This document shows positions 1 through 64,000 of a stretch of DNA of 64,000 nt, piece after piece. The notes below the pieces were generated by a model. The model was not told where the DNA came from. It saw only the letters and a program-made list of their open reading frames with translations, and searched no databases. Numbering within the stretch: position 1 is the stretch's first letter; the number at the start of each line of letters is the position of its first letter. The position numbers were made by a program, and so were the translations under genes. Location of the stretch: assembly GCF_001886855.1 (NCBI RefSeq), contig NZ_CP013197.1:1116001-1180000 (forward strand), written 5' to 3'. Source of the stretch: Spiroplasma citri (GTDB lineage: Bacteria > Bacillota_I > Bacilli_A > Mycoplasmatales > Mycoplasmataceae).

Positions 1-1075
1 AGTACTACCATGAATTCAAAGCATATGGTGACCAATTTCTTTTACTTGACCAGTTTCATCATCTTCAAAATAAATTTCACCAACTAATTCTTCTAAAATA
101 TCTTCCATTGTAACAATTCGAAGAAAATTATTACTGTCTTCATTGGTGCTAACAACTGCTATATGGACTTGCTCTTGTTGAAATAATTCTAAGGCATCAT
201 CTAATTTTAAATAGCGGGAGAAAAAAATTGCTTCAGAAACTAAACTTTTGATATCAACTTCTTGATGATCAATAACGGCAATAAAAAAATCTTTAATGTT
301 TAAAATTCCAATTACTTTTTCAGTTTCCGGAGCTAAGACTGGAATGCGAGTAAAACGTTCTTGTTTATAAAACCGCTGTAATTCTCGCAATGATATATTG
401 CTATAAATTGTTTTAACTTTTTCTTTTGCTGTCATAATTGAACAAATCGTTTTTTCATCAAAAGTGATTGCTGATTCAATTAGTTCTTTTTCATTTTTTC
501 TAAAACATCTTCGGATTCAATTGTTGAAATTAATTCTAATAATTCATTTTCTGTGGTTAAAACACCATTTTTTTGTTTATGAAGGGTTAGTAATCAAGTA
601 AAAGTATAAAACAAAATTTTTCAAATTCATAAGATATAGGCTGAAAAAAATGAAAACTTTTCCGGAAAAGCTTTAGCAATTGTTTTTGGTAATAATTCAC
701 CAAAAATTAAAACAGTTAAACCAATAACTCCTGTCGCTACTCATGTTGCTGTTTCGGCATTAACAATTAAAGATGCAAAAAATAAAGTTCCAATTGTTGC
801 TAAGGCCGTATTAATTAAAGTATTCGCAATTAAAATAGTTGCTAAAGTACGGTCATAATCTTTTACCAATTTATAAACTTGTTTCGTACGACGAATTGTT
901 TTATTTGTTGCTCTTTTTTTCCGTTTGCTAACATTCTTTTTTGCCATTTGTTTTAAACGAATAAAATTAATTGAGGTAATAGCTGTTTCTGAAGCTGAAA
1001 AAAACTTGAAAAAATTAATAAAATAATCATTATTGGAAGTAACACAGCCAACGCGGTGGTCATATCCATCATCAT
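1..1075 (-). pseudogene. CNNM/CorC-type membrane protein with CBS pair, frameshifted, runs off the window
   Basis: An N-terminal DUF21-like membrane region (hydrophobic start, then a K/R-rich segment and two further hydrophobic helices) is followed by a CBS-domain pair near positions 435-16, as in the CNNM/CorC/TlyC family of putative Mg or Co efflux proteins. The start ATG at 1075 follows AAAGGAG. Two one-base slips break the frame: a T7 run (minus strand) near 1000 and an A6 run near 495. Repairing both gives one continuous protein that reads through several TGA (Trp) codons and leaves the left edge. Both slips lie in homopolymers, so assembly error is as likely as true decay. Confidence 0.75.
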
Positions 1076-1244
1076 TTACTCTCCTTTAAAAATTGTATTA
1101 TTTTCTATAATTATATACTTTTCTCCCTTAATTATCTACTAAATAATAACATAAAAATATTTAGATTTAACTTTAAAAATATAAAAAATAATGTATAGTT
1201 ATAAATAGACAATTATATAAAATAATTCTTGGGGAGGAATAGAA

Positions 1245-1895
1245 ATGAAAAAACTGCTAAGTACAATGGCAGCAATGATACTCACAGCAACAATAACAAC
1301 AACCACGATAGCTTGTTCAGACAAAAATATGACTTATTATATCCAATTTATGAATGGTATAAACAATAAAGAAAGCTTTATTTTTATGGTTTCAGCAAAA
1401 AATTGCATTCATTGTCAGAACACAACGGATACAACAATTCCAGATTTATATAATAAAAATGGCTATGGTAATGATAAATATGATAAGTATTTAGCAGGTG
1501 GTTTTGGTGCACAATATGCTTTGAATACATATCCTATTAGTTCTGATGAACAAGAAAAAATTAAAAACACGCGTTTAATTGTTACTGACAACATTAAAGA
1601 TTATAATGGTATTTGAAAAGAAAAATGAGCAAAAAATATTGCTGATTGAATTGTAACACAAGAACGAAATGCTCATAAAATTAATGGGGAGATTGATAAA
1701 ACAATTACTGCTGATTCATTAGGTTTAACTGGAACACCAACTTATGTTTATATTAAAAATGCAAATTATGTTGGGTTTGAAACTGGTGAAGTTGGAAACT
1801 TAGAAACAGGGGCCAATTTTGACTTATGAATGAATCGTTTTATTAAACATATGGTTTTAGAAGATTGAGATACTGATCATAATAAATCAGAATAA
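1245..1895 (+). CDS. Thioredoxin-fold lipoprotein
   Basis: The protein has 216 residues. A signal peptide (MKKLL, hydrophobic stretch) ends in a lipobox-like TTIAC at residue 24, predicting a lipid-anchored surface protein. Residues CIHC form a CxxC redox motif preceded by a beta-strand-like VSAKN, and a later GLTGTPTYVYI matches the cis-proline strand of thioredoxin folds. It reads through four or more TGA codons as Trp. The ribosome site GGGGAGG lies 8 nt before the ATG. A role in surface disulfide chemistry is inferred from the fold only. It stands alone, divergent from the upstream gene. Confidence 0.75.
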
Positions 1896-1925
1896 AAAAA
1901 ATAATCAGACAACTTGCTGGGTATT
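1896..1925 (+). terminator. Possible weak terminator
   Basis: An A-rich left arm, a short CAG/CTG inner pair and a T7 tract follow the lipoprotein stop. The stem is interrupted, so this is tentative. Confidence 0.35.
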
Positions 1926-1928
1926 TTT

Positions 1929-2713
1929 TTAATTAATCATTGTTAAAATTGCATTAAAAATAATAAATAAATGATTGTAAATAATTCGGTGGGTATACAT
2001 TTTGCGCCGATCATTAATAATAATTGGTGCTTTTGTTGTTAAATTAGTCTCTATAATGGGTGAATTCTCTTTTAAAATAAATTTAATATTATTTAATGGC
2101 AAAGTTTTATCAGTATGTTTTAAAACATTAAATAAATAAGTTTGATCTGTATTAATAATAATTCAAATTACAATATTTTCATCTGTTAATCGTTCTAAAA
2201 ATTTCTTAGAAATAAATTCGTGTGTTGTTACACTTACATCAAAACCAAACCCAACAATTGATGATAAAAATTAGTTAATAAATCCAAATGTATATTTTCA
2301 CCAATTAAATAATTTTTTTTTGTTGTTTTTAGCATTGTTTTTAATTCTAAAATTGATGATAAATTTTCATTTAATAATTTTGTCATCATTGCACTATGGT
2401 TTGATACTAAGTCAGTAACGGTATTTTTTGATGGATTAAGACGGATAAAACTGATTAAGTTTTTTTAAATTATCTAATTCATAACGAAAAAAATATAAAA
2501 TTCTTTTCAGCCTGTAAAACCTAAACTTTTACAAAACTTTGTCACCGATGAAACACTTGTATGTGATGTTTCTGCAACATCATTAATGATAAAATTCTCA
2601 TTTGATACTTTAGCAAAATTTAAAATAGTTTGTGCAATAATACCATTAACAGTATCATCATTACGATTAATAATTTATTCTAACTTCTCAAGAATATTAG
2701 TTTTTAATTGCAT
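1929..2713 (-). pseudogene. RpiR-family transcriptional regulator, decayed
   Basis: The minus strand encodes an N-terminal helix-turn-helix of RpiR type (residues like INDVAETSHTSVSSVTKFCK, followed by LGFTGWKEF) and a SIS sugar-phosphate domain (GFGFDVSVTTHEFISKKF). The start ATG at 2713 has GGTGGG upstream. Reading is broken by an in-frame TAA 12 codons in and by at least two frameshifts (near 2490 and 2270). RpiR proteins sense phosphosugars, so its former target was probably a sugar operon. No such operon lies next to it now. Confidence 0.75.
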
Positions 2714-2825
2714 ATTACCCACCTATTTATTCCATGGTTTAATCCCTCAGATTTCAATTAGATTTTAATAAAATTTGGATAACAATGGAATGAAAAAAAT
2801 TTGAGAGTTCAATGAAAATATTTTC

Positions 2826-2978
2826 CTAATCTACCTCATTGGTACGGTCTTTTACTACTTCCTCAATTTTTGCTAGAACAGTAAATAATTCTTCAAATTC
2901 AAACTTTTCAATTTGGTTACATATATGTTGAACATTATTTAAATCTATTTTAACCTTCTTTCAAACAAAAATTAACAT
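2826..2978 (-). CDS. Small acidic hypothetical protein
   Basis: A 50-residue frame is rich in Glu, Lys and Val with a helical pattern (EFEELFTVLAKIEEVVKD). No good ribosome site is visible. It could be a remnant. Function unknown. Confidence 0.3.
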
Positions 2979-3000
2979 CTTAAGTTGACTTTTCCTTGCA

Positions 3001-3036
3001 AATATAAAACTTTGTTTAATAACAAAGTTTTATATT
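3001..3036 (-). terminator. Perfect palindrome over the DeoR-type gene stop
   Basis: Arms 3001-3016 and 3021-3036 are perfectly complementary (16 bp) around a TAAT loop. The gene's TAA stop (3030-3032) lies inside the right arm. The palindrome could end transcription in either direction. Confidence 0.7.
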
Positions 3037-3785
3037 ACTTTAACATTAAAATAATATTGTTTAATAACTTCCGGTCTGTCAGTTACTAAATATGAAGCAT
3101 CTTTAACGTCATAAAATTTAAAAAATCCAATTTTATCAAATTTCATACTATCAGCTAACAAAATTTTAACTTGAACCCGGGCTAAGGCTGCTAATTCAAC
3201 CCGTGCTTCTTCTTCATTACTTTTGAACACACTTCCAGTTTTATCAATTGTATTTGCTGAAAAAATAACTTTTGAAAATTGAATTAATGATAAACTTTCT
3301 TCACAAAACGAACCATAAAAAGCTTGTGATTTTTCTCGTAATTTGCCTCCAAATAAGACATTATATTGAACATTAGGATTATCTTTTGCCAATTGTAAAA
3401 TTCGAAATGAATTAGTGACAATTTTTATGGGTTTATCAATTAAAGTAACAAAAATTTCACAAGTTGATCCTGCTCCGACAAAAATAACATCATTTTTTTC
3501 TAACAAATTTGTTAACTTTTTTCCGATAATCATTTTTTTATCAAAATTAATACCACTTGCTCGAACATTAATGTTACATGTTTTATTATGAACTCCCAAA
3601 AAATTAATACCGCCATAAGACATAGTAATAATCCCTTCATTTTCAAGTTCTTTTAAGTCACGGCGCGCAGTTGTTGCTGAAATATTATATTTTTGAACAT
3701 ATTCAAGAACATGATTCATTTCGTGAAAAAGTTTTTGACACAAATATGCTAATAATAAATCTTTTCGTTGGACTCGATGGATGAT
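3030..3785 (-). CDS. DeoR-family transcriptional regulator
   Basis: The N-terminal winged helix contains ISATTARRDLKELENEG, the DeoR recognition-helix signature. The C-terminal sensor domain has the phosphosugar-binding pattern FVGAGSTCE and ends in a typical ILLADSMKFDKIGFF segment. The length (about 250 residues) is normal. An ATG at 3743 falls inside the DNA-binding domain. The frame is open further upstream to an AAAGGAGT ribosome site, but the codon at the right spacing (3785) is ATC, so the true start is unclear and a point error is possible. It probably represses sugar catabolism genes. Confidence 0.8.
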   Translation of the reverse strand: MIHRVQRKDLLLAYLCQKLFHEMNHVLEYVQKYNISATTARRDLKELENEGIITMSYGGINFLGVHNKTCNINVRASGINFDKKMIIGKKLTNLLEKNDVIFVGAGSTCEIFVTLIDKPIKIVTNSFRILQLAKDNPNVQYNVLFGGKLREKSQAFYGSFCEESLSLIQFSKVIFSANTIDKTGSVFKSNEEEARVELAALARVQVKILLADSMKFDKIGFFKFYDVKDASYLVTDRPEVIKQYYFNVKVI

Positions 3786-3839
3786 TCTCTACTCCTTTCA
3801 TTGTTTAATTCTGTTCTTAATTATTATACCCAAAAAAAG

Positions 3840-5621
3840 TTATTTACCAAAATGTTCCAAAAATTTTCTTAAATTTTCAATAAGTTTTTTACTATGCAAT
3901 ACTTGATATAATTCAGCATCACTTGCTTTTTTAATCGCACCAATACTTTCAAAATGGTGATTTAATAATTTAATTCGTTGTTTACCAAATCCTGGGATTG
4001 TTTCTAAAATACTTGTTGTCAAAGCTTTTGTTTGCCGACGACGAAAACTAGTAATTGCAAAATGATGAACATCATCTTGTATTCTTGTTAAAAATAAAAA
4101 TAAACGACTACTTTTATCCAAATATATTTTTTCTTTTTTCAAATTAAGCAAATGATCAGTTTTATGTTGATTATTTTTAACTAACCCAATCACGGGAATT
4201 GCTAAATCTAATTTTGCTAGTTCTTTTAAACAAGCATTTACTTGTTGAATCCCACCATCCATAATAATTAAATTAGGAAGGGCTTGTTCTTCTTGAATAA
4301 CTTTTTGATAACGACGCGTAACAACAGCTGCAATACGATGCGTATCATCTTGATCCGGAATTTCTAAATTATATTTACGATAATCATTTCGTGATAGTCG
4401 ACCATTTTTATAAACAATAACACCACCAGTCACAAATTCATCATTAATATTAGCAATATCAATCATCTCAATTAAATATGGCAATTCGGATAAATCTAAA
4501 AGCATTTGTAATTCTTTTAAAACTTCAGCATTATTTAATTCTCGTTGAGCAGTTGTCTGATATTGTACATAAGATTCATAACTATTTTCAGTCGCCAATT
4601 TCATAATTGTTTTTTCAATTGGTGTTTTAGGATGAAAAACACGATTATCAAATAACAAATTTAATTCTGGCAATGCAATTATCTCATTAACAATTATTTT
4701 TGTTGGCAAAATATTTTTTTGATAAATATTTTGTAAGTATAAGCGATATAGTTCTTGGCAATCTTCGGCAAAATCAAGATGGTAATATTCATAATCTTTA
4801 TAACTTAATTTTCCAGCACGATAAAATAAAGTTGTTAAAACTAAATGTTCAGCAGTTTGATACAAACTAATAACGTCTAAATCATCATTTTGATTTAACA
4901 TTTCAACTGTTTGTGATGACAAAGTTCAATCTAAATTTCGAATTAAAAGTTTTAATTTATGTGCTTCTTCAAATTGTAAATTATCTGCTGCTTGCAACAT
5001 TCGTTTTTCTAACAGTTTTTTTGTTTCAGTAAAATTACCTTTAAAAAAACTATGAACTTTTTTAATCATTTTTATGTAATAGTCCGGAGATACTGTTTTA
5101 ACACAAGCACCTGAGCATTGATTAATATGATAATAAAGACAAGGTTTTCCAAGATTCCCTTTACAACGACGTAAAGGATATAATCGTTCTAAAACTTTAA
5201 TAATTTCCCGCGCATGACTTCCCTCAGGGAATGGTCCATAATAACGGGCATACTTTTGGTGAATATTACGAACATATAAGTATTGGGGATCTTTTTCTTT
5301 TGTAATTACAATATAAGGATAATGTTTATCATCATTTAACAAAATATTATACTTTGGTTTATACTGTTTAATTAAGTTATGTTCTAAAATTAATGCTTCT
5401 TTTTCAGTTTTTGTAATAATTGTTTCTAAACGAACAATTTCCTGAACTAAACGAGTTGTTTTATAATTATAAACTTTGTTAAAATAAGAACTAACCCGAC
5501 TTCGTAAGTTTTTTGCTTTTCCAACATATAATACTTGATGATAATTATTGTAAAATAAATAACACCCTGGTTTGGCTGGTAAAATTTCAACTTGTTCTTT
5601 TAACGATAATTTTTCTGACAT
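3840..5621 (-). CDS. uvrC: Excinuclease ABC subunit C
   Basis: A 593-residue protein, intact under code 4 because one internal TGA (near 4927) reads as Trp. The N-terminal GIY-YIG nuclease domain starts PGCYLFYNNYHQVLYVGKAK. A Cys cluster (RCKGNLGKPCLYY) follows, then a UVR motif (LQFEEAHKLK) for UvrB contact, the RNase-H-like second nuclease domain with IIMDGG, and a C-terminal helix-hairpin-helix (ETIPGFGKQRIKLL). With UvrAB it makes the two cuts flanking a DNA lesion. Ribosome site AAGGGGA. Confidence 0.95.
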
Positions 5622-5650
5622 TTTTTATTTTTCCCCTTATGTTTGTTAAT

Positions 5651-5679
5651 ATTTTATGATTAATTAAAAAAATTAGCAA
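5651..5679 (-). promoter_or_regulatory. Probable uvrC promoter
   Basis: On the minus strand TTGCTA (5679-5674) is followed after 17 bp by TAAAAT (5656-5651), about 30 nt before the uvrC start. Confidence 0.5.
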
Positions 5680-5713
5680 CTTATCATAAAAAATACAAAG
5701 TAATAATCTATTT

Positions 5714-5729
5714 AAGAAAATAAAAAACT
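5714..5729 (+). repeat. Left copy of a 16-bp direct repeat bounding prophage unit 1 (attL candidate)
   Basis: AAGAAAATAAAAAACT occurs here and again at 14367-14382, exactly framing the plectrovirus genes of unit 1. The right copy runs into the rplT terminator hairpin and the left into the phage leader hairpin. Confidence 0.55.
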
Positions 5730-5772
5730 GTAGAAACCACATACATTTTGTATTTTTGGTTTTTACAGTTTT
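5724..5772 (+). other. Leader hairpin of prophage unit 1
   Basis: AAAACTGTA pairs with TACAGTTTT, with further inner pairing (AAACCA/TGGTTT and ATAC/GTAT). It lies 45 nt before the first phage gene and overlaps the direct-repeat core. It may be a leader or attenuator, or an ssDNA structure. Confidence 0.5.
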
Positions 5773-5816
5773 GGAAAGTAAATTTTTTTAATATTTTTAA
5801 TTGAGGAGTTGAAATT

Positions 5817-5927
5817 ATGCAAACAAAGCAATATTTTATTTTGCGGCCCCTAGTGAAAAAGTATGGTAAAGATAATGTTATTAATACTGTTAATAAGATT
5901 GCAAAAGATATTGAAATTAAAAAGTAA
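5817..5927 (+). CDS. Small basic phage protein
   Basis: 36 residues, basic, beginning MQTKQYFILRPLVKKYGKDN. TTGAGGAG provides a good ribosome site. It is the first gene of unit 1 after the leader hairpin. Function unknown. Confidence 0.55.
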   Translation: MQTKQYFILRPLVKKYGKDNVINTVNKIAKDIEIKK

Positions 5928-5930
5928 AAG

Positions 5931-5970
5931 AATAAATTATTCCGCGTAATTTATTAGCGGATAATTTATT
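5931..5970 (+). terminator. Hairpin after the first phage gene
   Basis: Arms 5931-5945 and 5957-5970 (GCGGATAATTTATT) pair with one bulge. This could terminate or process the leader transcript. Confidence 0.5.
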
Positions 5971-5987
5971 CAGTAGTGTTTTTAATG

Positions 5988-6013
5988 GAGCGAAGCGACA
6001 ACGAGCGAAGCGA
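5988..6013 (+). repeat. Two direct copies of GAGCGAAGCGA
   Basis: GAGCGAAGCGA occurs at 5988-5998 and 6003-6013, unusually GC-rich for this region. It sits just upstream of the small membrane protein and coat genes. Confidence 0.6.
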
Positions 6014-6057
6014 GTTTGCAAATTTCAATTTTTTAGTTTTTAGAAAGGAGGTGTATT

Positions 6058-6207
6058 ATGCCAACTTGATTAACGACAATATTTAGTGTTGTTATTGTAT
6101 TAGCAATTTTTCTTTATTTTGGTTTATTAATTTACCAAAAAATTAAACAAATTCGAGGAAAGAAAAAAGATAAAAAAGAAATTGAAAGAAAGGAGAGTAA
6201 TAAATAA
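6058..6207 (+). CDS. Small single-span phage membrane protein
   Basis: 49 residues: a hydrophobic helix ([19 protein letters not shown]) and then a highly basic tail. Ribosome site AAAGGAGG. Its stop overlaps the next ATG (TAATG), indicating coupled translation with the coat gene. Size and topology match minor coat proteins of filamentous phages. Confidence 0.65.
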
Positions 6208-6458
6208 TGTTAGGTATGTATTTAACAACAGCGTTTAATTTTTTAACAGCACCTACACCTAAAACTATGTCTGAGGGTATGACTGGTATTTGAACTGGTT
6301 TATCTAGTGCATTATGAAAAGTTAAAGAAAGTATAACAAATATTTTACCTGAGATAATGGTTTTCTTAGGTGAAGCGTGAATTATATTAATTCCATTTGC
6401 TATATTTTGTATTATTAAAATCTTAAACTTTTTCCGTGTTATGGTTAAAGGATTTTAA
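6207..6458 (+). CDS. Plectrovirus major coat protein (unit 1 type)
   Basis: 83 residues. The C-terminal half, FLGEAWIILIPFAIFCIIKI followed by a basic end, aligns with the coat proteins of the other units (FLGANAILIIPIVLMFVVLG and a basic tail). An amphipathic N-terminal part precedes the membrane helix, as expected for a filamentous coat protein held in the membrane before assembly. Four TGA codons are read as Trp. Unlike in the array units, the gene is not enclosed by an inverted-repeat pair. Confidence 0.75.
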
Positions 6459-6535
6459 TATTTATTATAATCGATCATATATCTTAGTTAAGGCACACTA
6501 GCTTTTATGTGAATTAAATAAATAATTTTATTGTT

Positions 6536-6853
6536 TATTTTTACACTATACACTGTTTACAAATTTATTTTTTAATAAACTTTATTACTATCGTTAATAT
6601 TGGGATAATAAAAACCCCTATTATACATATAAATTTAACTATATTTTCTATAGTTGATAAATCTATATTGTTTATTATTCATAATATTGAGTCTGTTATG
6701 AAAAATATTTTTTTAGTAGGATTTAATAAAAATAAGAATATTTCTATTAAGGGTCATACTAGTAATAGATTTGGGAAATAAATTTTTATAATATTTTTTA
6801 TAAATATACCTACTTTCTTTTAAAACTTGTGAACAGTGTATAGTGTAAAAATA
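6536..6853. repeat. Inverted-repeat-bounded cassette A of unit 1
   Basis: The 22-bp arms 6536-6557 and 6832-6853 are perfectly inverted (core TTTTTACACTATACACTGTT). The interior carries a minus-strand open frame (6819-6565) of about 84 codons with several hydrophobic helices and a basic C-terminus resembling the coat-protein tail, but no ATG, GTG or TTG codon. It runs opposite to all neighbouring phage genes. Confidence 0.7.
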
Positions 6854-6874
6854 TCAATTTAATTATATTTAAGG

Positions 6875-7126
6875 TATTATTATGGTTTTCTCTCTGTATA
6901 AAAATATTTATAAATTTGTTAATTTATTAAAAATTTGAATAATAAATTTAAAAGTTATTATTAAAATTATTATTAGTGAAATAATTGTTTTAATTGGTAA
7001 TACCATTCATGATAATCAAAAAATAGATGGTATTACATTTGTAAAAAATGAATTTATTATTTCTTCGATATTTTATTTCTTCTTTCTATTTAAAATAATT
7101 TATACAGAGAGAAAACCATAATAATA
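6875..7126. repeat. Inverted-repeat-bounded cassette B of unit 1
   Basis: The 28-bp arms 6875-6902 and 7099-7126 are perfectly inverted (core ATGGTTTTCTCTCTGTATAA). Cassette B starts 21 bp after cassette A ends. Each arm contains ATGG, so the ATG of the enclosed frame lies in the repeat while AAGG (ribosome site) lies just outside it. Confidence 0.75.
6882..7121 (+). CDS. Small membrane protein inside cassette B
   Basis: 79 residues with two hydrophobic stretches. The first seven and last six codons lie in the inverted-repeat arms. In the opposite orientation the same ATG would lead only to a ten-codon frame, so inversion would switch the gene off. No known family recognised. Confidence 0.45.
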
Positions 7127-7230
7127 TCAACTTAATTATAAACTTATTATTTTATATTTTAATAACTATTGTTAAAAATTAAATAGTATTTTTCAGTGTG
7201 CCAATTTTTATTATTTTTATATTTAATAAT

Positions 7231-7317
7231 GTTTATTAACATTGTTTATTAACATTGTTTATTAACATTGTTTATTAACATTGTTTATTAACATTGTTTA
7301 TTAACATTGTTTATTAA
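7231..7317. repeat. Iteron-like array of 13-bp direct repeats
   Basis: Six perfect tandem copies of GTTTATTAACATT plus a partial seventh. Degenerate related sequences continue to about 7430. Unit 1 has no HUH Rep, so this non-coding array before gene 7452 is the best origin candidate in it. Nothing else is recognisable in 7127-7451 except a GGCACACT/AGTGTGCC inverted pair (6492 and 7194) that encloses both cassettes. Confidence 0.7.
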
Positions 7318-7451
7318 ACATTAAATAAACAATATATTAGCATTATATATAACATTGTTAATAATCAGTGTTTATTACAATTAAAAAACATTATATAAAC
7401 ATTATTTATAACATTGTTTATTAAACAAATATTTAGTTAGGAGACTATATT

Positions 7452-7811
7452 ATGGATATAAAATTTAAAACAACTAAGGAATGTAAAAAATTAAAGAGAG
7501 ATTTTATTATTAGGAATTTTGTTTTTGGTTTTGTTTATTTTCAATTTTTCATTGTTCTTATTGAAATTATTGTAGGTCTTGTTTTGTTTTCAAATAGAGA
7601 AATAATTGTTGGTATTTTACTTTTTTCTTTATTTTTATTTTTAATATTTATTCTTTTATTTTTTATAATTCAATGTCATATATGCGAAATTAAAGAATAT
7701 AAAGTTATGTTGTTAAAGAAAAGAATGTTACCGTTAGAAAATATAATTGGAGGATTAGGAAAAGGCACAATGTTAAGACCAGTAAGACGAGGAGTTGATA
7801 AAATTGAGTAA
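7452..7811 (+). CDS. Phage membrane protein, two helices
   Basis: 119 residues with a basic N-terminus, two long hydrophobic helices (about 20-48 and 50-75) and a basic C-terminal tail. Ribosome site TTAGGAGA. It is first in the operon after the iteron region, and its end overlaps the next gene. No homologue was recognised in the array units. Confidence 0.6.
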
Positions 7812-8244
7812 TTTTGTTAAGAAAAATCATAATGTAGAAAATTATTTTATTAGTAAGGAATTTATCCCTTTTACAACAGAAAAAGCAAGTTTTATTAATT
7901 TACCTAATCATAATCGCCATATTGGTTTTTGACTGAGTAATAAGTTTATTTATCCGAGTGAAAAACATTCAAAACAAGTAGCTATTGGTTTGATTTATGA
8001 TAATTCTTATCCTATTGTAAAGTATGATGAAAATTTAAAACGCCATATTTGAAAGTATTTAACTGGAACAGAATTAATCAATTTATATAATCAATATAAA
8101 CAAAATTATTTTACTAAAATGAAAAAAGCTTTATTTTCAAGTGAACCTAAAAAAGTAAAAGCAAATAATAACAATAATAATTTAACAAATTGAAGTGTTG
8201 AAAAAGAACAAGAATTAATTAATGATTTGAAAGACTTAAATTAA
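7804..8244 (+). CDS. Phage protein of unknown function, TTG start
   Basis: 146 residues, soluble, charged, with an Asn-rich linker near residue 120. The TTG start overlaps the previous stop and has GAGGAG 8 nt upstream. Three TGA codons read as Trp. The stop abuts the next ATG (TAAATG). It could bind the viral single strand, judged only from position and charge. Confidence 0.55.
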
Positions 8245-8394
8245 ATGAGTTTATATGATTATTGAGTTCAATTTGTTAGTTATATTATTGGTGCAAATGC
8301 CCCTGAGTTTTTATATGTTATATCGTTTGTGTTATTTATTGTTTTGTTTTTTGGAATGTTTTTTAAACTTATTCAAAAAATGTGGAGTTTTTAA
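8245..8394 (+). CDS. Minor phage membrane protein
   Basis: 49 residues; MSLYDYWVQFVSYIIGANAP is followed by one strong membrane helix and a short basic tail. It matches in position and pattern the 52-residue protein of the array units (MQSVWDLYYEF, then the membrane helix). Confidence 0.65.
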
Positions 8395-8396
8395 AA

Positions 8397-8600
8397 ATGC
8401 AAAATGATTGAATTAAATTAAAAGAGTTTTTTATTTATATATTTTTGTTTATAGATAAAACGAATGTTGAAAGTATTACAATGTGGAATTTAACGCAAAA
8501 TGAATATTTAACTTTGATGGTTGGTGTTTGAATTGTGATTTTGTTTTTAACTTGGTTTTTATTATGAATGGTTTTTAAAATAGTTGGGTATTTTAAATAA
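8397..8600 (+). CDS. Minor phage membrane protein
   Basis: 67 residues; corresponds to the 69-residue protein of the array units (MDWNIFLQRVYQG type). One membrane helix near the C-terminus. Its stop overlaps the next start (TAATG). Confidence 0.65.
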
Positions 8601-9612
8601 TGAAAAAATTTATATTTTTCTTTAAAAACTATTGTTATATTAGTGGTTCAATGCTTTTGTTTAGTTTAATTGATTTATTACTTTGGATAATTTCTTTGTA
8701 TTGTGTTGGTTTAGTATTTTGAATATTATTTGTTTTGCAGTGTATTTATTTTGTGTGATGATTGTGAAAAAATATTTTTTATCAGTTAAATTCTTTTGGG
8801 TTAGTAAATTTTGTTTGAGATAATCCGTTATCGGTAATTATTGGTAAGTTAGGGACCGGTAAAACATTACTTTTAACTTATTTGTCGCAAACTATGAAAT
8901 TATTAACAGATGAAATTTATAGTAATTATCCGTTAGAAGACGATAAAGTTAAAGTTTTAACATTTAAAAATTTAGATTTTACTGATAGAACAAAACCGGT
9001 TCCCCCAGATGATAGTGTTATTTTATTTGATGAAAGTTATTTGTATATTGATGGAACTAGTCCTCACGATGAAAAAAAAGTTCATAGTGGTAAAATACCG
9101 TGAATTGTTTTAGCGAGACATTTTGGACATCGTGCGTTGTTTACTGCTCAGCGTGAGGGTATGATTTGAAATAATATTCGCCAGTTAGCAAGTGGAATTA
9201 TTATTCCAATTTCATTGAAAAAACCAGTTATTAAGAAAGGGTTTAATTTTTTTAATCGTTTCTTTATTATGCGAATTGGTATTTTTCAAGATATAACGGA
9301 TTATGAAATTTGAAAAACAAAATCAGTAGAACGAACAGCAGAAGGTAAAAGAGTAAAACATAAGTCGGATGCTGGGTTAGGAATTCGGTTTTTTAAAATA
9401 ATTATTCCCCTTGAATTCGCTAATAAGTATGATAGTCAATGGTTAAAGTTTGTGCGTGATTTAAAGAATGATGAAATTGTTAATAAAAAAGAATATTATT
9501 GGTCGGAAATCACAAAATTAAGCGTTAAAAACGATTGGAGTTATTTGATATTGATATTTTGAAAAAGAATTTAAAACCTAAAAAAGAGAAAGGAAATAGT
9601 AAAGATGATTAA
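8600..9612 (+). CDS. Zot/pI-like assembly ATPase (unit 1), C-terminus apparently frameshifted
   Basis: Two hydrophobic segments come first, then a P-loop GKLGTGKT and Walker B VILFDE, the pattern of filamentous-phage assembly ATPases (pI/Zot). These sit in the inner membrane and drive extrusion. The uninterrupted frame stops at 9574. A one-base shift in the A5 run near 9525 gives a C-terminus ending at 9612 that overlaps the next ATG exactly as in the array units, so a slip is likely. Confidence 0.8.
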
Positions 9613-9946
9613 TTTATTAGTTGAAAATAATAATAGTAATTGAGACAAGATTTTTAGTTTTGTTTTTGATATATTTTTGTTTATTTTTGATGTAATTTGA
9701 AATACAAAATTACCGATGACAAATACATCGATTGCTTATTTTTTAGTCTTTTTTATGGTTATTAAATTATCTATTTATGCAATTCACGGTACATCAACAC
9801 AATATAATAATTTAGGTTCGACAGTTAATAATGGTGTTTCGCAAGTATATTCGTTAACTGTACGAGAAGATATTAATACTGTTAAAAGAGAAATTAAGCG
9901 TCAAAATGTTAGACAACAAGCAAAAGTTAAAAGAGGTGTTAAGTAA
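9605..9946 (+). CDS. Phage membrane protein (119-residue family)
   Basis: 113 residues: an N-terminal amphipathic part, one membrane helix around residues 42-60 and a long basic C-terminal tail. Ribosome site AAAGGAAA. It overlaps the Zot-like gene in front and the next gene behind (TAATG). Family also at 21420, 30051, 37146, 48629 and 56174. Confidence 0.65.
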
Positions 9947-10182
9947 TGATTAAATTAGTTTTATTGGTGGCGGCGATTGCGATATTTGGTACTGGTTTTA
10001 TTACTGTTATTGTTAATCAATTTACATCAGCAAAAAATATTATTATGGATTTATATAATTCTGATACTTGGTTGTTTTGATTATTTGGCAGAATGGCAGT
10101 TTTGTTTAGTCATCCGTTAATGTTAACGATATCAAGTTTATATATTGTTGGGTTTATTGTTTCAAAAACATTGTATAGTTAG
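9946..10182 (+). CDS. Phage two-helix membrane protein (78-residue family)
   Basis: 78 residues, two membrane helices around a short polar loop ([15 protein letters not shown]). The conserved SHP...L pattern before helix 2 matches the THPIF of the array copies. Position before the attachment protein recalls pVI of filamentous phages. Role inferred. Confidence 0.65.
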
Positions 10183-10193
10183 GAGTTGAGTTT

Positions 10194-12398
10194 ATGAAAA
10201 AATCGTTATCTTTATTTGCCATATTTATTTTAAGTTTTTTGGGTTTGGTTATTCCATTTATTACTTTAACGGCGTTTAGACCCTTAAATGAGGAGCAATA
10301 TACGCTTAAACAAGAAAGTAGTACTGGTAAAGGTATAAATGAAACTGATTTTATTAATACAATGTTTTTACGCAGTAGTTTTTTTGAAAATTGGTCGGAA
10401 ACAAATTATTTTATTAATCCAACTTTAAAAACATCAAAAAATTTATTGTTTAATGATAAATGGTATTTAGATTTTTTACAAGATAGTTATTCAACCGGAG
10501 TTGTTTATGATAAACCTGGTGAAATATTTTTGAATTATTATCGACAATGACATAGTTTAAAAAATAAGTATATGGTTGAAAAATTTTATGATGTTAAAAA
10601 AGAGAATTTTTTGAATGATTTAACTGATTTTATTTATGCCTTTGCTGTAAAATATAAGATGTTTAATGTATCGAAAGAAATTGTGGAAAATGTTGACCGT
10701 TATAAAGAAAATCATTATCCAAGAGTTAATTTGAAAGTAGATAATTGAAAATTAATTGATATTAATTGACAAAAAGATAAATATAAATTTGAAAATGAAT
10801 TTAAAAAGTTAAATAATAAATGATACTTTTTTATTGAATCTGATACATATGGATTTAATAAATATTTAGCAAAAAATAATGGTAATAATATAAAACAAGT
10901 AAACGAATGAAATTGAATTCTTCTTTTAAATAATAGAAATTATGCTTATTTTGATGCTTCAAAAATAAAATTAATTTATCGTTGAGATGGTGATGGTGAA
11001 CCACAAACACCTACTATCGACAAAAACACTGGTGAAATTACTGATTGAAATAGTTATCAACAAACTCGCGTAAAAGAATTTATTAGTTTATCTTTATATT
11101 CTGTTTTGCAAGAAAATATTAGAGTTCAGCAAGGTGGTAGTGCGGATTATGAAAATCCGAATAAGGTTGGAACAAAGCGGATAATTTTTGATTTTGAGAC
11201 GGTTGACGAGTTGGATGTTAAAAATATTAAAAAAGCAATTTATCGGATGATTTTGACTGTTGATGAAGCAAATTTAATTATTTCTGGTAGTTTAGAGTTA
11301 AATAATATTAATAATGATGATTTAAGTTTTAATTTTAGTTTTATGCGAACGGGATTGGGCGAAGTTTTTAATTTTAATGGTTCAATTTATTCATCATTAA
11401 ATAGTAAAGATTTAAAATATTATCAACAATTTAGCGGTCAGTTTGATTTATCTAAGTTTTTACAGTCGTTTTTTGCAAGTGCATTGGTGCCAGTGTTTCA
11501 AAATCGTAGTTCGTTTATTGAAAATGGATATATTGATAATTTACAATATGATACTGTTTTAGTTAACTTTTTTGCGTTGAAATTACAAAATTTTAATAAT
11601 ATTTTGTTGAGTGAGAATATTAACGATAAATTGCAATTTGATAAATTATTAAATAGTATGTTTAAGATTTCACAGAAATTTTATACTAATTATTTACGTA
11701 CGATTTTTGATTTAGAGAATAATACTTATGTTCAAGGTTATAATAAAAAATATGGTTTATTAGTAAATAATGGTTTTAAAATTTACCCACGATATTTTTA
11801 TTTTTCAGATAAATATAAACAGTTAGATATTAAATTATATTCAGCATTTAAAAATCGGTTTTATACGATTAATAATTATGGTAGTGTTTTTAATTATGAT
11901 TTTTCGGTTGCTAATAATTATAATATTAAGTTAAATTCGGGTTATGTTTTTGGTGGTGACTTACAAAATAAATATGGTTTGCAATATAAGAAAATTGAAG
12001 AACAAAAAATCGGTTATAATGTTTTTGAATTGCAAGCACAAAAAGAGAATGATATGTACCGATATTATGATTTTAATTTTGGGATTTATAATTGACAAGA
12101 AATTAATAATGGTGGGTTGTTCCCCGATAAACAATGATGACAAGTACAATATGTAACGCCAGAGGGTTGATGAGATTTTGGTGCTCATATTAAAAATGCG
12201 GTGATTTGAATTGTTAATACTATTCCGGGAGTTAAACAAGTTAACGAATTAGCGAGCGGTGTTGGTAAGGTTTTTGAAACAGTATATAGTTTTTTTATTC
12301 AAATATTTGAAGTATGAAAATTTAATCCAGCATTGTATAGTACAATAACAAATATCTTTTTATTAATTATTTTTATGAAATTTGTGCGATTAATATAA
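10194..12398 (+). CDS. Large pIII-like attachment/minor coat protein (unit 1)
   Basis: 734 residues under code 4. A signal-like helix (residues 1-28) is followed by a long Tyr/Asn-rich exported region and a C-terminal membrane helix with a short basic end, the topology of plectrovirus ORF1/pIII proteins that bind the host and release the virion. Residues about 183-285 (10742-11050) are duplicated, inverted, in the lipoprotein gene at 12425. Many TGA codons read as Trp with no frameshift. Ribosome site TTAGGAG. Confidence 0.8.
10742..11050 (+). repeat. Segment of the attachment gene duplicated in inverted orientation at 12432-12740
   Basis: About 309 nt are nearly identical between the two places (one difference seen). 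The identity starts and stops abruptly inside both reading frames, and both frames keep the same protein phase. Confidence 0.85.
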
Positions 12399-12424
12399 AA
12401 AAGGAACTGTTATTCAGTTTCTTT
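12397..12424. terminator. Terminator between convergent phage genes
   Basis: AAAGGAACTG pairs with CAGTTTCTTT through one G-T pair, followed by T-rich sequence. It sits between the attachment gene stop and the convergent lipoprotein stop. Confidence 0.65.
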
Positions 12425-12892
12425 TTATTCTTTTCAATCAGTAATTTCACCAGTGTTTTTGTCGATAGTAGGTGTTTGTGGTTCACCATCACCATCTCAA
12501 CGATAAATTAATTTTATTTTTGAAGCATCAAAATAAGCATAATTTCTATTATTTAAAAGAAGAATTCAATTTCATTCGTTTACTTGTTTTATATTATTAC
12601 CATTATTTTTTGCTAAATATTTATTAAATCCATATGTATCAGATTCAATAAAAAAGTATCATTTATTATTTAACTTTTTAAATTCATTTTCAAATTTATA
12701 TTTATCTTTTTGTCAATTAATATCAACTAATTTTCAATTACTATATTTTGGTGGTTGTTGTGGATTATATTGTGGTTCTGGTTTATTATTTTCCTCGTTT
12801 TCATTATTATTTTCTTTTTTACAACTTATTAGTGTTGTTGTGCTTGTTGCGGTTAATCCAATTGCTCCTATTATGCTAAGTCATTTTTTCAT
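12425..12892 (-). CDS. Lipoprotein sharing a domain with the phage attachment protein
   Basis: 155 residues. The signal peptide MKKWLSIIGAIGLTATSTTT ends in LISC (lipobox). A short Asn/Glu/Pro-rich linker follows, then about 103 residues identical, apart from one base in the DNA, to residues 183-285 of the attachment protein. It lies opposite to the phage operon. Ribosome site AAAGGAG. A surface-anchored copy of a phage domain could occupy the receptor or phage partner and block superinfection, or act as a donor for gene conversion. Both are inferences. Confidence 0.8.
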
Positions 12893-13008
12893 ATAGATTG
12901 CTCCTTTTTATTGTTTTATATATAATTGATTTTATCAAATATCAATTATATATCAATTATTCGTATTAAATATTAATTTTATATATTTTTGATGGTAGGT
13001 GTAAAATA

Positions 13009-14102
13009 ATGAAATATATTATTAATAATTTTAATTTGTTTGATTTACAAGCAAAATTAAAGAATTTTTTAAGTAAAAATTATAAAAATAAATATTATAA
13101 AAGAATAAAACAAAAAATATTTTCATATATTAATTTGTGTAATGATTATTATAATGGTAATTTTTTGTTGAAAGATTTAATTAAAAAATATTTTAAAAAT
13201 AAGTTTTCAACTTTTTATTATTGAGCGAATAAAATTTTAATTGCATATAAAAATAATGATTTTGCTGAATTATTATTAAAGTCAACAATTCCTAATAATA
13301 TTAATTATCAATATAGTGATGATATTCGCAAAATTATTTGTGATTTATATTTTGAATATTGCAATAAACATGCTGGTGGTGTTTTATCTTTGTTTTATAA
13401 TTTAAAAAAAGGAATTCATGGAGAAGAATTAAAAAATAAAGCACCAAAAAATTTAAAAACATTTTTTCGTTGACTTAAAAAAGATGAAAGATGATTAAAA
13501 ATAAAAAATAAAATTAAAGAAATTAAAAAACAACATCCAAGATATGAAGTTAAAGAAATAAATAGGTTTGTTACAGATGGACGCTAAATATTTTGTACCA
13601 AGTAAATTTCCAGTTGATAAAAAGTATTATGTTTATGATTTTATTGATGAAAAAAACAAGATTAGCATTAGGATATGTTTATGATAAATTAAGTACTGAT
13701 AATGCTATTGATGCTGTTAAAAAAGCAATTAGTGATTTTAAAAATATATTTGGTATTATAATAACACGGATTAGAACTGATAACGGTTCTGAATTTATTA
13801 ATAATTATCGTAATAATCAAAAAATTAGTGTTAAAAAGACTAATTTTACTCAATTTTTAACAGATAAAAATATTTTGCATCAAACAACACCAGTTCGCTC
13901 TCCACAGTCAAACGGTAAGATTGAAAGGTTTCATCAAAATTATACTAAATTATTTGTATTTGAAGAAAAAATATTAAATGCAGTTAGGTTACAGAATAAA
14001 TTAAATGATTATTATTATTTTTATAATTTTGAAAGAGTACATAAGTCTTTAAATTTTCAGACACCATTTAATTTTTTGAATAGTTTAAGTTTAATTAAAT
14101 AA
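13009..14102 (+). pseudogene. DDE (rve-type) transposase/integrase of prophage unit 1, two frameshifts
   Basis: After a basic N-terminal half comes LQMDAKYF (first Asp), then TRIRTDNGSEF (second Asp) and HQTTPVRSPQSNGKIERFHQ (Glu), the catalytic pattern of IS3/IS481-like transposases. Plectroviruses are known to carry such genes. Frame slips at a T run near 13570 and an A7 run near 13655 split it. It is the last gene of unit 1 and may have mediated its insertion. Confidence 0.75.
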
Positions 14103-14333
14103 TTTTAAATTATTAAGTTTTTGTGTTTAAACTAAATAAGTTTATTATATTTTAATTAATTAATAATATGTAAATTAACTCATAAAATATGTTATTAAAA
14201 TAATAAAATATGTATTTATTAATTAAAATTTAATAAATTATTTTTTAGTGTGTTTAATTTTATATTTTTTATTTATTTATTTTATGATATTTTTTTATTA
14301 TAAATAAATATTTTTATTATTTTTGTTATTTTC
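14103..14333. other. AT-rich phage end, no gene seen
   Basis: Almost pure A/T with short repeats of TTAATTAA and ATATGT type. No coding frame is recognisable. Confidence 0.6.
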
Positions 14334-14363
14334 TTGTAATCTTTAAAATGTCTGTGGTATAAT
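14334..14363 (+). promoter_or_regulatory. Strong-looking promoter at the right end of unit 1
   Basis: TTGTAA, 18 bp, TGG then TATAAT (extended -10). In the integrated form it points straight into the rplT terminator. If the phage circularises at the 16-bp repeat, it would sit just upstream of the leader hairpin and the first phage gene. Confidence 0.6.
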
Positions 14364-14366
14364 ACA

Positions 14367-14382
14367 AAGAAAATAAAAAACT
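14367..14382 (+). repeat. Right copy of the 16-bp direct repeat (attR candidate)
   Basis: Identical to 5714-5729. The last six bases form the start of the rplT terminator stem. Confidence 0.55.
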
Positions 14383-14403
14383 ACTTTTTTGAAAAGTAGT
14401 TTT
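14377..14403 (-). terminator. Terminator of infC-rpmI-rplT
   Basis: AAAACTACTTTT and AAAAGTAGTTTT are perfectly complementary around a TTG loop, directly after the rplT stop. Confidence 0.85.
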
Positions 14404-14404
14404 G

Positions 14405-14764
14405 TTAATTTTTTAACGCTTGTTTTGATTTTTCTACTAATACTTTAAATTCATTTGGATTATGAATTGCTAATTCTGATAATATTTTGCGATTTACTTC
14501 AATGTTAGTTTTATTTAAACCATTCATAAATTGTGAATATGACATATCATGTTCACGTACTGCAGCATTAATTCTTTGAATTCATAATGAACGAAAATCT
14601 CTTTTACGTTGTTTACGATCACGAAAGGCATATGATCATGATTTCATTACTTGCTCTTTTGCTTTTTTGTAATGCGTTGATTTTGTTCCAAAATATCCTT
14701 TTGCTTCTTTAATAATTTTTTTACGACGTTTTCTTGTTGTTGATCCGCCTTTAACTCTTGCCAT
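14405..14764 (-). CDS. rplT: Ribosomal protein L20
   Basis: 119 residues beginning [20 protein letters not shown], typical L20 length. It binds 23S rRNA early in 50S assembly and represses its own operon in Firmicutes. Last gene of infC-rpmI-rplT. Confidence 0.97.
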
Positions 14765-14787
14765 TTGTTAATACTCCCTTCTTTTCT

Positions 14788-14982
14788 TTATCCTTGTAAT
14801 AATTGTTTTAATCGACTTTGATCAGTTTGATCCATTAAACCAGCTTTACGTAAATGACGCTTTTGTTTTGTTTTTTTATTTTGGGCTAAATGTGAAGTAT
14901 ATGCATGCGCAATCTTTCATTTTCCTGTTCCTGTTACTTTGACTCTTTTTGCTAAAGATTTTTTTGTTTTCATTTTTGGCAT
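14788..14982 (-). CDS. rpmI: Ribosomal protein L35
   Basis: 64 residues beginning [20 protein letters not shown], with the RHLRKAGL motif. AAGGAGG ribosome site. Lies between infC and rplT as in most bacteria. Confidence 0.97.
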
Positions 14983-15026
14983 AAATTTTCCTCCTTGTCC
15001 TTTCTTTTAAAAGTTAATTTAATTAA

Positions 15027-15557
15027 TTATTTTTTTGGTACAACATACATATCTAAAAACAAGCCATTTAATTGTGGTTCTTTTTCAATCTTTGCCAAAT
15101 CTTCAATATAACTAAAAAACTTATCTAATGTTTCTTTTCCATATTCAGGTCTAGCAACTTCTCGACCACGAAACTTTAAAGAAATTTTAACACGATTCCC
15201 ATCAGTTAGAAATTCACGCACTTTTTTTGCTTTAAATTCTAAATCATGTTCACCAATTCCTGTTCGTAAACGCATCTCTTTATTTTCAGTTATATGTTGA
15301 TTTTTCTTATTTTCTTTTTCTTTTTTCTTTTGTTCGTATTTATATTTTCCATAATCAACCAATTTTGCTACCGGTGGATTTGAAGCAGCTGATACCAACA
15401 ATAAATCTAAACCTTTTTCTTCAGCAAAACGAATTGCTTCATTTCTCCCTAAAGGACCAACTTTGTTACCATCATCTAAAATAATTAAAACTTCACGTGC
15501 TCTAATATCATAATTTACTTGCTCGATATTTTTATTGTTTTTAGTGGGTTGATTCAT
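15027..15557 (-). CDS. infC: Translation initiation factor IF-3
   Basis: 176 residues. The N-domain has VNYDIRAREVLII and GLDLLLVS, the C-domain KEMRLRTGIGEHDLEFK and VKISLKFRGRE. It binds the 30S subunit and checks start codons. A short extra N-terminus precedes the conserved part. The ATG follows a TGGAGGTATT ribosome site. Confidence 0.96.
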   Translation of the reverse strand: MNQPTKNNKNIEQVNYDIRAREVLIILDDGNKVGPLGRNEAIRFAEEKGLDLLLVSAASNPPVAKLVDYGKYKYEQKKKEKENKKNQHITENKEMRLRTGIGEHDLEFKAKKVREFLTDGNRVKISLKFRGREVARPEYGKETLDKFFSYIEDLAKIEKEPQLNGLFLDMYVVPKK

Positions 15558-15736
15558 CCAATACCTCCATTTTAATTAATTAAAAAAACGCTTAAAAGTA
15601 GCGCTTTCATTAACAAGAATTATCTTCTTAAATGATTAAAATAATCATTAAAAACTTTAATTTTATCTTGTAAAACCTATTAACCACACTAAAGGGCATA
15701 GGTGAGCATTAGCTACTTTAACATTTTTCAATATTA
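15558..15736 (-). promoter_or_regulatory. infC leader, candidate L20-type autoregulatory leader with attenuator
   Basis: The minus-strand leader of about 170 nt ends in AAGCGCT/AGCGTTT (one G-T pair) followed by T7, an intrinsic terminator placed just before the infC ribosome site. In Bacillus the same operon is controlled by L20 binding to such a leader. Only the position and attenuator are seen here. Confidence 0.55.
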
Positions 15737-15765
15737 ATTATATTATGTTTTTCAAATTTAGTCAA
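15737..15765 (-). promoter_or_regulatory. infC operon promoter
   Basis: TTGACT (15765-15760), 17 bp, TATAAT (15742-15737) on the minus strand. The outer base of the -35 box is also the first base of the IS target duplication. Confidence 0.8.
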
Positions 15766-15783
15766 TAATATTAATAAGAATTT
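15765..15783. repeat. Left 19-bp target duplication of the IS element
   Basis: ATAATATTAATAAGAATTT, repeated exactly at 17154-17172. Confidence 0.8.
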
Positions 15784-17153
15784 GTCCTTATCTTGTGATA
15801 ATTTCGTAATAGTTATCTAGCAAAAATTTCGCAATTATTTATATTATTAATTTGGTGATAACTATGGAAAGAAAATTAACAATGACAGAAAAACATAAAT
15901 ATAAAACTATTGGAAAAGTTATTAATAATGAAATAACAAAAAACGTGCTGTTAAAATTTTAGATTTGTCTATTCGTAGAATTGAACAATTAATGAAAATT
16001 TATGACACACAAAATATGACTTCCTTTGCCCATCATTCACGTGGTAGAACAGCATATAACAAAACAAAACCAGAAATTTGTGAAAATATTCTTAATCTTT
16101 ACAAAACTAAATATATTGATTTTAATTTTATACATTTTAAAGAAAAATTACTTGAAAATGAAAAAATAAAAATTTTTTATTCAGTTTTGTACAACTTAAT
16201 GTCTCTAAATTAAATAAAATCTCCTAGAAAACAGAAATTAAGAAAAAAAGATAAATCACATCCTTTAAGAGAACGCCGCAAATGTTTTGGAGAATTATTA
16301 CAAGCTGATGCTAGTGAACATTTATGACTAGGAATAAATCATCCTAAAATATTTTTACATGGTGTTATTGATGATGCAACAAATACAGTTGTTGGATTAT
16401 ATTTTGATTATCAAGAAACCTTAAGTGGTTATTATAATGTTTTATATCAAATTTTAAAAAACTATGGTATTCCTATGACATTTTATACAGATAAGAGAAA
16501 AATTTTTACTTATCAAAAAAATAATAGTAAAAACGAAGAAAAAGACACCTTTAATCAATTCAGCAGATGCTGTAATGAATTAGGTGTCGAAATCATAACT
16601 ACTTCAATTCCTCAAGCAAAAGGTCGAATTGAACGGTTATGAGGTACTTTACAAGATCGTCTAAAAAATGAATTAAGTCTTGCAAAAGTAACTACTCTTG
16701 AAGAAGCAAATAAGTTCTTAAAAGAATTTCTGCCTAAATTCAATAAACACTTTGCTCTTCCCATTGATTATAACAATTCTGCTTTCGTTGATGCACCAGA
16801 AAGTGACAAAATTAATTTACTTTTATCAATAACTTCAACAAGAAGAACAGATAATGGATCATCAATTAGTTATGCAAATAAAAAGTACTTAGCTTATGAT
16901 AATAAAAAACTAAAAGTTTTTAATTCAAAAACAAATGTTACAATAATTAATGCATTTGATAAAACATTGTATCTTAAGTATGAAAACAAAATTTATAATC
17001 TATTAGAATATATTCCAACAGTTAAAAATACAGAAAAAATATTACAAAAATCTAAAGCTCATAAACCCAAATCAAATCATCCATGAACTGAAAAATATAA
17101 TATGAAGCAATTATCAATTAAATAAATTTACGAAATTTTAGCTAAATATTGAC
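15784..17153 (+). mobile_element. IS1202-like insertion sequence (ISNCY group)
   Basis: A 1370-bp element with imperfect inverted ends: 19 of the first 26 bases match (left GTCCTTATCTTG, right complement GTCAATATTTAG, both ending AATTTCGTAA). It is framed by a 19-bp direct repeat. Long target duplications are known for the IS1202 group. The one gene inside is disrupted. Confidence 0.75.
15864..17125 (+). pseudogene. IS1202-like DDE transposase, inactivated
   Basis: An N-terminal helix-turn-helix comes first, then ELLQADASEHLWLG (Asp), HGVIDDATNTVVGLYFD (Asp) and AKGRIERLWGTLQDRLKNEL (Glu). The frame is interrupted by a lost A near 15945 and by an in-frame TAA at 16210-16212. TGA reads as Trp at several places. 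About 420 codons overall, a normal length. Confidence 0.8.
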
Positions 17154-17172
17154 ATAATATTAATAAGAATTT
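17154..17172. repeat. Right 19-bp target duplication of the IS element
   Basis: Exact copy of 15765-15783. Confidence 0.8.
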
Positions 17173-17446
17173 TAATGAAGATGGTAAGAAATAGTTGGAA
17201 GTTTTAACGATAAATTTTATTTGGAATAACAACAATTATTCCTCAAACAAAGAAACTTATTTACAAATTAGTTTTTACCCATAAAAATGGTGACATTAAA
17301 TATCAATCAGGGAAAAATATTAAATTAATGTTATTAAACTTGAAAAATAGTACCTACTACTTTTGATAAAGTTTTTTGCGATAACTACTTCATTCTTGAT
17401 ATTTTATAAATAATGCTTTATCAATCAAATTTTTAATTTGCAAATC
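17173..17446. other. Intergenic stretch with a possible gene remnant
   Basis: A plus-strand frame from about 17220 to 17367 (GITTIIPQTKKLIYKLVFTH) has no start codon nearby and no recognisable family. It is probably a C-terminal scrap of a lost gene. Confidence 0.35.
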
Positions 17447-18778
17447 TTAATTTTGTCATTTCTCAACATCCCTATAACTTTTAAAACGTTTTGCTGCTAA
17501 AAAACCAATAAAAGCTGCTCATTGAGCTGATAATTCAGATGTTAATAATTTGACAACCGGAAAATTTACCATTTTACTAAATAGTTCTACTATTAAAAAG
17601 TTGCTAAAGAAACCACCAGCTAAACAAATTTTTGTTCATTTTTTTTGTGCTAAATTATCAATAATACTTTTACAATTAAAAAGAATTCCTTCAACAACAA
17701 TTTGAATTAATTGTTTTGGTTCAATTGCTGCTGTTGTTAAATAAAATTTTTCATGGTCATATTCTTTTCAAATTCGTTCTTTCACTAAATATGGAAAGTA
17801 AAAATCATTTGTTAGAGACTGTTCTGCAATTTGCTTTGCAAATTCAGTAAGGGCAAAATTTAATGAATAATCTTGCTGCTGTAGAAATCAATTAAAATTA
17901 TTAACTTCATTTGAAGAAGTAAACCCACGCATATAAATTTCTTCATCAAATAGCATAAAATATTCATTCGTCGGAATTTTTGAAGGTATTGTAAACCAAA
18001 AATATCGACAACCAGTTGATGTTCCTAAACTAATTGTTAATATGTCTTGATCATAATAACCCGTTGCTAAATTAGCACTAATACCATCAGCTATCCCAAC
18101 AACAATATCTAATTGTTCAGGCAGATTTCATCTTTTATTAATAATTCTTAAAACAGTTTGTGGTGAAACAAGCTTACTTAGTCACTTTTCAGAAACTTTT
18201 AACATTGTCAAAATTTCTTGATCTCAGTTTCTTGTTTGTAAATTAAATAATCCTGTTCCACTTGCCATTGCATAATCAATTACAAATTGCTCTGTTAATA
18301 AATAAATTAAATACTCTTTAATTGAAACAACTTTAGCAATTTTTGTTCATCATTTTTGCAGCTCAAAATTAATATAGCCTAATTTAAATGCGGGTAGAAA
18401 ACCCCCTCTAAAAATTCCTGTTTTTTGATGAAAAAGATCGACCGGAATTTCTAGTTCCCCAAATGAATGAGGATCTGTCCATAAAATAATATCAGAGATT
18501 GGCTGATGGTTATGATCTAACAGTAAAAATGAGTGCATAGCACAACTAAAAGTAATATTAAGAATTAAATACTGTTGCGAAAGTCTTTGAGTTAATTGCT
18601 CCAATAATAATTGAAAATTTGTTACTAATTCATTTAAATTTTGCATTACTAGTGGCGTTGTTAGTTGAATTTGATATTGATAAAATTCAGAATCAATAAT
18701 TCTGCCATTTTGATCAAATGCAATTAGTTTTAAGGTTGTTGTTCCAATATCAACTGCAATAACAATTTCTGGTTTCAT
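17447..18778 (-). CDS. FGGY-family carbohydrate kinase
   Basis: 443 residues. The N-terminal phosphate-binding loop IVIAVDIGTTTLKLIAFD, LWTDPHS and the second-domain IADGISANLATGYYDQD with ISLGTS are typical of xylulo-, glucono- and glycerol-type kinases. ATP and sugar bind between two actin-like domains. The ATG at 18778 is chosen because GAGG lies 8 nt upstream and overlaps the preceding stop region. It is last in a minus-strand series after the PTS IIA half. The substrate cannot be named. Confidence 0.8.
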
Positions 18779-18779
18779 A

Positions 18780-19083
18780 TTATTTAACCTCAATTATTTT
18801 AAATGTTCGTCATGGTTTAATAAAGTCAAGGAGAATGCAATCTGATGATGGTAGTTTACCAAAATAATTTCGTCTCCCATCATTTTTAATTTGTTTACGA
18901 ACAATCAATTCAACCATAACTAACATATGTATCTGGTTCAAAGTTTATAATTTTACAAGTATTATTATTCCTTAAAAAATTACTAAGCTCATTTTTTGAC
19001 AAAATAGCAGTAATTTTATCGCCAGTAATAACTATATTTAAAACATTATTATTAACATCTCGGACATGCTTTAATAAGTACAT
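18780..19083 (-). pseudogene. Hypothetical protein, one frameshift
   Basis: About 100 residues when one slip near 18905 is repaired (N-part MYLLKHVRDVNNNVLNIVIT, C-part ending RTFKIIEVK). Ribosome site GGAG 6 nt before the ATG at 19083. It overlaps the kinase ribosome site. Family unknown. Confidence 0.5.
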
Positions 19084-19101
19084 TGGGGTCTCCAACTATT
19101 C

Positions 19102-19584
19102 TTATTTTAATTGCTCAAAAATAATCGTTTTAATTTCATAACCTTTATCTTTTACTTTTTGCTTAAATAATTTCTTTTGACGATATTTTATTTTTAATGC
19201 CGTTGGTCAACGTCAAGATTCAGTATAAACAATTTCACTATTAACATTATTAACTTTAATTAAATCAAAATTAATTTTAAATAAATTCATGTCAATAAAA
19301 GTTGCTAATTCAATTTCCTTTGTATAATGATTTTTGGTTAAAACACAATGCAAAGTTTGATTATTGAACTTTCGAATAAATACTTGCCCAGTTGAACTAT
19401 CTTTTGTAATTTTAGTTTTAGCATCTTGATTTAAAAATTTATATAAAATTTCAAAAATTTCAGTTGGCATTGCTGGAATTTCAAAATGAACAGCAACAGC
19501 CATAATTCGTTTTTGTTCTTGTTGAGTATTTTGATAGACTGCCTTTTCATAATTATATACTTGTTCTAAAAGATTATTCTCCAT
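19102..19584 (-). CDS. Hypothetical protein
   Basis: 160 residues, soluble, with no recognised domain. A basic C-terminal tail contains KIKYRQKKLFKQKVKDKGYE. Its start overlaps the end of the previous gene (GATGGAGAATAA), so translation is probably coupled. Part of the minus-strand series running from the PTS IIA half to the kinase. Confidence 0.6.
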
Positions 19585-19879
19585 CGCTTTTGTCATTCGT
19601 TTCTAAAACTTTACGTTTATTTTTATGAAAATCATATTCAGTTAATGAACCATCAATACTTAATAAAATAAGTGCAGTGCCTCCAAAGAATAATCCTAAG
19701 ACTCCATTAATTAATATAATACCAATTAATGTCAACATTATAACTACAATTCATCGTCATAAAGAATGTTTGTGATGATTAATCATAAAATTAAATCATC
19801 CAATTAAGATAAAAACTAATCCAATTATTAACATAATTTTATTATTTTTAGTTGTTTTAAAAAACTTCCTAAATTTCAT
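19574..19879 (-). CDS. Small membrane protein
   Basis: 101 residues with two or three hydrophobic helices (IMLIIGLVFILIGWFNFMI; IVVIMLTLIGIILINGVLGL) and a charged C-terminus. Family not recognised. Confidence 0.6.
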
Positions 19880-19968
19880 TTATCCATTCAAATTATTGTA
19901 AAACTAATTAAAGTGCCAAGAAAAGCAATCATTGCAAAAAAATACAGATATTTTTTAGTCTTAACCAC
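19828..19968 (-). CDS. Possible small membrane peptide, GTG start
   Basis: 46 residues with one hydrophobic helix, starting GTG after AGGAAAG. It overlaps the next gene in another frame. Weak. Confidence 0.3.
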
Positions 19969-19969
19969 C

Positions 19970-20260
19970 CTAACTTTCCTTTCCTGTCCGTTCATACAAA
20001 CAAATTAAATGTTCAGCAAGATCAAGAATAATAATTGCTGAATTAAAATGGTCTTGGGCATGAACAACTAATACTGTCATTGGATATTGCTCACCATTAG
20101 CTTCATGTTGAATTAATTCCGCATGAAATTTATGTACTTTTGTTAACTCTTGGTGCGCTTCATTAATTAACTCTCGTGCAACAATATCTAAAATAGCGGG
20201 ATGATTAACTCCGAAAATAATTGTCATAAATTCATAATATAAATCTCATACACTTTGCAT
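19970..20260 (-). other. Chimeric gene: phage N-terminus fused to the C-terminal half of PTS lactose/cellobiose IIA
   Basis: Residues 1-27 (MQSVWDLYYEFMTIIFGVNH, then PAILDIV) are the start of the 52-residue phage protein. From about residue 23 on the sequence is IIA of the lactose/cellobiose PTS (ELIQHEANGE; VLVVHAQDHFNSA, the conserved late helix), running to ERTGKES. The usual phosphorylated His region lies in the missing N-terminal half, so no active IIA is expected. The matching N-terminal half is at 54763. The join is near 20195. Confidence 0.85.
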
Positions 20261-20281
20261 TTTTCTTATTCCTTTCCTAAA

Positions 20282-20605
20282 TGTTAATTACTAAAATCAA
20301 GATTAGAGTTTATTATTAAATATTAAATTCCGTGAATTAATTTTCTGATTGTTTGAATTCCCAAAACCACAAACATTAAAACTAACGGAGTAATTAATAA
20401 CATATGTGACCCTAAAAAAGCAATAAATCAGTTAGTAAAAGCAATCGCTCAATTAGCAAGAATAGCAGCAAAATCCGCTATTTGCTTAATAACATCAGCA
20501 TCGCCCCGTTAATAAATTTAAATTCATTAATAACACCTCACTTAAAATACTTTCTATTAATAATAAAACCTTCGCATACTCTAACCTTGATTTTAGTAAT
20601 TAACA
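20282..20605. repeat. Inverted repeat enclosing the U2 coat gene
   Basis: Arms 20282-20309 and 20578-20605 are 28 bp with one mismatch. The right arm also forms its own hairpin (TTGATTTTAGT/ACTAAAATCAA) followed by T5. Confidence 0.8.
20323..20527 (-). pseudogene. Major coat protein (U2), frameshifted
   Basis: Coat protein of the array type (ANWAIAFTNWFIAFLGSHML). An extra C in the CCCC run near 20507 breaks the frame after MNLNLLTG. Confidence 0.75.
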
Positions 20606-20658
20606 CTAAAAACTAAAATCAATTTTTATACTTGCGAAAGTATTTGATTGATATTAAC

Positions 20659-20841
20659 TTATTCAACAGACTTATCTGCTTTTTTAATTTTTCGTTTTCC
20701 CCATTCTTTAAATTCTACTTTTTTAGAACAATGCGGACAAATTAAATACTTATTTTTAGATCTAAATATTGTATTAACTGTTAAAAATAACAATAACATA
20801 AACATTGTAATTACTAAAATAATTGTTGCAAAAAGAGTCAT
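20659..20841 (-). CDS. Membrane protein with a CxxC tail (U2)
   Basis: 60 residues: one membrane helix, then KYLICPHCSKKVEFKEWGKR, a half zinc-ribbon on the cytoplasmic side. Its start overlaps the stop of the gene before it. Confidence 0.65.
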   Translation of the reverse strand: MTLFATIILVITMFMLLLFLTVNTIFRSKNKYLICPHCSKKVEFKEWGKRKIKKADKSVE

Positions 20842-20954
20842 TAATTATCACCACCTTTTTTTAATTTTTGCTTTCTATATTTAACATATAATTTTTGACT
20901 TGCTCCACTTAATTTAAAATGTTGTTCTTCCATAACACCAATGCCAATCTTATA
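20841..20954 (-). pseudogene. 3' fragment of the 75-residue phage gene
   Basis: Begins at VMEEQHFK, with a small deletion altering the frame. It is joined directly to a fragment of an attachment gene from another phage type, so this is a recombination scar between U2 and U3. Confidence 0.6.
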
Positions 20955-21165
20955 CCAAAGGAAAAATCATAATTTTCAAGACTTAAATTATGCATAAAAA
21001 AATCTTGTCTTATCATTAAAGTACTTTGTAAATCATATTTATTTAATTCATTGATAGTTTTTTTGCTAAAATTGTCTTTTTTTCTGAAATAGTGCCATTA
21101 AAAAGAAATATTCCCCCAAAGGAATTAATAAAACAAGAAAAAAAAACTTAATATTTTTTACGCAT
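20955..21165 (-). pseudogene. 5' fragment of a U3-type attachment gene
   Basis: Signal-like start, then KYDLQSTLMIRQDFFMHNLS, which parallels EYDFQSTLMLRQDYFMQGLD of the other units. It has frameshifts and is truncated at about residue 70. Confidence 0.65.
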
Positions 21166-21180
21166 AACATATTTTCCTTT

Positions 21181-21420
21181 CTATCTAACCACAAATATAA
21201 CTCTTATAATCATAAGCATAATCCCAAAGGCGATAAACAATCTAAAAATAGGGTGGGTTGCAATAATAAATAAATTAGCAACTAATTTATAAAATTCATT
21301 TGAACTATTAAACCATTGTTTTATTGTTGCCATTGCTGTCTCTGATGCTAAAAAAATATTTGCAACAAACGCAGAACCAATAATGTCTATTACAAGAAAA
21401 AATCATAATAATTTAATCAT
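21181..21420 (-). CDS. Phage two-helix membrane protein (U3)
   Basis: 79 residues with FIIATHPIFRLFIAFGIMLM as in the 78-residue family. Start overlaps the previous stop (TAATG). Confidence 0.7.
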
Positions 21421-21710
21421 TATTTTTCACCTTTATTAGCTTTAATATGTTTAATTTGTTTGCTCTCTTTCAAACGAATAGCACCTAAACCCGTAGACAT
21501 GGCAGAAGCGGTATTTTGAGACATTGTACTTAATTGTGGTGCTGAACTAACCAAACGCATAACAATTCCTAAAATACCCCCTATAATTCAAAGAATATAT
21601 AAAGGGATGTCTGTTGCTGGCAATTTTAAAGTTCACATTCAATCCATAATCTTCATAAATATATCAATAACAACATTAAAAATATCATCCCAACTCGTTA
21701 ATAAATTCAT
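21420..21710 (-). CDS. Phage membrane protein (U3, 119-residue family)
   Basis: 96 residues. FMKIMDWMWTLKLPATDIPL, a membrane helix and then a shorter basic tail than in the other units. Confidence 0.7.
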
Positions 21711-21712
21711 AA

Positions 21713-22721
21713 TTAATTACCTACTTTTTGTAAATTTTCAACTAATCTTGTTACTCCCATTTTTTCTAAATCTTCTAAACTATCAAAATTAACATAATTT
21801 CAATAAGTCATTGATTTATCTTTAACTCTGTCATTTTTAATATCTCTAACAAATTGTAAATATTTTGTATCATAATTCATAACATCTGATAAAGATACTG
21901 TAATTTTAAAATTACGCATACCAATAGCACTAGCATTTTTTAATTTTACTTTTTTGCCATTAGCAGAACGCTTAACACTTTCAGATTTTCAAATATCATA
22001 ATTATCTTTATCTTTAAAAATACCAATATTAAATTTAAACTTAGGAAAAAATCAAATAAAATATTTTAATATTCCCTTAAATTGTAAAGGCGGTGTTTTA
22101 CAATCTAAAGGCAACAATAATGCGTTTGCTAACTCCCAATATTCTACTCAATGATGTTTTTCTCTTTGCCCAATAAATACAACATTAATATCATATTGAC
22201 ACATAAGGACCAAACTGGGAATAACACCACTATATTTTTTCATAGCACCATCTTTAACCTCATTAGCGGGAATATATAAAGTCATTTCATCTAAAACAAC
22301 TAAATTACTTTCACTATAAGGTATTGGATTTTTTAAATTATTATTATCAAACATATCAAATGTCCCTAATGCTATATCATTGTTAAAAATTGGATAATTA
22401 GAATATTTAGTTTCATATTTTGAATATATTAATAAATAAGTTGCTAACGCTGTTTTCCCAGAACCTAAATCACCAATCACCATTGTTATAGGACTTTGTT
22501 TAATAGTTTTAAAAAATGCAAGTTGACTTTTTAAGTCTTTAAAAAATAAAAATATTACATATATACTAAATATATAAACAAAAACTATAAAAATAATATT
22601 TAATCAACCACTAAATATATTTTTTTTAAATATAATTAAACAATTTAAAGCAATCATAATTAATGTAAAAAAATCAATTCATTAAATATCAATTTATAAT
22701 TCATTTTCTAATATTTAACAT
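21713..22721 (-). CDS. Zot/pI-like assembly ATPase (U3), one slip near its start
   Basis: P-loop GDLGSGKT, Walker B LVVLDE, then the GQREKHHWVEY segment. A start at 22721 directly after the previous stop (TAAATG) makes sense if the T7 run at 22667-22673 (minus strand) is shortened by one. Otherwise translation could begin at 22657. It is clearly diverged from the other array copies, marking U3 as a different phage type. Confidence 0.75.
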
Positions 22722-22919
22722 TTAAGATGCCACCTTACATATTTTAAAAATCATATAAATAACAAACCATATAGTAAAGAAAATAAACAATCATATAACT
22801 ACCATACGGACATAATATTCAACAGTTTTATCAATCAAACCTAATTTATTAGCAGGAATAAAAAAAGCAAACTGATATAAACCTTGATAAACTTTATCTA
22901 AAAACTGATTTCAAGTCAT
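22722..22919 (-). CDS. Minor phage membrane protein (U3)
   Basis: 65 residues, MTWNQFLDKVYQGLYQFAFF and then a membrane helix, parallel to the 69-residue protein of other units. Confidence 0.65.
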
Positions 22920-23083
22920 TAACAACCCCCCCTAAATATCAATCTAAATATTCAAAATATAACACCAATAATAAAATTTAAAAACAAAGCAAAACAAATA
23001 TAAGCCAAAGCCGGTGGCATATCTACACCAAATATAATCTGCATAAATCCAATATAAATATCAAAGACACTTTTTTCTAACAT
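22919..23083 (-). CDS. Minor phage membrane protein (U3)
   Basis: 54 residues, MLEKSVFDIYIGFMQIIFGV and one helix, parallel to the 52-residue protein. The 20.2-kb and 54.9-kb host junctions lie in the corresponding gene of the array type. Confidence 0.65.
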
Positions 23084-23116
23084 TTTATTTATTCCTTTCT
23101 TTTCAGTAATATTCAA

Positions 23117-23408
23117 TACTTTTTAACTTTTTAGGGGTTAAAAGCTACTAATATCCGTGTATTAATTTTCGCAAAGTTTCAATCCCTAAAACAACGAACA
23201 TTAATACAATCGGAATAATTAAAATAGCGTTTGCACCCAAAAAAGCTAAAAATCAAGTTGTAAAACCTCCGGCTCATTTAGCAAGCGTTCCGGCTCAATC
23301 CTCAATCGCTTTAATAATTCCTGTTGTACCTGCATCCATAAAATATATTTTCTTTTCTAAATTAATAACTAGTATCAATATTTTTAACCCCTAAAAAGTT
23401 AAAAAGTA
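23117..23408. repeat. Perfect 27-bp inverted repeat enclosing the U3 coat gene
   Basis: Arms 23117-23143 and 23382-23408 (core TTTTAACCCCTAAAAAGTTA). The left arm begins 4 nt after the coat stop and the right lies 43 nt before its start. The sequence differs from the repeats of the other phage types. Confidence 0.85.
23148..23339 (-). CDS. Major coat protein (U3)
   Basis: 63 residues: short N-terminal amphipathic part, then FLGANAILIIPIVLMFVVLG and a basic end RKLIHGY. Homologous to the unit 1 and array coat proteins. Confidence 0.75.
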
Positions 23409-23425
23409 ATATAAAATATTACTAA

Positions 23426-23599
23426 TTAAATTTTATTAATAACTTTTTGTTGTCTTATTTGTTCTTTAAGAGATTTAATAATTCCACGATTATTTTTAAT
23501 TTCTTTGCGATGTTTAAACGCTACAATGCTATCAGCAATATAAAATATTAAAACCAAAAATAATGTAATAAACACCATAATATATAAAAATGTAATCAT
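23426..23599 (-). CDS. Small membrane protein with coiled tail (U3)
   Basis: 57 residues. One membrane helix, then a Lys-rich helical tail. ATG 23599 has AAAGGAGG upstream and overlaps the previous stop. Confidence 0.6.
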   Translation of the reverse strand: MITFLYIMVFITLFLVLIFYIADSIVAFKHRKEIKNNRGIIKSLKEQIRQQKVINKI

Positions 23600-23600
23600 A

Positions 23601-23783
23601 TTATTTAACCTCCTTTTGTTTTCTTTTTTCCAATTCAACTTTTAATTTTCGATTTTTTTTACTTTGTCTTAAAATTATTGATGTTTCTTTTTCTTTAATA
23701 ATTTTTATAATTCCAGCAATAAAATAAGCACAAATCGGCACCATAAAAAATATTAAAATACCTACTCTGATACATATTCCAAA
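23601..23783 (-). CDS. Small membrane protein, start unresolved (U3)
   Basis: An open frame of about 60 codons: a membrane helix (FFMVPICAYFIAGII), then a basic, helical tail. No ATG, GTG or TTG is in frame behind the AAAAGGAGG site, so a slip or an unusual start is likely. Confidence 0.5.
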   Translation of the reverse strand, partial: FGICIRVGILIFFMVPICAYFIAGIIKIIKEKETSIILRQSKKNRKLKVELEKRKQKEVK

Positions 23784-24053
23784 TTAATCAGCCTCCTTTT
23801 CATTTTTTCTATTATTAACTTTATTTTTAATTCATAAAATTAATTGAACAATATAAGAACCTATTAATGTTCAAAACATTAAATATCCAACATTCATTAA
23901 AATTGCTATTAAACCGAATTTTTTTAAAAATAATTCTAATTCTTTAACATCAACACAAGCAGGTATTAATAATGCCCCAAAAATAATTCATAAAATATGA
24001 ATTAAAATTTTTCATCAATTATTTTTTAAAAAATTTAATACTTTAACTTTCAT
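23784..24053 (-). CDS. Membrane protein (U3)
   Basis: 89 residues with two membrane helices and KKFGLIAILMNVGYLMFWTL. Four TGA codons as Trp. Unique to U3. Confidence 0.6.
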
Positions 24054-24171
24054 TCCAATTTTCCTTTACTACTTCTCATCGCTCGTTAGTAATTTTATCT
24101 GTTGAAACCAAATATGACCTTAACATTAATTCCTCTAATTTAACAATCATTTTTTCTTTATTCTTTGTCAT
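24043..24171 (-). CDS. Small charged protein (U3)
   Basis: 42 residues beginning MTKNKEKMIVKLEELMLRSY, helical. Overlaps its neighbours at both ends. Confidence 0.5.
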
Positions 24172-24256
24172 TATTTAACCTTAACAATTTTTTATGTTTA
24201 GGACAAATAATATCTTGTCTATTACATAAATAACAATCTGATTTTTTCTTAGTCAT
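24158..24256 (-). CDS. CCCH zinc-binding-like peptide (U3)
   Basis: 32 residues with CYLCNRQDIICPKH, a possible CCCH metal site. Shorter copies (23 residues) occur in U9 and U12. Confidence 0.6.
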   Translation of the reverse strand: MTKKKSDCYLCNRQDIICPKHKKLLRLNNDKE

Positions 24257-24380
24257 TATCTAACCTAGAATAATATTGATTAATTAAAACAACATTTTCA
24301 TTAACACAATTTCAACAATAACGAGACCCATTTTCTCAAACAGTATTATTAATACAAACCATACATAACTGTTGTTGCAT
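24249..24380 (-). CDS. Zinc-ribbon peptide (U3)
   Basis: 43 residues with two CxxC pairs (CMVC and CWNC, 14 residues apart) and a conserved WENGSRYCWNC. Present in every intact rep module, always right after the small basic protein, so probably a DNA-binding or regulatory partner. Confidence 0.7.
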
Positions 24381-24381
24381 A

Positions 24382-24696
24382 TTAACTATTGCTTTCTGTT
24401 GTTGTTGAATTATTAGAATATTTATTAATAAAATTTTGTTCGGTTTCATAAGGTAATATTTTTGATATTTTACCGTTAAAACCAATTTCTACATAGTAAA
24501 AATTACCTTCAATCATTTCGGGCAAACTATTTTGAAAATCACTATCTTTGCGAACTCATTTATCTTGGTATTCTTTACCAACTATTTTTTTACTTTCAAC
24601 TAGTAAAAATGTATATACATCATAATAAACATCTTTATTTGACTTATCTTTAATAACTTGATTATACTTAATTTCACTTAAATACACTTTAAACAT
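24382..24696 (-). CDS. Small phage protein after the origin region (possible ssDNA-binding protein)
   Basis: 104 residues: VYTFLLVESKKIVGKEYQDK, then WVRKDSDFQNSLPEMIEGNF and a beta-rich VEIGFNGKISKILPYE. The pattern of short strands and the position between rep and coat genes suit an ssDNA-binding role. This is inferred, as no family is recognised for certain. Confidence 0.55.
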
Positions 24697-25074
24697 AACT
24701 AAAAAATTTCTTTCATTTACATATATGTAAATAAAAGTTTCACAAGGCTTAAAACTTTAAATAAAATAAATGTTAAAAAATAAAAACTAATTTAATAAAA
24801 AATTAATAAAAAATGAATGTAAATATAAATGCAAAATAAAAACATTTACCTATATTTAAAGTTTCGTGGCTGAAAACCTTTATTGGTTTGAATACTTAAA
24901 TATAACTAAATGTTATAAATAATATTCTAATTTAATTTTACATAACAAAATAAATATGTCAACTATTACATATTTCATAACAAAAAATAAATTTATTTAT
25001 AAATTTATAGCCTTAACTTGTTTTTTGTTTTTGTTTTAATTAATTATGTGGTATAGGTCGTGGCTGAACTATGC
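24697..25074. promoter_or_regulatory. Origin-like spacer of U3: palindrome, anti-rep segment, DR2, stem-loop with tag
   Basis: 24715-24732 is an 18-bp perfect palindrome (ATTTACATATATGTAAAT). 24813-24832 is an inverted copy (19 of 20) of the first 20 bases of the rep gene. DR2 (24841-24914) holds the tag TCGTGGCTGAA at 24864-24874. The stem-loop 25051-25074 (6-bp stem, 12-nt loop) holds the same tag at 25058-25068 and contains the rep stop codon. No gene is seen in between. Confidence 0.8.
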
Positions 25075-26070
25075 TACACACTAGTGCTTTCCATTTGGAA
25101 GGTACTTTTTTAATATACCTTTGTTTACCTAAATTAAGGTATTTATCAATTTTTTTCGCGTTCGATATATGTCTAAATTAGATATTTTTTTGAAAAACCG
25201 AAATATTTTTTTATCATATGGGACATATTCTTCCATTTGTCAAAAATAATCTTTATTTCAATCACTATCAATGCTAACACCCATTAAATAACCATCTTTA
25301 TTATTAAACATAAAATTATGTTTTGTACCTTTTAATGAAGCGATTAATTCCATTTCGCACATCTCAATAACACCAACTTTAACAATAGGGTCGGTACAAT
25401 TAGTACTAAAACTATATGCCTTTGTATTTAAGACATAAACATTTTTACTTTTTTCTTCGCTTTGTGCTTTTACAATATATTTAGCAAAATATTTACTAAC
25501 AAATTCATTTGTACCAGTTTTAACTGGTAAATTTTCATTATATCCATAAGGTCAACATTTTCTAACTACTTTATTAGAGATATATTCACTAATATTATAT
25601 GAAAATGTATTCTTCCTTTTTTTGATATTCATAAGCAACTAAATATTTTAAGTCTTTATATTTATTTTTTTATATTTAGAAAAATAATAATTTAATCTTC
25701 GGATAAATAATCTAAAATGATGGTTTGCTTTTTTAATATCTTGGACATTTTCAGCATAAGTTAAAGTTAAAAAACCCATATTTTTACAACCACTAAAATT
25801 ATGAATTGCTTTACGAATACAATTTGCTTGTCAACGAACACGACTATTTAATAATTTAGTCTCATTTTCACCAGTATTTTTAATTCTAGTTGGATTGCCT
25901 TTACCAAATTTATTAATACACTCTAACGGTAATACAATCGTTTTAATATAAGGACCATAATATACTTTTTTAACATAATATTTTTGATTAACAAAATTAC
26001 TACTATAAATATAACGTCTGTATAGAACTTCTCCAGTCAAACGATTATAAGGATTTATATTTACATTCAT
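25069..26070 (-). pseudogene. HUH rolling-circle Rep (U3), several frameshifts
   Basis: N-part MNVNINPYNRLTGEVLYRRY, motif FLTLTYAEN, then frame breaks in the A7 run near 25670 and at the HFH motif, and one near the end. C-terminal variable segment SNLDIYRTRKK. It is a decayed copy of the Rep family described at 52081. Confidence 0.8.
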
Positions 26071-26102
26071 TTTTTATTTCCTTTCTAAAACAAAAATAAA
26101 AA

Positions 26103-26157
26103 AACATTTACTTATATTTAAAGTTTCGTGGCTGAAAACCTTTATTGGTTTGAATAC
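26103..26157. repeat. DR1 of U3
   Basis: Palindromic repeat with AAACC/GGTTT hairpin and tag TCGTGGCTGAA at 26126-26136, identical to the tags at 24864 and 25058. Confidence 0.8.
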
Positions 26158-26209
26158 ATTAAACATTTTAATAAATGTTTTTTATTCTAAGTTATTTACT
26201 AATTAATTT

Positions 26210-26488
26210 TTATTTATCCTCAGTATTATTAATACCTTGAATTTTTGCTTTTGTTTGTTCTATAAAATCATCGTATGAAATTGAAGCACTTTTTTCAACT
26301 GGATTTTTATTTTTTTTATCTAATTCTTTATATTTTTGTTCCCAATATTTTTTATGATTTTCTTTTAATTGTTGTTCAAGCGGTGCATATAAGGCATCCA
26401 TTTCTTTTCTAAAATCATCTGTTTTTTTTCATCCAGTAATAGTTGCAAAAGCAACTCCAAATTCTAAAATAGTTTTTAAAATAATCAT
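26210..26488 (-). CDS. Accessory protein of U3 (moron slot)
   Basis: 92 residues. The N-terminal hydrophobic stretch MIILKTILEFGVAFATITGW is followed by a highly charged helical region (LKENHKKYWEQKYKELDKKN). A good AAAGGAGG site. It could be membrane-anchored with a coiled cytoplasmic part. Family unknown. Confidence 0.6.
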
Positions 26489-26579
26489 TTTTTTTCCTCC
26501 TTTTTATTTCTAATTTTTATTATATTTATTTTTGATTAATTGTCAATTTTTAAACTTTTAATATTCTTAAAAACCCTTT

Positions 26580-26621
26580 GGGACGGTTGTGTTACTTAAT
26601 GGGACGGTTGTGTTACTTAAT
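26580..26621. repeat. J motif, tandem duplicated
   Basis: Two exact 21-bp copies (26580-26600 and 26601-26621) containing GGTTGTGTTACTTAAT. The rep of U4 is cut off exactly here. Confidence 0.85.
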
Positions 26622-27455
26622 TCAAAAATAATCTTTATTTCAATCACTATCAATACTAACACCCATTAAATAACCATCTTTATTATTAAACATAAAATTA
26701 TGTTTTGTTCCTTTTAATGAAGCAATTAATTCCATTTCACACATCTCAATAATACCAACTTTAACAACCGGGTCAGTGCAATTGGCACTAAAACGATATG
26801 CTTTGGTATTTAAGTCATAAATATTTTTTGATTTTTGTTGAGTGTATGCTTTTACAATGTATTTTGCAACATATTTACTAACAAATTCATTTGTACCAGT
26901 TTTAACTGGTAAATTTTTATTTAACCCATAAAGTCAATATTTTCTTATTATTTTATTAGGAATATATTCACTAAATATGATATGAAAATGGACTGCTCCG
27001 CGTTTTTGATATTCATAAGCAACTAAATATTTTAAATTTTCATATTTATTCTTTTTATATTTAGAAAAGTGATACTTTATTTTTTTAATAAATAAATTAA
27101 ATTGATGATTAGCCTGTTTTACATCTTGCATATTTTCTGCATAAGTTAAAGTCGTAAAACCTAAATTTTGATAACCATTAAAATTATGGATTGCTTTTTG
27201 AATACAATTTCTTTGCGAACGAATACGACTATTTAATAATTTAGTTTCATTTTCCCCAGTATTTTTAATCCCAGTTGGATTGCCTTTACCAAATTTATTA
27301 ATACACTCTAACGGTAAAACAACTGTTTTAATATATGGACCATAATATACTTTTTTAACATAGTATTTTTGATTAATAAAATTACTATTATCAATATAAG
27401 GTCTGTATAGAACTTCTCCAGTCAAACGATTATAAGGATTTATATTTACATTCAT
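26613..27455 (-). pseudogene. HUH Rep (U4), 3'-truncated at J
   Basis: 280 residues remain, with FTTLTYAEN, VHFHIIF and SKYVAKYIVK intact. About 55 C-terminal residues, including the variable segment, and the stem-loop are missing because the reading frame runs into the J motif and stops. Confidence 0.85.
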
Positions 27456-27490
27456 TTTTTATTTTCCTTTCTAAAACAAAAATAAAAAAA

Positions 27491-27545
27491 CATTTACTTA
27501 TATTTAAAGTTTCGTAGAGGGAAACCTTTATTGGTTTGAATACAT
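27491..27545. repeat. DR1 of U4
   Basis: Same repeat with tag TCGTAGAGGGAA (27512 on). The partner sites were lost with the rep 3' end. Confidence 0.7.
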
Positions 27546-27594
27546 TAAACATTTGAATAAATGTTTTTTTATTCTAATTAAATTAGAACTTTTT

Positions 27595-28134
27595 TTAAAT
27601 ATTTTTTATTTCTTTTATTTCACTTTGAGGATTTGCGCCAAAAATAACTAACGATACTTCACTAACAATAGCATTTTTTATATAAACTGCTTCTTTTTCG
27701 TGTATTTTTTTAATTTCTAAATCATCTTCATCAATTTTTGCACCAATACTAAGTTGCATTGGGCGATTTTCTTCTTGCATTTGTTTAATAACATAAATAA
27801 TATTTTTACCTTTTATTGTATTCGTATATAATCTCATTTTAACTCATAAACCATCTTCACAATTTTCTAATTTAGCAATACCTAAAAAATTATCATAATC
27901 ATATTTATGTTCTAAAAAAATAGGAACAATTATTTTATTTTGTTTAAATTGATTTTCAAAACTTTTTTTATCAAAAAAACTACCTTTACTATCAACAATA
28001 TTATACTTATTAGCAATACCAATTAATTCAACGACTTTATTTTCCTTAAAATTAGAATTATAACAAGATATTAAATTAGATGCACTTGTTGTTAATAGAA
28101 CTGAACTTAATAAAAATGCTAAAATTTTTTTCAT
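27595..28134 (-). CDS. Lipoprotein carrying an HK97-type prohead protease (S78) domain
   Basis: 179 residues (an internal TGA is Trp). A signal peptide ends in LISC with Cys24. The mature part follows the S78 prohead-protease pattern in order: GIANKYNIVDSKG, VPIFLEHKYD (His76), FLGIAKLENCEDGLWVK, MQLSIGAKI (Ser129), and IVSEVSLVIFGANPQSEI (Glu159). The three residues match the Ser-His-Glu triad of HK97-type capsid proteases. Filamentous phages build no prohead, so a surface-anchored protease-like protein is inferred. Located in the moron slot between J and DR1. No ribosome site stronger than a GGATGG is seen. Confidence 0.8.
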
Positions 28135-28240
28135 ATTTTTTTACCATCCTTAAAATAATTAATATATTTTTAAACATATTATATTTAATCATTTTTATTT
28201 TGTCAATTTTTAAAATTACACTTTTCTTTAAAATTGTTTT

Positions 28241-28260
28241 CTCCCGTTATGCTACTTAAT
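28241..28260. repeat. J motif (U5)
   Basis: CTCCCGTTATGCTACTTAAT, a variant of the recurrent junction motif, directly before the hairpin cluster. Confidence 0.7.
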
Positions 28261-28267
28261 CAAGGAA

Positions 28268-28351
28268 AGGGGCTTCGCCCCTAAGTCGCTCCGCGACTTT
28301 TACCCCTTTAAGTAAGGTGGTGCGTGGATAAACCACCACACCACCTTACTT
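28268..28351. other. Triple-hairpin cluster (U5)
   Basis: Three hairpins in a row: GGGGC/GCCCC with a TTC loop, AAGTCGC/GCGACTT, and a 13-bp stem AAGTAAGGTGGTG/CACCACCTTACTT. GC-rich in an AT-rich genome. Repeated in U6, U7, U9 and U10 between the attachment gene and J. Candidate packaging signal or complementary-strand origin, or a terminator. Confidence 0.75.
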
Positions 28352-28381
28352 TTTTTTACCAACAACATTATTTTACTACTA

Positions 28382-29797
28382 CTAAAAATAGCGTAAAAGT
28401 CCATTAACCATTGCTAAAACTAAAATAGAACTTAACATAATCTTAAATGTAATATCAAAAGCAAACAAATTACCAATATTATTAAACAATTCAGAAACAT
28501 TACTAAACACATGTACTATTCCATTAACAAATTTATAAATTTCTTTCATACCAGGCAAATTATTTACAATCCAAATTGCCGCATTTTGAATATGAATATC
28601 TAAACGATATCAAGCACCTTTTTTATAAGATAATTGTCAAATTTTTCCATCATTAAGTTCACCACTTCAATCAGTAGCATTATAAAGACTAAAATTAAAA
28701 CCATGAATTGAAATAGACCTATCTTCTGTTAATGTAGTTGTATTAAATCTAATTACATTAAAACCTTGATATTTTGACCTATCTGTCATATCTAATAATT
28801 TTATTGATTGAGTATATTTATCATTATTAGAAGGTAAAATATCAGTCTTATAATCTCAATTTGAATAATAAGAAAAATAATCATTAGTACTATTTATCGT
28901 ATAAGCATTATACAATTGCACTCGTGGTTTTAAATAATAAATATCTGTATCAGGAAATCTTAAAATATTAAAAACCATTGATTTTGGATATAATAAAAAA
29001 CCATTTTTTACAAAAAACACAAAACCTAAATTACCATTATTAGATGTAAAATTAGATGTAAAATAAATAAATTCTCTAAAATTAGAAATATCAAATATAA
29101 CTCTTAAAACATTAGAATAAAAATAATCTAAAATTAGAAATAAATTATCCAACGAATAAAAATTTTGTTTAACATTATCAACAAAATAATTACTGTTAGA
29201 TTTTTTAAGAATATCCATATTAATTAATTCTTTATAATTAAAATTTAAAACTAAATAATTCATATCAAAATGTTTATAACTTTGATTGGCAATAATCGGC
29301 ATAAATAAATATTCTATAATTTCTCAATTAAAAGTAAATTCATATTTTATATTGTTTTTATAAATAAAAATATCTAACAATTTATTTGGCGTTTTATAAT
29401 CTATTATTAATCTACCCAAAGGAACCTTTGAAATATCTTGTGAATTTCAACTTAATAAATAACTTCAAACAGTATTTTTAATTTTATTAAATCAATAATT
29501 ACTATCATTTTTATCAGCACTTACATTTGGAATAAAAGGAGTTGTAACACCAAAACTAAATGCATAATTACTAGGGTCTAAACCTTGCATAAAATAATCT
29601 TGTCGCAACATTAAAGTAGACTGAAAATCATACTCATTTGCTTTTGCATAAGTTAAATCACTAAAACTATCATTATTTCTTGTTTCTAATTTACAAACAT
29701 TACTAATATAATTTACAGCTGTAACACCACAAAAAAGAAATATTCAACCAAATATTAAATAAAAAATAATAAATATATCTAATAATCGTTTTCGCAT
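28382..29797 (-). CDS. pIII-like attachment/minor coat protein (U5)
   Basis: 471 residues, intact under code 4. Signal/membrane helix (LLDIFIIFYLIFGWIFLFC), a Tyr/Asn-rich exported part (DFQSTLMLRQDYFMQGLDPS), and C-terminal GMKEIYKFVNGIVHVFSNVS with a final membrane helix ending LLRYF. A four-residue tandem duplication (TSNF) is present only in this copy. Shorter than, and barely similar to, the unit 1 protein, except in layout. Confidence 0.8.
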
Positions 29798-29810
29798 TGT
29801 TTTAACCCCC

Positions 29811-30047
29811 TTAAACAATAAAAATAATTCTAATACCCATAATAATAATTCCAAACGCCATATATAACTGGAAAATAGGGTGTGTTGCAATAATAAATAA
29901 CTGTGCTACTAATTTATAAAAATCATTAGCAGACTCCAAATAATGCTTAACAGTTGAAAAACCTAAATCTGTTGCAACAACAATATTAGCAACAAAACCA
30001 AACCCAACAGTTAAACCAATAACAAAGAAAAATATTAACTTTAACAT
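29811..30047 (-). CDS. Phage two-helix membrane protein (U5)
   Basis: 78 residues, MLKLIFFFVIGLTVGFGFVA and FIIATHPIFQLYMAFGIIIM. Function by position only. Confidence 0.7.
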   Translation of the reverse strand: MLKLIFFFVIGLTVGFGFVANIVVATDLGFSTVKHYLESANDFYKLVAQLFIIATHPIFQLYMAFGIIIMGIRIIFIV

Positions 30048-30050
30048 TAT

Positions 30051-30410
30051 TTATTCATTTCCTTTATTTGTTTTCGCTGACATTCTTGCCTTTTTGTTTG
30101 CTGAACGAGTACCAACATAATTACCAAATTTTTTACCAGACTTATAAGAAAACGAAACAACACCTTTCGCACCCTTTGCTAAACTAGAACTTGCTTCTAA
30201 ACTTGCACGAGAAACTGAACTTAAACCACGAGAACTATTAACTAATAATAAAATAACATTTATAACACCACCAATTACTCAAATTACAAATAAAGGAATA
30301 TTTGTACCCGGCAATTTTAATGTTCACATTCAGTCCATTATTTTCATAAAAATATCAACTATGGTATTAATAGCACCATTCCATACATCATTAGCAAATA
30401 AATTAATCAT
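30051..30410 (-). CDS. Phage membrane protein (U5, 119-residue family)
   Basis: 119 residues: KIMDWMWTLKLPGTNIPLFV, a membrane helix, then a basic tail KSGKKFGNYVGTRSANKKAR. Confidence 0.7.
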
Positions 30411-31413
30411 TTTCTAACTCTCCTAAATTCTTTAATAAATGTTCCATCCCCATCTCTCGTAATTCATTAATCGTAATATCTTTTTTAACAATACTAGGTC
30501 AATTTTGTTTAATATAACTTGGTACTTTATCATTTTTTAAATCACGCACAAATTTTAAATATTTACTATCGTATTGCATTGCAATAGATAAAGGAATTGT
30601 TATCTTAACAAAATTAATACCAATATCTTTATTAGATTTTTTACGAACTCTTTTCCCGTTTGCTGTTCGTTTAACTGTTTCCGTTTTTCATACTAAATAA
30701 TCATCTAAATCATCAAAGAAACCTATTTTCATTTTAAAATAAGGAAAAAATATACTAGGTGGAATACATTGCATAGGAACAATAATCATATTAGCAATTT
30801 CTCTATATTCGACTCAATTTTGATTAATTCGTTGTCCGGCAAAAATAATATTATTATTAAACTGACGACATAATAAAAAATATGCTTTTAAACCACTAAA
30901 TTTTTTATCATTTTCCTTAGGGTTTGTACCATTTATATATAAAAATATTTCATCAAATAAAATTAAACTATCATCTGGCGGTATTTTATATTTTTTATTT
31001 TTAAAATCTAAATGGTTTAAACCTAAAACTCCAATTTTTTCATCATTAATAAAATAATTAGAATAAACATTATCAAATTTAGCAATTTGCGATAAATAAG
31101 TCATCAATAAAGTTTTACCAGTACCCAAAGCACCGTTAATAATTGATATTGGACTACTTTTAACAATTTTAATTAATTTCCGTGTTTGAAAAAGATTACT
31201 AAAAAAAGACCAAAAAAAGATAATATCAAAAATTACATCAAAAATAAAAAGAATAATATCTATAACTGATATAGAACAAAAATATATAAATTGTAAATTA
31301 AAACAAACAATAAAAAGATAAAACAAAATATTTGCCATAAATCAATTTACAAATCAATAAGAAAACTTAATATTTTTTTGTCTTTTAAATAAATTAAAAT
31401 AATTTTTAAACAT
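30403..31413 (-). CDS. Zot/pI-like assembly ATPase (U5)
   Basis: 336 residues, intact. Two N-terminal membrane helices, P-loop GALGTGKT, Walker B LILFDE, GQRINQNWVEY, and a conserved C-terminus ITLNELREMGMEHLLKNLGE. Its stop overlaps the next start. Confidence 0.85.
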
Positions 31414-31417
31414 ATAT

Positions 31418-31627
31418 CTACACCACCAATCTAATTGTTTTATATAAAATAAATAATGATAATCAAATTAAGAAAAAAACAACTAATCAAACACCTATCA
31501 TAATTACTGAATAAGTAATATTATCAATAGAACTACCGACAAAGTTATCAATTTCAGTTTTCGGAATAAAATAAAAAATTTGTAAAAGACCTTGATATAC
31601 TCGTTGCAAAAAAATATTTCAGTCCAT
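31418..31627 (-). CDS. Minor phage membrane protein (U5)
   Basis: 69 residues, MDWNIFLQRVYQGLLQIFYF, then an acidic linker and one membrane helix. Confidence 0.65.
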
Positions 31628-31785
31628 TATTTTATCCACCTAAAAATACAACTTAAAATTAAAAATAACATCCCAAAAACAAGTATTAAAAATACAACAA
31701 ATATAACAATATCTAAAATAACGGGATGATTAACTCCAAAAATAATTGTCATAAATTCATAATATAAATCTCATACACTTTGCAT
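31627..31785 (-). CDS. Minor phage membrane protein interrupted by host sequence elsewhere (U5, intact)
   Basis: 52 residues: MQSVWDLYYEFMTIIFGVNH, then a membrane helix. The intact frame shows GATATTGTTATATTTG at the point where the 20.2-kb and 54.9-kb copies switch to PTS IIA sequence. Confidence 0.75.
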
Positions 31786-31806
31786 TTTTCTTATTCCTTT
31801 CCTAAA

Positions 31807-32130
31807 TGTTAATTACTAAAATCAAGGTTAGAGTTTATTATTAAATATTAATATCCGTGAATTAACTTTCTGATTGTTTCAATTCCTAAAACCACAAACA
31901 TTAAAACTAACGGAATAATTAATAACATATGTGACCCTAAAAAAGTAATAAATCAGTTAGTAAAAGCAATCGCTCAATTAGCAAGAATAGCAGCAAAATC
32001 CGCTATTTGCTTAATAACATCAGCGTCGCCCGCTAATAAATTTACATTCATTAATAACACCTCACTTAAAACACTTTCTATTTAATAATAAAACCTTCGC
32101 ATACTCTAACCTTGATTTTAGTAATTAACA
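31807..32130. repeat. Inverted repeat enclosing the U5 coat gene
   Basis: Perfect 28-bp arms 31807-31834 and 32103-32130. An outer ACCTTCGCA/TGCGAAGGT pair and an inner hairpin are on the right side. Confidence 0.85.
31848..32051 (-). CDS. Major coat protein (U5)
   Basis: 67 residues, MNVNLLAGDADVIKQIADFA, AFTNWFITFLGSHML, one long membrane helix and a basic end RKLIHGY. The N-terminal acidic, central hydrophobic and C-terminal basic layout is typical of inovirus coat proteins. Confidence 0.8.
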
Positions 32131-32183
32131 TTAAAAACTAAAATCAATTTTTATACTTGCGAAGGTATTTCATTGATATTAAC

Positions 32184-32375
32184 TTATTCAACAGACTTAT
32201 CTGCTTTTTTAATTTTTCGTTTTCCTCATTCTTTAAATTCTACTTTTTTAGAACAATGCGGACAAATTAAATACTTATTTTTAAACTTAAATATTGTATT
32301 AACTGTTAAAAAAACTAATAACATTAACATTGCAATTACTAAAATAATTGTTGCAAAAACAGTCGTTACGGTCAT
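32184..32375 (-). CDS. Membrane protein with CxxC tail (U5)
   Basis: 63 residues, three longer at the N-terminus (MTVTTVFAT) than the U9 copy. CPHCSKK tail. Confidence 0.65.
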
Positions 32376-32602
32376 TAATTATCACCTTTACTTTCTATAT
32401 TTAACATATAATTTTTGACTTGCTCCACTAATAATTTAAAATGTTGTTCTTCCATAACACCAATATCAATAAAATTATGATTAAGATACAATTTAATTAC
32501 TTTTCTTAACATAAATAATGGTATTTTATTAGGTAAACATTGATGTATAACATTAACTAAATATTCTAATCGCTGTTTATATAACTTAGTTTGCTTTTTC
32601 AT
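32375..32602 (-). CDS. 75-residue phage protein (U5)
   Basis: Helical and basic, MKKQTKLYKQRLEYLVNVIH, then MEEQHFKLLVEQVKNYML. Start overlaps the previous stop (TAATG). Function unknown. Confidence 0.6.
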   Translation of the reverse strand: MKKQTKLYKQRLEYLVNVIHQCLPNKIPLFMLRKVIKLYLNHNFIDIGVMEEQHFKLLVEQVKNYMLNIESKGDN

Positions 32603-32721
32603 TAAAAAAATCCAACATAAACAAAAAACAATATAAATCAAATAACTAATAATAAACAAGAACTTATAAAAATAATTCAATCTCAATTAATATTTATTTT
32701 TTTATTTTTATTTTTTGTCAT
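32602..32721 (-). CDS. Small membrane peptide (U5)
   Basis: 39 residues: basic MTKNKNKK start and one membrane helix. It takes the place that the CCCH peptide occupies in U9 and U12. Confidence 0.5.
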
Positions 32722-32845
32722 AATCTAACCTAGAATAATAATTATTAATTAAAGCAACATTTTCATTAACACAATTTCAACAATAACGAGACCCATTCTC
32801 TCAAACAGTGTCATTAACACAAACCATACATAACTGTTGTTGCAT
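32708..32845 (-). CDS. Zinc-ribbon peptide (U5)
   Basis: 45 residues, CMVC...CWNC as at 24249, ending RLDYDKK. Confidence 0.7.
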
Positions 32846-32846
32846 A

Positions 32847-33197
32847 TTAATTATTGCTTTCTGTTATTGCTGAACTACTAGAATATTTATTAATAAAATC
32901 TTGTTGTCTATTGTATGGAACAACTTTAACAACACTTACTTTGTTATATTCTTTTCCCGTTTTTCTATCAGTGACAACTGGGAATTTAAGATTAATTAAA
33001 TAGTAATTACCTTTTTTCATTTCTGGTAAATCATTAGATAAATTACTATCTTTTTTAATTCAAGAGATAATATACTCCTTAGGAATTGGCATATCATCCT
33101 CATCAAGCTGCATAAATGTAAATACATCAAAAAATAAATTTTCTTTGTCATCCATTTGTCTATTAAAATCAACTTGGGCTAATAATACTTTATACAT
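32847..33197 (-). CDS. Small phage protein after the origin region (U5)
   Basis: 116 residues, MYKVLLAQVDFNRQMDDKEN, diverged from the U3/U9/U12 type but same C-terminal DFINKYSSSS. Ribosome site AAAGGAG. Same inferred role as at 24382. Confidence 0.55.
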
Positions 33198-33591
33198 ATA
33201 AAGTACTCCTTTCTTCACTTAATTAAGTAAATAAAGGTTTCATAAGGTTTAAAACTTTAAATAATTATAAATGCTAAAAATAAATTAACAATAATTAAAC
33301 TTATTAAAAAATATTCTATTAAAAAATGAATGTAAATATAAATGCAAAATAAAAACATTTATCTATATTTAAAGTTTCGTTCGAAGAAACCGTTTATTTT
33401 GGTTTGAATACTTAAATATAACTAAATGTTATAAATAATATTCTAATTTAATTTTACATAACAAAATAAATATGTCAACTACATATTTCAAAGCCAAAAA
33501 TAAATTTATTTATAAATTTACATCCCCAACTTGTTTTTTTTTTTTTTTTTGTTTTAATTAATTTGTGGTATAGGTTGTTCGAAGACTATAC
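33198..33591. promoter_or_regulatory. Origin-like spacer of U5: anti-rep segment, DR2, poly-T, stem-loop with tag
   Basis: 33326-33345 is the exact inverted copy of the rep start (20 of 20). DR2 has the tag TCGTTCGAAGA at 33377-33387. A T-run (33533-33550) precedes the stem-loop 33568-33591 (GTATAG/CTATAC), whose 12-nt loop carries GTTCGAAGA at 33577-33585. Here the palindrome of U3 is replaced by TTAATTAA. Confidence 0.8.
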
Positions 33592-34596
33592 TGCACAATT
33601 AGTACTTTCCATTTGGAAGGTACTTTTTTTTATGTACCTTTTTTTACCCAAATTAAGGTATTTATCGTATTTTTTTCGTATTTTATATTTATCTAAATCA
33701 GATATTTTGTTAAAAAACCGGAATATTTTTTTATCATATGGAACATATTCTTCCATTTGTCAAAAATAATCACTATGCCAATCACTATCAATACTAATAC
33801 CCAACATATGTTTTTTTTGTTTATCAGCAAACATATAAAAATGTTTTATGCCGCATAATGCCATTTTTAACTCTTCTTTTGTCATTTCAATAACACCAAC
33901 TTTAATAACGGGATTAGTACAATTTGCACTAAAACGATATGCTTTGGTATTTAAGTCATAAATATTTTTTGATTTTTCTTGACTATATGCTTTTACAATA
34001 TATTTAGCAACATATTTACTAACAAATTCATTTGTACCAGTTTCAACTGGTAAATTTTTATTTAGTCCATAAGATCAATATTTTCTAATTATTTTATTAG
34101 GGATATACTCACTAAATATAATATGAAAATGAACTGCTCCGCGTTTTTGATATTCATAGGCAACTAAATATTTTAAATTCTGATATTTATTATTTTTATA
34201 TTTAGAAAAATGATATTTTATTTTTTTAATAAATAAATTAAATTGATAATTTGCTTTTTTAATATCTTGCATATTTTCAGCATAAGTTAAAGTTGTAAAA
34301 CCCATATTTTTATAACCACTAAAATTATGGATTGCTTTTTGAATACAATTTCTTTGAGAACGAACACGACTATTTAATAGTTTAGTTTCATTCTCACCAG
34401 TATTTTTAATCCCTGTTGGATTACCTTTACCAAAATTATTAATACACTCTAACGGTAAAACAACTGTTTTAATATAAGGACCATAATATACTTTTTTAAC
34501 ATAATATTTTTCATTAATATAACATTCAGGGTTTATATAAGGTTTATATAAATTTTCTCCTGTTAAACGATTGTATGCATTTATATTTACATTCAT
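33586..34596 (-). CDS. HUH rolling-circle Rep (U5)
   Basis: 336 residues, intact. FTTLTYAEN (motif 1), VHFHIIF (HUH), SKYVAKYIVK (catalytic Tyr region). Variable C-terminal segment SDLDKYKIRKKYDKY. The stop TAG is the 3' arm of the stem-loop. Confidence 0.88.
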
Positions 34597-34632
34597 TTTT
34601 TATTTTCCTTTCTAAAACAAAAAAAAAAAAAA

Positions 34633-34690
34633 ACATTTATCTATATTTAAAGTTTCGTTCGAAGAAACCGTTTATTTTGGTTTGAATACA
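34633..34690. repeat. DR1 of U5
   Basis: Tag TCGTTCGAAGA at 34655-34665, same as in DR2. The hairpin loop is enlarged (AAACC-GTTTATTTT-GGTTT) in both repeats of this unit. Confidence 0.8.
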
Positions 34691-34762
34691 TTAAACATTT
34701 GGATAAATGTTTTTTTATTCTAAATTAATTATATTTTTTTATTGTTTATTGTCAATTTTTAA

Positions 34763-35284
34763 TTATTTATTTGTTTTTTTATTTAAAACTGAATCATAAT
34801 TATTTATTTTAATATAATTTTCTGTAATTTCTGCTTTTAATTTTTCACAATCAGAATTTTCACAATTAGATTTCACATTAATTCCTTGTTGCAATCAAGA
34901 TATTTTTTGATTATTTTCAGAAATAATTTTATTAGGAAGTCAAGTAATTGGACCATTTTTGATACTTTCTTCAAACATTTTTATAGCATCTATGTTTTGT
35001 TTTTTTAAATCTTCATTTTTTTTATTAACTCATTCTAAACAAGTTTTACATTTAAATAATTTTTCTTTTAATTTTATATTATTAATTTCTAAAACTGACT
35101 TTTTTTCTGCTGCTTCAATTAAAATTTTATTTGAATCAAAAGTAATATTATTTTCCATATTATTTTTTTTCTTTATTCAGTGTCATCATCGTATTTTATT
35201 TTTTTTAAAATTTCCATTATCATAATTATCACTATTAAATTTTATTTTATTATCAGAAAGATTTTTTTTATTAAATCAACCCAT
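34763..35284 (-). CDS. Accessory protein of U5 (moron slot)
   Basis: 173 residues, hydrophilic and helical. MGWFNKKNLSDNKIKFNSDN at the start, a central CKTCLEW, and NCENSDCEKLKAEI near the end, so four Cys may bind metal. AAAGGAG ribosome site. Several TGA codons as Trp. An internal ATG (MENNITFDS) could be a second start. Confidence 0.6.
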
Positions 35285-35350
35285 ATATTTAAATCAACTC
35301 CTTTTAATTTATTCTAATTAAATAATATCATTTTTTTATTTTTTTGTCTT

Positions 35351-35371
35351 TCTCCTGTTGTGTTACTTAAT
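35351..35371. repeat. J motif (U6)
   Basis: TCTCCTGTTGTGTTACTTAA and one more T, before the hairpin cluster. Confidence 0.75.
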
Positions 35372-35377
35372 CAAGGA

Positions 35378-35462
35378 AAGGGGCTTCGCCCCTAAGTCGC
35401 TCCGCGACTTTTACCCCTTTAAGTAAGGTGGTGCGTGGATAAACCACCACACCACCTTACTT
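35378..35462. other. Triple-hairpin cluster (U6)
   Basis: Sequence as in U5. Confidence 0.75.
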
Positions 35463-35490
35463 TTTTACCAACAACATTATTTTACTACTA

Positions 35491-37146
35491 CTAAAAATAG
35501 CGTAAAAGTCCATTAACCATTGCTAAAACTAAAATAGAACTTAACATAATCTTAAATGTAATATCAAAAGCAAACAAATTACCAATATTATTAAACAATT
35601 CAGAAACATTACTAAACACATGTACTATTCCATTAACAAATTTATAAATTTCTTTCATACCAGGCAAATTATTTACAATCCAAATTGCCGCATTTTGAAT
35701 ATGACAAGCAATATTATATCAACTACAACTTTTATAAGGTATTTTTCAAATATCACCACTATTAATTTCATTATTTCAATCAGTAGCATTATAAAGACTA
35801 AAATTAAAACCATTAATTGAAATAGACCTATCCTCTGTTAATCTAGTTGTATTAAATCTAATTACATTAAAACCTTGATATTTTGTTCTATCTGTCATAT
35901 CTAATAATTTTATTGATTGAGTTCATTTATCATTATTAGAAGGTAAAATATCAGTCTTATAATCTCAATTTGAATAATAAGAAAAATAATCATTAGTACT
36001 ATTTATCGTATAGGCATTATACAATTGCACTTGTGGTTTTAAATAATAAATATCTACATCAGGAAATCTTAAAATATTAAAAACCATTGATTTTGGATAT
36101 AATAAAAAACCATTTTTTACAAAAAACACAAAACCTAAATTACCATTATTAGATGTAAAATAAATAAATTCTCTAAAATTAGAAATATCAAATATAACTC
36201 TTAAAACATTAGAATAAAAATAATCTAAAATTAGAAATAAATTATCCAACGAATAAAAATTTTGTTTAACATCATCAACAAAATAATTACTATTAGATTT
36301 TTTAAGAATATCCATATTAATCAATTCTTTATAATTAAAATTTAAAACTAAATAATTCATATCAAAATATTTATAACTCTGATTGGCAATAATTGGCATA
36401 AATAAATATTGTATAATTTCTCAATTAAAAGTAAATTCATATTTTATATTGTTTTTATAAATAAAAATATCTAACAATTTATTTGGAGTTTTATAATCTA
36501 TTATTAATCTACCCAAAGAACCCTTAGAAATATCTGCTAAATTTCAACTTAATAAATAATTTCAAACAGTATTTTTAATTTTATTAAATCAATAATTACT
36601 ATCATTTTTATCAGCACTTAAATTTGGAATAAAAGGAGTTTCAACACCAAAACTAAATGCATAATTACTAGGGTCTAAACCTTGCATAAAATAATCTTGT
36701 CGCAAAATTAAAGTAGACTGAAAATCATACTCATTTGCTTTTGCATAAGTTAAATCACTAAAACTATCATTATTTCTTGTTTCTAATTTACAAACATTAC
36801 TAATATAATTTACAGCTGTAACACCACAAAAAAGAAATATTCAACCAAATATTAAATAAAAAATAATAAATATATCTAATAATCGTTTTCGCATTGTTTT
36901 AACCCCCTTAAACAATAAAAATAATTCTAATATACCCATAATAATAATTCCAAACGCCATATATAACTGGAAAATAGGGTGTGTTGCAATAATAAATAAC
37001 TGTGCTACTAATTTATAAAAATCATTAGCAGACTCCAAATAATGCTTAACAGTTGAAAAACCTAAATCTGTTGCCACAACAATATTAGCAACAAAACCAA
37101 ACCCAACAGTCAAACCAATAACAAAGAAAAATATTAACTTTAACAT
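35491..37146 (-). CDS. Fusion of the two-helix membrane protein with the attachment protein (U6)
   Basis: In other units the 78-residue gene stops before the attachment gene. Here a 2-bp insertion near 36933 removes that stop and puts it in frame with the attachment ATG at 36894, giving one 551-residue frame. The attachment part (467 residues) is otherwise complete, and its own ATG and ribosome site remain, so both products could be made. Confidence 0.75.
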
Positions 37147-37508
37147 TATTTATCATTCTCCTTATTTATTTTTGCTGACATTCTTGCCTTTTTATTTGCT
37201 GAACGAGTACCAACATAATTACCAACTTTTTTACCAGATTTATATGAAAATGAAACAGTACCCTTAACACCTTTGGCAATATTAGAACTTGCTTCTAAAC
37301 TTGCACGAGAAACTGAACTTAAACCACGAGAACTATTAACTAACAAAAAGATAACATTTATAACACCACCAATTACTCAAATTACAAATAAAGGAATATT
37401 TGTACCTGGTAATTTTAATGCTCACATTCAATCCATTATTTTCATAAAAATATCAACTACAACATTAATGGCATCATTTCATACATCATTAGCAAGTAAA
37501 TTAATCAT
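37146..37508 (-). CDS. Phage membrane protein (U6, 119-residue family)
   Basis: 120 residues, nearly identical to the U9 copy (basic tail KSGKKVGNYVGTRSANKKAR). Confidence 0.7.
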
Positions 37509-38511
37509 TTTCTAACTCTCCTAAATTCTTTAATAAATGTTCCATTCCCATCTCTCGTAATTCATTAAGTGTAATATCTTTTTTTAACAATACTAGGTCA
37601 ATTTTGCTTAGTATAACTTGGTACTTTATCATTTTTTAAATCACGTACAAACTTTAAATATTTACTATCATATTGCATTGCAATAGATAAAGGAATTTTT
37701 ATCTTAACAAAATTAATACCAATATCTTTATTAGATTTTTTACGAACTCTTTTTCCGTTTGATGTTCGTTTAACCGTTTCCGTTTTTCATGTTAAATAAT
37801 CATCTAAATCATCAAAAAAACCTATTTTCATTTTAAAATAAGGAAAAAATATACTAGGTGGAATACATTGCATAGGAACAATAATCATATTAGCAATTTC
37901 TCTATATTCGACTCAATTTTGATTAATTCGTTGTCCGGCAAAAATAATATTATTATTAAACTGACGACATAATAAAAAATATGCTTTTAAACCACTAAAT
38001 TTTTTATCATTTTCCTTAGGGTTTGTACCATTTATATATAAAAATATTTCATCAAATAAAATTAAACTATCATCTGGCGGTATTTTATATTTTTTATTTT
38101 TAAAATCTAAATGGTTTAAACCTAAAACTCCAATTTTTTCATCATTAATAAAATAATTAGAATAAACATTATCAAATTTAGCAATTTGCGATAAATAAGT
38201 CATCAATAAAGTTTTACCAGTACCCAAAGCACCGTTAATAATTGATATTGGACTACTTTTAACAATTTTAACAAGTTTCCGTGTTTGAAAAAGATCACTA
38301 AAAAAGACCAAAAGAAAATAATATCAAAAATTACTAAAAAAATAAAAAAGATAATATCTATAACTGATGTAGAACTAAAATATATAAACTGTAAATTAAA
38401 ACAAACAATAAAAAAATAAAACAAAATATTTGCCATAAATAAATTTACATATCAATAAGAAAACTTAATATTTTTTTGTCTTTTAAATAAATTAAAATAA
38501 TTTTTAAACAT
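37501..38511 (-). pseudogene. Zot/pI-like ATPase (U6), two compensating slips
   Basis: Walker A GALGTGKT and B LILFDE are present, but an A run near 38305 is one short and a T run near 37588 one long, so neither the N-terminal helices nor the C-terminus is in frame with the core. Confidence 0.75.
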
Positions 38512-38515
38512 ATAT

Positions 38516-38725
38516 CTACACCACCAATCTAATTATTTTATATAAAATAAATAATGATAATCAAATTAAGAAAAAAACAACTAATCAAACACCTATCATA
38601 ATTACTGAATAAGTAATATTATCAATAGAACTACCGACAAAGTTATCAATTTCAGTTTTCGGAATAAAATAAAAAATTTGTAAAAGACCTTGATATACTC
38701 GTTGCAAAAAAATATTTCAGTCCAT
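38516..38725 (-). CDS. Minor phage membrane protein (U6)
   Basis: 69 residues, same as the U5 copy. Confidence 0.65.
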
Positions 38726-38883
38726 TATTTTATCCACCTAAAAATACAACTTAAAATTAAAAATAACATCCCAAAAACAAGTATTAAAAATACAACAAAT
38801 ATAACAATATCTAAAATAACGGGATGATTAACTCCAAAAATAATTGTCATAAATTCATAGTATAAATCTCATACACTTTGCAT
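38725..38883 (-). CDS. Minor phage membrane protein (U6)
   Basis: 52 residues, MQSVWDLYYEF type, intact. Confidence 0.7.
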
Positions 38884-38904
38884 TTTTCTTATTCCTTTAC
38901 TAAA

Positions 38905-39228
38905 TGTTAATTACTAAAATCAAGGTTAGAGTTTATTATTAAATATTAATATCCGTGAATTAACTTTCTGATTGTTTCAATTCCTAAAACCACAAACATT
39001 AAAACTAACGGAATAATTAATAACATATGTGACCCTAAAAAAGTAATAAATCAGTTAGTAAAAGCAATCGCTCAATTAGCAAGAATAGCAGCAAAATCCG
39101 CTATTTGCTTAATAACATCAGCGTCGCCCGCTAATAAATTTACATTCATTAATAACACCTCACTTAAAACACTTTCTATTTAATAATAAAACCTTCGCAT
39201 ACTCTAACCTTGATTTTAGTAATTAACA
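38905..39228. repeat. Inverted repeat enclosing the U6 coat gene
   Basis: Perfect 28-bp arms 38905-38932 and 39201-39228. Confidence 0.85.
38946..39149 (-). CDS. Major coat protein (U6)
   Basis: 67 residues, identical in type to the U5 coat protein. Confidence 0.8.
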
Positions 39229-39281
39229 TTAAAAACTAAAATCAATTTTTATACTTGCGAAGGTATTTCATTGATATTAAC

Positions 39282-39392
39282 TTATTCAACAGACTTATCT
39301 GCTTTTTTAATTTTTCGTTTTCCCCATTCTTTAAATTCTACTTTTTTAGAACAATGCGGACAAATTAAATACTTATTTTTAAATTTAATTAA
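39282..39392 (-). pseudogene. 3' part of the CxxC-tail membrane protein (U6)
   Basis: Only FKFKNKYLICPHC to the end remains. A deletion joined it to the start of the small membrane peptide, removing the 75-residue gene. Confidence 0.7.
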
Positions 39393-39409
39393 TATTTATT
39401 TTTTTATTT

Positions 39410-39547
39410 TTATTTTTTGTCATAATCTAACCTAGAATAATAATTATTAATTAAAGCAACATTTTCATTAACACAATTTCAACAATAACGAGACCCATTC
39501 TCTCAAACAGTATCATTAACACAAACCATACATAACTGTTGTTGCAT
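39410..39547 (-). CDS. Zinc-ribbon peptide (U6)
   Basis: 45 residues, as in U5. Confidence 0.7.
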
Positions 39548-39548
39548 A

Positions 39549-39899
39549 TTAATTATTGCTTTCTGTTATTGCTGAACTACTAGAATATTTATTAATAAAA
39601 TCTTGTTGTCTATTGTATGGAACAACTTTAGCAACACTTACTTTGTTATATTCTTTTCCCGTTTTTCTATCAGTGACAACTGGGAATTTAAGATTAATTA
39701 AATAGTAATTACCTTTTTTCATTTCTGGTAAATCATTAGATAAATTACTATCTTTTTTAATTCAAGAGATAATATACTCCTTAGGAATTGGCATATCATC
39801 CTCATCAAGCTGCATAAATGTAAATACATCAAAAAATAAATTTTCTTTGTCATCCATTTGTCTATTAAAATCAACTTGGGCTAATAATACTTTATACAT
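39549..39899 (-). CDS. Small phage protein after the origin region (U6)
   Basis: 116 residues, U5 type. Confidence 0.55.
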
Positions 39900-40292
39900 A
39901 TAAAGTACTCCTTTCTTCACTTAATTAAGTAAATAAAGGTTTCATAAGGTTTAAAACTTTAAATAATTATAAATGCTAAAAATAAATTAACAATAATTAA
40001 ACTTATTAAAAAATATTCTATTAAAAAATGAATGTAAATATAAATGCAAAATAAAAACATTTACTTATATTTAAAGTTTCGTGTCAGAAAACCTTTATTG
40101 GTTTGAATACTTAAATATAACTAAATGTTATATATAATATTCTAATTTAATTTTACACAACAAAATCAATATGTCAACTACATATTTAAAAGCAAAAAAT
40201 AAATTTATTTATAAATTTACATCCCCAACTTGTTTTTTTTTTTTTTTTTTGTTTTAATTAATTATGTGGTATAGGTCGTGTCAGAACTATGC
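39900..40292. promoter_or_regulatory. Origin-like spacer of U6 with tag
   Basis: Anti-rep segment 40028-40047 (20 of 20). DR2 tag TCGTGTCAGAA at 40079-40089. Poly-T near 40233-40250. Stem-loop 40269-40292 with the same tag at 40276-40286. Confidence 0.8.
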
Positions 40293-41297
40293 TACACAAG
40301 GAGTATTTTCCATTTGGAAAGTACTTTTTTTAATGTACCTTTGTTTACCTAAATTAAGGTATTTATCTAATTTTTTTCGTGTTTTATATATGCCAATATC
40401 AGTTATTTTATTAAAAAATCGAAATATTTTTTTATCATATGGGACATATTCTTCCATTTGTCAAAAATAATCACTATGCCAATCACTATCAATACTAATA
40501 CCCAACATATGTTTTTTTTGTTTATCAGCAAACATATAAAAATGTTTTATGCCGCATAATGCCATTTTTAACTCTTCTTTTGTCATTTCAATAACACCAA
40601 CTTTAATAACGGGATTAGTACAATTTGCACTAAAACGATATGCTTTGGTATTTAAGTCATAAATATTTTTTGATTTTTCTTGGCTATATGCTTTTACAAT
40701 ATATTTAGCAACATATTTACTAACAAATTCATTTGTACCAGTTTCAACTGGTAAATTTTTATTTAGTCCATAAGATCAATATTTTCTAATTATTTTATTA
40801 GGGATATACTCACTAAATATAATATGAAAATGAACTGCTCCGCGTTTTTGATATTCATAGGCAACTAAATATTTTAAATTCTGATATTTATTATTTTTAT
40901 ATTTAGAAAAATGATATTTTATTTTTTTAATAAATAAATTAAATTGATAATTTGCTTTTTTAATATCTTGCATATTTTCAGCATAAGTTAAAGTTGTAAA
41001 ACCCATATTTTTATAACCACTAAAATTATGGATTGCTTTTTGAATACAATTTCTTTGAGAACGAACACGACTATTTAATAGTTTAGTTTCATTCTCACCA
41101 GTATTTTTAATCCCTGTTGGATTACCTTTACCAAAATTATTAATACACTCTAACGGTAAAACAACTGTTTTAATATAAGGACCATAATATACTTTTTTAA
41201 CATAATATTTTTGATTAATATAACAATCAGGGTTTATATAAGGTTTATATAAATTTTCTCCTGTTAAACGATTATATGCATTTATATTTACATTCAT
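40287..41297 (-). CDS. HUH rolling-circle Rep (U6)
   Basis: 336 residues. The first 173 residues differ from the U5 Rep at only two positions, but the C-terminal segment is TDIGIYKTRKKLDKY instead of SDLDKYKIRKKYDKY, matching the change of tag. Confidence 0.88.
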
Positions 41298-41333
41298 TTT
41301 TTAAATTTTTCCTTTCTAAAACAAAAATAAAAA

Positions 41334-41390
41334 AACATTTACCTATATTTAAAGTTTCGTGTCAGAAAACCTTTATTGGTTTGAATACAT
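41334..41390. repeat. DR1 of U6
   Basis: Tag TCGTGTCAGAA at 41357-41367. Confidence 0.8.
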
Positions 41391-41536
41391 TAAACATTTT
41401 GATAAATGTTTTTTTATTCTAATTTATATTATATTTTTTTATTTTTAGTTGTCAATTTATTTTACATAGCAATGATATCGTAATTAAAAATATTTATAAA
41501 ATAAAAAATAACAAATTAATTATTGTTTAATTTAAA

Positions 41537-41992
41537 TTATCAATATTTATCTACTCATTCTCTATGATTTCATTTAATTTTATTCTGATATTTTTTATTA
41601 TTAGTATAAAAATTAATAGTGTAAATAATATCTTCTGGTGTTTTTTGTATTACTAAATTTTGTTTTTTAATACAAATATTACTATTTTCTTTTAATTTAA
41701 TTTTTGCATAACCATTAACACATTTATAAATAAAATTTTTATCTTCCAAAAAGATATCTATAATTTCTAAATTTTCAATAAATAGTTCTTGAGAAAGAAA
41801 TATTTTTTTTTCTTTTAATTTATTAAATATTGTTTTTTCATCAACTTTATTTATATATCCAATATCTATTGTAGTAATAATTTTTTGTAAAGTTGGTGGT
41901 TTTTTTTGATTATTTGACATCATAGCCATTAAAGGTGCTCCTCCACTTGTTGTTATAGTAGTTGCTCCGATTAAACTTAATAATTTTTTCAT
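41537..41992 (-). CDS. Exported accessory protein of U6 (moron slot)
   Basis: 151 residues. Signal peptide MKKLLSLIGATTITTSGGAP without a lipobox Cys, shared with the U9 moron (MSIKKILSLIGATVITTSGV), while the mature parts differ. Ends NHREWVDKYW. Function unknown, probably secreted or membrane-tethered. Confidence 0.65.
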
Positions 41993-42090
41993 ATATATTA
42001 TTCCTTTTTTATTATTTATATGTATTTGATATACATAATTTAACTATATTTAATTATTTTTCTTTTGTCAAATTTACTTATTTTCCCATT

Positions 42091-42111
42091 TTTCCTGTTG
42101 TGCTAGTTAAT
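42091..42111. repeat. J motif (U7)
   Basis: TTCCTGTTGTGCTAGTTAAT variant. Confidence 0.7.
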
Positions 42112-42119
42112 TCAAGGAA

Positions 42120-42203
42120 AGGGGCTTCGCCCCTAAGTCGCTCCGCGACTTTTACCCCTTTAAGTAAGGTGGTGCGTGGATAAACCACCACACCACCTTA
42201 CTT
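42120..42203. other. Triple-hairpin cluster (U7)
   Basis: Sequence as in U5. It heads a unit that has lost its structural genes. Confidence 0.75.
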
Positions 42204-42230
42204 TTTTTACCAACAACATTATTTTTACTA

Positions 42231-42553
42231 TTAAAAATAGCGTAAAAGTCCGTTAACCATTGCTAAAACTAAAATAGAACTTAACATAATTTTAAATGTA
42301 ATATCAAAAGCAAACAAATTACCAATATTATTAAACAATTCAGAAACATTACTAAACACATGTACTATCCCATTAACAAATTTATAAATTTCTTTCATAC
42401 CAGGCAAATTATTTACAATCCAAATTGCCTCATTTTCAATATGAATATCTAAACGGTATCAAGCACCTTTTTTATAAGGTAATTGTCAAATTTTTCCATC
42501 ATTAAGTTCACCACTTCAATCAGTAGCATTATAAAGACTAAAATTAAAACCAT
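42231..42553 (-). pseudogene. 3' end of an attachment gene (U7)
   Basis: The last ~107 codons (to LLRYF) are kept. At 42553 the sequence switches to the spacer downstream of DR2 (ACTAAATGTTATAAATAATA), a deletion of all genes from DR2 to the middle of the attachment gene. Confidence 0.8.
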
Positions 42554-42728
42554 TACTAAATGTTATAAATAATATTCTAATTTAATTTTACATAACAAAA
42601 TAAATATGTCAACTATTACATATTTTCATAACAAAAAATAAATTTGTTTATAAATTTACAGCTCCAACTTGTTTTTTTTTTTTTTTTGTTTTAATTAATT
42701 TGTAGTATAGGTTCGTCCAGAACTATGC
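42554..42728. promoter_or_regulatory. Remaining origin spacer of U7: poly-T and stem-loop with tag
   Basis: T-run 42672-42687, then stem-loop 42705-42728 (GTATAG/CTATGC) with loop GTTCGTCCAGAA. DR2 itself is deleted. Confidence 0.75.
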
Positions 42729-43730
42729 TGCAAGATTAGTGCTTTCCGTTTGGAAAGTACTTTTTTATGTACTTTTGTTTACCTAAATTAAGGTAATTAT
42801 TATATTTTTTTCGTATTTTATATCTATCTAAATCAGATATTTTATGAAAAAACCGAAATATTTTTTTATCATATGGGATATATTCTTCCATTTGTCAAAA
42901 ATAGTCTCTATTTCAATCACTATCAATACTAATACCTAACATATGCTTTTTTTGTTTATCAGCAAACATATAAAAATGTTTTACACCACACAACGCCATT
43001 TTTAACTCTTCTTTTGTCATTTCAATAACACCAACTTTAACAATAGGATAGGTACAATTAGCACTAAAACGATATGCTTTAGTATTTAAGTCATAAATAT
43101 TTTTACTTTTTTCTTCACTTTGTGCTTTTACAATATATTTAGCAACATATTTACTAATAAATTCATTTGTACCGGTTTCAACTGGTAAATTTTTATTATA
43201 TCCATAAGGTCAACATTTTCTAACTACTTTATTAGGGATATATTCACTAAAAATAATATGAAAATGAACGGCACCACGATTTTGATATTCATATGCAACA
43301 AGATATTTTAAATCTTTATATTTATTTTTCTTATATTTAGAAAAATAATAATTTAACCTTCGAATAAATAATCTAAAATGATGGTTTGCTTTTTTAATAT
43401 CTTGAATATTTTCTGCATAAGTTAATGTTAAAAAACCCATATTTTTACAACCACTAAAATTGTGAATTGCTTTACGAATACAATTTGCTTGTGAACGAAC
43501 ACGACTATTTAATAATTTAGTTTCATTTTCCCCAGTATTTTTAATACCAGTTGAATTGCCTTTACCAAATTTATTAATACATTCTAAAGGCAAAACAACT
43601 GTTTTAATATATGGACCATAATATACTTTTTTAACATAATATTTTTGATTAATATAACATTCTGGTTTTATATATGGCTTATATAAATTTTCCCCGTTAA
43701 ACGATTATATGCATTTATATTTACATTCAT
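42723..43730 (-). pseudogene. HUH Rep (U7), frameshifted at both ends
   Basis: A base lost near 43697 (ACGGGG for ACAGGAG) breaks the frame after 13 codons, and an A lost near 42767 changes the C-terminus. Core motifs FLTLTYAEN, VHFHIIF and SKYVAKYIVK are intact. Variable segment SDLDRYKIRKKYNNY. Confidence 0.8.
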
Positions 43731-43765
43731 TTTTTATTTTCCTTTCTAAAACAAAAATAAAAAAA

Positions 43766-43822
43766 CATTTACTTATATTTAAAGTTTCCGTCCAGAAAAC
43801 CTTTATTGGTTTGAATACATTA
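43766..43822. repeat. DR1 of U7
   Basis: Tag CGTCCAGAA at 43789-43797, identical to the loop of 42705-42728. Confidence 0.8.
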
Positions 43823-43889
43823 AACATTTTAATAAATGTTTTTTTATTCTAATTTTCATTATATTTATTAATTGTTGTTAATTTTTATA

Positions 43890-44105
43890 TTATTTAATCT
43901 TATTTTTAGTTTCTTCTGGCCCAGTGTTAAAAGTTATTTTAAAATTTATATCTAATTTTGATTTTAAATCAAAATTAATTTGTTTTATATTATTATTTTC
44001 TTTATTAACTATATTAATTTTTTCTTTTTCAAAAAAATTATCATCTATATTTTGATTAAAAGATAAAATTTTTAATAAAAAACTAAATATTTTTAATATT
44101 TCCAT
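43890..44105 (-). CDS. Accessory protein of U7 (moron slot)
   Basis: 71 residues. A hydrophobic start MEILKIFSFLLKILSF, then Asn/Lys-rich. Ribosome site AAAGGAG. Family unknown. Confidence 0.5.
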   Translation of the reverse strand: MEILKIFSFLLKILSFNQNIDDNFFEKEKINIVNKENNNIKQINFDLKSKLDINFKITFNTGPEETKNKIK

Positions 44106-44205
44106 ATTTTTTTCTCCTTTTTATTCTAAATTAATTATATTTATTTCTAATTGATTGTCAATTTACTTTAATTTTTAAAATTTTTGTTTTTCTTAAAAAC
44201 TCTTT

Positions 44206-44226
44206 GGGACGGTTGTGTTACTTAAT
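44206..44226. repeat. J motif (between U7 and U8)
   Basis: GGGACGGTTGTGTTACTTAA and T, identical to the copies at 26580. Confidence 0.8.
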
Positions 44227-44235
44227 TCAAGTAAA

Positions 44236-44330
44236 AGGGCTAAAGCCCTCTGTTTGCCCTGCGGGCAACCATTCACCCAGCAAACAACACACGGGGAGGA
44301 CATAAAGTCCCTCCTCCGTGGTGTTTGCTT
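44236..44330. other. Hairpin cluster of the U8 module
   Basis: AGGGCT/AGCCCT (44236-44249), TTGCCC/GGGCAA (44254-44268), then a longer imperfect stem CAAACAACACACGG/CCGTGGTGTTTG (to 44328). It occupies the same place after J as the triple hairpin of the other units, with unrelated sequence. Confidence 0.7.
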
Positions 44331-44793
44331 ATCTGTTTTTTTCTTTTTCTGTGTATGTATTTGTATCTGCTTTTACTTTTAGGGTTTTTTATGACTGCTT
44401 ACTTTTAGTGTCTAATTTACCTCTTAAAACGCTTTATACAAACAAAAAAAGACATAGATTACTAGTCCTAATCTATGTCTTAATATTGAGATTTTTTTGA
44501 TGTTTATTCTCATGAAAATTATAACACTTTATAGGACTAGTACAAAGCATAATTTAGTTTTTATGATTTCATTATATATCATATTTTTATTTTTTTAACT
44601 ATTAATTAAATTAATTTATACTTATTTAATCAATAATTAAAAAAATCACATTCCATAAGATTACACTCATTTATTTATCCTACATTTTGCTTTATTAAAT
44701 ACCATTTGACACGCCAATATTTAACAGTCGGCAGAGAAGCAACATTTTTATATTATTCTAACCATTATTATTTTGTTTAATTTTTATGTTAAA
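44331..44793. other. Non-coding stretch of U8 with terminator and tag site B
   Basis: Perfect 13-bp terminator stem 44449-44481 (AAGACATAGATTA). Tag site B CACATTCCATAAGA at 44647-44660. A conserved block near 44690-44750 is also in U11. No gene seen. Confidence 0.65.
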
Positions 44794-45162
44794 TTATATA
44801 TTGTAATTGTTTACTAATTGACACATTACACTAGATAAAGATTGTAAATTATAAGTGTCTTGTAAGTGAAGCAATTTATTATATTGAATAGGAGTTATTT
44901 TTATTGTTTTAGAAACTAATTTTTTATAAAATGACTTATCAATTTCTAAGATATCGTTAATATCTCAATTATCAATTAAATATCTTACTGCTTCGGAAAA
45001 AGACCAAGTTTTAATCTTATCTCTTATTTGAATTATTTTAGAATAATGTTTTAAAGACATTGGTAAGTAAAACGATATAATGTTTTTGTCTTTAAAGTTT
45101 TCATCAATTTTAAAAATTTCTTCATATTCAGTAATATTAATCTTTTTAGTACGGTCGTTCAT
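44794..45162 (-). CDS. Ribbon-helix-helix-like regulator (U8)
   Basis: 122 residues. The strand IISFYLPMSLKHYSKI, then helices with TWSFSEAVRYLIDNW, resembles RHH (CopG/ParG-like) DNA-binding proteins, followed by a helical C-terminal domain. Downstream of Rep-B and bracketed by the two tag sites, so a copy-number or partition regulator is a fair guess. U11 has an identical first part. Confidence 0.6.
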
Positions 45163-45688
45163 ATTATTTATTCACCACATTTCTATTTTTGAATAATATA
45201 ATAATCAGACTTATAAATAGTGTTTATTATTTTTTACAATACAAATAATTTGCTAAGACACACACATTTATATTTAAATTATTTGTCTTTAATAAAATTA
45301 ATAAAATATTATCTGTTCTACTGATAAACAAACTTAAATAACAAAAAATTATAATTTAATTTACAAAATAAAAGTAAACTAAAAAAAGAGAAAATTATTT
45401 AATTATTTTGGAATGTTTAAAGTTGTTTATCAACTTAAATATTAAACCATTATCTCTTTTAATGACTTAATAACTTACTTATATACCATAACTAAATTAA
45501 AGTCAAATATTTCTAAAATTACTATAAAATAAAAGTGTAGAGTCCACATTCCATAAGAACTCTACTTTTTTATTATATCAGTTTTGTTTATTTAAGCACG
45601 CTGAAAAATTAATATTTATTAAAATATTAATGACAAAAATTACTTTTAGATGTATAATTCTAAATGTAAATATTTAATTTTAAAATTT
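45163..45688. other. Spacer between Rep-B and RHH genes (U8) with hairpin tag site A
   Basis: Hairpin 45537-45565 (GTAGAGT/ACTCTAC) whose loop holds CACATTCCATAAGA (45545-45558), the same 14 nt as at 44647. T-run on the plus side. The rest is AT-rich without genes. Confidence 0.7.
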
Positions 45689-46741
45689 TTATTGTATTAG
45701 TAAATTGTTGTGTAAACTAATACTTTTTTTATGCCGTTTTTTATAATTTTCAAAGAATAATTTTTGTTCCTTTCAATGTTGATATTGTTTTCGATAAAAT
45801 GGGACATATTCTTCTATTTGTCAAAAATAATCGTTTTCTAAATAACTATCAATGCTAACACCCATTATATAACCTTGTTTATCAACAAACATAAATTTAT
45901 TTTTTATACCTTTTAATGAAGCAATTAATTCCATTTCACACATTTCAATAATACCAACCTTTACAAGTGGGTCGGTACAATTTGCACTAAAACGATATGA
46001 TTTTTTATTTAAATTATAAATATTTCTTAATTTAACTTCTGATACTTTTTTAGGTTTTTTGTAAGGAATATCAAATTCTTTGCAAAGTTCCTTTTTTTGT
46101 CTTTCAGTATTAGATAATGACTTAACAAAATATTTAGTTAAATATTTAATAACAAAAACATTTGTATTTTTTTTAACTTTAAGATTTTTATTTATTCCAT
46201 AAGGTCAATATTCTCTTATTAAATTTGAACTAATAAATCTATTAAATATTATATGAAAATGTATAATTGGAATTCCTTTTCGGTCTTGATATTCATAAAC
46301 AACTAAATATTTAAGATTAATAAAAGTATTTTTCTTATATTTAGAAAAATGATATTTTAACTTTTTAATAAATAAATTAAAATGATAATTTGCTTTATCT
46401 AAATCTTGCATTTTTTCGGCATAAGTCAAAGTTAAAAAACCTAATTCTTTGCAATCACTAAAATTATGAATTGCTTTACGAATACAATTACCTTGGGAAC
46501 GAACACGACTATTTAATAATTTAGTTTCATTTTTACCATTATTTTTAATACCAGTCGGATTACCATTGCCAAAACTATCAACACATTCTAAGGGTAGAAC
46601 AATATTTTTAACATAATTACCATAGTATACTTTTTTAACATAGTATTTTTTATTAATAAAATTACTATTATCAATATATGGTCTATATAAATTTTCTTTT
46701 GTTAAACGATTATATGCATTTATATTTATATTATTTTCCAT
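45689..46741 (-). CDS. HUH rolling-circle Rep, B type (U8)
   Basis: 350 residues, intact. FLTLTYAEK, IIHFHIIFNRF (HUH) and IKYLTKYFVK. It is clearly related to the other Reps, but with an insertion after the catalytic region (KELCKEFDIPYKKPKKVSEV) and a different C-terminus ending KRHKKSISLHNNLLIQ. AAAGGAGG ribosome site. It lacks DR1/DR2 and has its own tag sites. Confidence 0.88.
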
Positions 46742-46826
46742 TTTTTACCTCCTTTCGTTAAAATTTGATGATTTTTTTATAAAAACTAAATTTTAAAACC
46801 TTGATTTTATTGGGTTATTTTCGTTT

Positions 46827-46847
46827 TCTCCAGTTGTGTTATTTAAT
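46827..46847. repeat. J motif (U9)
   Basis: TCTCCAGTTGTGTTATTTAA and T, followed by a second short CTACTTAATCAAG. Confidence 0.7.
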
Positions 46848-46863
46848 CTACTTAATCAAGGAA

Positions 46864-46947
46864 AGGGGCTTCGCCCCTAAGTCGCTCCGCGACTTTTACC
46901 CCTTTAAGTAAGGTGGTGCGTGGATAAACCACCACACCACCTTACTT
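46864..46947. other. Triple-hairpin cluster (U9)
   Basis: Sequence as in U5. Confidence 0.75.
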
Positions 46948-46975
46948 TTTTACCAACAACATTATTTTACTACTA

Positions 46976-48379
46976 CTAAAAATAGCGTAAAAGTCCATTA
47001 ACCATTGCTAAAACTAAAATAGAACTTAACATAATCTTAAATGTAATATCAAAAGCAAACAAATTACCAATATTATTAAACAATTCAGAAACATTACTAA
47101 ACACATGTACTATTCCATTAACAAATTTATAAATTTCTTTCATACCAGGCAAATTATTTACAATCCAAATTGCCGCATTTTCAATATGAATATCTAAACG
47201 GTATCAAGCACCTTTTTTATAAGGTAATTGTCAAATTTTTCCATCATTAAGTTCACCACTTCAATCAGTAGCATTATAAAGACTAAAATTAAAACCATTA
47301 ATTGAAATAGACCTATCTTCTGTTAATCTGGTTGTATTAAATCTAATTAAATTAAAACCTTGATATTTTGACCTATCTGTCATATCTAATAATTTTATTG
47401 ATTGAGTATATTTATCATTATTAGAAGGTAAAATATCAGTCTTATAATCTCAATTTGAATAATAAGAAAAATAATCATTAGTACTATTTATCGTATAAGC
47501 ATTATATAATTGCACTTGTGGTTTTAAATAATAAATATCTGTATCAGGAAATCTTAAAATATTAAAAACCATTGATTTTGGATATAATAAAAAACCATTT
47601 TTTACAAAAAACACAAAACCTAAATTACCATTATTAGATGTAAAATAAATAAATTCTCTAAAATTAGAAATATCAAATATAACTCTTAAAACATTAGAAT
47701 AAAAATAATCTAAAATTATAAATAAATTATCCAACGAATAAAAATTTTGTTTAACATCATCAACAAAATAATTACTATTAGATTTTTTAAGAATATCCAT
47801 ATTAATCAATTCTTTATAATTAAAATTTAAAACTAAATAATTCATATCAAAATATTTATAACTCTGATTGGCAATAATTGGCATAAATAAATATTGTATA
47901 ATTTCTCAATTAAAAGTAAATTCATATTTTATATTGTTTTTATAAATAAAAATATCTAACAATTTATTTGGAGTTTTATAATCTATTATTAATCTACCCA
48001 AAGAACCCTTAGAAATATCTGCTAAATTTCAACTTAATAAATAATTTCAAACAGTATTTTTAATTTTATTAAATCAATAATTACTATCATTTTTATCAGC
48101 ACTTAAATTTGGAATAAAAGGAGTTTCAACACCAAAACTAAATGCATAATTACTAGGGTCTAAACCTTGCATAAAATAATCTTGTCGCAACATTAAAGTA
48201 GACTGAAAATCATACTCATTTGCTTTTGCATAAGTTAAATCACTAAAACTATCATTATTTCTTGTTTCTACTTTACAAACATTACTAATATAATTTATAG
48301 TTGTAACACTACAAAAAAGAAATATTCAACCAAATATTAAATAAAAAATAATAAATATATCTAATAATCGTTTTCGCAT
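46976..48379 (-). CDS. pIII-like attachment/minor coat protein (U9)
   Basis: 467 residues, intact. Differs from the U6 protein at few positions. Lacks the TSNF duplication of U5. Confidence 0.8.
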
Positions 48380-48392
48380 TGTTTTAACCCCC

Positions 48393-48629
48393 TTAAACAA
48401 TAAAAATAATTCTAATACCCATAATAATAATTCCAAACGCCATATATAATTGGAAAATAGGGTGTGTTGCAATAATAAATAACTGTGCTACTAATTTATA
48501 AAAATCATTAGCAGACTCCAAATAATGCTTAACAGTTGAAAAACCTAAATCTGTTGCCACAACAATATTAGCAACAAAACCAAACCCAACAGTCAAACCA
48601 ATAACAAAGAAAAATATTAACTTTAACAT
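48393..48629 (-). CDS. Phage two-helix membrane protein (U9)
   Basis: 78 residues, with its own stop (not fused). Confidence 0.7.
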   Translation of the reverse strand: MLKLIFFFVIGLTVGFGFVANIVVATDLGFSTVKHYLESANDFYKLVAQLFIIATHPIFQLYMAFGIIIMGIRIIFIV

Positions 48630-48991
48630 TATTTATCATTCTCCTTATTTATTTTTGCTGACATTCTTGCCTTTTTATTTGCTGAACGAGTACCAACATA
48701 ATTACCAACTTTTTTACCAGATTTATATGAAAATGAAACAGTACCCTTAACACCTTTGGCAATATTAGAACTTGCTTCTAAACTTGCACGAGAAACTGAA
48801 CTTAAACCACGAGAACTATTAACTAACAAAAAGATAACATTTATAACACCACCAATTACTCAAATTACAAATAAAGGAATATTTGTACCTGGTAATTTTA
48901 ATGCTCACATTCAATCCATTATTTTCATAAAAATATCAACTACAACATTAATGGCATCATTTCATACATCATTAGCAAGTAAATTAATCAT
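48629..48991 (-). CDS. Phage membrane protein (U9, 119-residue family)
   Basis: 120 residues; overlaps the gene after it by one base (TAATG). Confidence 0.7.
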
Positions 48992-49994
48992 TTTCTAACT
49001 CTCCTAAATTCTTTAATAAATGTTCCATTCCCATCTCTCGTAATTCATTAAGCGTAATATCTTTTTTAACAATACTAGGTCAATTTTGCTTAGTATAACT
49101 TGGTACTTTATCATTTTTTAAATCACGTACAAACTTTAAATATTTACTATCATATTGCATTGCAATAGATAAAGGAATTTTTATCTTAACAAAATTAATA
49201 CCAATATCTTTATTAGATTTTTTACGAACTCTTTTCCCGTTTGCTGTTCGTTTAACTGTTTCCGTTTTTCATACTAAATAATCATCTAAATCATCAAAGA
49301 AACCTATTTTCATTTTAAAATAAGGAAAAAATATACTTGGTTTAATACATTGCATAGGAACAATAATCATATTAGCAATTTCTCTATATTCGACTCAATT
49401 CTGATTAATTCGTTGTCCAGCAAAAACAATGTTATTATCAAACTGACGACATAATAAAAAATATGGAATTAAACCACTAAACTTTTTATTGTTTTCTTCG
49501 GGTTTAGCACCATTCATATACAAAAATATTTCATCAAATAAAATTAAACTATCATTTGACGGTATCTTATAATTTTTATTTTTAAAATCTAAGTGGTTTA
49601 AACCTAAAACTCCAATTTTCTCATCATTAATAAAATAATTAGAATAAACATTATCAAATTTAGCAATTTGTGATAAATAAGTCATCAATAAAGTTTTACC
49701 AGTACCCAAAGCACCGTTAATAATTGATATTGGACTACTTTTAACAATTTTAATTAATTTTCGTGTTTGAAAAAGATTACTAAAAAAAGACCAAAAGAAA
49801 ATAATATCAAAAATTACTAAAAAAATAAAAAGGATAATATCTATAACTGATGTAGAACTAAAATATATAAACTGTAAATTAAAACAAACAATAAAAAAAT
49901 AGAACAAAATATTTGCCATAAATCAATTTACATATCAATAAGAAACCTTAATATTTTTTTGTCTTCTAAATAAATTAAAATAATTTTTAAACAT
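48984..49994 (-). CDS. Zot/pI-like assembly ATPase (U9)
   Basis: 336 residues, intact. The block YMNGAKPEENNKKFSGLIPY differs from U5 and U6, whereas the rest is almost identical, suggesting local recombination. Confidence 0.85.
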
Positions 49995-49998
49995 ATAT

Positions 49999-50208
49999 CT
50001 ACACCACCAATCTAATTGTTTTATATAAAATAAATATTGATAATCAAATTAAGAAAAATACTACTAATCAAATACCTATCATAATCACTGAATAAGTAAT
50101 ATTATCAATAGAACTACCAACAAAGTTATCAATTTCAGTTTTCGGAATAAAATAAAAAATCTGCAAAAGCCCTTGATATACTCGTTGAAAAAAAGTATTT
50201 CAATCCAT
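49999..50208 (-). CDS. Minor phage membrane protein (U9)
   Basis: 69 residues, MDWNTFFQRVYQG variant. Confidence 0.65.
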
Positions 50209-50366
50209 TATTTTATCCAACTAAAAATACAACTTAAAATTAAAAATAACATCCCAAAAACAAGTATTAAAAATACAACAAATATAACAATATCTAAAAT
50301 AGTGGGATGATTAACTCCGAAAATAATTGTCATAAATTCATAATATAAATCTCATACACTTTGCAT
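50208..50366 (-). CDS. Minor phage membrane protein (U9)
   Basis: 52 residues, intact MQSVWDLYYEF type, HPTILDIV at the host-junction point. Confidence 0.7.
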
Positions 50367-50387
50367 TTTTCTTATTCCTTTCCTAAA

Positions 50388-50727
50388 TGTTAATTACTAA
50401 AATCAAGATTAGAGTTTATTATTAAATATTAATATCCGTGAATTAACTTTCTGATTGTTTCAATTCCCAAAACCACAAACATTAAAACTAACGGAATAAT
50501 TAATAACATATGTGACCCTAAAAAAGTAATAAATCAGTTAGTAAATGCAATCGCTCAATTAGCAAGAATAGCTAGCAAGAATAGCAGCAAAATCCGCTAT
50601 TTGCTTAATAACATCAGCGTCGCCCGTTAATAAATTTAAATTCATTAATAACACCTCACTTAAAATACTTTCTATTAATTAATAATAAAACCTTCGCATA
50701 CTCTAACCTTGATTTTAGTAATTAACA
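50388..50727. repeat. Inverted repeat enclosing the U9 coat gene
   Basis: Arms 50388-50415 and 50700-50727, 27 of 28 paired. Confidence 0.8.
50429..50645 (-). pseudogene. Major coat protein (U9), broken by a 13-bp tandem duplication
   Basis: TAGCAAGAATAGC is present twice in a row near 50562-50588. The gene is 217 instead of 204 bp and out of frame after ANW/ILAN. This unit would make no coat protein of its own. Confidence 0.85.
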
Positions 50728-50780
50728 CTAAAAACTAAAATCAATTTTTATACTTGCGAAGGTATTTTATTGATATCAAC

Positions 50781-50963
50781 TTATTCAACAGACTTATCTG
50801 CTTTTTTAATTTTTCGTTTTCCCCATTCTTTAAATTCTACTTTTTTAGAACAATGCGGACAAATTAAATACTTATTTTTAAATTTAAATATTGTATTAAC
50901 TGTTAAAAAAACCAATAACATTAACATTGCAATTACTAAAATAATTGTTGCAAAAACGGTCAT
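50781..50963 (-). CDS. Membrane protein with CxxC tail (U9)
   Basis: 60 residues, MTVFATIILVIAMLMLLVFL and CPHCSKK tail. Confidence 0.65.
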   Translation of the reverse strand: MTVFATIILVIAMLMLLVFLTVNTIFKFKNKYLICPHCSKKVEFKEWGKRKIKKADKSVE

Positions 50964-51190
50964 TAATTATCACCTTTACTTTCTATATTTAACATATAAT
51001 TTTTAACTTGTTCTACTAATAACTTAAAATGTTGTTCTTCCATAACACCAATATCAATAACATTATGATTAAGATATAACTTAATTACTTTTCTTAACAT
51101 AAATAAAGGTATTTTAGTAGGTAAACATTGATGTATAACATTAACTAAATAATCTAATCGCTGTTTATATAACTTAGTTTGTTTTTTCAT
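50963..51190 (-). CDS. 75-residue phage protein (U9)
   Basis: MKKQTKLYKQRLDYLVNVIH; intact. Confidence 0.6.
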   Translation of the reverse strand: MKKQTKLYKQRLDYLVNVIHQCLPTKIPLFMLRKVIKLYLNHNVIDIGVMEEQHFKLLVEQVKNYMLNIESKGDN

Positions 51191-51191
51191 T

Positions 51192-51263
51192 TTATTTTTT
51201 ATGTTTAGGACAAATAATATCTTGTCTATTACATAAATAACAATCTGATTTTTTCTTAGTCAT
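51192..51263 (-). CDS. CCCH peptide (U9)
   Basis: 23 residues, MTKKKSDCYLCNRQDIICPK and HKK. Possible metal-binding finger; the U3 copy is 9 residues longer. Confidence 0.55.
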   Translation of the reverse strand: MTKKKSDCYLCNRQDIICPKHKK

Positions 51264-51387
51264 TTTCTAACCTAGAATAATATTTATTAATTAAAACAAC
51301 ATTTTCATTAACACAATTTCAACAATAACGAGACCCATTTTCTCAAACAGTATCATTAATACAAACCATACATAACTTTTGTTGCAT
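51256..51387 (-). CDS. Zinc-ribbon peptide (U9)
   Basis: 43 residues, CMVCINDTVWENGSRYCWNC. Confidence 0.7.
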
Positions 51388-51388
51388 A

Positions 51389-51703
51389 TTAACTATTGCT
51401 TTCTGTTATTGTTGAATTATTAGAATATTTATTAATAAAATCTTGTTCGGTTTCATAAGGTAATATTTTTGATATTTTACCATTAAAACCAATTTCTACA
51501 TTATAGAAACTACCTTCAATCATTTCGGGTAAACTATTTTGAAAATCACTATCTTTGCGAACTCATTTATCTTGGTATTCTTTACCAACTATTTTTTTAC
51601 CTTCAACTCGTAAAAATGTATATACATCATAATAATTATCTTTATTTGACTTATCTTTAATAACTTGATTGTACTTAATTTCACTTAAATAAACTTTAAA
51701 CAT
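51389..51703 (-). CDS. Small phage protein after the origin region (U9)
   Basis: 104 residues, U3 type. Confidence 0.55.
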
Positions 51704-52086
51704 AACTAAAAAATTCCTTTCATTTACATATATGTAAATAAAGGTTTCACAAGGTTTAAAACTTTAAATAAGATAAATGCTAAAAATAAATTAAAAAATA
51801 TAATTAAAAATGAATGTAAATATAAATTCAAAATAAAAAAATTTACCTATATTTAAAGTTTCGTGGTAGGAAACCTTTATTGGTTTGAATACTTAAATAT
51901 AACTAAATATTATTAAATGTTATATATAATATTCTAATTTAATTTTACACAACAAAATAAATATGTCAACTATTACATATTTCATAACAAAAAATAAATT
52001 TATTTATAAATTTATATCCTCAACTTGTTTTTTTTTTTTTTTTTGCTTTAATTAATTATGTGGTATAGGTTGTGGTAGGTCTATAC
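51704..52086. promoter_or_regulatory. Origin-like spacer of U9 with tag
   Basis: Palindrome ATTTACATATATGTAAAT at 51722-51739. Anti-rep segment from 51810 (18 of 20). DR2 tag TCGTGGTAGG at 51861-51870. Poly-T 52028-52044. Stem-loop 52063-52086 (GTATAG/CTATAC) with GTGGTAGG at 52072-52079. Confidence 0.8.
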
Positions 52087-53088
52087 TGCACGATTAGTAC
52101 TTTCCATTTGGAAGGTACTTTTTTTAATGTACCTTTGTTTACCTAAATTAAGGTATTTATCAAATTTTTTTCGCGTTCGGTATATGTCTAAATTAGATAT
52201 TTTTTTGAAAAACCGAAATATTTTTTTATCATATGGAACATATTCTTCCATTTGTCAAAAATAGTCTTTATTTCAATCACTATCAATGCTAACACCCATT
52301 AAATAACCATCTTTATTATTAAACATAAAATTATGTTTTGTACCTTTTAATGAAGCGATTAATTCCATTTCACACATCTCAATAACACCAACTTTAACAA
52401 TAGGGTCGGTACAATTAGCACTAAAACGATATGCTTTGGTATTTAAGTCATAAATATTTTTACTTTTTTCTTCGCTTTGTGCTTTTACAATATATTTAGC
52501 AACATATTTACTAACAAATTCATTTGTACCAGTTTTAACTGGTAAATTTTTATTATATCCATAAGGTCAGCATTTTCTAACTACTTTATTAGGGATATAT
52601 TCACTAAATATGATATGAAAGTGAACTGCTCCCCGCTGTTGATATTCATAAGCAACTAAATATTTTAAATTTTCATATTTATTCTTTTTATATTTAGAAA
52701 AATGATACTTTATTTTTTTAATAAATAACTTAAATTGATGATTGGCTTTTTTAACATCTTGTAAATTTTCAGCATAAGTTAAAGTTGTAAAACCTAAATT
52801 TTGACAACCACTAAAATTATGAATTGCTTTACGAATACAATTTGCTTGTGAACGAACACGACTATTTAATAATTTAGTTTCATTTTCACCAGTATTTTTA
52901 ATACCAGTTGAATTGCCTTTACCAAATTTATTAATACATTCTAACGGTAATACAATCGTTTTAATATAAGGACCATAATATACTTTTTTAACATAATATT
53001 TTTGATTAACAAAATTACTACTATCAATATAAGGTCTGTATAGAACTTCTCCAGTCAAACGATTATAAGGATTTATATTTACATTCAT
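52081..53088 (-). CDS. HUH rolling-circle Rep (U9)
   Basis: 335 residues, intact, reference copy for this family. N-terminal LTGEVLYRPYIDSSNF, LPLECINKFGKGN; motif 1 FTTLTYAEN; HUH motif VHFHIIF at about residue 155-161; Tyr motif SKYVAKYIVK about 25 residues later; SANCTDPIVKVGVIEMCEME; C-terminal basic segment SNLDIYRTRKKFDKY and a conserved KKSTFQMEST tail. Such enzymes nick the origin, stay bound to the 5' end and start rolling-circle replication. The TAG stop lies in the origin-like stem-loop. Confidence 0.92.
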
Positions 53089-53121
53089 TTTTTATTTCCT
53101 TTCTAAAACAAAAATAAAAAA

Positions 53122-53180
53122 ACATTTACTTATATTTAAAGTTTCGTGGTAGGAGACCTTTATTGGTTTGAATACATTAA
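53122..53180. repeat. DR1 of U9
   Basis: Tag TCGTGGTAGG at 53144-53153; next to it GAGACC replaces GAAACC of DR2. Confidence 0.8.
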
Positions 53181-53281
53181 ACATTTGAATAAATGTTTTT
53201 TTATTCTAAGTTAATTAATTTTTTTAATTTTTTATACTGTTAATTTAATTAAATTTTTATTTTAAAAATAAATTTAAAATA

Positions 53282-53791
53282 CTATTGTTTAAATAAATTA
53301 ATGAAATTACCAAAATCATCTATAGTAAACATAACACCATTATCACTTTTTACTAAAGGATTAGCAAAAATTTGACAAACTGTAGTCAAAAAATTACTAT
53401 AAAAACCTTCATTTCCTTCTATTTTTGATATAAAACTAAGCTCATTATCACCATTAATTTCTTTTAATCTTAATTTTAAAAAATTAATCATATTAATAAT
53501 TTTTGTATTAAAATCTGGCACTCTTTTATTAATTAAAAATTTATTTAAATTTTCAATTGTTGTTGAAGATAAAAAGATAATTCATTCTGCAAAAAAATGT
53601 TCTTTTGTTTCTTTATTTTCATATATAATATCTTTTAATATTTTATCTTCTCCACCAGTAAAAGAACTACTACTTTCTCCTTTAAAAAAATTTAAATTTT
53701 TATTATTTGGCATCATTGCCATTAATGGTGCTACTCCGCTTGTTGTTATTACTGTTGCTCCGATTAAACTTAATATTTTTTTTATAGACAT
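53282..53791 (-). CDS. Exported accessory protein of U9 (moron slot)
   Basis: 169 residues (one TGA as Trp). Signal MSIKKILSLIGATVITTSGV, then a Ser/Gly stretch and a helical domain (MINFLKLRLKEINGDNELSF). No lipobox Cys. The signal region resembles the U6 moron, the rest does not. Confidence 0.65.
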
Positions 53792-53887
53792 AATACTACT
53801 CCTTTCGTTTTATTTATATGTATTTAATATACATAATTTAACTATATTTAATTATTTTTATCTTGTCAAATGTTCTTTTTTTGCTTT

Positions 53888-53908
53888 TCTCCAGTTGTGT
53901 TACTTAAT
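53888..53908. repeat. J motif at the phage/host junction
   Basis: TCTCCAGTTGTGTTACTTAA and T, followed directly by PTS IIC sequence instead of a hairpin cluster. Confidence 0.8.
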
Positions 53909-53912
53909 AAAA

Positions 53913-54770
53913 ATGGTACCATACTTTTCTAAAATTGGAAGTTAACGAAATTTATTAGGAATTAGAAATGGAATTATTGCATCGTTACCTTTGCAATTTT
54001 TGGTTCAACAATTGCAGTTGAAATGTATCGCATATGTGTTAAATATCGAATTACAATTTGTTTGCCTAAACAGGTTCCTGAAGCAGTCGGAAACTCATTC
54101 CTAGCATTAGTTCCAATTATGTTTATTGCCATTATTATTGCTATCATTGTTGTCTTTTTAATTACTTTTTTATGATGATTTGGAATTCATGGGGGGAGCT
54201 TAGTTCAATCTGTTACTCGTCCATTTCGAATTATTGCGTTAGATGAAAATCAAAATGCATTGCAAAATGGGAATTTAATTCAAAATGATTTTGTTGAACC
54301 ATTTTTTCAGTGGTTTGCTCAATATGGTGGGGCTGGTTCAACAATTGGATTAGTTATTATTGGTTCAATTATTGCGAAGTCTAAACTAGTAAAAACAACG
54401 ACCCGAACATCTTTAATTCCGAGTATTTTTAATATTAATGAACCAATTTTATTTGGATTACCAATTTTAGTTAATCCTTATATGTGAGTGCCATTTGTTT
54501 TTTCACCAGTTGCTGGAGCAATTGTTGGTTTTGGGGCTCAAAAAGCAATGGGAATAAATTGAGTTTTGCATCCGTTCCATGGACACTTCCGGGCCCAATT
54601 GGTGCATACTTTGCCTCAGGGGGACAAAATGACAAGCGATTATTACTAGTTTAATTGTTTTAGGAGTATCGCTTGCAATATGGCTACCATTTGTGCTTTG
54701 GTTTGATCGGGTAACTACTAAACGAGAAACTGAAATAACAAATCAGAAAGAGGTGAAAATTAATGGATAA
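53913..54770 (+). pseudogene. PTS lactose/cellobiose IIC, decayed
   Basis: MVPYFSKIGS and GIRNGIIASLPL (start of IIC) are joined by a large deletion to the second half: KYRITICLPKQVPEAVGNSF, WWFGIHGG, INEPILFGLPILVNPYMWVP, PWTLPGPIGAYFASGG. There is a stop at the 11th codon and frameshifts near 53990, 54565 and 54640. It would have been the membrane channel for a beta-glucoside or chitobiose-like sugar. The gene end overlaps the IIA start. Confidence 0.85.
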
Positions 54771-54956
54771 AATAGAACAATTAGTTAATTATTCTTTTAG
54801 TCTAATAACATATGGGGTAATGCCAAATCGTTAGCATTAAAAGCATTGGCAAAAGCACAAACAAATGAATATGGTGTTATATTTGTTGTATTTTTAATAC
54901 TTGTTTTTGGGGTGTTATTTTTAATTTTAAGTTGTATTTTTAGGTGGATAAAATAA
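54763..54956 (+). pseudogene. Chimera: N-terminal half of PTS IIA fused to the end of the phage 52-residue gene
   Basis: MDKIEQLVNYSFSLITYG, then (after a missing G in the GGGG run near 54814) NAKSLALKALAKAQTNEYG of IIA. From about 54876 the sequence is the phage membrane helix VIFVVFLILVFG...IFRWIK. It is the partner of the chimera at 19970. Joined back to back they restore KAQTNEYGVARELINEAHQE, which has the normal IIA spacing. Confidence 0.85.
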
Positions 54957-55165
54957 TGGACTGAAATATTTTTTTGCAACGAGTATATCAAGGTCTTTTA
55001 CAAATTTTTTATTTTATTCCGAAAACTGAAATTGATAACTTTGTCGGTAGTTCTATTGATAATATTACTTATTCAGTAATTATGATAGGTGTTTGATTAG
55101 TTGTTTTTTTTCTAATTTGGTTATCAATATTTATTTTATATAAAACAATTAGATTGGTGGTGTAG
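54956..55165 (+). CDS. Minor phage membrane protein (U10)
   Basis: 69 residues, as U5. First intact gene of the plus-strand unit. Confidence 0.65.
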
Positions 55166-55169
55166 ATAT

Positions 55170-56181
55170 ATGTTTAAAAATTATTTTAAATTATTTAAAA
55201 GACAAAAAAATATTAAGTTTTCTTATTGATATGTAAATTGATTTATGGCAAATATTTTGTTTTATTTTTTTATTGTTTGTTTTAATTTACAGTTTATATA
55301 TTTTAGTTCTACATCAGTTATAGATATTATCTTTTTTATTTTTTTAGTAATTTTTGATATTATTTTCTTTTGGTCTTTTTTTAGTGATCTTTTTCAAACA
55401 CGGAAACTTGTTAAAATTGTTAAAAGTAGTCCAATATCAATTATTAACGGTGCTTTGGGTACTGGTAAAACTTTATTGATGACTTATTTATCGCAAATTG
55501 CTAAATTTGATAATGTTTATTCTAATTATTTTATTAATGATGAAAAAATTGGAGTTTTAGGTTTAAACCATTTAGATTTTAAAAATAAAAAATATAAAAT
55601 ACCGCCAGATGATAGTTTAATTTTATTTGATGAAATATTTTTATATATAAATGGTACAAACCCTAAGGAAAATGATAAAAAATTTAGTGGTTTAAAAGCA
55701 TATTTTTTATTATGTCGTCAGTTTAATAATAATATTATTTTTGCCGGACAACGAATTAATCAAAATTGAGTCGAATATAGAGAAATTGCTAATATGATTA
55801 TTGTTCCTATGCAATGTATTCCACCTAGTATATTTTTTCCTTATTTTAAAATGAAAATAGGTTTTTTTTGATGATTTAGATGATTATTTAATATGAAAAA
55901 CGGAAACGGTTAAACGAACAGCAAACGGTAAAAGAGTTCGTAAAAAATCTAATAAAAATATTGGTATTAATTTTGTTAAGATAAAAATTCCTTTATCTAT
56001 TGCAATGCAATATGATAGTAAATATTTAAAGTTTGTACGTGATTTAAAAAATGATAAAGTACCAAGTTATACTAAGCAAAATTGACCTAGTATTGTTAAA
56101 AAAGATATTACGCTTAATGAATTACGAGAGATGGGAATGGAACATTTATTAAAGAATTTAGGAGAGTTAGAAAATGATTAA
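55170..56181 (+). pseudogene. Zot/pI-like ATPase (U10), one slip
   Basis: P-loop and Walker B intact. A T8 run near 55862 (T7 in the U6 copy) shifts the last third out of frame. Confidence 0.8.
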
Positions 56182-56536
56182 TTTACTTGCTAATGATGTA
56201 TGAAATGATGCCATTAATGTTGTAGTTGATATTTTTATGAAAATAATGGATTGAATGTGAGCATTAAAATTACCAGGTACAAATATTCCTTTATTTGTAA
56301 TTTGAGTAATTGGTGGTGTTATAAATGTTATCTTTTTGTTAGTTAATAGTTCTCGTGGTTTAAGTTCAGTTTCTCGTGCAAGTTTAGAAGCAAGTTCTAA
56401 TATTGCCAAAGGTGTTAAGGGTACTGTTTCATTTTCATATAAATCTGGTAAAAAAGTTGGTAATTATGTTGGTACTCGTTCAGCAAATAAAAAGGCAAGA
56501 ATGTCAGCAAAAATAAATAAGGAGAATGATAAATAA
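56174..56536 (+). CDS. Phage membrane protein (U10, 119-residue family)
   Basis: 120 residues. Same sequence type as U6 and U9. Confidence 0.7.
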
Positions 56537-56772
56537 TGTTAAAGTTAATATTTTTCTTTGTTATTGGTTTAACCGTTGGGTTTGGCTTTATTGCTAATAT
56601 TGTTGTGGCAACAGATTTAGGTTTTTCTACTGTTAAAAATTATTTGGAGTCTGCTAATGATTTTTATAAATTAGTAGCACAGTTATTTATTATTGCGACA
56701 CATCCTATTTTCCAGTTATATATGGCGTTTGGAATTATTATTATGGGTATTAGAATTATTTTTATTGTTTAG
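56536..56772 (+). CDS. Phage two-helix membrane protein (U10)
   Basis: 78 residues, with FIANIV and VKNYLES substitutions. Confidence 0.7.
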   Translation: MLKLIFFFVIGLTVGFGFIANIVVATDLGFSTVKNYLESANDFYKLVAQLFIIATHPIFQLYMAFGIIIMGIRIIFIV

Positions 56773-56784
56773 GGGGTCAAAACA

Positions 56785-58187
56785 ATGCGAAAACGATTAT
56801 TAGATATATTTATTATTTTTTATTTAATATTTGGTTGAATATTTCTTTTTTGTAGTGTTACAGCTGTAAATTTTATTAGTAATGTTTGTAAAATAGAAAC
56901 AAGAAATAATGATAATTTTAGTGATTTAACTTATGCAAAAGCAAATGAGTATGATTTTCAGTCTACTTTAATGTTGCGACAAGATTATTTTATGCAAGGT
57001 TTAGACCCTAGTAATTATGCATTTAGTTTTGGTGTTGAAATTCCTTTTATTCCAAAAGTGAGTGTTGATAAAAATGATAGTAATTATTGATTTAATAAAA
57101 TTAAAAATGCTGCTTGAAATTATTTATTAAGTTGAAACCCGAAAGATATTTCTAAGGGTTTTTGGGGTAAATTAATTATTAATTATGAAACCCCAAATAA
57201 ATTGTTAGATATTTTTATTTATAAAAACAATATAAAATATGAATTTACTTTTAATTGAGAAATTATACAATATTTATTTATGCCAATTATTGCCAATCAG
57301 AGTTATAAACATTTTGATATGAATTATTTAGTTTTAAATTTTAATTATAAAGAATTGATTAATATGGATATTCTTAAAAAATCTAACAGTAATTATTTTG
57401 TTAATGATGTTAAACAAAATTTTTATTCGTTGGATAATTTATTTCAAGTTTTAGATTATTTTTATTCTAATGTTTTAAGAGTTATATTTGATATTTCGAA
57501 TTTTAGAGAATGTATTTATTTTACATCTAATAATGGTAATTTAGGTTTTGTTTTTTTGTAAAAAATGGTTTTTTATTATATCCAAAATCAATGGTTTTTA
57601 ATATTTTAAGATTTCCTGATACAGATATTTATTATTTAAAACCACAAGTGCAATTGTATAATGCTTATACGATAAATAGTACTAATGATTATTTTTCTTA
57701 TTATTCAAATTGAGATTATAAGACTGATATTTTACCTTCTAATAATGATAAATATACTCAATCAATAAAATTATTAGATATGACAGATAGGTCAAAATAT
57801 CAAGGTTTTAATTTAATTAGATTTAATACAACCAGATTAACAGAAGATAGGTCTATTTCAATTAATGGTTTTAATTTTAGTCTTTATAATGCTACTGATT
57901 GAAATGGTGAACTTAATGATGGAAAAATTTGACAATTACCTTATAAAAAAGGTGCTTGATACCGTTTAGATATTCATATTGAAAATGCGGCAATTTGGAT
58001 TGTAAATAATTTGCCTGGTATGAAAGAAATTTATAAATTTGTTAATGGAATAGTACATGTGTTTAGTAATGTTTCTGAATTGTTTAATAATATTGGTAAT
58101 TTGTTTGCTTTTGATATTACATTTAAAATTATGTTAAGTTCTATTTTAGTTTTAGCAATGGTTAACGGACTTTTACGCTATTTTTAA
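56785..58187 (+). pseudogene. Attachment protein (U10), one slip
   Basis: One base missing in the GTTTTTTTG run near 57555 stops the frame after 258 codons. The remaining 3' part to LLRYF is otherwise intact. Confidence 0.8.
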
Positions 58188-58214
58188 TAGTAAAAATAAT
58201 GTTGTTGGTAAAAA

Positions 58215-58298
58215 AAGTAAGGTGGTGTGGTGGTTTATCCACGCACCACCTTACTTAAAGGGGTAAAAGTCGCGGAGCGACTTAGGGGCGAAGCCCCT
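58215..58298. other. Triple-hairpin cluster (U10), inverted relative to U5
   Basis: Reverse complement of the U5 cluster. Confidence 0.75.
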
Positions 58299-58305
58299 TT
58301 CCTTG

Positions 58306-58326
58306 ATTAACTAACACAACTGTCCC
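58306..58326. repeat. J motif (U10/U11)
   Basis: ATTAACTAACACAACTGTCC and C, reverse orientation. Confidence 0.7.
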
Positions 58327-58415
58327 AAAGCAAAAATAACTCAATAAAATCAAGGTTTTAAAATTTAGTTTTTATAAAAAAATCATCAAAAAATTTAATG
58401 AAAGGAGGTAAAAAA

Positions 58416-59458
58416 ATGGAAAATAATATAAATACAAATGCATACAATCGTTTAACGAAAGAAAATTTATATAGACCATATATTGATAATAGTAATTTTA
58501 TTAATAAAAAATACTATGTTAAAAAAGTATACTATGGTAATTATGTTAAAAATATTGTTCTACCCTTAGAATGTGTTGATAGTTTTGGTAAAGGCAATTC
58601 AACTGGTATTAAGAATACTGGTGAAAATGAAACTAAATTAGTAAATAGTCGTGTTCGTTCCCAAGGTAATTGTATCCGTAAGGCAATTCATAATTTTAGT
58701 GATTGCAAAGAATTAGGTTTTTTAACATTAACTTATGCAGAAAATATCCAAGATATTAAAAAAGCGAATCATCATTTTAGATTATTTATAAGAAATTTAA
58801 AATATCATTTTTCTAAATATAAAAAAATACTTTTAATAATCTTAAATATTTAGTTGTTTATGAATATCAAGAAAAAGGGAGAATACATTTTCATATAATA
58901 TTTAATAGATTTATTAGTTCAAATTTAATAAGAGAATATTGACCTTATGGAATTAATCATAATGAAAAAGTTAAAAAAAATACAAATAATTTTGTTATTA
59001 AATATTTAACTAAATATTTTGTTAAGTCATTATCTAATAATGAAAGACAAAAAAAGGAACTTTGCAAAGAATTTGATATTCCTTACAAAAAGCCTAAAAA
59101 AGTATCAGAAGTTAAATTAAAAAATATTTATGACTTAAATACTAAAGCATATCGTTTTAGTGCTAATTGTACCGACCCTATTGTTAAAGTTGGTGTTATT
59201 GAAATGTGCGAAATGGAGTTAATCGCTTCATTAAAAGGTTCAGAAAATAAATTTATGTTTGTTGATAAACAAGGTTATATAATGGGCGTTAGCATTGATA
59301 GTGTTTTAGAAAATGATTACTTTTGACAAATAGAAGAATATATCCCATTTTACCGAAAACAATATCAACATTGAAAGAAACAAAAATTATTCTTTGAAAA
59401 TTATAAAAAACGGCATAAAAAAAGTATTAGTTCAAACAACAATTTACTAATACAATAA
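58416..59458 (+). pseudogene. HUH Rep, B type (U11), frameshifted
   Basis: Inverted copy of the U8 gene. A base is missing in the A7 run near 58825 (TATAAAAAAATAC), ending the frame before the HUH motif (IHFHIIFNRF, still present downstream). AAAGGAGG ribosome site. Confidence 0.8.
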
Positions 59459-59975
59459 AAATTAAATATTGACATTTAGATTATATATCTAAAAGTAATT
59501 TTTGTCATTAATATTTTAATAAATATTAATTTTTCAGCGTGTTTAAATAAACAAAACTGATATAATAAAAAAGTAGAGTTCTTAATGAGTGTGAGCTCTA
59601 CACTTTTATTTTATAGTAATTTTATAAATATTTGACTTTAATTTAATTATGGTATATAAGTAAATTATTAAGTCATTAAAAGAAATAATGGTTTAATATT
59701 TAAGTTGATAAACAACTTTATACACTCATAAATAATTAAATAATTTTCTCTTTTTTTAATTTACTTTTATTTTGTAAATTAAATTATAATTTTTTGTTAT
59801 TTAAGTTTGTTTATCAGTAGAACAGATAATATTTTATTAATTTTATTAAAGACAAATAATTTAAATATAAATGTGTGTGTCTTAGCAAATTATTTGTATT
59901 GTAAAAAATAATAAACACTATTTATAAGTCTGATTATTATATTATTCAAAAATAGAAATGTGGTGAATAAATAAT
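59459..59975. other. Spacer of U11 with hairpin tag site A
   Basis: Hairpin 59573-59601 (GTAGAG/CTCTAC) with TCTTAATGAGTGTG at 59580-59593 in the loop. Otherwise as in U8. Confidence 0.7.
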
Positions 59976-60344
59976 ATGAACGACCGTACTAAAAAGATTA
60001 ATATTACTGAATATGAAGAAATTTTTAAAATTGATGAAAACTTTAAAGACAAAAACATTATATCGTTTTACTTACCAATGTCTTTAAAACATTATTCTAA
60101 AATAATTCAAATAAGAGATAAGATTAAAACTTGGTCTTTTTCCGAAGCAGTAAGATATTTAATTGATAATTGAGATATTAACGATATCTTAGAAATTGAT
60201 AAGTCATTTTATAAAAAATTAGTTTCTAAAACAATAAAAATAACTCCTATTCAATATAATAAATTGCTTCACTTACAAGACACTTATAATTTACAATCTT
60301 TATCTAGTGTAATGTGTCAATTAGTAAACAATTACAATATATAA
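59976..60344 (+). CDS. Ribbon-helix-helix-like regulator (U11)
   Basis: 122 residues, same sequence as the U8 protein where read. Intact. Confidence 0.6.
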
Positions 60345-60910
60345 TTTAACATAAAAATTAAACAAAATAATAATGGTTAGAATAATATAAAAATGTTGCT
60401 TCTCTGCCGACTGTTAAATATTGGCGTGTCAAATGGTATTTAATAAAGCAAAATGTAGGATAAATAAATGTGTGTAAATCTTAATGAGTGTGATTTTTTT
60501 TAATTATTGATTAAATAAATGTAAATTAATTTAATGAATAGTTGGAAAAAAGAAAATATGATATATAATAAAATCATAAAAACTAAATTATGCTTTATGG
60601 TACCAGTATAAAGTGTTATAATCTTTATGAGAAAAAACATCAAAAATAATCTCAACATTAAAACATAGATTACTGGTACTAGTCTATGTTTTTTTTGTTT
60701 GTATAAAGCGTTTTAAGAGGTAAATTAGACACTAAAAGTAAGCAGTCATAAAAAAAACCTAAAAGTAAAAGCAGATACAAATACATACACAGACAAAGAA
60801 AAAAACAGATAAGCAAACACCACGGTGCAAAAAGTTTATCTTTGCCCGTGTGTTGTTTGCTGGGTGAATGGTTGCCCGCAGGGCAAGCAGAGGGCTTTAG
60901 CCCTTTTACT
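60345..60910. other. Non-coding stretch of U11 with tag site B, terminator and hairpins
   Basis: Tag TCTTAATGAGTGTG at 60479-60492. Terminator-like stem 60661-60692 (AAACATAGA/TCTATGTTT, T8). Hairpins GGGCAA/TTGCCC types at 60865-60910. No gene seen. Confidence 0.65.
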
Positions 60911-60912
60911 TG

Positions 60913-60932
60913 ATTAAGTAGCACAACGGGAG
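60913..60932. repeat. J motif (U11/U12)
   Basis: ATTAAGTAGCACAACGGGAG. Confidence 0.7.
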
Positions 60933-60960
60933 AAAAGGAAAAATAATACAGAGTAAATTA

Positions 60961-60989
60961 AAAAACTCTGTATATTAAACAGAGTTTTT
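60961..60989 (-). terminator. Terminator of the U12 accessory gene
   Basis: AAAAACTCTGT/ACAGAGTTTTT, perfect 11-bp stem, just after the gene stop. Confidence 0.75.
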
Positions 60990-60997
60990 AAGAAAAA

Positions 60998-61174
60998 TTA
61001 ACTAATTTTTAAAATATATCCTTTATCAGTAGCAACAAAAACCACGGTCTTTTGTAAATTACCAATATTTTCGTTAGTTGTGGTAATAGAAACTATTTTT
61101 CCATATTTTTCTTCTTCTATTTTCCCTAAATTTTTTATACTTTTTATTCCACTTGGTCGATGAACTAATTGCAT
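60998..61174 (-). CDS. Accessory protein of U12 (moron slot)
   Basis: 58 residues, MQLVHRPSGIKSIKNLGKIE, then beta-rich TVVFVATDKGYILKIS. Chosen start has GGAGG 7 nt upstream. It runs against the Rep direction, like the moron of unit 1. Family unknown. Confidence 0.55.
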   Translation of the reverse strand: MQLVHRPSGIKSIKNLGKIEEEKYGKIVSITTTNENIGNLQKTVVFVATDKGYILKIS

Positions 61175-61299
61175 AACAATTCCTCCATTTCTATGATTAA
61201 TTAATCTTAATAATTTTATCATTAATGAAAACGATAAAAAATTAAATAAATTGACAATATAAAAAATAAAAATATAATTTAACTTAGAATAAAAAAACA

Positions 61300-61365
61300 T
61301 TTATCCGAATGTTTAATGTATTCAAACCAATAAAGGTTTTCCACTACGAAACTTTAAATATAAAT
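61300..61365. repeat. DR1 of U12
   Basis: Tag (reverse strand) TCGTAGTGGAA at 61339-61349. Confidence 0.8.
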
Positions 61366-61404
61366 AAATGTTTTTTTATTTTTGTTTTAGAAAGGAAATA
61401 AAAA

Positions 61405-62412
61405 ATGAATGTAAATATGAATCCTTATAATCGTTTAACGGGAGAGGTTTTATATAGACCTTATATTGATAGTAGTAATTTTGTTAATCAAAAATATTAT
61501 GTTAAAAAATTATATTATGGACCTTATATTAAAACAGTTGTTTTACCTTTAGAATGTATTAATAAATTTGGCAAAGGAAACCCCTTAGGTATTAAGAATA
61601 TTGGTGAAAATGAAACTAAACTATTAAATAGTCGTGTTCGTTCCCAAGCAAATTGTATCCGCAAAGCAATTCATAATTTTATTGGTTGTAAAAATATGGG
61701 TTTTACCACTTTAACTTATGCTGAAAATATGCAAGATATTAAAAAAGCAAATTATCATTTTAAATTATTTATTAAAAAAATAAAATATCATTTTTCTAAA
61801 TACAAAAAGAATAAATATGAAAACTTAAAATATTTAGTTGCTTATGAATATCAAAAACGCGGAGCAGTCCACTTTCATATTATATTTAGCGAGTATATTT
61901 CTAATAAAATAATTAGAAAATATTGACCTTATGGACTAAATAAAAATTTACCGGTTAGAAATGGCACAAATGAATTTGTTAGCAAGTATGTTGCAAAATA
62001 CGTTGTAAAAGCATATAGTCAAGAAAAGTCAAAAAATATTTATGACTTAAATATCAAAGCATATCGTTTTAGTGCAAATTGTACTGACCCCATTGTTAAA
62101 GTTGGTCTTATTGAAATGTGTGAAATGGAATTAATTGCTTCATTAAAAGGTACAAAACATAATTTTATGTTTAATAATAAAGATGGTTATTTAATGGGGG
62201 TTAGCATTGATAGTGATTGAAATAAAGATTATTTTTGGCAAATGGAAGAATATGTCCCGTATGATAAAAAAATATTTCGGTTTTTTCATAAAATATCTGA
62301 TTTAAATAGATACCGAATACGGAAAAAATACGATAAATACTTTAATTTAGGTAAACAAAGGTATATAAAAAAAAGTACCTTCCAAATGGAAAGTACCAAT
62401 TGTGTAGCATAG
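61405..62412 (+). CDS. HUH rolling-circle Rep (U12)
   Basis: 335 residues, intact: FTTLTYAEN, VHFHIIF, SKYVAKYVVK. Variable segment SDLNRYRIRKKYDKY. Tail FQMESTNCVA with its TAG in the stem-loop. Confidence 0.9.
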
Positions 62413-62807
62413 TTCCACTACGACCTATACCACAGTTTTCATTATATATATATATATATATATATGCAAGAGATTAAGTTTAATAATTTAAAAAATTATG
62501 GAATTAATATATTTTATTTTAATTATATTAATTGACATATTGATTTTGTTGTGTAAAATTAAATTAGAATATTATTTATAACATTTAGTTATATTTAAGT
62601 ATTCAAACCAAAATAAAGGTTTTCCACTACGAAACTTTAAATATAAATAAATGTTTTTATTTTGCATTTATATTTACATTCATTTTGTATTAATTTTTTA
62701 TTAAATTAGTTTTTATTTTTTAACATTTATTTTATTAATTTTATTTAAAGTTTTAAACCTTGTGAAACCTTTATTTACATATATGTAAATGAAAGGAATT
62801 TTTAGTT
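62407..62807. promoter_or_regulatory. Origin-like spacer of U12 with tag
   Basis: Stem-loop 62407-62430 (GCATAG/CTATAC) with the tag TTCCACTACGA in the loop, repeated in DR2 at 62632-62642. The usual poly-T tract is replaced by an (AT)n run at about 62443-62464. Anti-rep segment 62664-62683. Palindrome 62773-62790. Confidence 0.8.
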
Positions 62808-63131
62808 ATGTTTAAAGTTTATTTAAGTGATATTAAGTACAATCAAGTTATTAAAGATAAGTCAAATAAAGAAAATTATTATGATGTATATACATTTTTA
62901 CGAGTTGAAGGTAAAAAAATAGTTGGTAAAGAATACCAAGATAAATGAGTTCGCAAAGATAGTGAATTTCAAAATAGTTTGCCCGAAATGATTGAAGGTA
63001 GTTTTTATTATGTAGAAATTGGTTTTAACGGTAAAATATCAAAAATATTGCCTTATGAAGAAAATTATAACGAGCAAGATTTTATTAACAAATATTCTAG
63101 TAATTCAGTAATAACAGAAAGCAATAATTAA
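62808..63131 (+). CDS. Small phage protein after the origin region (U12)
   Basis: 107 residues, U3 type (VEIGFNGKISKILPYEENYN). Confidence 0.55.
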
Positions 63132-63132
63132 T

Positions 63133-63630
63133 ATGTTAAACGATAAGAAATTAAAAAATAGTTGTTATCGTTCACAAAATAAATGTATTAGTAAGGCAAT
63201 TTATAATTTTAGTGAATGTAATAATTTAACACTTATTACTCTTACTTTTAAAGAAAATATTACTGATTTTAAAATAGCAAATTATCAATTTAAGTTATTT
63301 ATTCAAAAAATAAAATATCATTATCAAAGTGATTTAAAATATTTAAAAGTTTATGAATATCAAAAACGCGGAGCAATACATTTCCAGATTATTTTTGATA
63401 AATATATATCAAGTAAAATTATCCGAAAATGTTGAAATTATGGAATAATTAAGAGTTTATCAATAAATAATAAATATATTGATTTTATTAAATATTTTGT
63501 TTATAGGTATATTACAAAACCATTAATTAAAGAAGAAACGCAAAAAGTTTATGATTTAAACATTAAAGCATATCAATTTAGTCGTAATTGTAAAAACCCC
63601 AAAGTAAAAGTTGGTGTTAATTATGAATAA
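63133..63630 (+). CDS. Short Rep paralogue with altered HUH motif (U12)
   Basis: 165 residues matching the Rep core: SCYRSQNKCISKAIYNFSEC, LITLTFKEN, KVYEYQKRGAIHFQIIFDKY. The HUH motif reads HFQ, so the second His is replaced, and the Tyr motif is KYFVYRYITK. It lacks the N-terminal and C-terminal regions. Only copy in the window. It may act as a regulator or dominant-negative Rep rather than a nickase. Confidence 0.75.
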
Positions 63631-63757
63631 ACAACAGTTATGTATGGTTTGTGTTAATGATACTGTTTGAGAAAATGGGTCTCGTTATTGTTGAAATTGT
63701 GTTAATAAAAATGTTGTTTTAATTAATCAATGTTATTCTAGGTTAGATAATGACTAA
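63623..63757 (+). CDS. Zinc-ribbon peptide (U12)
   Basis: 44 residues, overlapping the Rep paralogue stop. CMVC...CWNC. Confidence 0.7.
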
Positions 63758-63821
63758 GAAAAAATCAGATTGTTATTTATGTAATAGGCAAGATATTATT
63801 TGTCCTAAACATAAAAAATAA
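63750..63821 (+). CDS. CCCH peptide (U12)
   Basis: 23 residues, CYLCNRQDIICPKH. Confidence 0.55.
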   Translation: MTKKKSDCYLCNRQDIICPKHKK

Positions 63822-63822
63822 A

Positions 63823-64000
63823 ATGAAAAAGCAAACTAAGTTATATAAACAAAGATTACAATATTTGGTTAATGTTATTCATCAATGTTTACCTACTAAA
63901 ATACCTTTATTTATGTTAAGAAAAGTAATTAAGTTATATCTTAATCATAATGTTATTGATATTGGTGTTATGGAAGAACAACATTTTAAATTATTAGTGG
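63823..64000 (+). CDS. 75-residue phage protein (U12), cut by the window edge
   Basis: MKKQTKLYKQRLQYLVNVIH; the last ~16 residues lie beyond the window. Confidence 0.6.
   Translation, partial: MKKQTKLYKQRLQYLVNVIHQCLPTKIPLFMLRKVIKLYLNHNVIDIGVMEEQHFKLLV

Follow-up and report, generated by a model that had tools for sequence, protein, structure and literature searches.

Long inverted repeats bracket a short, coat-like gene in plectrovirus copies of Spiroplasma citri, and the sequences collected here support selection on base pairing between the two arms in the message strand, across phage types whose arm sequences differ. The window, that is, the whole stretch of 64,000 nucleotides analyzed (contig NZ_CP013197.1, positions 1,116,001 to 1,180,000), is part of a Spiroplasma chromosome with many plectrovirus copies, in which TGA encodes tryptophan. 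The U3-type gene and its surroundings are 98.8% identical at the DNA level to phage SVGII3; sister boxes of another type (A-type) are also present in the window.

23148 to 23339, minus strand: boxed coat-like gene of the U3 type, 63 amino acids (P0001; SVTS2 ORF7 family, PHROG 29787)
23382 to 23408, minus strand: U3/SVGII3-type box, arm on the 5′ side of the message; its 27 nt pair with 23117–23143 at 100% complementarity
23117 to 23143, minus strand: 3′ arm of the U3 box, beginning 4 nt past the stop codon
23105 to 23113, minus strand: outer 9-bp extension of the long U3 helix, partner of 23415–23423
31848 to 32051, minus strand: A-type coat-like gene, 67 amino acids (P0002)
32103 to 32132, minus strand: 5′ arm of this A-type box, 30 bp perfect
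31805 to 31834, minus strand: 3′ arm of this A-type box, partner of 32103–32132
38903 to 39230, minus strand: second perfect A-type box (arms 38903–38932 and 39201–39230)
20282 to 20605, minus strand: A-type box; 20 bp match exactly (20282–20301 and 20586–20605), and two G-U pairs are present
50388 to 50727, minus strand: A-type box with two G-U pairs; an internal duplication frameshifts the gene

The repeats around the coat-like gene are real, exceed chance expectation, and are stronger than the initial annotation had stated. The perfect 27-bp arms that it had reported for U3 are exact, with a spacing of 238 nt, and the stem scored 73, whereas none of 200 dinucleotide shuffles exceeded 37; such stems are thus not expected to arise by chance. 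When the genomes of the free phages were scanned, the coat-like gene was the top stem place in both, with scores of 79 versus 38 elsewhere in SVGII3 (394 sliding windows) and 66 versus 44 elsewhere in SVTS2 (342 sliding windows), where "elsewhere" denotes windows more than 150 nt from the gene. The arms of the A-type had been put at 28 bp; they are present, but measure 30 bp (perfect) in two boxes and 20 bp (exact) in the two at 20282 and 50388, where the helix extends further through two G-U pairs. As had been claimed, no similarity between A-type and U3 arm sequences is evident. The arms do not, however, lie right at the gene ends, only near them: about 40–50 nt before the start codon and 4–16 nt after the stop codon. 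In the box at 50388, where the coat-like gene is frameshifted by the short internal duplication (50432–50645), the arms are retained.

The name "coat gene" that the boxed gene had been given is unproven: the ICTV profile instead names g13 as the major coat protein of SVTS2 (PMC8295915). Assigning "coat" by family membership was rejected, as no Pfam family was found for the boxed protein and PHROG 29787, to which it belongs, is listed with function unknown. A short amphipathic segment, a membrane segment, and a basic tail would fit the coat protein of a filamentous phage, and the gene is referred to as coat-like here.

The coat-like gene was surveyed at 36 places, drawn from five genomes of the genus, one genome of another genus (G040), SVTS2, SVGII3, viral contigs, and one plasmid. 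Positive genomes numbered 5/14 in the genus and 6/60 in the family, the additional one being G040. These 36 places are partly dependent, because repeats within one genome were counted and two viral contigs share the arm region with copies in genome G003; RefSeq duplicates of the two phages, fragment matches overlapping counted places, and eight weak matches were left out. The places in S. poulsonii and S. phoeniceum coincide by coordinates with those in G008 and G006. A wider search of 298 genomes of the order returned only the counted places and the weak matches (G006:81323 plus a single one from each of seven genomes; E between 0.0007 and 0.005). Arms were present, in message orientation, at 35/36 places, each time as leader-trailer complementarity across a single gene, the arrangement known from icaR-type pairing. 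The sole place without arms, G006:1003410, is also missing the gene's 5′ half. Stem scores at the armed places ranged from 58 to 79, whereas the highest shuffle reached 50 (12 shuffles per distinct place). The downstream gene was on the same strand at all 36 places; by a stricter motif it was recognized at 31/35 places, and never in the opposite orientation. Four arm types could be distinguished: A, U3, a third (L024/L043, 25 bp) whose sequence is alignable with U3, and that of G040 (27 bp, perfect) from the other host genus. No such box was seen around ORF7 of the vespertilioviruses SpV1 C74 and SkV1 (with homology judged from gene position and character), and Acholeplasma MV-L1 contains no inverted repeat of at least 15 bp in this survey. 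Thus, the boxing device is not universal.

The changes that the arms have undergone bear on whether pairing or sequence is conserved. The initial annotation had proposed to look for paired changes, and these were found within the U3 family and between U3 and the third type, while the pair-keeping changes in the A-type arms are all G-U. In the U3 family (98.2% paired), two pairs were changed on both sides (G-C to A-U and A-U to U-A), and the comparison of U3 with the third type revealed a 16-bp block with four double changes and no single one. Among eight distinct A-type arm pairs, four position types carried G-U on the message strand and none A-C, beside one T-C mismatch (in one copy) and one A-A at the end; three rows lose the last pair, and 99.1% of cells in the long helix are paired. 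As no pair in this helix was altered on both sides, the control shuffles for it are uninformative, and its support consists of one-sided G-U changes in four events only. A transition in a Watson–Crick pair yields G-U or A-C with about equal likelihood a priori, so that four of four in favor of G-U (1 in 16) is suggestive but not strong by itself. Wobble changes in an A-type local hairpin (two, in its outer stem; see below) and in the box around rep (two) took the same message-strand direction. Pairing rather than sequence is thus what is kept in the arms of the coat-like box, again as in icaR-type pairing. Arm-to-arm copying could have helped to maintain the perfect identity of the arms.

A feature that the initial annotation had overlooked is a local hairpin that competes with the upstream arm:

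23405 to 23423, minus strand: U3 local hairpin, AGTAATAT-TTT-ATATTACT, then TTTTAACTTTTT (read from the sequence; predicted leader fold)
32093 to 32166, minus strand: A-type two-stem hairpin upstream of the gene, containing the 5′ arm and followed by a T-tract; its outer stem covaries

Since the U3 hairpin overlaps the 5′ arm, hairpin and long helix are mutually exclusive, and the same bases are contested in each of the four types. In the A-type hairpin, three outer-stem pairs were changed on both sides (C-G to A-U, C-G to G-C, and G-C to C-G); the hairpin comprises 10 double-changed cells, and its covariation score was reached in 0/500 shuffles. It is followed by a TTTTATTAT tract that is invariant in 15 rows of the A family. 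Folds predicted for the U3, third-type, and G040 leaders likewise contain a local hairpin overlapping the arm (at G004_1216507 and G003_564775, the predicted leader fold is partly different), and the T-tract follows in three of the four types (A, U3, and third), G040 being the one without it. In predicted folds of the full-length RNA, the long helix was favored by 18.9–28.7 kcal/mol in 11/11 places folded. The SVTS2 record (AF133242.2; L002) carries a 79-nt stem_loop labeled "unknown" at 5402–5480. This segment does not form the A-type local hairpin, but one of equal length 132 nt upstream, at 5270–5348, does (−28.5 kcal/mol), which indicates that the annotation in AF133242 is probably misplaced. 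The arms around ORF7 are unmarked in the SVTS2 and SVGII3 records.

How the gene is positioned relative to the arms suggests what the pairing might do. The leader arm lies just before the ribosome-binding site of the gene, and the stop codon is closely followed by the trailer arm. By this placement, the gene and its own ribosome site form the loop, and the ribosome site of the next gene lies outside, beyond the trailer arm. The reading that we prefer, and to which we give about an even chance, is that the arms close the coat-like message with a long-range helix of 25–30 bp, by which it is insulated or processed. The helix would then act as RNA. During transcription, the local hairpin would form first; the trailer arm, once it emerges, would displace it and close the message. 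Once closed, the message could be insulated from the genes downstream, with cleavage of the long duplex by RNase III as the most likely means, and its ends would be shielded from nucleases by the closed helix. In this position, a helix would insulate the message without blocking translation of either gene, so that a product needed in many copies might be expressed separately from the rest of the operon.

An RNA duplex of 25–30 bp is a natural substrate of RNase III, and the processing stems of this enzyme are near-perfect duplexes of ∼22 bp or more. The arms, at 25–30 bp, reach this length, and the host encodes RNase III (232 bits versus a cut-off of 166). Cleavage of the helix by RNase III, with a changed amount or half-life of the coat-like message, would be the expected outcome. 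Three options had been put forward initially, namely, an invertible switch for the gene, a closing helix, and paired processing signals. Selection on message-strand pairing supports either of the latter two, and the uniform orientation at 36/36 places counts against the switch.

An alternative role for the same elements would be that of a conformational switch, in trans or in cis, in which the local hairpin is an intrinsic terminator or attenuator and the trailer arm of other message copies pairs with the nascent leader to alter read-through. The covarying A-family hairpin with its invariant tract, the recurrence of hairpin and T-tract in the U3 and third types, and the complementarity of the trailer arm to part of the local hairpin in all four types are what such a switch would predict. 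On the same RNA, however, the trailer arm is made only after the decision to terminate has been taken; predicted folds of the full-length RNA have it paired in cis; and the G040 hairpin has no T-tract. Moreover, consensus scans of 22600–24200 and 31400–33200 returned no terminator-like site by the rule of the scan, the T-tract after the local hairpin notwithstanding, and no excess of promoter-like sites (10 and 12, compared with shuffle means of 13.7 and 15.2). We therefore consider the switch rather unlikely. A promoter within or after the arm was also entertained and dropped, the scan counts being uninformative against shuffles.

The helix might also act in DNA. Hairpins serve in priming, packaging, or replication in other filamentous phages, and a structure in the packaged or replicating viral strand might likewise serve second-strand priming, packaging, or replication here. 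Because the DNA in plectrovirus virions is positive-sense, that is, of message sense (PMC8295915), a helix in packaged single-stranded DNA would show the same strand bias, as G-T. What speaks against such a role, which appears quite unlikely, is that the helix tracks the boundaries of gene and ribosome site, that three of the four types have a T-tract behind the local hairpin, and that SVTS2 has an origin-like hairpin cluster elsewhere (2190–2265). If templates are often switched, or one arm copied from the other, while the single strand is replicated, the arms could also have arisen as a functionless by-product; near-identity of the arms within a type while sequences differ between types, as well as the boxing of rep and of R8A2B ORF8, would be in keeping with this origin. 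Yet copying would not prefer G-U to A-C, the arms keep their place next to the same gene across types and in another host genus, and the local hairpin covaries on its own, all of which makes a mere by-product very improbable. That perfect inverted repeats of 25–30 bp bracket one gene is also what an invertible DNA switch, or a recombination (attachment) site, would look like. However, the initial observation that all copies face the operon direction holds across the entire survey: 36/36 places have the same orientation and 0/36 are inverted, which leaves an invertible switch unsupported. In addition, a G-U bias is meaningless for double-stranded DNA, and no recombinase was recognized by eye among the listed prophage ORFs, some of which were family-searched. 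In the host genome, allowing up to 2 or 3 mismatches, the arms occur only as pairs borne by phage copies (14 A-type matches forming seven pairs, and one U3 pair), with no chromosomal partner and no solo arm sites. An inversion or recombination function is hardly credible on this evidence. Attachment sites of CTX-like phages, which take the form of a stem, match a site in the host chromosome; an attachment or Xer-type site was rejected here as no such partner was found. Transposon ends were rejected likewise: by eye, no matching target duplication flanks the U3 and A boxes, and C74 offers no clean empty site for box B.

A closing helix of the coat-like message would have relatives among known RNAs. 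In the processing stems of rRNA, long inverted repeats close a stem around a product that is excised by RNase III; the closing stem is alike, whereas the product enclosed here is a small coding message, the processing of which is only inferred. In hok mRNA, an earlier local hairpin gives way after transcription to pairing between the 5′ and 3′ ends. This displacement by folding back resembles the one proposed here, but genes and sequences are different, there is no toxin, and no 3′ trimming is known as a trigger. Fold-back control of hok is mentioned in the report on icaR of Staphylococcus aureus (PMC3868564). According to the same report, the trailer of the icaR message pairs with its Shine–Dalgarno region, blocks ribosome loading, and makes a substrate for RNase III. 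The likeness to icaR is that leader and trailer of one message pair across a whole gene, generating a duplex that RNase III could cut. The differences are that icaR pairs through a 7-nt core motif, compared with near-perfect helices of 25–30 bp in phages with single-stranded DNA, and that its pairing covers the ribosome site, which the coat-like box leaves free in the loop. Leader-trailer pairing is thus known in bacterial messages, and the coat-like box is a variant of it with very long helices. No known RNA family reached its gathering score in 19000–35000. The arms were not found described in the available parts of the Spiroplasma plectrovirus literature, including PMC2386487, PMC3563533, PMC12408004, and PMC8140453; the original papers on SpV1-R8A2B and SVTS2 may describe them. 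If the closing helix is real, phages with single-stranded DNA and almost no known regulators would dose single genes by helices joining the ends of a message, which would provide a directly testable account of operon control in plectroviruses. The helix would also represent a fast-changing RNA element with covariation, realized by no fewer than three different sequences at a single position.

The initial annotation had also missed that rep is boxed and that repeats of this kind are already marked in the record of SpV1-R8A2B:

24805 to 26078, minus strand: rep box in the U3 phage with arms of 26 nt (26053–26078, on the side of the rep start codon, and 24805–24830)
33320 to 34602, minus strand: rep box (arms 34576–34602, holding the rep start codon, and 33320–33346)
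40021 to 41304, minus strand: rep box (arms 41277–41304 and 40021–40048)
6536 to 7126, plus strand: R8A2B-type boxes, A (6536–6557 and 6832–6853) and B (6875–6902 and 7099–7126, around the 79-aa ORF8)

The rep repeats are perfect over 26–28 bp in several copies. The start codon falls within the leader arm, which in some copies takes in the ribosome site as well; the trailer arm follows the stop codon at a distance of about 220–260 nt. A helix over the start codon that scored above all six shuffles was found in 11/20 copies, two of these 11 with message-strand G-U pairs; the nine copies that failed this test were the four of G040 and five others. Additional boxed rep genes were observed at 51806–53092 and in L041, L123, and L129 (repeats of 22–28 bp overall, start codon in the leader arm), and at G003_195155 (L129), imperfect complementarity extends to ∼95 nt of the rep leader. 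It is the rep box only that shares with icaR (PMC3868564) a helix covering the start codon and, in a subset of copies, the ribosome site too. If the closing helix is real, early (rep) and late (coat-like) genes would place the ribosome site in opposite ways.

The record of SpV1-R8A2B (X51344) already annotates inverted repeats A/A′ and B/B′ with no function stated; B/B′ (28 bp) boxes ORF8 as the coat-like gene is boxed, and a copy of it is present in the window. C74 and SkV1 are without arms of the R8A2B type. At 6536–7126, two small ORFs resembling membrane proteins are boxed side by side, and the stretches after their right arms are alike (ATATCAAYTTAATTATA), as though two paralogous cassettes stood in tandem.

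Spiroplasma plectroviruses might even use a general code for boxing genes, which is possible although we doubt it. An inverted copy of the leader placed after a gene would then be a cotranscriptional timer. In the case of rep, the helix would close over the start codon once the whole gene is transcribed, so that Rep would be made from unfinished messages only and copy number would be limited; in the case of the coat-like gene, it would replace the terminator-like hairpin and free an insulated, stable message. Boxes would be swapped as units between phage lineages.

Two other ORFs in the window deserve mention. On the opposite strand (12428–12892, minus strand), a lipoprotein-like ORF of 155 aa carries 295 bp that perfectly match, in inverted orientation, part of the phage ORF1 gene (DUF3688; 10756–11050), and this ORF could be a decoy for superinfection exclusion. 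Another lipoprotein-like ORF, with a cysteine after a signal-like N-terminus (27598–28134, minus strand), matches Peptidase_S78 (Caudovirus prohead protease) with 43 bits versus a cut-off of 21; it sits in a plectrovirus region, where a capsid protease is unexpected.

What the first reader, a model, noticed from the sequence alone, without database searches (positions are those of the whole stretch)
27595..28134. A lipoprotein with an HK97-type prohead protease (S78) domain inside a filamentous prophage array
The mature part follows the S78 motifs in order (IANKYNIVDSKG, PIFLEHK, LGIAKLENCEDGLWV, LSIGA, EVSLVIFGANP) with His, Ser and Glu in catalytic positions and normal spacing. Known members cut scaffold and capsid inside tailed-phage proheads. 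Here the domain has a signal peptide with a lipobox, and the host virus type has no prohead. A surface-anchored version suggests reuse, for example in attacking competing virions or processing surface proteins.
Basis: partly seen in the sequence, partly recalled or inferred. Interest (0 to 1): 0.85.

Follow-up and report, generated by a model that had tools for sequence, protein, structure and literature searches.

The report
Capsid protease recast as viral lipoprotein
A filamentous virus integrated in a Spiroplasma genome carries, in a slot that its relatives mostly use for secreted proteins, a capsid-cutting protease domain of the tailed-phage kind joined to a membrane-anchoring export signal; this looks like a real reuse of a phage part at the cell surface, but what it does there is unproven and only one copy is known.

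Summary
The AlphaFold model (pLDDT above 90 over most of the domain) matches T4 gp21 and herpesvirus assemblins. H76, S129 and E159 are invariant in 36-40 relatives. The closest relatives are in the same genome: three full-length HK97-type prophages whose protease is fused to the capsid protein (52-53% identity). The lipoprotein keeps only the protease part, and its frame stops where that domain ends.

The surroundings are an SVGII3-like plectrovirus. Between its ORF1 and Rep genes these viruses have a cargo slot, empty in some copies, otherwise usually holding one gene for a signal-peptide protein; the S78 gene fills it in a complete ~7 kb unit, behind a 12/12 consensus promoter. No other S78 protein examined (80 viral, 6 other mollicute) has a lipobox, and no ortholog was found in held data.

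Most likely: a tailed-phage protease domain captured, exported and anchored on the wall-less cell's surface as viral cargo. Surface proteolysis or phage exclusion is inference. A decaying chimera is not excluded (lipoprotein-branch dN/dS about 0.43, bootstrap reaching 1).

The parts
27595..28134 (-). S78 lipoprotein gene, 179 aa (code 4)
28066..28134 (-). signal peptide, residues 1-23, ending in lipobox LIS|C24
   Evidence: sequence; LP_plasma 18.8 bits, below cut-off 24
27613..28044 (-). Peptidase_S78 domain, residues 31-174
   Evidence: AlphaFold pLDDT 89-98 in blocks from residue 31
27907..27909 (-). codon of H76, putative catalytic His
   Evidence: invariant in alignments of 36 and 40 rows
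27748..27750 (-). codon of S129, putative catalytic Ser (LSIG)
27658..27660 (-). codon of E159, putative third triad residue (EVSLV)
28178..28206 (-). promoter-like TTGACA-17-TATAAT, 12 of 12 matches
   Evidence: 6 such sites in the window against 0.24 expected
28144..28151 (-). AAGGATGG, probable ribosome-binding site
   Evidence: sequence
28283..28351 (-). two G+C-rich inverted repeats after ORF1: left border of the cargo slot, shared by filled and empty copies
28382..29800 (-). plectrovirus ORF1 (DUF3688), upstream neighbour
26613..27455 (-). Rep gene downstream of the slot, truncated (residues 1-279 of 336)
33586..34596 (-). intact Rep at the other end of the unit that carries the S78 gene
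27595..34596 (-). plectrovirus unit: Rep, ssb-like 123 aa, 103, 63, coat-like 70, 52, 73, ATPase 336, 119, 78, ORF1, S78 cargo
   Evidence: gene order comparable to SVGII3

Best explanation
A plectrovirus cargo ('moron') gene made by joining the protease part of a Spiroplasma tailed-phage protease-capsid protein to a bacterial lipoprotein signal. Shown: the domain, its predicted fold, the conserved triad residues, the signal sequence, the source family in the same genome, the cargo slot and the promoter-like sequence. Inferred from general lipoprotein biology: the Sec system exports it, Lgt and LspA process it at Cys24, and it stays anchored on the outer face of the only membrane of this wall-less cell. 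Inferred, weaker: it is an active serine peptidase that acts at the surface on host surface proteins or incoming virions, and so gives the carrying virus or its host an advantage, most plausibly in competition between viruses.
For: S78 match, assemblin fold with T4 gp21 Z 10.0 and VZV protease Z 10.1, phage prohead proteases in BFVD. Triad residues invariant. P0001 keeps as many near-invariant residues (26 of 40) as the prophage proteases (26 of 40; 24 of 40 for G025). Nearest relatives are prophage protease-capsid fusions in the same genome, 52-53%. Slot with mostly signal-peptide cargo in the related viruses and SVGII3. 12/12 promoter. Lgt and LspA encoded. Purifying selection suggested: branch dN/dS 0.43; neutral drift to such divergence would rarely keep the frame open (1.2% or less in simulation).
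Against: One gene, no ortholog in held data, so no direct selection test. Bootstrap for dN/dS of the lipoprotein branch reaches 1 in 9.7% of samples, and dS is near saturation. LP_plasma and TIGR01543 cut-offs not reached. To my knowledge S78 proteases act inside proheads; none is known to me to work outside the cell. The second His of the relatives (HxH) is Tyr here. Divergence could predate the fusion.
Confidence: 0.5

Rival explanations
1. Surface decoy without need for catalysis: the anchored domain binds incoming tailed-phage or plectrovirus parts and blocks entry, as lipoprotein Ltp of phage TP-J34 does by binding the tape measure protein.
For: Phage-encoded surface lipoproteins for superinfection exclusion are established (PMC3952083). 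Competing tailed prophages are present in the same genome.
Against: Fold is assemblin-like. Full conservation of the triad residues would not be needed. S78 normally binds scaffold or capsid inside the procapsid, not parts exposed at entry (general knowledge).
Confidence: 0.15
2. Secreted-cargo effector for the insect or plant stage (lysogenic conversion): the slot carries surface proteins that help the bacterium in its hosts.
For: The slot in SVGII3 holds a signal-peptide propeller protein annotated as a P89 pseudogene, and P89 is an S. citri adhesion protein. Most filled slots encode signal-peptide proteins.
Against: No known link of S78 domains to eukaryotic hosts. The cargo proteins mostly have no Pfam match.
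Confidence: 0.13
3. Intracellular sabotage: before export, the free protease cuts or caps tailed-phage capsid precursors too early and protects the plectrovirus-carrying cell.
For: Substrate (capsid fusion) is encoded in the same cell by relatives of the same protease.
Against: Signal peptide with lipobox and no internal start codon: the domain is directed out of the cytoplasm.
Confidence: 0.09
4. Chance chimera or decaying gene, with no function now.
For: Single copy, no ortholog found; faster amino-acid change than in prophage copies (99.5% of bootstraps); the Rep copy just downstream is truncated and the array is full of decayed copies.
Against: Open frame, signal, consensus promoter, RBS, confident fold and triad residues all kept; neutral simulation rarely keeps the frame open.
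Confidence: 0.13

Closest known systems
Protease part of the S78-capsid fusion protein of Spiroplasma tailed prophages (this genome, three full-length copies; also G016, G019, G025)
   Same: S78 domain, 52-53% identity (48% to G025), same triad residues and same end of the domain
   Different: prophage version has no signal peptide, is fused to the HK97-type capsid domain and lies between portal and connector genes
HK97 gp4 / TIGR01543 prohead protease and T4 gp21
   Same: sequence profile match and fold
   Different: below the TIGR01543 cut-off; lipoprotein signal; outside any head operon
Plectrovirus SVGII3 (Virgulavirus) cargo gene, annotated P89 pseudogene
   Same: same slot between ORF1 and rep, with a signal peptide
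   Different: beta-propeller-like repeats with no lipobox, unrelated to S78
Ltp superinfection-exclusion lipoprotein of phage TP-J34
   Same: phage-encoded lipoprotein at the host surface (PMC3952083)
   Different: tailed-phage gene of another family; here the fold is an assemblin-type protease and no exclusion has been tested

Membership tests
Peptidase_S78 (PF04586) | profile score over the gathering cut-off | tested here: met
   43 bits against 21
Peptidase_S78 (PF04586) | His, Ser and Glu/Asp triad residues in order | tested here: met
   H76, S129, E159 invariant in alignments A3 and A4; triad pattern in prohead proteases PMC5694885
Peptidase_S78 (PF04586) | assemblin-like fold | tested here: met
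   T4 gp21 5jbl Z 10.0, 135 residues; VZV protease 1vzv Z 10.1, 115 residues; phage prohead proteases E to 1e-12
Peptidase_S78 (PF04586) | peptidase activity; triad geometry | not testable with these tools
HK97 prohead protease (TIGR01543 equivalog) | score over the equivalog cut-off | tested here: not met
   42.9 bits against 59
HK97 prohead protease (TIGR01543 equivalog) | gene next to portal and capsid genes, cytoplasmic product | tested here: not met
   neighbours are plectrovirus ORF1 and Rep; signal peptide present
Bacterial lipoprotein | N-terminal signal with lipobox and Cys | tested here: met
   KK, hydrophobic stretch, LISC at 21-24
Bacterial lipoprotein | LP_plasma domain model NF038029 | tested here: inconclusive
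   18.8 bits, E 0.0017, cut-off 24
Bacterial lipoprotein | host has Lgt and LspA | tested here: met
SVGII3-like plectrovirus | rolling-circle Rep, ORF1, ATPase and small membrane proteins in the same order | tested here: met
Ltp-type superinfection exclusion lipoprotein | blocks entry of other phages | not testable with these tools
   no assay

The most novel reading that the evidence does not exclude
A tailed-phage maturation protease has been converted by a competing filamentous virus into an exported, membrane-anchored surface protease that works against other viruses or reshapes the host surface, as one instance of a plectrovirus slot that swaps mostly secreted cargo.
Probability: 0.3. Interest if true: 0.82.

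Novelty: new variant of a known kind. Interest (0 to 1): 0.62.

Why it matters
As far as I know, prohead proteases have been described only inside heads. A version with an export and lipid-anchor signal, carried by a virus without a head and living beside its own source phages, would show how viral structural enzymes become accessory weapons or surface factors. The cargo slot, with mostly signal-peptide genes behind near-identical promoters, also gives a testable route by which filamentous viruses could change the surface of wall-less plant and insect bacteria.

Tried and rejected
Close relatives in genome contigs, viral contigs, phages and plasmids: only tailed-phage proteases, no second lipoprotein version. 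Weak order-level hits in G024, G045 and G048 are N-terminal signal similarity, those in G166 and G197 spurious or ordinary prohead proteases. PDB by sequence gave nothing meaningful. Anti-phage defence models: no match for the S78 protein. Donor of the signal sequence: leader and promoter resemble many genes of this genome, no single donor found. Tree: the Spiroplasma rows group together (100/100), but the order among P0001, G025 and the S. citri-type copies is unresolved, and one row (L087) has an artefactually long branch. Calls with wrong references were repeated with corrected ones.

Full report
Observation. The ORF window:27595-28134, minus strand, code 4, encodes 179 aa. Residues 31-174 match Pfam Peptidase_S78 with 43 bits (cut-off 21) and PHROG head maturation proteases (E to 1e-12). 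NCBIfam's HK97 prohead protease equivalog TIGR01543 is matched but under its cut-off (42.9 against 59). The first 24 residues, MKKILAFLLSSVLLTTSASNLISC, have two lysines, a hydrophobic stretch and a lipobox LIS|C; NCBIfam LP_plasma gives 18.8 bits, below 24. Leaders of lipoprotein-like ORFs in related genomes align to it. The genome encodes Lgt and LspA.

Fold. AlphaFold with 36 aligned sequences gives mean pLDDT 86.3, above 90 for most of the domain and under 50 for residues 1-16. Solved structures: herpesvirus assemblins and T4 gp21 (Foldseek E 5.9e-5 for EBV protease; second-look Z 10.1 for VZV protease over 115 residues at 2.5 A and 10.0 for T4 gp21 over 135 residues at 3.9 A). Predicted viral structures: phage prohead proteases. 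H76, S129 and E159 are invariant in 40 and in 36 rows. Of 40 columns at least 90% conserved in the other rows, P0001 keeps 26, as do the two S. citri-type prophage proteases, and G025 keeps 24; it has not lost more of the core than prophage copies. A second His near H76 is Tyr here; it is also absent from one phage protease in the alignment.

Source. The genome has five S78 matches: three full-length copies at 595, 998 and 1333 kb, a decayed one at 1241 kb, and this one. The full-length copies are 595-598 aa fusions of S78 with the HK97-type capsid domain (Phage_capsid 129.9 bits for one of them), next to portal, terminase, tail and connector genes. P0001 is 52-53% identical to them over residues 36-179 and stops where the protease domain ends. 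Contig lengths suggest S. citri R8-A2 for G000, S. kunkelii CR2-3X for G016 and S. phoeniceum P40 for G019; this rests on my memory of the lengths, not on a tool. S. citri plasmids carry the same kind of prophage protease.

Context. Rep, ORF1 and the other genes are those of an SVGII3-like plectrovirus. The S78 gene lies between ORF1 and Rep, as the cargo of a complete unit from Rep at 34596 to 27595; the Rep further downstream (27455-26613) is truncated. The same slot was read in other copies of G000, G016, G019 and in SVGII3. In some copies it is empty (about 240-320 bp). In most of the filled ones it holds a protein that begins M(K)KILSLIGATxITTSGxxPLMAM, a signal-peptide-like start. Others hold a 245-aa multi-TM protein, a 173-aa or a 92-aa protein, or (upstream of Rep, ORF1 not reached) a KAP-family NTPase. 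Left border: two G+C-rich hairpins after ORF1; right border: TTAGAATAAAAAAACATTT before Rep. Several filled slots have TTGACA/TATAAT-like sequences both before the cargo and before Rep, the empty slot of L035 only one; the S78 copy has one, before the cargo, so cargo and Rep could share it (inference). The exact motif TTGACA-N16-18-TATAAT occurs six times in the window against 0.24 expected; that at 28206-28178 scores 12 of 12.

Selection. Three-way NG86 estimates give dN/dS of about 0.43 for the lipoprotein branch, 0.16 for the S. citri-type prophage branch and 0.24 for G025; the bootstrap interval for the first is wide (2.5% point 0.15, 9.7% of samples at 1 or more), and dS is near saturation. 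Neutral simulation from the prophage domain kept the 139-codon frame open in 1.2% of runs at 0.2 changes per site and in 0.3% or less above. This favours a kept protein but cannot say when the fusion arose.

Rarity. None of 80 viral S78 ORFs has a lipobox. Of 320 genomes of the order, 10 have S78; the six outside this genus start without a signal. Searches with P0001 found no ortholog. Only one genome per species is held, so other S. citri chromosomes were not tested. Full-text search for Spiroplasma with prohead protease gave two papers, neither about such a protein by title or abstract, and none of the papers listed for prohead protease with lipoprotein and signal peptide concerns Spiroplasma by title; I did not read those. 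An S. citri genome paper reports 17-25 prophage-like elements per strain and a concentrated, repetitive plectrovirus region near 1.2 Mb (PMC8140453).

Mechanism. Shown: domain, predicted fold, triad residues, signal sequence, source family, slot, promoter-like site. Inferred: export, lipidation, surface position, peptidase activity, benefit. In a cell without wall or outer membrane an anchored lipoprotein would face the medium directly, so it could meet incoming virions or trim surface proteins. Phage-encoded surface lipoproteins that exclude other phages are known (Ltp, PMC3952083); they are a functional precedent, not relatives. Direct interference with proheads is less likely, because the signal directs the domain out of the cytoplasm and no internal ATG/GTG/TTG start exists before it.

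Verdict. A real and unusual chimera: an S78-domain lipoprotein as plectrovirus cargo. Member of Peptidase_S78 by profile, fold and residues; not an HK97 prohead protease equivalog by score, context or localisation signal. Function open; surface protease cargo is the most likely reading at about one in two.

Noticed in passing
window 34596-35500, 41297-42240, 46732-46985, 58180-58430; L030, L034, L035, L039, L044-L046, L050, L051, L056; L027 6428-7878: SVGII3-like plectroviruses have a cargo slot between ORF1 and Rep, empty or holding different genes, mostly with a shared signal-peptide-like start (KILSLIGATxITTSGxxPLMAM).
   Followed up: partly
window 26519-26546, 28178-28206, 34728-34755, 41428-41455, 44134-44161, 61251-61278: Six perfect TTGACA-N16/17-TATAAT sites, 0.24 expected by chance; those examined sit in slot leaders before cargo or Rep.
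   Followed up: partly
window 26573-26615: Rep (27455-26613) is cut off at two tandem copies of a TTAAGTAACACAACCGTCCC-like motif, which also marks the left border of slots; possible recombination or end site of the virus.
   Followed up: no
L036 3-1262, L041 3-1265: KAP-family NTPase genes upstream of Rep in G019 plectroviruses, with weak matches (L036) to defence models PDC-S20 and QatA.
   Followed up: partly
window 35491-37146 and 37504-38511: A second array unit has its 78-aa ORF fused in frame to ORF1 and a frame-broken ATPase gene: a decaying copy.
   Followed up: no
L022 7489-12419: Fourth tailed prophage region of this genome with broken protease-capsid and tail genes.
   Followed up: no
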